Program-made: the position numbers and the translations under genes
DNA from: Candidatus Cloacimonadota bacterium
Lineage (GTDB): Bacteria; Cloacimonadota; Cloacimonadia; Cloacimonadales; WRIO01
Length of the DNA stretch: 15,266 bases
Assembly: GCA_017998585.1 (NCBI GenBank)
Contig: JAGOCT010000012.1
Coordinates: 1 to 15,266, forward strand
Direction of reading: 5' to 3'
Notes under the pieces: generated by a model
Databases searched by the model: none
Told to the model about the DNA's origin: nothing
What the model saw: only the letters and a program-made list of their open reading frames with translations
In this document: positions 1 to 15,266 of the stretch, piece by piece
Layout of the letters: every line of letters begins with the position of its first letter
Position numbering within the stretch: position 1 is the stretch's first letter

Positions 1-576
1 TCTGATATCATTATCTCTGGTATAATAATGACATACATGGGGGTCTTCATGAAATGATAAACCAATCCCATGACCACCATACTCTCTGACGACAGAGTAG
101 CCGAACTGCTCAATGTAAGTCTGAATGGTTGAACCGACAACAGACAGTAAAACACCAGGTTTTAAGGCTTTAATTGCCAGATTCATAGCCGTTTCAGTTC
201 TTTCTACGAATTCCTTGACGTTTGGCTTTACTTCTCCAATCAGATAAGTTTTTGAGCAATCACCAAAAAAACCTTGATAAATAGCCGTTACATCGACATT
301 AACAATATCACCGTTTTTAAGGATTTCTTTGTTGGAAGGGATTCCATGGCATACAACATCATTTATTGAGGTGCATATACTTTTGGGATAGCCATAATAA
401 TTTAAAGTTGCTGGAATGGCCTCGTTTTGAATCATGAAGTCATGACACAACTGGTTGATTTTTTCAGTGCTAACTCCTGCCTGTATAAATGGTTCTATGT
501 ATTTCAAGGTATTAGCAGCAATTTTACCTGCTTTTCTCATCCCTTCAATCTGCTCTTTTGTTTTTATGACTATCAT
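1..576 (-). CDS. map: Methionine aminopeptidase, type I (3' end outside window)
   Basis: This cytosolic metalloprotease removes the initiator methionine from new proteins. The visible 192 codons give the N-terminal three quarters of the enzyme; the rest lies beyond base 1. Residues match the MetAP-I pattern: substrate-binding His77 in VCHGIPS, metal ligands Asp95 (VNVDVTA) and Asp106 (FGDCSKT), and His169 in EYGGHGIG, with His176 in FHEDPH. The last two glutamate ligands known in the family are expected in the missing part. There is no N-terminal extension or SH3/zinc region, so it is the short bacterial form. The ATG at 574-576 is preceded by AGAGG with good spacing. It follows a tRNA gene on the same strand, with a terminator-like hairpin between them. 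Family assignment is very secure. Confidence 0.96.
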   Translation of the reverse strand, partial: MIVIKTKEQIEGMRKAGKIAANTLKYIEPFIQAGVSTEKINQLCHDFMIQNEAIPATLNYYGYPKSICTSINDVVCHGIPSNKEILKNGDIVNVDVTAIYQGFFGDCSKTYLIGEVKPNVKEFVERTETAMNLAIKALKPGVLLSVVGSTIQTYIEQFGYSVVREYGGHGIGLSFHEDPHVCHYYTRDNDIR

Positions 577-587
577 CTTTACCTCTT

Positions 588-615
588 AAAATAAATAAAG
601 CCGCTGGGGTGCGGC
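588..615 (-). terminator. Terminator-like hairpin between tRNA and map
   Basis: On the minus strand GCCGC, a 6-nt loop (ACCCCA) and GCGGC form a GC-rich 5-bp stem (600-615), followed directly by a T-rich run broken by A residues. It starts 9 nt after the CCA end of the tRNA and would end tRNA transcription. The map ribosome binding site begins at the end of the T-rich tract, so incomplete termination would supply map mRNA. The stem is short, so efficiency is uncertain. Confidence 0.65.
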
Positions 616-623
616 AAATTTAT

Positions 624-699
624 TGGTGGGCCCAAGAGGATTCGAACCTCTGACCATCCGGTTATGAGCCGGAGGCTCTACCAACTGAGCTATAGGCCC
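624..699 (-). tRNA. tRNA with CAT anticodon (elongator Met or Ile2)
   Basis: Read on the minus strand, this 76-nt gene folds as a complete tRNA. The acceptor stem is GGGCCTA paired with TGGGCCC (one T-G pair), the discriminator is A, and the CCA end is encoded at 624-626. The D arm is GCTC/GAGC with GG in the loop. The anticodon stem is TCCGG/CCGGA around the loop CTCATAA, giving anticodon CAT. The T arm is AGAGG/CCTCT around TTCGAAT. The first acceptor pair is a normal G-C and the anticodon stem lacks the three G-C pairs of initiators, so it is not tRNA-fMet. Elongator Met cannot be told from TilS-modified Ile2 by eye; the GGCTCATAACC context resembles some tRNA-Ile2 genes. Confidence 0.93.
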
Positions 700-715
700 C
701 TTATATGCATTTTTA

Positions 716-747
716 AGTATATTTATAAAACAGGCATTTTCTGTCAA
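716..747 (-). promoter_or_regulatory. Probable promoter of the tRNA gene
   Basis: A perfect -35 hexamer TTGACA lies at 742-747 on the minus strand. Downstream is an AT-rich block with TATACT at 716-721, but at 20 nt that spacing is long; weaker -10 alternatives sit at 16-18 nt. Transcription would start roughly 10 nt before the mature tRNA. The -35 and position are convincing, the exact -10 is not. Confidence 0.5.
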
Positions 748-904
748 GAAAAAAAACACAAAAGGAATGAACACTTTTAATAAATAACCTAAAATCAGAT
801 GGATAGACTTTTCTCTGATATTAAAAATACTTGTAAAAAAATTGGGTATTCACAACTGATTTTCCAGTAATTCTAAAAAAACAGTGCTAAGAATTTGATT
901 CAAA

Positions 905-949
905 GAGGATAAGGAATGGATAAGGATGCAATAAGGATAGAATAAGAAA
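905..949 (+). repeat. Four ATAAGG direct repeats at exact 11-bp spacing
   Basis: ATAAGG occurs at 909-914, 920-925 and 931-936, and ATAAGA at 942-947, so each start is exactly 11 bp after the previous one. Flanking bases are also partly conserved (GGATAAGGA in the first two units). The spacing is about one helical turn, as in the direct-repeat binding sites of OmpR/PhoB-type regulators. The array lies about 105 bp upstream of the probable pot promoter and about 160 bp from the tRNA promoter. An operator function is inferred; the repeat itself is read directly. Confidence 0.75.
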
Positions 950-1051
950 ATCACAAAAAAAAAATCATCAATTCATCACCGAATTCACTAAAAAATTTAT
1001 ATCCCTATCTCAAAATAATTTGCTAAAAGGAAATGATAATTCAAAAAAGCT

Positions 1052-1079
1052 TTGACAAATGATGATTATAAATTAAATT
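1052..1079 (+). promoter_or_regulatory. Probable promoter of the pot-dnaX gene string
   Basis: TTGACA at 1052-1057 is a perfect -35 hexamer. The best -10 I can find at acceptable spacing is TAAATT at 1074-1079 (16 nt), a moderate match. Other AT-rich hexamers such as TATAAA at 1086-1091 are nearby, so the -10 is uncertain. The 5' leader would be about 45 nt. Confidence 0.45.
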
Positions 1080-1097
1080 GTATCTTATAAATTAGAG

Positions 1098-1116
1098 ATA
1101 GATTGTTAAAATCTAT
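1098..1116 (+). promoter_or_regulatory. 7-bp inverted repeat directly before the potA ribosome binding site
   Basis: ATAGATT at 1098-1104 and AATCTAT at 1110-1116 are perfectly complementary around a 5-nt spacer (GTTAA). The repeat ends where the Shine-Dalgarno-like AGAAAGG (1117-1122) begins. It could be an operator for a dimeric repressor or a weak mRNA hairpin affecting ribosome access. It is AT-rich, so as RNA it would be only marginally stable. Confidence 0.45.
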
Positions 1117-1130
1117 AGAAAGGCTTATGA

Positions 1131-2273
1131 TTGGGAGAAATCAGACTTGAAAATGTATCAAAAAGCTTTGGCGATTTCCAGGCTGTTAATAATGTCTCGT
1201 TAACCATAAAAGACGGAGAGCTTTTCTCTTTTTTAGGTCCCAGTGGATGCGGTAAAACAACTATACTCAGGATGATTGCCGGTTTTGAAGTACCCTCATC
1301 TGGCAGAATTTTTATAGAAAACCAGGATATCACAGACATTCCTCCTTATAAAAGACAGGTAAATACCATATTTCAAAACTACTCTCTGTTTCCGCACATG
1401 ACGATTTTTGAAAATGTAGCTTTTGGACTCAGAATTAAAAAAATAGCTGAGAAGGAAATCCAGAATCAGGTTTTTGAGATGTTGAGACTGGTTCAGATGT
1501 TTGATCATAAAGATAAATACCCCAATCAGATCAGTGGCGGTCAAAAGCAAAGAATTGCCATTGCGCGTGCTTTAATCAATAAACCGAAAGTCTTATTGCT
1601 TGATGAGCCTGTCGCTGCATTAGATTTAAAACTTCGTCAGAGAATGATCATAGAATTGATGAATATCCATGATTTGGTAGGCATTACGTTTATCTATGTG
1701 ACTCATGATCAGGGTGAAGCAATGAGTGTCTCAGACCGTATGGCTATCATCAATAAAGGGCAAATAGTACAAACCGGTTTGCCAGATGATATATATGAAA
1801 GACCAAACTCTATTTTTTCAGCTTATTTTATTGGCGATACCAATCTGATACCAGGCGAAGTAATTGGGATAGAAGATGATTTTATTGAAGTGCAGACAGA
1901 ACTGGAACAAGATGGAGAAAGACTGGTACTCGACAGTTCATGTCATGCTAAAGTGGATAAAGGCGCTAAGATAACCCTCTCTCTGAGACCTGAAAAGATT
2001 GCCATTTCCAGACAAAAGCCAGATGTAAAAAGTGATTTCAACATTATAAAAGGAAAAATTGAAGATATTCTTTACTTAGGCACTCATACCCAATATATTG
2101 TCAGAGTAGGAGAATATCGTTTTAGAGTCTTTAATCAGCATAAACGCGTCTATTTTGACGATATGGCGCTAGATTGGGAAGAATCGGTATATCTTTTCTG
2201 GCATGATATTGACTCTTATGTAATTCAGGAACAGGATATGAGCCTGAATGGAGGATTAAATAATAGTGAATAA
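1131..2273 (+). CDS. potA: Spermidine/putrescine ABC transporter ATP-binding protein PotA
   Basis: ATPase subunit of an ABC importer for polyamines, acting at the inner face of the cytoplasmic membrane with PotB and PotC. In the 380 residues: Walker A GPSGCGKTT at 36-44, Q-loop FQNYSLFPHMT from about 81, signature ISGGQKQR at 134-141, Walker B VLLLDEP at 154-160, D-loop AALD at 162-165 (SALD is usual), and H-loop His192. A TOBE-type regulatory region follows from about 240. Length is typical of PotA. The start must be the TTG at 1131: the in-frame codon just before is a stop, AGAAAGG lies 8 nt upstream, and the family N-terminus begins here. An out-of-frame ATG at 1127 opens a 7-codon ORF that overlaps the start. 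It overlaps potB by 8 nt. The polyamine assignment rests on PotB/PotC resemblance; a related substrate is possible. Confidence 0.92.
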   Translation: MGEIRLENVSKSFGDFQAVNNVSLTIKDGELFSFLGPSGCGKTTILRMIAGFEVPSSGRIFIENQDITDIPPYKRQVNTIFQNYSLFPHMTIFENVAFGLRIKKIAEKEIQNQVFEMLRLVQMFDHKDKYPNQISGGQKQRIAIARALINKPKVLLLDEPVAALDLKLRQRMIIELMNIHDLVGITFIYVTHDQGEAMSVSDRMAIINKGQIVQTGLPDDIYERPNSIFSAYFIGDTNLIPGEVIGIEDDFIEVQTELEQDGERLVLDSSCHAKVDKGAKITLSLRPEKIAISRQKPDVKSDFNIIKGKIEDILYLGTHTQYIVRVGEYRFRVFNQHKRVYFDDMALDWEESVYLFWHDIDSYVIQEQDMSLNGGLNNSE

Positions 2274-3159
2274 TGAGCAAAAGCACGAAAAGAAGAAGAA
2301 TATCTATAGCTGGATTCTTTCTTTACCTGCGATGAGCTGGTTAATATTCTTCTTTTTAATTCCCTATATTATTATCTTTATTTATAGTTTTTATCAGGCG
2401 GACATTTATGATATTAAAGCCATTTTGACTCTGGATGCCTATAAAAATGTATTTTCACCTGAATACTTCCGTTCATTTTTTATATCTTTCCGGTTAGCGC
2501 TTATTACCACTTTTTTATGCTTTTTACTGGGATATCCGGCAGCCTATCTGATTGCCAGAAGTTCAGAAAAGATAAAGAATACCCTATTAGTGTTAATCAT
2601 AATCCCTTTTTGGACGAATTTTATTATCAGAATATTTTCATGGCGAATATTTCTCTCCCCTGAGGGCATTTTGAATAATGCATTAATTTATTTCAATCTG
2701 ATTGATACCCCCTTAATGCTGATAAGAAATGATTTTGCCGTCATTTTGGTGATGGTTTATGTTTATTTGCCCTATATGATTTTACCCTTATACAGCAATA
2801 TTGAGAAGATGGATTTTACCTTACTGGATGCAGCGATGGATTTAGGAGCAAGTCCGAAGAAAACATTCTTTAAAATAACTCTTCCGCTTTCAAAAGATGG
2901 CATATTAGCTGGCTCTATCCTGGTCTTTATTCCTGCACTGGGAGCCTATATCATCCCTCAGTTGGTTGGCTCACAGGATTCTCTGTATATTGGTCAGATT
3001 ATCACTTACAAGATAAAAAATATCCCCAGAAACTGGCCACTTGCTTCAGCTTTATCATTGATGCTCTTAATTCTAATCAGTGCGTTAATGGTGCTTTTTT
3101 ATACCTTGCATATAAAGTTTAAGGAAAGAATGATTGTAAAGGATGAAGATGAAAAATAA
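2266..3159 (+). CDS. potB: Spermidine/putrescine ABC transporter permease PotB
   Basis: Inner-membrane permease subunit of the polyamine importer, 297 aa. About six transmembrane segments are visible, at roughly 20-42, 74-97, 104-126, 154-178, 211-234 and 260-284. The cytoplasmic EAA-type coupling loop reads LDAAMDLGASPKKTFFKITLP (about 187-207) and would contact PotA. The N-terminus is a short lysine-rich cytoplasmic tail, as usual. The start is GTG at 2266 with GGAGG at 2250-2254; it lies inside the end of potA, implying translational coupling. Residues are PotB-like throughout and no key part is missing. Confidence 0.92.
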   Translation: MNNEQKHEKKKNIYSWILSLPAMSWLIFFFLIPYIIIFIYSFYQADIYDIKAILTLDAYKNVFSPEYFRSFFISFRLALITTFLCFLLGYPAAYLIARSSEKIKNTLLVLIIIPFWTNFIIRIFSWRIFLSPEGILNNALIYFNLIDTPLMLIRNDFAVILVMVYVYLPYMILPLYSNIEKMDFTLLDAAMDLGASPKKTFFKITLPLSKDGILAGSILVFIPALGAYIIPQLVGSQDSLYIGQIITYKIKNIPRNWPLASALSLMLLILISALMVLFYTLHIKFKERMIVKDEDEK

Positions 3160-3934
3160 GAATGCAAATATTTTTACAGTAACTACATTCACTTTTGTGA
3201 TTATTTTTCTGTATATTCCCATTCTCTTACTGATTGTGTATAGTTTTAATGATTCAAAAATCATATCATCCTGGCGTGGATTTACCTTTAAATACTACTA
3301 CCTCTTGTTAAAAAACAGAGAAATCATCAATGCGTTTAAAAATACAATGATCATCGGAGTACTATCTACCATCGCATCAACTGTCTTAGGTGTTCTTTCA
3401 GCACTTGCACTGGAAAATAAACGCTTTTTTGGTACTAAATTCTTTAAAGGACTTGTGTTTGTTCCGTTGATCATGCCTGATATACTGATGGGTGTATCAT
3501 TAGCTTTACTGTTTAGTTTTCTAAAGATCAGAATGGGAATGTTTACCGTATTGATAGCCCATATCACCTTTTGTGTTTCTTATACGATTATCGTGATTCA
3601 GTCCCGTCTTGAAGGATTTGATTATCATCTTGAAGAAGCAGCGATGGATTTAGGTGCTAATAAGACTCAGATATTTTTTAAGATAAAATTACCTCTAATG
3701 ATGCCAGGAATCATTGCCGCTGCCTTACTTGCCTTTACACTTTCTATAGATGATTTTGTCATTACCTTTTTCACCTCAGGTCGTGGTTTTAACACCCTGC
3801 CGGTTTATGTAGAAGGCGCTATCAGAAGAGGCACCATTACAACAATCAATGCCCTTTCAACTCTCATGATCGGGCTGACTTTAATGTTTGCGACTATTAC
3901 CAAAAGAATCAGAAAATATCTGATAGCTGTTTAA
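3149..3934 (+). CDS. potC: Spermidine/putrescine ABC transporter permease PotC
   Basis: Second permease subunit, pairing with PotB in the membrane. Six hydrophobic segments are visible. The EAA loop is EEAAMDLGANKTQIFFKIKLP, and just after it is the PotC hallmark SIDDFVITFFTSG. Two ATGs compete: 3143 lies within the AAAGGA ribosome binding site (3138-3143), so the one at 3149 with 5-nt spacing is more likely. Starting at 3149 gives 261 aa. It overlaps potB by 11 nt. No gene for the periplasmic binding protein PotD follows; the next gene is dnaX after 26 nt, so the binding protein must be encoded elsewhere or be absent. Confidence 0.92.
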   Translation: MKNKNANIFTVTTFTFVIIFLYIPILLLIVYSFNDSKIISSWRGFTFKYYYLLLKNREIINAFKNTMIIGVLSTIASTVLGVLSALALENKRFFGTKFFKGLVFVPLIMPDILMGVSLALLFSFLKIRMGMFTVLIAHITFCVSYTIIVIQSRLEGFDYHLEEAAMDLGANKTQIFFKIKLPLMMPGIIAAALLAFTLSIDDFVITFFTSGRGFNTLPVYVEGAIRRGTITTINALSTLMIGLTLMFATITKRIRKYLIAV

Positions 3935-3960
3935 TCGAAATTATAAATGAGGAATAATAC

Positions 3961-5562
3961 ATGTCATATATAGTACTTGCCAGAAAATACAGGCCACAAA
4001 ATTTCGTCGAAGTATATGCTCAGGATCATATCGTTCAAATCATCAAAAATGCAATCGAATCTGACCGGATAGGACAGGCTTATCTGTTTACCGGTTCCAG
4101 AGGTGTCGGAAAAACTACACTTGCCCGTCTCTTTGCAAAAAGCTTAAACTGCGAAACCGGACCAACCATCAATCCCTGTGGTGTATGCCCAAATTGTGTT
4201 GAAATCACTCAAGGCATCTCAGCAGATGTCGTAGAAGTCGATGGTGCATCCAATACAAGTGTTGATGATATTAGAGATTTACAAAAAGAACTGATGTATT
4301 CCACAAACCACTCCAAATACAAAATATTCATCATCGATGAAGTTCACATGCTCAGTAAAAGTGCTTTTAATGCCTTGTTAAAAACTTTGGAAGAGCCGCC
4401 AAAAAACGTTATATTTGTCTTTGCTACAACTGAACCCCATAAGATTTTGCCTACAATTATATCAAGATGTCAACGATTTGATTTCAAGCGAATTCCAGTG
4501 GATGCAATTGTAGCCAGATTAAAAGAAATATGTGGCTATGAACAGATCGGTATCGATGAAGATGCTTTGTTTGTGATTGCCAAAAAAGCAGACGGCGGAA
4601 TGAGAGATGCCCTTTCATTGATGGATCAGGTGATTTCTTACGGTAATAAACACATTACTTCAGAAAACGTCAGAGATATATTTGGGATGGTTGATAATGA
4701 TATTTTCCATAATATGATGAAGGCTATCAGCTCTCATAATCCGGCTCAAATGATTTTCCTGCTGAATGCAGTAACGGATAAAGGCCTTGATATTAATGAA
4801 TTTATCAATTCTTATCTGGAATACCTGAGAAATATTTTGCTGATTCAAATGGCTATTCAACCAAAAGATTTAAATCAAAGTCAACTTGATCTGATGAAAG
4901 AGATTGCTAAGTCATTTTCTCAAGATGAAATTATCTATATGATTTCTTATCTGATTGATTCCAAAAACCAAATCCGTCAGAGTCATAACTCTAATATTGT
5001 GATAGAAATGTGCTTTGTAAAACTGTCCAGAATCTCCGAAATGAAATCAATTAATCATATCTTAGAACAGCTGGAATCTGGTAAAGTAACCATTAATCAG
5101 GTACCTGCAGTCATTCAAACCGTTCAGTCTCATCAAATAGCTGAACAGCAAACCAAGGTCATCCAGGAAAAAATCATCTCTGATACAAAAGATGCAAGTC
5201 CGCTGGTAAAAGAACTTAATGAAGACATTCTCAAAGAACACTGGGATATTTTGTGTGAAAAAATAGCCAAAGAATATTCAGTTACAGGTTCATTCTTTAA
5301 AAATTGTCAAATTAAAAATTTTGAAAACAATGGACTCCATCTGACAACCAGTTCGTCAATCGCTTTTACAAAACTTCATGATCATAAGGCTGAAATAGAA
5401 GAGATTTTCTTTAAACATTTTAACTTAAAAATAAAGATATTCTTTGAAATGATAAAGGCTGAGGTTATTGAAACCATTAAAAATCCGAGCCTCCAGGATA
5501 TCAAAAATGAATCTCCCAATTTAGCAAAATTTATAGAAATGACTGACTCGAGAATCATATGA
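3961..5562 (+). CDS. dnaX: DNA polymerase III subunit gamma/tau
   Basis: AAA+ subunit of the clamp loader, which places the sliding clamp on primed DNA during replication. In 533 residues: Walker A GSRGVGKT at 45-52, a zinc module with Cys64, Cys73, Cys76 and Cys79, Walker B IIDEVHM at 124-130, sensor I region around ATTEPHK (155-161), and the SRC arginine-finger motif at 168-170. The clamp-loader collar region follows to about 365. The C-terminal part (about 410-520) is divergent and would correspond to the tau-type tail. No obvious slippery frameshift site with a downstream hairpin was seen, so a separate gamma form is not supported. GAGGA lies 7 nt before the ATG. It is joined to the pot genes on the left and overlaps the next gene by 4 nt (ATGA), an unusual partnership. 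Confidence 0.95.
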   Translation: MSYIVLARKYRPQNFVEVYAQDHIVQIIKNAIESDRIGQAYLFTGSRGVGKTTLARLFAKSLNCETGPTINPCGVCPNCVEITQGISADVVEVDGASNTSVDDIRDLQKELMYSTNHSKYKIFIIDEVHMLSKSAFNALLKTLEEPPKNVIFVFATTEPHKILPTIISRCQRFDFKRIPVDAIVARLKEICGYEQIGIDEDALFVIAKKADGGMRDALSLMDQVISYGNKHITSENVRDIFGMVDNDIFHNMMKAISSHNPAQMIFLLNAVTDKGLDINEFINSYLEYLRNILLIQMAIQPKDLNQSQLDLMKEIAKSFSQDEIIYMISYLIDSKNQIRQSHNSNIVIEMCFVKLSRISEMKSINHILEQLESGKVTINQVPAVIQTVQSHQIAEQQTKVIQEKIISDTKDASPLVKELNEDILKEHWDILCEKIAKEYSVTGSFFKNCQIKNFENNGLHLTTSSSIAFTKLHDHKAEIEEIFFKHFNLKIKIFFEMIKAEVIETIKNPSLQDIKNESPNLAKFIEMTDSRII

Positions 5563-6707
5563 TCTTAATGATAGGATGGTCTGTATTATGTTTGTCCATT
5601 CTTTATCTTTTATTCTTTCTATACCTGTCAACCGGACATTTTAAACATAAAGTCTATAAACATAAACAGAAGTTTGAAAAATTCTCTCTGATTGTTGCTG
5701 CCCGTAATGAAGCCCAGCATATCAGAGATTTATGTTCTTGTCTGATCGAACAGAATTATCCTGTAGATTGCTTTGAAATCATCATTGTAGATGACTTATC
5801 AGAAGATCAAACTTTAGGTATTTTAAAAGAGATACAAACTATTTGTGACCAGGATGGTCGTTCTACAGTCAATCTAAAAATATACAGTGTTGCTGATTTT
5901 TTGCATGATAATAAATACCAGTCTCTCTGTGGTAAAAAAAAAGCATTACAGATCGGTATTGACCATTCTCAGTTTGAATTTCTGGTTTATACTGATGCAG
6001 ACTGTTTACCTTCGAAAGAATGGCTGAATGAAATCAACCGCCATATTGATGATAAAACGGACTTTATTGCTGGCTATTCTCCGCTGATATACACTAAACC
6101 TACTTACCTGGACTGGTTTAAATCTTTTGAAAGAATCAGTATCTTTGCGCTGACTTCAGGAAGCTTTGGTCAGCATTTAGCGATGACCTGCACAGCACGA
6201 AATATGATTTACAGAAGAGCCCATTTTGATAAAGCGGGTGGTTTTTCACAGATTGGACATATAAAATCTGGCGATGATGATCTGATGCTTTTATTGCAAC
6301 GTCAATATACCCGTAAATACAATTTTATGTTTACAGCTCAATCTGTCGTTCCAGCTATCGAAGATAAAGATATAAATGATCATATTCATCAGGAAACCAG
6401 AAGAGCTTCAAAGCTGAAATACTACCCTGCTTATTTAAAGATAATCGTGATCAGTGTAGCTGTTTTCTATTTAGGTTTGGTATTACTCTTGATTACCAGT
6501 ATAGCCGGATCGCTGAGCTGGCAGTTTTTTATTAGTAGTTTTGGGATAAAAGTGATCGCAGAATTTTTACTGATCTTTACCTGGTTGATAAGAATGAATA
6601 TGAAAATAAAAGTAATACTACTGCCTGTGGTAGAAATTCTTTATATTCCCTATTTTTTATATTTTGGCATAAAAGGAACTTTTGGATCATACAAATGGAA
6701 AAACTAA
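5559..6707 (+). CDS. Membrane-anchored family 2 glycosyltransferase
   Basis: Likely transfers a sugar from a nucleotide-sugar donor at the cytoplasmic face of the membrane, for an envelope lipid or polysaccharide. In 382 residues: an N-terminal membrane segment (about 3-24), then a GT-A fold with VAARNEA (46-52), IIIVDDLSEDQT (74-85), the GKKKAL element (125-130), the metal-binding TDADC (145-149, DxD), the acceptor-side GDDD (238-241), and QETRRASK (278-285) in place of the usual QxxRW. About three more membrane segments close the C-terminus (292-320, 325-345, 350-375). The architecture matches GT2 proteins common in the Bacteroidota and relatives. Its ATG overlaps the dnaX stop, and its end overlaps the following methyltransferase by 13 nt. 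The substrate is unknown. Confidence 0.85.
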   Translation: MILMIGWSVLCLSILYLLFFLYLSTGHFKHKVYKHKQKFEKFSLIVAARNEAQHIRDLCSCLIEQNYPVDCFEIIIVDDLSEDQTLGILKEIQTICDQDGRSTVNLKIYSVADFLHDNKYQSLCGKKKALQIGIDHSQFEFLVYTDADCLPSKEWLNEINRHIDDKTDFIAGYSPLIYTKPTYLDWFKSFERISIFALTSGSFGQHLAMTCTARNMIYRRAHFDKAGGFSQIGHIKSGDDDLMLLLQRQYTRKYNFMFTAQSVVPAIEDKDINDHIHQETRRASKLKYYPAYLKIIVISVAVFYLGLVLLLITSIAGSLSWQFFISSFGIKVIAEFLLIFTWLIRMNMKIKVILLPVVEILYIPYFLYFGIKGTFGSYKWKN

Positions 6708-7258
6708 AAAAACAATTTAAAGAACCCTTTGAACGCTTTGAAATGCAAAAACAGCAAATCAGACGTCTTTGGAATATAGACCCGGAATGTGCACAACTGT
6801 TGCATTTTCTGGTTGATATCAAAGCACCAAAACATATTTTAGAGATCGGTACATCAAACGGCTACTCAGCTTTCATGATGAGTCTTGCCTTTCAAGACAC
6901 CAACTGCCTGCTGGAAACGATAGAAGTCGATGAAAAACGCTATCAGATGGCAAAAGAAAACTTAAGCGGAATGACCCAAATTAAACAATATCTGGGCAAA
7001 GCAGAAGATGTTATTCCTACACTCACAAATCTATATGATTTTGTATTTATCGATGCCAACAAACCTGCTTACATTCAATATATTCAACTGATCATCCCGT
7101 TTTTGCATGATAAAGCCGTTATTATTGCTGATAATGTAAGCTCTCATCCTGAGACAACTAAAGCATATCAGGACTTTATCATGAATGACTTACGTTTCAA
7201 AAGCATGTTACTAAATCATGAAGCCGGTTTAATGATTTCAATTTTTTCAAAAAAATAA
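6695..7258 (+). CDS. SAM-dependent class I methyltransferase, O-methyltransferase-like
   Basis: Soluble methyltransferase of 187 aa. The SAM-binding motif I ILEIGTSNGYS lies at 48-58, the acidic residue for the SAM ribose is in LETIEVD (73-79), and FIDANKPAY (118-126) and ADNV (145-148) match the bacterial catechol O-methyltransferase-like family. That family often has a divalent metal bound by the DANK and DNV aspartates, so both positions appear kept here. It lacks the long N-terminal helices of larger members. It starts inside the end of the glycosyltransferase gene, so the two are probably made together, but a shared pathway is only inference. It is the last gene before the next promoter. 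Confidence 0.83.
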   Translation: MEKLKKQFKEPFERFEMQKQQIRRLWNIDPECAQLLHFLVDIKAPKHILEIGTSNGYSAFMMSLAFQDTNCLLETIEVDEKRYQMAKENLSGMTQIKQYLGKAEDVIPTLTNLYDFVFIDANKPAYIQYIQLIIPFLHDKAVIIADNVSSHPETTKAYQDFIMNDLRFKSMLLNHEAGLMISIFSKK

Positions 7259-7259
7259 A

Positions 7260-7288
7260 TTGACTTCATACTTTAAAAGATATATACT
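7260..7288 (+). promoter_or_regulatory. Sigma-70-type promoter for the udk operon
   Basis: TTGACT at 7260-7265 and TATACT at 7283-7288 are separated by the ideal 17 nt. Transcription would start near 7295 and leave a leader of about 35 nt before the udk ATG at 7331, which has AGAGG at 7321-7325. The -35 lies directly after the methyltransferase stop codon. Confidence 0.75.
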
Positions 7289-7330
7289 AAAATGTATGGA
7301 TAAACAGAGTGAGAATAAAAAGAGGTAAGA

Positions 7331-7963
7331 ATGAGTAAACCCGTTATAATAGGAATTGCCGGTGGATCTGGTTCAGGAAAAACAACCATTACCAAGGAGA
7401 TCAATAACACTTTTGAAAATAAAGTTTCTATCCTGATGCAGGACAATTACTATAAAAATTTTGACAAGCTTTCTATGGAAGAAAGAGCAAAAATCAATTT
7501 TGACCATCCTAATTCTTTTGACATCAATCTCTTTATTGAGCATATTGAATCTCTTAAAAACAAAATCCCTATTGAAATGCCTATTTATGATTTCAAAAAT
7601 CATTTGCGCAGTCATGAAAGTATCATGATTCAGCCAACATCAATCATTATCATCGAAGGAATTCTGATTTTTGATAATAAAAAGCTAAGAGAACTTATGG
7701 ATATCAAAATCTTTGTGGATACTGATGCCGATATCAGGATTCTCAGACGTATTCAAAGAGACATCAAAGAACGTGGCAGATCCCTGGACAGTATTATTGA
7801 TCAGTATCTGGAAACGGTCAGACCCATGCATATTGAATTTGTGGAGCCCAGTAAACGCCATGCTGATATTATTGTGCCTGAAGGCGGATTTAACAAGATT
7901 GCCATTGATATGATTATTACTAAGATTTATGATATTTTTAAGACAAAGGATAACAATCAGTGA
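7331..7963 (+). CDS. udk: Uridine kinase
   Basis: Cytosolic pyrimidine-salvage enzyme that phosphorylates uridine and cytidine to UMP and CMP. In 210 residues: Walker A GGSGSGKTT at 11-19, MQDNYYKN (36-43) with the catalytic-type aspartate followed by YY, NFDHPNSFD (56-64), the substrate-site YDFKNH (86-91), IIIIEGIL (105-112) as the Walker B-like strand, and an arginine-rich lid RRIQRDIKERGR (139-150). Length and motif order are normal for the family. It is the first gene after a strong promoter, and its TGA overlaps the GTG of the next gene by 3 nt. Confidence 0.94.
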   Translation: MSKPVIIGIAGGSGSGKTTITKEINNTFENKVSILMQDNYYKNFDKLSMEERAKINFDHPNSFDINLFIEHIESLKNKIPIEMPIYDFKNHLRSHESIMIQPTSIIIIEGILIFDNKKLRELMDIKIFVDTDADIRILRRIQRDIKERGRSLDSIIDQYLETVRPMHIEFVEPSKRHADIIVPEGGFNKIAIDMIITKIYDIFKTKDNNQ

Positions 7964-9291
7964 GAAAAGTCTTATTTGTGATATTAACCTTAAGTTTTCT
8001 TTGCCTGAATGCAAAGGAAAATATTACAATTTACAATGATAATTTTGCTTTAGTGCGAAGTCAGTTTGATATTCAGCTATCAAAAGGAATGCAAAACTAT
8101 ATTTATGATGACATCCCTTCTCAAATTGAAACCAACTCACTTGTCTTTAAAAATCAAGATAACAAACTTATGCTAATCTCCCAAAATTACGAATATGATC
8201 TGGCCGGGACAAACGCTATTCTGAACAAGTATCTGAACAAACAGATAGATATCACTATGCGGGATAAATCCAGATATTCCGGTATATTAACATTTTTTGT
8301 CGGGGATAGCTATGGTATTCAGGATAACGAAACCAAAGAAATGCATCTTATTAATAAAAGTGAAATAATGTATATCAATTTGCCCGAATTACCAGGTAAT
8401 TTCTACATAAAACCTTCGTTAAAATGGCAGATTGATGCTCCTAAAGCCGGCCAATACCCCCTTGACATCTCTTATATTACAAATGCTATCGACTGGTTTG
8501 TTACCTATAATGTGGTTCTTAATCCAGACAAGATGGAAGTCTCTCCCTGGGTTACAATAAATAATCAGAGTGGAAAATCTTATAAGGATATCAGCCTTAA
8601 ACTCATGGCAGGTGATTTGAACAAGGAAGAGTATGAGTATGAAGAAGGGATTGAGGAAATCTGTACAATTAAAAAATCTGTTATGAAGGATCCTGCATTT
8701 GAAGAAAAAGCCTTTGCCGATTATCATCTATACACGCTAGACCAGAATGTCAGTATCAATGAAAATCAGATTAAACAGATGGCTCTTTTTGATACAAAAA
8801 TCGTTGACTATGAGAGATTTTATGATTATACTTCTTTTAACGAAGAAGTTATCAGTAAAGTTAAGTTTAAAAACAGCGAACAGACCGGCTTGGGACTACC
8901 TCTCCCCAAAGGGATTGTCATGATGTATCTAAAAGATAAAAATGATAACCTTGTATTAGTTGATGAAGATGACATTGCTCATACTGCTTTAGACCAGGAA
9001 GTAGAACTTAGTAGGGGAAATGCCTTTGATATCATCGCCAAAACCACATTGATTAAATCAACTCAATTCAATCATGGAGCTGATCATGAGTTAAGTATTG
9101 TGATTGAAAACAATAAGAATGAAGATATTGAGCTTAGAATACAACATATATTTTACTATGATAATACGCAAATTATCAGTAAAAATTTTGATTATACAGA
9201 GAAAGACGCTTATTCTATTTACATTAACAGAAGAATTAAAGCCGGTACAACTGATTCCTTGTTTTGGACTCAGAGAGAAAAATATAATTGA
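7960..9291 (+). CDS. Exported DUF4139-domain protein, first paralogue
   Basis: Predicted secreted or periplasmic protein of 443 aa with no known biochemical role. A signal peptide covers about residues 1-18 (basic start, hydrophobic core, LNA before the likely cleavage site). The rest follows the DUF4139 pattern: TIYNDNFALVRS, DDIPSQIETNSLVF, QNYEYDL, KPSLKWQI, DISYITNAIDWFVTYN, WVTINNQSGKSYKDISLKL followed by AGDLN, then LYTLDQNVSINENQIKQM. The region predicted to be an insertion near 225-245 is acidic and has a cysteine (EEYEYEEGIEEIC), unlike its neighbour. The GTG start at 7960 overlaps the udk stop and has AAAGGA 9 nt upstream. It is followed 21 nt later by a clearly homologous gene, so this is a tandem duplication. 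Family assignment is from remembered motifs. Confidence 0.8.
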   Translation: MRKVLFVILTLSFLCLNAKENITIYNDNFALVRSQFDIQLSKGMQNYIYDDIPSQIETNSLVFKNQDNKLMLISQNYEYDLAGTNAILNKYLNKQIDITMRDKSRYSGILTFFVGDSYGIQDNETKEMHLINKSEIMYINLPELPGNFYIKPSLKWQIDAPKAGQYPLDISYITNAIDWFVTYNVVLNPDKMEVSPWVTINNQSGKSYKDISLKLMAGDLNKEEYEYEEGIEEICTIKKSVMKDPAFEEKAFADYHLYTLDQNVSINENQIKQMALFDTKIVDYERFYDYTSFNEEVISKVKFKNSEQTGLGLPLPKGIVMMYLKDKNDNLVLVDEDDIAHTALDQEVELSRGNAFDIIAKTTLIKSTQFNHGADHELSIVIENNKNEDIELRIQHIFYYDNTQIISKNFDYTEKDAYSIYINRRIKAGTTDSLFWTQREKYN

Positions 9292-9312
9292 ATTAAAAAA
9301 GGAGAGTAAATA

Positions 9313-10653
9313 ATGAAAAAAATCATTTTATGTCTTTTAGCCCTTAGCTTTATCTGTCTGAATGCCAAAGAAAACCTAACGATTTACAATGATAACTTTG
9401 CAGTTGTCAGAAGCCAGTTTGATATTCAGCTGGAAAAGGGAGTTCAGAACTACCTGTTTGATGATATTCCTTCCCAAATTGAGGCGACATCTCTTGTATT
9501 TAAATCAAAAGACAATAAACTTAAACTCTTTGCTCAAAACTATGAATACGATTTGGCTAACTCGGATGCAATCCTCAGAAAATACCTCAATGCCCAGATA
9601 AGTATCATATTAAAAGACAATAGCGAATTCTCAGGCATTCTTATCTTCTTTGATAATCAAAGTATCGGATTACAGGATAAAAGCACAAAAGAACTCTACC
9701 TCCTTAATAAGTATGAATTGAAAAATATCAGACTGAAGAACCTACCTGAAAACTTCTATATCAAGCCAACCCTTAACTGGCAAGTAAATGCCCCAGAAAA
9801 AGGCAAATTCCCCGTTGACATATCTTATATCACCCGTGGATTAAAATGGTTTGTGACTTATAATGCAGTCTTAACAGGCAACACGATGGAGTTAACCCCC
9901 TGGGTAACACTTGATAACCAAAGTGGTAAAGCATACAATGATATAAGCCTGAAACTGGTAGCAGGTGATGTGAATAAGATGCAACCTATTCAGGTAAGAG
10001 GTGGCAGAAGTAATACAGGCATGGTAATGGCTAAAGAAGACTTTGCACCTCCTTCATTTGAAGAAAAAGAGTTTGCTGATTTTAGACTTTACACTCTTAA
10101 CCAGAATGTAAGTGTTCAGGATAAACAGACCAAACAAATGATTCTCTTTGACCCTAAAACAATAGACATTGAGAAAATCTATGACTATAACAGTATGAGT
10201 GCCGAAGTCTTTAGTAAGGTTATTTTTACTAACAGTAAATCGAAGGGACTTGGTGAGCCTTTACCTAAAGGTGTTGTTAAAATGTATCTGAAAGACGCTG
10301 CTGACAATAATCTGGAGTTTGTTGGAGAAGATCATATCAATCATACCAGTCTGGACCAAAAAGTGGAACTGACAATGGGCAAAGCTTTTGATGTCATTGC
10401 AAAATCAAAAGTGATTAAAGATACTAAAATAGGTAATGAAACCGAAAGAGAAATGCAGATAACCATCGAGAATAAGAAGAAAGAAGATATCAAAGTCAGG
10501 ATTCTTCACAACCTTTACAATGGTAACTATACAATCACCAAAAAGAATTTTAATTATACAGAAAAAGATGCATATTCTATCTATATTGAAAGAATTATAA
10601 AAGCAGGTACAACTGACAACATAAGCTGGACACAGAGAGTCAAGAATTATTAG
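9313..10653 (+). CDS. Exported DUF4139-domain protein, second paralogue
   Basis: 446 aa, homologous to the preceding gene over its whole length. The signal peptide is nearly the same (ending LNA before KEN). Shared blocks include TIYNDNFAVVRSQFDIQL, DDIPSQIEATSLVF, QNYEYDL, DISYITRGLKWFVTYN, WVTLDNQSGKAYNDISLKL with VAGDVNK, and LYTLNQNVSVQDKQTKQM, plus a matching C-terminus (NYTEKDAYSIYIERIIKAGTTD). It keeps VRGGRSNTG after the AGDVN block, which looks closer to the ordinary DUF4139 form than the acidic stretch in its partner. AGGAGAG precedes the ATG. Both copies probably act outside the cytoplasm, perhaps in a shared structure, but function is unknown. Confidence 0.82.
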   Translation: MKKIILCLLALSFICLNAKENLTIYNDNFAVVRSQFDIQLEKGVQNYLFDDIPSQIEATSLVFKSKDNKLKLFAQNYEYDLANSDAILRKYLNAQISIILKDNSEFSGILIFFDNQSIGLQDKSTKELYLLNKYELKNIRLKNLPENFYIKPTLNWQVNAPEKGKFPVDISYITRGLKWFVTYNAVLTGNTMELTPWVTLDNQSGKAYNDISLKLVAGDVNKMQPIQVRGGRSNTGMVMAKEDFAPPSFEEKEFADFRLYTLNQNVSVQDKQTKQMILFDPKTIDIEKIYDYNSMSAEVFSKVIFTNSKSKGLGEPLPKGVVKMYLKDAADNNLEFVGEDHINHTSLDQKVELTMGKAFDVIAKSKVIKDTKIGNETEREMQITIENKKKEDIKVRILHNLYNGNYTITKKNFNYTEKDAYSIYIERIIKAGTTDNISWTQRVKNY

Positions 10654-10665
10654 GGGAGGTATCAA

Positions 10666-11628
10666 ATGGAAATCGGATTCAGACATTTAGATGAGCTATG
10701 TTTAAGTCTTATCAGTAAAAACACTATGGAAGAGAACTTAAGCCATATTATCAGAAGTATTGAAGATGAAGTAAGCTTTCAATCTTTGGGTATTTATTTA
10801 AAACCACGTAATGAAAATCATTATCAGGTAAAAATTCACAGACATCTGTCTCATCATTTTGTTAAGGAACATCTCATCGCAGAAGATGATAAACTGATTG
10901 AAGAATTAAAAAACTTAAAGTATATACATTGCAGTGATAAGAAGATTAAATTTGAATACGAAGCACTTGATCTAATCATTTTCCCAATCTATTTTCAAAA
11001 TTCATTTATTGGCTTTATCTTCATTGACAAGCTGGACGAAAGATTTAGTAATTATGAGATTGCTAAGTTAAACATCTATGTTGCATTGCTGTCTTTTATA
11101 CTTGAAATTGATCAGTTACAGCTTCACATCGAAAGAATTAATGAACTGGACAATGTAACAGGCTTGCTAAATCATAAATCATTCATCAAAAACTGTAAGA
11201 AGAATCATACATTAATGTCTCGATACAAAAGAGATTTTTCTCTCTGTCTTTTAAAAATAAACAAGCTTGATGAAATCACCCAAGTCATTGGTAATCATAA
11301 GCTCCCCAAATTTTTACAAGAGATTGCCGAGGTGATTAAAAGTAATATCAGAGAGACAGATTTTGCAGGCATTCTTTATCCAGACACATTTGGTATTTAC
11401 TACAACGAGATTAACAAAGAAACGGCTAAAATGGTTGCCGAAAGAATTCATTCATCTATCATCAAAAACCCACGATTTATCGCTGTTCAGTTTAAGTGGG
11501 GAATCAATGATAACAGAGAGCAAGAGATAGATTTTGATACCATGTTTAAGCAAACAGAAGAAGCTTTAATGGAATCAGTACGAAGTAGTCAGAGTCATAT
11601 CTGTGTTTATAAAAAGGAAGAAGAATGA
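10666..11628 (+). CDS. GAF-like plus degenerate GGDEF signalling protein
   Basis: A 320-aa cytosolic protein. Residues 1-150 read as a GAF-type sensor domain (alternating strands and helices, LDLIIFPIYFQNSFIGFIFID typical of its core). From LDNVTGLLNHKSF (161-173) the sequence follows the GGDEF fold: the DxLTGLxNR entry motif, then FSLCLLKINKLDEI where DxDxFKxIN is expected, then DFAGILYPDTFGIYY where the active-site GGDEF should be. YPDTF (238-242) replaces GG(D/E)EF and the metal-binding aspartate is lost, so it should not make cyclic di-GMP. It may bind nucleotide or act as a dimerising scaffold. GGGAGG precedes the ATG, and the stop overlaps the next start (ATGA). Confidence 0.78.
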   Translation: MEIGFRHLDELCLSLISKNTMEENLSHIIRSIEDEVSFQSLGIYLKPRNENHYQVKIHRHLSHHFVKEHLIAEDDKLIEELKNLKYIHCSDKKIKFEYEALDLIIFPIYFQNSFIGFIFIDKLDERFSNYEIAKLNIYVALLSFILEIDQLQLHIERINELDNVTGLLNHKSFIKNCKKNHTLMSRYKRDFSLCLLKINKLDEITQVIGNHKLPKFLQEIAEVIKSNIRETDFAGILYPDTFGIYYNEINKETAKMVAERIHSSIIKNPRFIAVQFKWGINDNREQEIDFDTMFKQTEEALMESVRSSQSHICVYKKEEE

Positions 11629-12074
11629 GAGACAAGCTTTTTAACAATCTCAAAGAAATTCAGCAGGAAATGCTGAAGATTGTTTCAGAAGTAAGTACAT
11701 TAACTCAATATCCGATGACACTCGATCAGAATAATATTGATAGTCACTGGGTACCTCATTGTGATATGTTTTCTATTGCAGACAAGCTTTACATTATTCT
11801 GGAGATAGCAAATATCAATCACAAAGAGCTCAGATACTCTATCAATGAAAACTTCATCAAAGTAAACGGAAAAAGAAACTGTGAATATCAGTATAAAAAT
11901 GTGTCTTTTTATAATATGGAGATTGAATCAGGTGATTTTGAAAGAAAAATATATTTTCCTGATTTAAATATTGATATTCATCATCCTGAGATTAAGTATG
12001 AAGAAGGCTTTTTAAAATTTGTGTTTCCTATTAAAGAGGATAAAGTACAGGTAATCCATATACAGATAGATTAA
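11625..12074 (+). CDS. Hsp20/alpha-crystallin-like protein
   Basis: A 149-aa protein with a helical N-terminus (about 1-30) and an alpha-crystallin-type beta-sandwich from about 43. The family pattern is visible: WVPHCDMFSIADKLYIILEIANI (start of the domain), YSINENFIKVNGKR (the nGkR strand), then EIESGDFERKIYFP (the ExxxGxFxRxxxLP motif), and IKYEEGFLKFVFP (the AxxxnGvLxixxPK position). It ends in VIHIQID. These proteins usually bind unfolding clients and form oligomers, but members next to signalling genes could serve as binding modules. It is translationally coupled to the degenerate GGDEF gene, which suggests the two proteins act together. Its stop overlaps the stop of the opposite-strand gene by 3 bp. 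Confidence 0.8.
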   Translation: MRDKLFNNLKEIQQEMLKIVSEVSTLTQYPMTLDQNNIDSHWVPHCDMFSIADKLYIILEIANINHKELRYSINENFIKVNGKRNCEYQYKNVSFYNMEIESGDFERKIYFPDLNIDIHHPEIKYEEGFLKFVFPIKEDKVQVIHIQID

Positions 12075-12448
12075 AAATTGTAAAAAGTAATCACACTTTC
12101 TACTGAAGACCACAGGAATGGTTTTGATATTACATTGTCAATACCATATTTGACATAATTTATGATCATTTCTGCAGATGGATTTTCAACAATCAATACC
12201 ACAATTGCATAAGGGTAGTAGCATTTAATTAAATCAATTATTTTGTATGCCTTCTCACTTTTTAGATTTTCAGCAACAAAAAAACAGTGATACTCTTCTT
12301 TCTCGATCTCTTTAATTGCAGAAATTGCATTATTTATGATCTTTGTTTTTATATTGAATGATAACAGGATTTGGTTTAATTCATTATAGACTTCAATATT
12401 TTCATCAATTATCAGAATATTTTCGATGCTTGTATTTAATTTTTCCAT
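12071..12448 (-). CDS. Stand-alone receiver-like domain lacking the phospho-acceptor Asp
   Basis: A 125-aa protein with the order of a response-regulator receiver domain. The first strand is NILIIDENIEV (10-20), with Asp15-Glu16 for the usual acidic pair. The third strand EYHCFFVAENL puts Ala59 where the phosphorylated aspartate should be. The switch Thr/Ser position is in VVLIVE (83-88) and appears lost. The last loop keeps ISKPF (Lys109-Pro110). It therefore has the fold but probably cannot be phosphorylated in the normal way. It has no output domain. It is the last gene of a minus-strand operon, and its ATG shares an A with the TAA of the preceding gene (TAATG). Confidence 0.75.
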   Translation of the reverse strand: MEKLNTSIENILIIDENIEVYNELNQILLSFNIKTKIINNAISAIKEIEKEEYHCFFVAENLKSEKAYKIIDLIKCYYPYAIVVLIVENPSAEMIINYVKYGIDNVISKPFLWSSVESVITFYNF

Positions 12449-12783
12449 TAGTTATCCCGCTTGTTTTTCATTTTATAAATGGAGAATACTGAACATTCAT
12501 TTATGTTATAATCGATATGGCTTAGAGTGTTTTTCGGATAAAATTGAAAATGACCTTTATAAATCTTAAAATGTCTTTCTTGTTTACTCAGAGGATTGAT
12601 ACACATTTTTTGAAATCCGTTTTTTGGTTCGAGCTCACTGCTTGTTGATTTTTTAGGGGCTAGAGGCGATTTTAATTTCTCAATAACTGATGAAAAGAAG
12701 AAAACTCTAATAATCAGAAAAATAAGTAGTAAAAACAGAATGACTGTAAGCGTAATGATAATAGCAAAATAATGATCAAGCAT
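12448..12783 (-). CDS. Small single-pass membrane protein, unknown function
   Basis: A 111-aa protein I do not recognise. Residues 6-30 are a long hydrophobic membrane segment at the very N-terminus (HYFAIIITLTVILFLLLIFL), followed by a short basic patch and a Pro/Ser/Lys-rich linker (about 38-55). The rest (about 58-111) is a small, polar, probably cytosolic or periplasmic domain rich in aromatics (HFKIYKGHFQFYP) with two cysteines (61 and 97). It overlaps the preceding gene by 8 nt and the following one by 1 nt, so it is certainly in the operon. By position it could tether the neighbouring soluble proteins to the membrane; that is inference. Confidence 0.72.
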   Translation of the reverse strand: MLDHYFAIIITLTVILFLLLIFLIIRVFFFSSVIEKLKSPLAPKKSTSSELEPKNGFQKMCINPLSKQERHFKIYKGHFQFYPKNTLSHIDYNINECSVFSIYKMKNKRDN

Positions 12784-14350
12784 TGTCGAATAACTTCTTG
12801 ATTAAGTGATCAAAATTTACCTCATCGAATGGATAATTTATCAATTCGAGTTGATTCACATTGTCACTGATGTTTTTGAGAAAATTTATACTCTTCTGTT
12901 CATTTAAGAATATATTTTTTAATGCATTATCTGAATCAGTCTGAATCTCTTTTGAGGTGTTCATCAGGTGGTCTTTTAAATGATTAAAAAGTTGAAGTTT
13001 AGTTTTCTCCTGAATGTTGATAAATATAGCAATCAAATGAAGGTCATTCTCAGAAATCTGATTGGATAGAATACATGACAGACCCTGATATTGCTTTAAA
13101 ATTTGAATAAAAGTAAATGAATCAAAACCATGAAGTTTGATTTTTACAAATTGAATTGAGCCAGCTTCAGCTATTTTTTTATAAATGTACTCTTTTAAAA
13201 CACGGAATACATTATCGAAGTAAACGATGTGATTATTATCTGAGTTGAATTGAACATCATTGTTAAATAGCACTGAAACCATCAGCTTTTTCTCGTTGTA
13301 GGGGATTACAGGAAACAATTTTGTTAAAAGAGCATACAACATATTTTGAGTATAAGGAAACTCTAAAAAATGGTCAATTCCCAATCGTAAAATCCTGACT
13401 TTTTGATTTGGATTCGTATTATGGCTGATAACAATTACAATCTTTGTCGTATCCAGTTTGTTTTTTAACTGGTAAGCGAGTTTTAATCCGTTGACATTGT
13501 TATAATTGATGGGTAAAAATAAAATATTGTTGTTCTTATAAAGCTTTTCTATCACCTGATCGATAATGTCAAATACGATAAAATGTGTTTGTTTTGTCAC
13601 CATTTTGGATAAAGGTTCTTGTAAGCCCATAATTTCTTTTTGCAAGAAAATCGTATCAATCTCATTGATAGAGATGTTTGGTTTCAAGTCGAGCTGAGGG
13701 AGAACAAAATATTGTTGAGACTGAATACTAAAAGCGATATCATGGTGTGTATCAGAATTAGTCAACCGGAAAGTCAGATAATGAATTCCCCCTTTATAAT
13801 TGAATTTAAAAGAAAACAAAGCAAAAATTTGCTTTTCAAAATATAACTGTAAATCATAATCGATGTTTGAAAAGTCAATAAAATGAGTACATGAATAATT
13901 TTTTAAAATGCTTATCAAACGATTAATGATGACTTTACTTGAAGAGACATTATTTCGGGGAATAAATGATTTGAGAGATTCAAAATAGATAAAGTCTGGT
14001 TCAAAGTGCTTGATGTAAGTTTGTAAATCATCAAAAATCATCTCTATGTTGTTTAAACTAGAAAGTATAATATCTAATTCAGGTGGTTGTTCTAGTATGA
14101 TTAAATCCTGATTTTCGATACATGATTGAATATCAAAATCAAAAGATAAAAATTCCTCAATTAGAGAGTCCGGATTTGAGTTACATAATATGATTACTTT
14201 TTTCTTAAGCTTTAAATGTGCAATAACAGACTGCACAATAAACAACAAGGATAATCTGGTATAGTTTGTCCTGATGCCGTATGTGTGGTTAATTTCCAGG
14301 TTTGATAAAACTTTATCAAAAAAGGGAATCCCTGTATAAAAACTTTTCAT
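12776..14350 (-). CDS. Degenerate KaiC/RAD55-like domain joined to a degenerate receiver domain
   Basis: A 524-aa cytosolic protein. The start TGIPFFDKVL (6-15) matches the KaiC/RAD55 opening TGIPGLDxLL, and KKVIILCNSNPDSLIEEFLSF (50-70) and DFDIQSCIENQDLIILE (71-87) follow the KaiC-type order. The P-loop position (GIRTNYTRLSLL, 25-36) has no GKT, and the Walker B-like strand reads PDFIYFESL (118-126). ATP hydrolysis is therefore unlikely. Residues about 231-345 fit a receiver domain in length and order: the acidic pair is Gln/Lys (237-238), the phospho-acceptor position is Pro280 (ILFLPINYNNVNG), and the FLxKPF lysine is Phe331. The remaining C-terminus (350-524) is unassigned; parts look like a very eroded GGDEF. 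It follows the HDOD gene by 1 nt. Family calls are by eye and need profile searches. Confidence 0.68.
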   Translation of the reverse strand: MKSFYTGIPFFDKVLSNLEINHTYGIRTNYTRLSLLFIVQSVIAHLKLKKKVIILCNSNPDSLIEEFLSFDFDIQSCIENQDLIILEQPPELDIILSSLNNIEMIFDDLQTYIKHFEPDFIYFESLKSFIPRNNVSSSKVIINRLISILKNYSCTHFIDFSNIDYDLQLYFEKQIFALFSFKFNYKGGIHYLTFRLTNSDTHHDIAFSIQSQQYFVLPQLDLKPNISINEIDTIFLQKEIMGLQEPLSKMVTKQTHFIVFDIIDQVIEKLYKNNNILFLPINYNNVNGLKLAYQLKNKLDTTKIVIVISHNTNPNQKVRILRLGIDHFLEFPYTQNMLYALLTKLFPVIPYNEKKLMVSVLFNNDVQFNSDNNHIVYFDNVFRVLKEYIYKKIAEAGSIQFVKIKLHGFDSFTFIQILKQYQGLSCILSNQISENDLHLIAIFINIQEKTKLQLFNHLKDHLMNTSKEIQTDSDNALKNIFLNEQKSINFLKNISDNVNQLELINYPFDEVNFDHLIKKLFDNA

Positions 14351-14351
14351 A

Positions 14352-15215
14352 TTACATGATATTCAGGAAAGCAAGGTAAGCATTATATTTCTGTTGAATC
14401 ACAGGAATCAAATTAGAGAAATCATTCCTTTTTATACCCAAATAATTCCATACCCATCTTGGAGCAAGTTCTACCAGCATGGAAGTGGACTGACCCAGCT
14501 CCATCCCTTTTGCAATGTTATTACCAATACTAATTGCTGCAACGACATCTTTATATGCTGGGGCATTGTCAATACTGTGATGATATTTGATTGAATAAAC
14601 TACGGTTTCAGGGAACATCCATAATTCTGCAAAAAAAGCGCCTATCTGCTGATGATCGAGTCCGATACACTTATTGTCAAGTGGTAAAGAATATTGATAT
14701 GGATTCTTAGTAAATTCCTTCATTAACATATCAAACTCTTCTGGGAGAAAATTCATGATAAAGAACTTGCCAATATCATGTAACAATCCGGCTGTAAAGA
14801 TCTGTTCTACATATTTGGGCTGAGTAATTCCAATAATTTGTTGAGCAGCGATAGCAGTTGCCAAAGAGTGCTTCCAGAGATTTTCACCATGAACTGTTTT
14901 TTGTTTATTCAGGGCTTTATTGAGTAAATTCACAGTAAAGATTTTTTCAAGCGCACGATAACCCAATAAAGATACTGCATGTTTAACTGTTGCAACACGC
15001 TTAGATAAACCATAAAAGCTAGAATTGGCCATTTTTAATACAGAGGCAGTAAGTCCAGGGTCTTTTTCAATAATATTACTTAACTGATCAACCTGAACAT
15101 CCGGATTTGACATGGCTTTGTTAAATTCTGTTAAAACGGAGCTATAATACAATAGATTGGCAGAATCATGACTTTGTTGTTGTAATAAACTCAATATTTC
15201 GTTTTTATTTTTCAT
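14352..15215 (-). CDS. HDOD-domain signalling protein
   Basis: A 287-aa cytosolic protein. Nearly all of it is one HDOD domain: IIEKDPGLTASVLKMANSSFYG (48-69), VKHAVSLLGYRALEKI (77-92), NLWKHSLATAIAA (112-124), AGLLHDIGKFFIM (142-154), GLDHQQIGAFFAELWMFPE (185-203) and YHHS (211-214). Most metal-binding histidines of the HD fold are kept, as is common for HDOD; activity as a phosphohydrolase is not established for the family. HDOD proteins link signals to phosphodiesterases, kinases or other outputs. The start at 15213-15215 is chosen because GGGAGA (15222-15227) lies just upstream and because the upstream sequence encodes the end of another gene in a different frame. An in-frame extension to 15263 is open but less likely. 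Confidence 0.9.
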   Translation of the reverse strand: MKNKNEILSLLQQQSHDSANLLYYSSVLTEFNKAMSNPDVQVDQLSNIIEKDPGLTASVLKMANSSFYGLSKRVATVKHAVSLLGYRALEKIFTVNLLNKALNKQKTVHGENLWKHSLATAIAAQQIIGITQPKYVEQIFTAGLLHDIGKFFIMNFLPEEFDMLMKEFTKNPYQYSLPLDNKCIGLDHQQIGAFFAELWMFPETVVYSIKYHHSIDNAPAYKDVVAAISIGNNIAKGMELGQSTSMLVELAPRWVWNYLGIKRNDFSNLIPVIQQKYNAYLAFLNIM

Positions 15216-15266
15216 TCCATTTCTCCCATAAAGCATTTTGAATAATTGCTTCGTACATTTCATACA
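15205..15266 (-). CDS. C-terminal end of an unidentified upstream gene
   Basis: In the frame starting at 15264 the minus strand encodes 19 codons ending YEAIIQNALWEKWNEK and a TAA at 15205-15207. The residue pattern looks like a normal amphipathic C-terminal helix, and an 11-nt overlap with the HDOD start fits the overlap style of this genome. It is too short to identify. It would be the gene before HDOD in the same operon. Confidence 0.5.
   Translation of the reverse strand, partial: YEMYEAIIQNALWEKWNEK

Follow-up and report, generated by a model that had tools for sequence, protein, structure and literature searches.

Two converging gene sets with inactivated signalling domains in Cloacimonadota: a possible BcsE-BcsF-like scaffold and a candidate c-di-GMP receptor

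Do six neighbouring genes whose products carry signalling domains without their active residues make up one assembly, or more than one? The question is raised by a contig of a Candidatus Cloacimonadota bacterium (assembly GCA_017998585.1, contig JAGOCT010000012.1, positions 1 to 15,266); this whole stretch of 15,266 nucleotides is called the window below. A first-pass annotation had described a single locus of six intact, tightly packed genes in which active residues had been lost. An ORF check bore out the presence of all six genes and their packing: every reading frame is unbroken and either overlaps its neighbour or abuts it. The losses were also confirmed where they had been placed, namely YPDTF at the GGDEF signature, Ala59 in a stand-alone receiver, no Walker A in a KaiC-like protein and Pro in the receiver fused to it. 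However, the six genes are two separate gene sets, lying tail to tail. We judge it about evenly poised that these are two independent units as a whole: a BcsE-BcsF-like module on the - strand, and a degenerate GAF-GGDEF protein on the + strand that would read c-di-GMP.

The - strand module runs in the order 109-aa protein, HDOD, KaiC-like, membrane protein, receiver. Of the first gene, only the C-terminal end falls in the window (15205..15264, - strand), the remainder lying beyond it; it was recognised as a homologue of the 109-aa protein encoded ahead of HDOD in locus L001. Set beside its counterparts in L032 and L033, the HDOD protein (14352..15215, - strand, with an ORF reaching 15263; Pfam HDOD, E 1.4e-51) most likely starts at 15215, which is M17. 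It keeps HDIGK and is not a clear case of residue loss. The KaiC-like gene was found in 6 of 124 phylum genomes (E <= 1e-8). A protein search, in which the best 7994 candidates were scored, gave four relatives of its 524-aa product, and four distant phylum members known from the genome search were not among these. The small membrane gene and the receiver follow the KaiC-like gene in six of seven loci, the exception being L033. The HDOD gene precedes it in five of the seven (window, L001, L031, L032 and L033, that of L031 being cut by the contig end) and is not adjacent to it in L034 and L035. At L032:8580-9435 the HDOD gene is split into two ORFs, through a true break or an assembly error.

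The BcsE-like KaiC-like/receiver protein of 524 aa (12776..14350, - strand; Pfam KaiC 1.5e-6 and Response_reg 5.3e-5, the latter under the Pfam cut-off) begins with a KaiC-type NTPase and continues with a receiver, both of them dead; its third domain is probably a dead GGDEF. The NTPase occupies residues 1-222 and was identified by Pfam, Foldseek and profile search, the N-terminal domain of the family matching KaiC at 5.2e-7 when 177,635 sequences were searched. Walker A, a mark of the KaiC ATPase, was found in none of the 10 family members. The receiver occupies residues 228-350, the family profile matching receivers at 1.4e-10; in the alignment, Pro stands at the phospho-Asp position and Phe at that of the Lys. 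The third domain, at about residues 350-524, was absent from the first-pass annotation. Its order of strands and helices fits GGDEF and Foldseek alignments span it, at low pLDDT; no profile match was obtained to two GGDEF profiles or to the degenerate GGDEF part of BcsE.

This build resembles that of BcsE. In the excerpts of PMC7439463 and PMC11470070 drawn on here, BcsE consists of degenerate NTPase, REC and GGDEF domains in that order and has BcsF as its anchor, both being parts of E. coli-type cellulose secretion. The dead RecA/KaiC-type NTPase and the dead middle receiver of BcsE both have counterparts in the 524-aa protein. A weak match to PF10995 (CBP_BcsE) in L032, which scores 11.8 bits where the cut-off is 25, pointed to BcsE; two of the 10 family members match this model, neither reaching the gathering score (best E 0.035), and the window's protein gave no match. 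An AF2 model of the 524-aa protein, built from 6 sequences, had a pLDDT of 68.7 and a pTM of 0.43, and was worst in the third domain. E. coli BcsE took Foldseek ranks 1-4 with this model over its whole length, the first KaiC chain following by only two- to fivefold in E-value. Among the 50 matches listed, only the BcsE rows span all domains, those of KaiC covering 337-434 columns. TM-scores to BcsE were 0.25-0.30, which could mean that the domains are arranged differently or that the model is poor. When residues 1-222 were used alone, the 50 matches listed were KaiC-type chains and two related archaeal chains; that BcsE is not among these 50 speaks neither for nor against it. By hhalign, the full-length protein matched BcsE at E 0.043 with a probability of 1.2%. 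The N-terminal domain reached E 0.0056 over 188 columns with the BcsE profile and 0.018 with full-length BcsE, the remaining seven of the nine profiles tried, which did not include KaiC, giving 0.23 or worse. The RxGD I-site of BcsE, present in 5/5 BcsE sequences, occurs at the aligned hairpin in 0/10 members of the window's family, two of which carry RxxD elsewhere in the C-terminal part.

The adjacent gene resembles bcsF in the topology of its product. Its 111-aa product (12448..12783, - strand), assigned as a single-pass membrane protein from hydropathy and charge only, gave Pfam matches that were all under the cut-off. It has a hydrophobic stretch at residues 7-25, followed by a basic stretch, and a tail in which the motifs NP and [ST][VI]F are conserved. 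The membrane proteins of the relatives are 18-32% identical to it; sequence searches hardly picked up those of L034 and L035, if at all, and these two were recognised by their place, their topology and the motif in the tail. Each of the six nevertheless has a single hydrophobic stretch at its N-terminus, the basic stretch next and NP at residue 58-63. BcsF is a small single-pass protein, encoded after bcsE, whose tail binds the degenerate NTPase of BcsE; in six of seven loci, the small membrane gene has a BcsF-like position and its product, by hydropathy and charge, a BcsF-like topology.

The other gene that follows encodes the stand-alone receiver (12071..12448, - strand; Pfam Response_reg 2e-8), which has Ala59 in the phospho-Asp column and keeps D15/E16 and K109. 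This column also holds Ala in L001, where an Asp lies one position on, and in L031 and L035. In two of the six stand-alone receivers, those of L032 and L034, the phospho-Asp is present; its loss is therefore not universal in this family. The receiver gene and the convergent Hsp20-like gene overlap by four bases where they end (12071-12074).

Cellulose genes were sought in the six draft genomes of relatives that carry the module, the window's own genome not being among them. BcsB was found in 0/6 and CelA over the cut-off in 0/6, weak CelA matches occurring in 4/6; PilZ was present in 1/6. A role in cellulose secretion was rejected, as neither BcsB nor CelA over the cut-off occurs across these drafts. 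Owing to the weak sequence link, the absent I-site and the failure to find BcsB or CelA over the cut-off in these drafts, the protein is called BcsE-BcsF-like at about even confidence and is not classed as BcsE. By analogy, then, the - strand module may or may not, with nearly equal chances, be a BcsE/BcsF-like membrane scaffold that stands outside cellulose secretion and works like BcsE-BcsF.

The alternative that survives best, possible though somewhat doubtful, is that the module is unrelated to BcsE: a KaiC-like ATPase-receiver fusion would have lost its active sites independently, and the resemblance would have arisen by convergence or simply from the sharing of two widespread folds, the protein still serving as a pseudoenzyme scaffold. 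It is favoured by the match of the N-terminal domain to KaiC at 5.2e-7, BcsE not being among the 45 listed at E <= 1, by the 0.0056 that is all BcsE reaches in the pairwise test, and by the near equality of KaiC chains and BcsE in Foldseek. Against this, BcsE alone aligned over all domains among the 50 rows listed, and both the length and the neighbouring membrane gene agree with BcsE-BcsF. Moreover, among nine profiles, KaiC's not included, that of BcsE was the only one to align widely with the N-terminal domain.

The + strand set has a different setting. The GAF-GGDEF gene (10666..11628) and the gene of the Hsp20-like protein with an alpha-crystallin domain (11625..12074, Pfam HSP20 6.9e-8), the operon's last, close a conserved Cloacimonadota operon, dnaX...udk-DUF4139. 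In all 14 GAF-GGDEF loci followed, udk lies upstream, and the DUF4139 gene lies between the two in 11 (exceptions: L005, L007 and L011). Thirteen of these loci are named Cloacimonadota, Cloacimonas or Cloacimonetes; the fourteenth, L002, is titled Armatimonadetes, yet carries the Cloacimonadota operon, was counted in the phylum and is probably mislabelled. A protein 99% identical to one of the window's, P0005, is likewise named as coming from a Cloacimonadota bacterium. In the window, tandem DUF4139-type proteins are encoded at 7960-9291 and 9313-10653, with weak Pfam matches under the cut-off; a single copy stands at the corresponding place in L001 and L031. GAF-GGDEF is present in 35/124 phylum genomes (E <= 1e-30) and the Hsp20-like protein in 55/124 (E <= 1e-6). 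Seven genomes hold both, and in five of them (G010, G068, G070, G072 and G107) the Hsp20-like match directly follows GAF-GGDEF; G011 and G012 have weak Hsp20 matches on contigs other than that of GAF-GGDEF. A DUF4139 ORF adjoins the Hsp20-like match in 9 of 10 loci fetched, both being called as ORFs in seven, and in one of the 10, L077, neither was seen. GAF-GGDEF was not found in the module genomes G105 and G106.

The 320-aa GAF-GGDEF protein has a GGDEF domain (Pfam GGDEF, E 4.8e-15, with AF2 and Foldseek) that is predicted to be catalytically dead. Its GAF half gave no Pfam match at E <= 1. The AF2 model (pLDDT 88.5) aligns over its full length with sensor-GGDEF cyclases in Foldseek, over 319-374 columns, and the best matches include the bacteriophytochrome diguanylate cyclase 5llw and the cyclase Dcsbis 4zmu, both of which presumably carry GAF domains. 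The signature reads YPDTF in the family comparison (11377..11391, + strand), and the I-site codons R229-E-T-D232 (11350..11361, + strand) lie five residues ahead of the signature position. A GGDEF-like signature occurs in 0/43 family sequences, and the I-site RxxD is kept in 35/43, the window's included; among the eight misses, R is replaced in five and D is changed to E in three. When the sequences are clustered at 80% identity, 31 of 36 keep RxxD. Of the 43 sequences, 44 loci supplied 31 distinct ones and the protein search a further 11, the window's own completing the set; the proteins of G068, G070, G076 and G107, which have no locus, are not included. As the sequences are related, these counts are not independent events.

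Fold present, signature lost and I-site kept were all found for this protein, which therefore looks like a c-di-GMP receptor and, by its sequence, most likely reads c-di-GMP. Each of the six module genomes encodes one or more other GGDEF proteins that carry GG[DE]E[FI]. In G105, G106, G001 and G104 (L085, L086, L087 and L092), the gene of a 497-519-aa GGDEF protein with an intact-looking signature adjoins an apparent ABC transporter ATPase gene, judged by the P-loop sequence. No paper on c-di-GMP in Cloacimonadota was found in the open-licence PMC literature under one spelling of the names. The family is a simple, testable candidate for a c-di-GMP receptor in this phylum.

That all six genes build one signalling assembly, as first proposed, would fit the convergence of the two operons in the window, L001 and L031, the last two without the Hsp20-like gene there. 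This is very improbable, since the module operon has other neighbours in L032, L033, L034 and L035, that is, in four of the six genomes that carry the KaiC-like gene, and since GAF-GGDEF occurs in 35 of 124 genomes against only six for the KaiC-like gene. Gene neighbourhoods in the relatives, whose assemblies are broken up or come with no stated completeness, led us to reject a single six-gene cluster. The scattering that the first-pass annotation had named as refuting its proposal is seen when all six genes are taken together, whereas the trio of KaiC-like, membrane and receiver genes does not show it. The first-pass annotation fared better on its view that the losses are not random decay: they are inherited, and both they and the order of the genes are seen again in relatives at 19-44% identity. 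Its scaffold reading holds for dead folds as binding modules and for a membrane tether, both of which fit BcsE/BcsF, but not for a single locus; for a partner-switching assembly, no evidence was found. Least probable is that the module is a relic with dead domains on their way to loss, for although its KaiC-like gene occurs in only 6/124 genomes, the L032 HDOD is split over two ORFs and the membrane proteins are just 18-32% identical to the window's, the frames are intact, the 524-aa family is of near-constant length (510-537 aa, P0003 being a partial record) and 15 residues are invariant across 10 sequences of it.

On the favoured reading of two units, the single-pass protein encoded next door would recruit the 524-aa protein, with its two dead domains and a probable third, to the inner membrane, most likely by way of the conserved cytosolic tail of the single-pass protein. 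There the 524-aa protein would serve as a docking platform, and the HDOD protein and the stand-alone receiver would be its regulatory partners. The GAF-GGDEF protein would have given up c-di-GMP synthesis, kept its I-site and, most likely, come to read c-di-GMP, with the Hsp20-like protein as its presumed operon mate. A bolder and rather unlikely extension is that the scaffold formed by BcsE and BcsF goes back further and is of general use: a membrane anchor with a triple-dead platform, which in Cloacimonadota has a non-cellulose client and receiver/HDOD partners, and which enterobacteria recruited to cellulose secretion. If a BcsE-BcsF counterpart does exist in another phylum, seemingly with no cellulose genes to serve, pseudo-signalling scaffolds of this build would be a reusable device, and general BcsE-BcsF contacts could be told apart from cellulose-specific ones. 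No paper joining BcsE with Cloacimonadota was found in the open-licence PMC literature.

Among known systems, KaiC shares the fold of residues 1-222, whereas the 524-aa family lacks Walker A in 10/10 members and carries just one KaiC domain, with a receiver behind it. PelD presumably has a GAF domain too, as has the GAF-GGDEF protein. As far as the excerpt of PMC7439463 goes, degenerate GGDEF receptors such as PelD are alike in having lost the signature and kept the I-site; in contrast to PelD, the GAF-GGDEF protein has no Pfam-recognised or visible membrane part, and its gene stands in a housekeeping operon, not beside pel genes. Aspartate-less receivers (ALR), as portrayed in part of PMC4395418, resemble both window receivers in missing the phospho-Asp, but the stand-alone family retains it in 2/6. 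The likeness to BcsE-BcsF lies in the order of degenerate NTPase, REC and (probably) GGDEF domains, in length (524 against 523 aa), in an adjacent gene for a single-pass membrane protein with a basic cytosolic side, and in the top Foldseek matches. The two differ in that the RxGD I-site is present in BcsE only, that BcsB and CelA over the cut-off were not found in the six module genomes, that the window's membrane protein is longer, and that receiver and HDOD partners take the place of BcsRQG.
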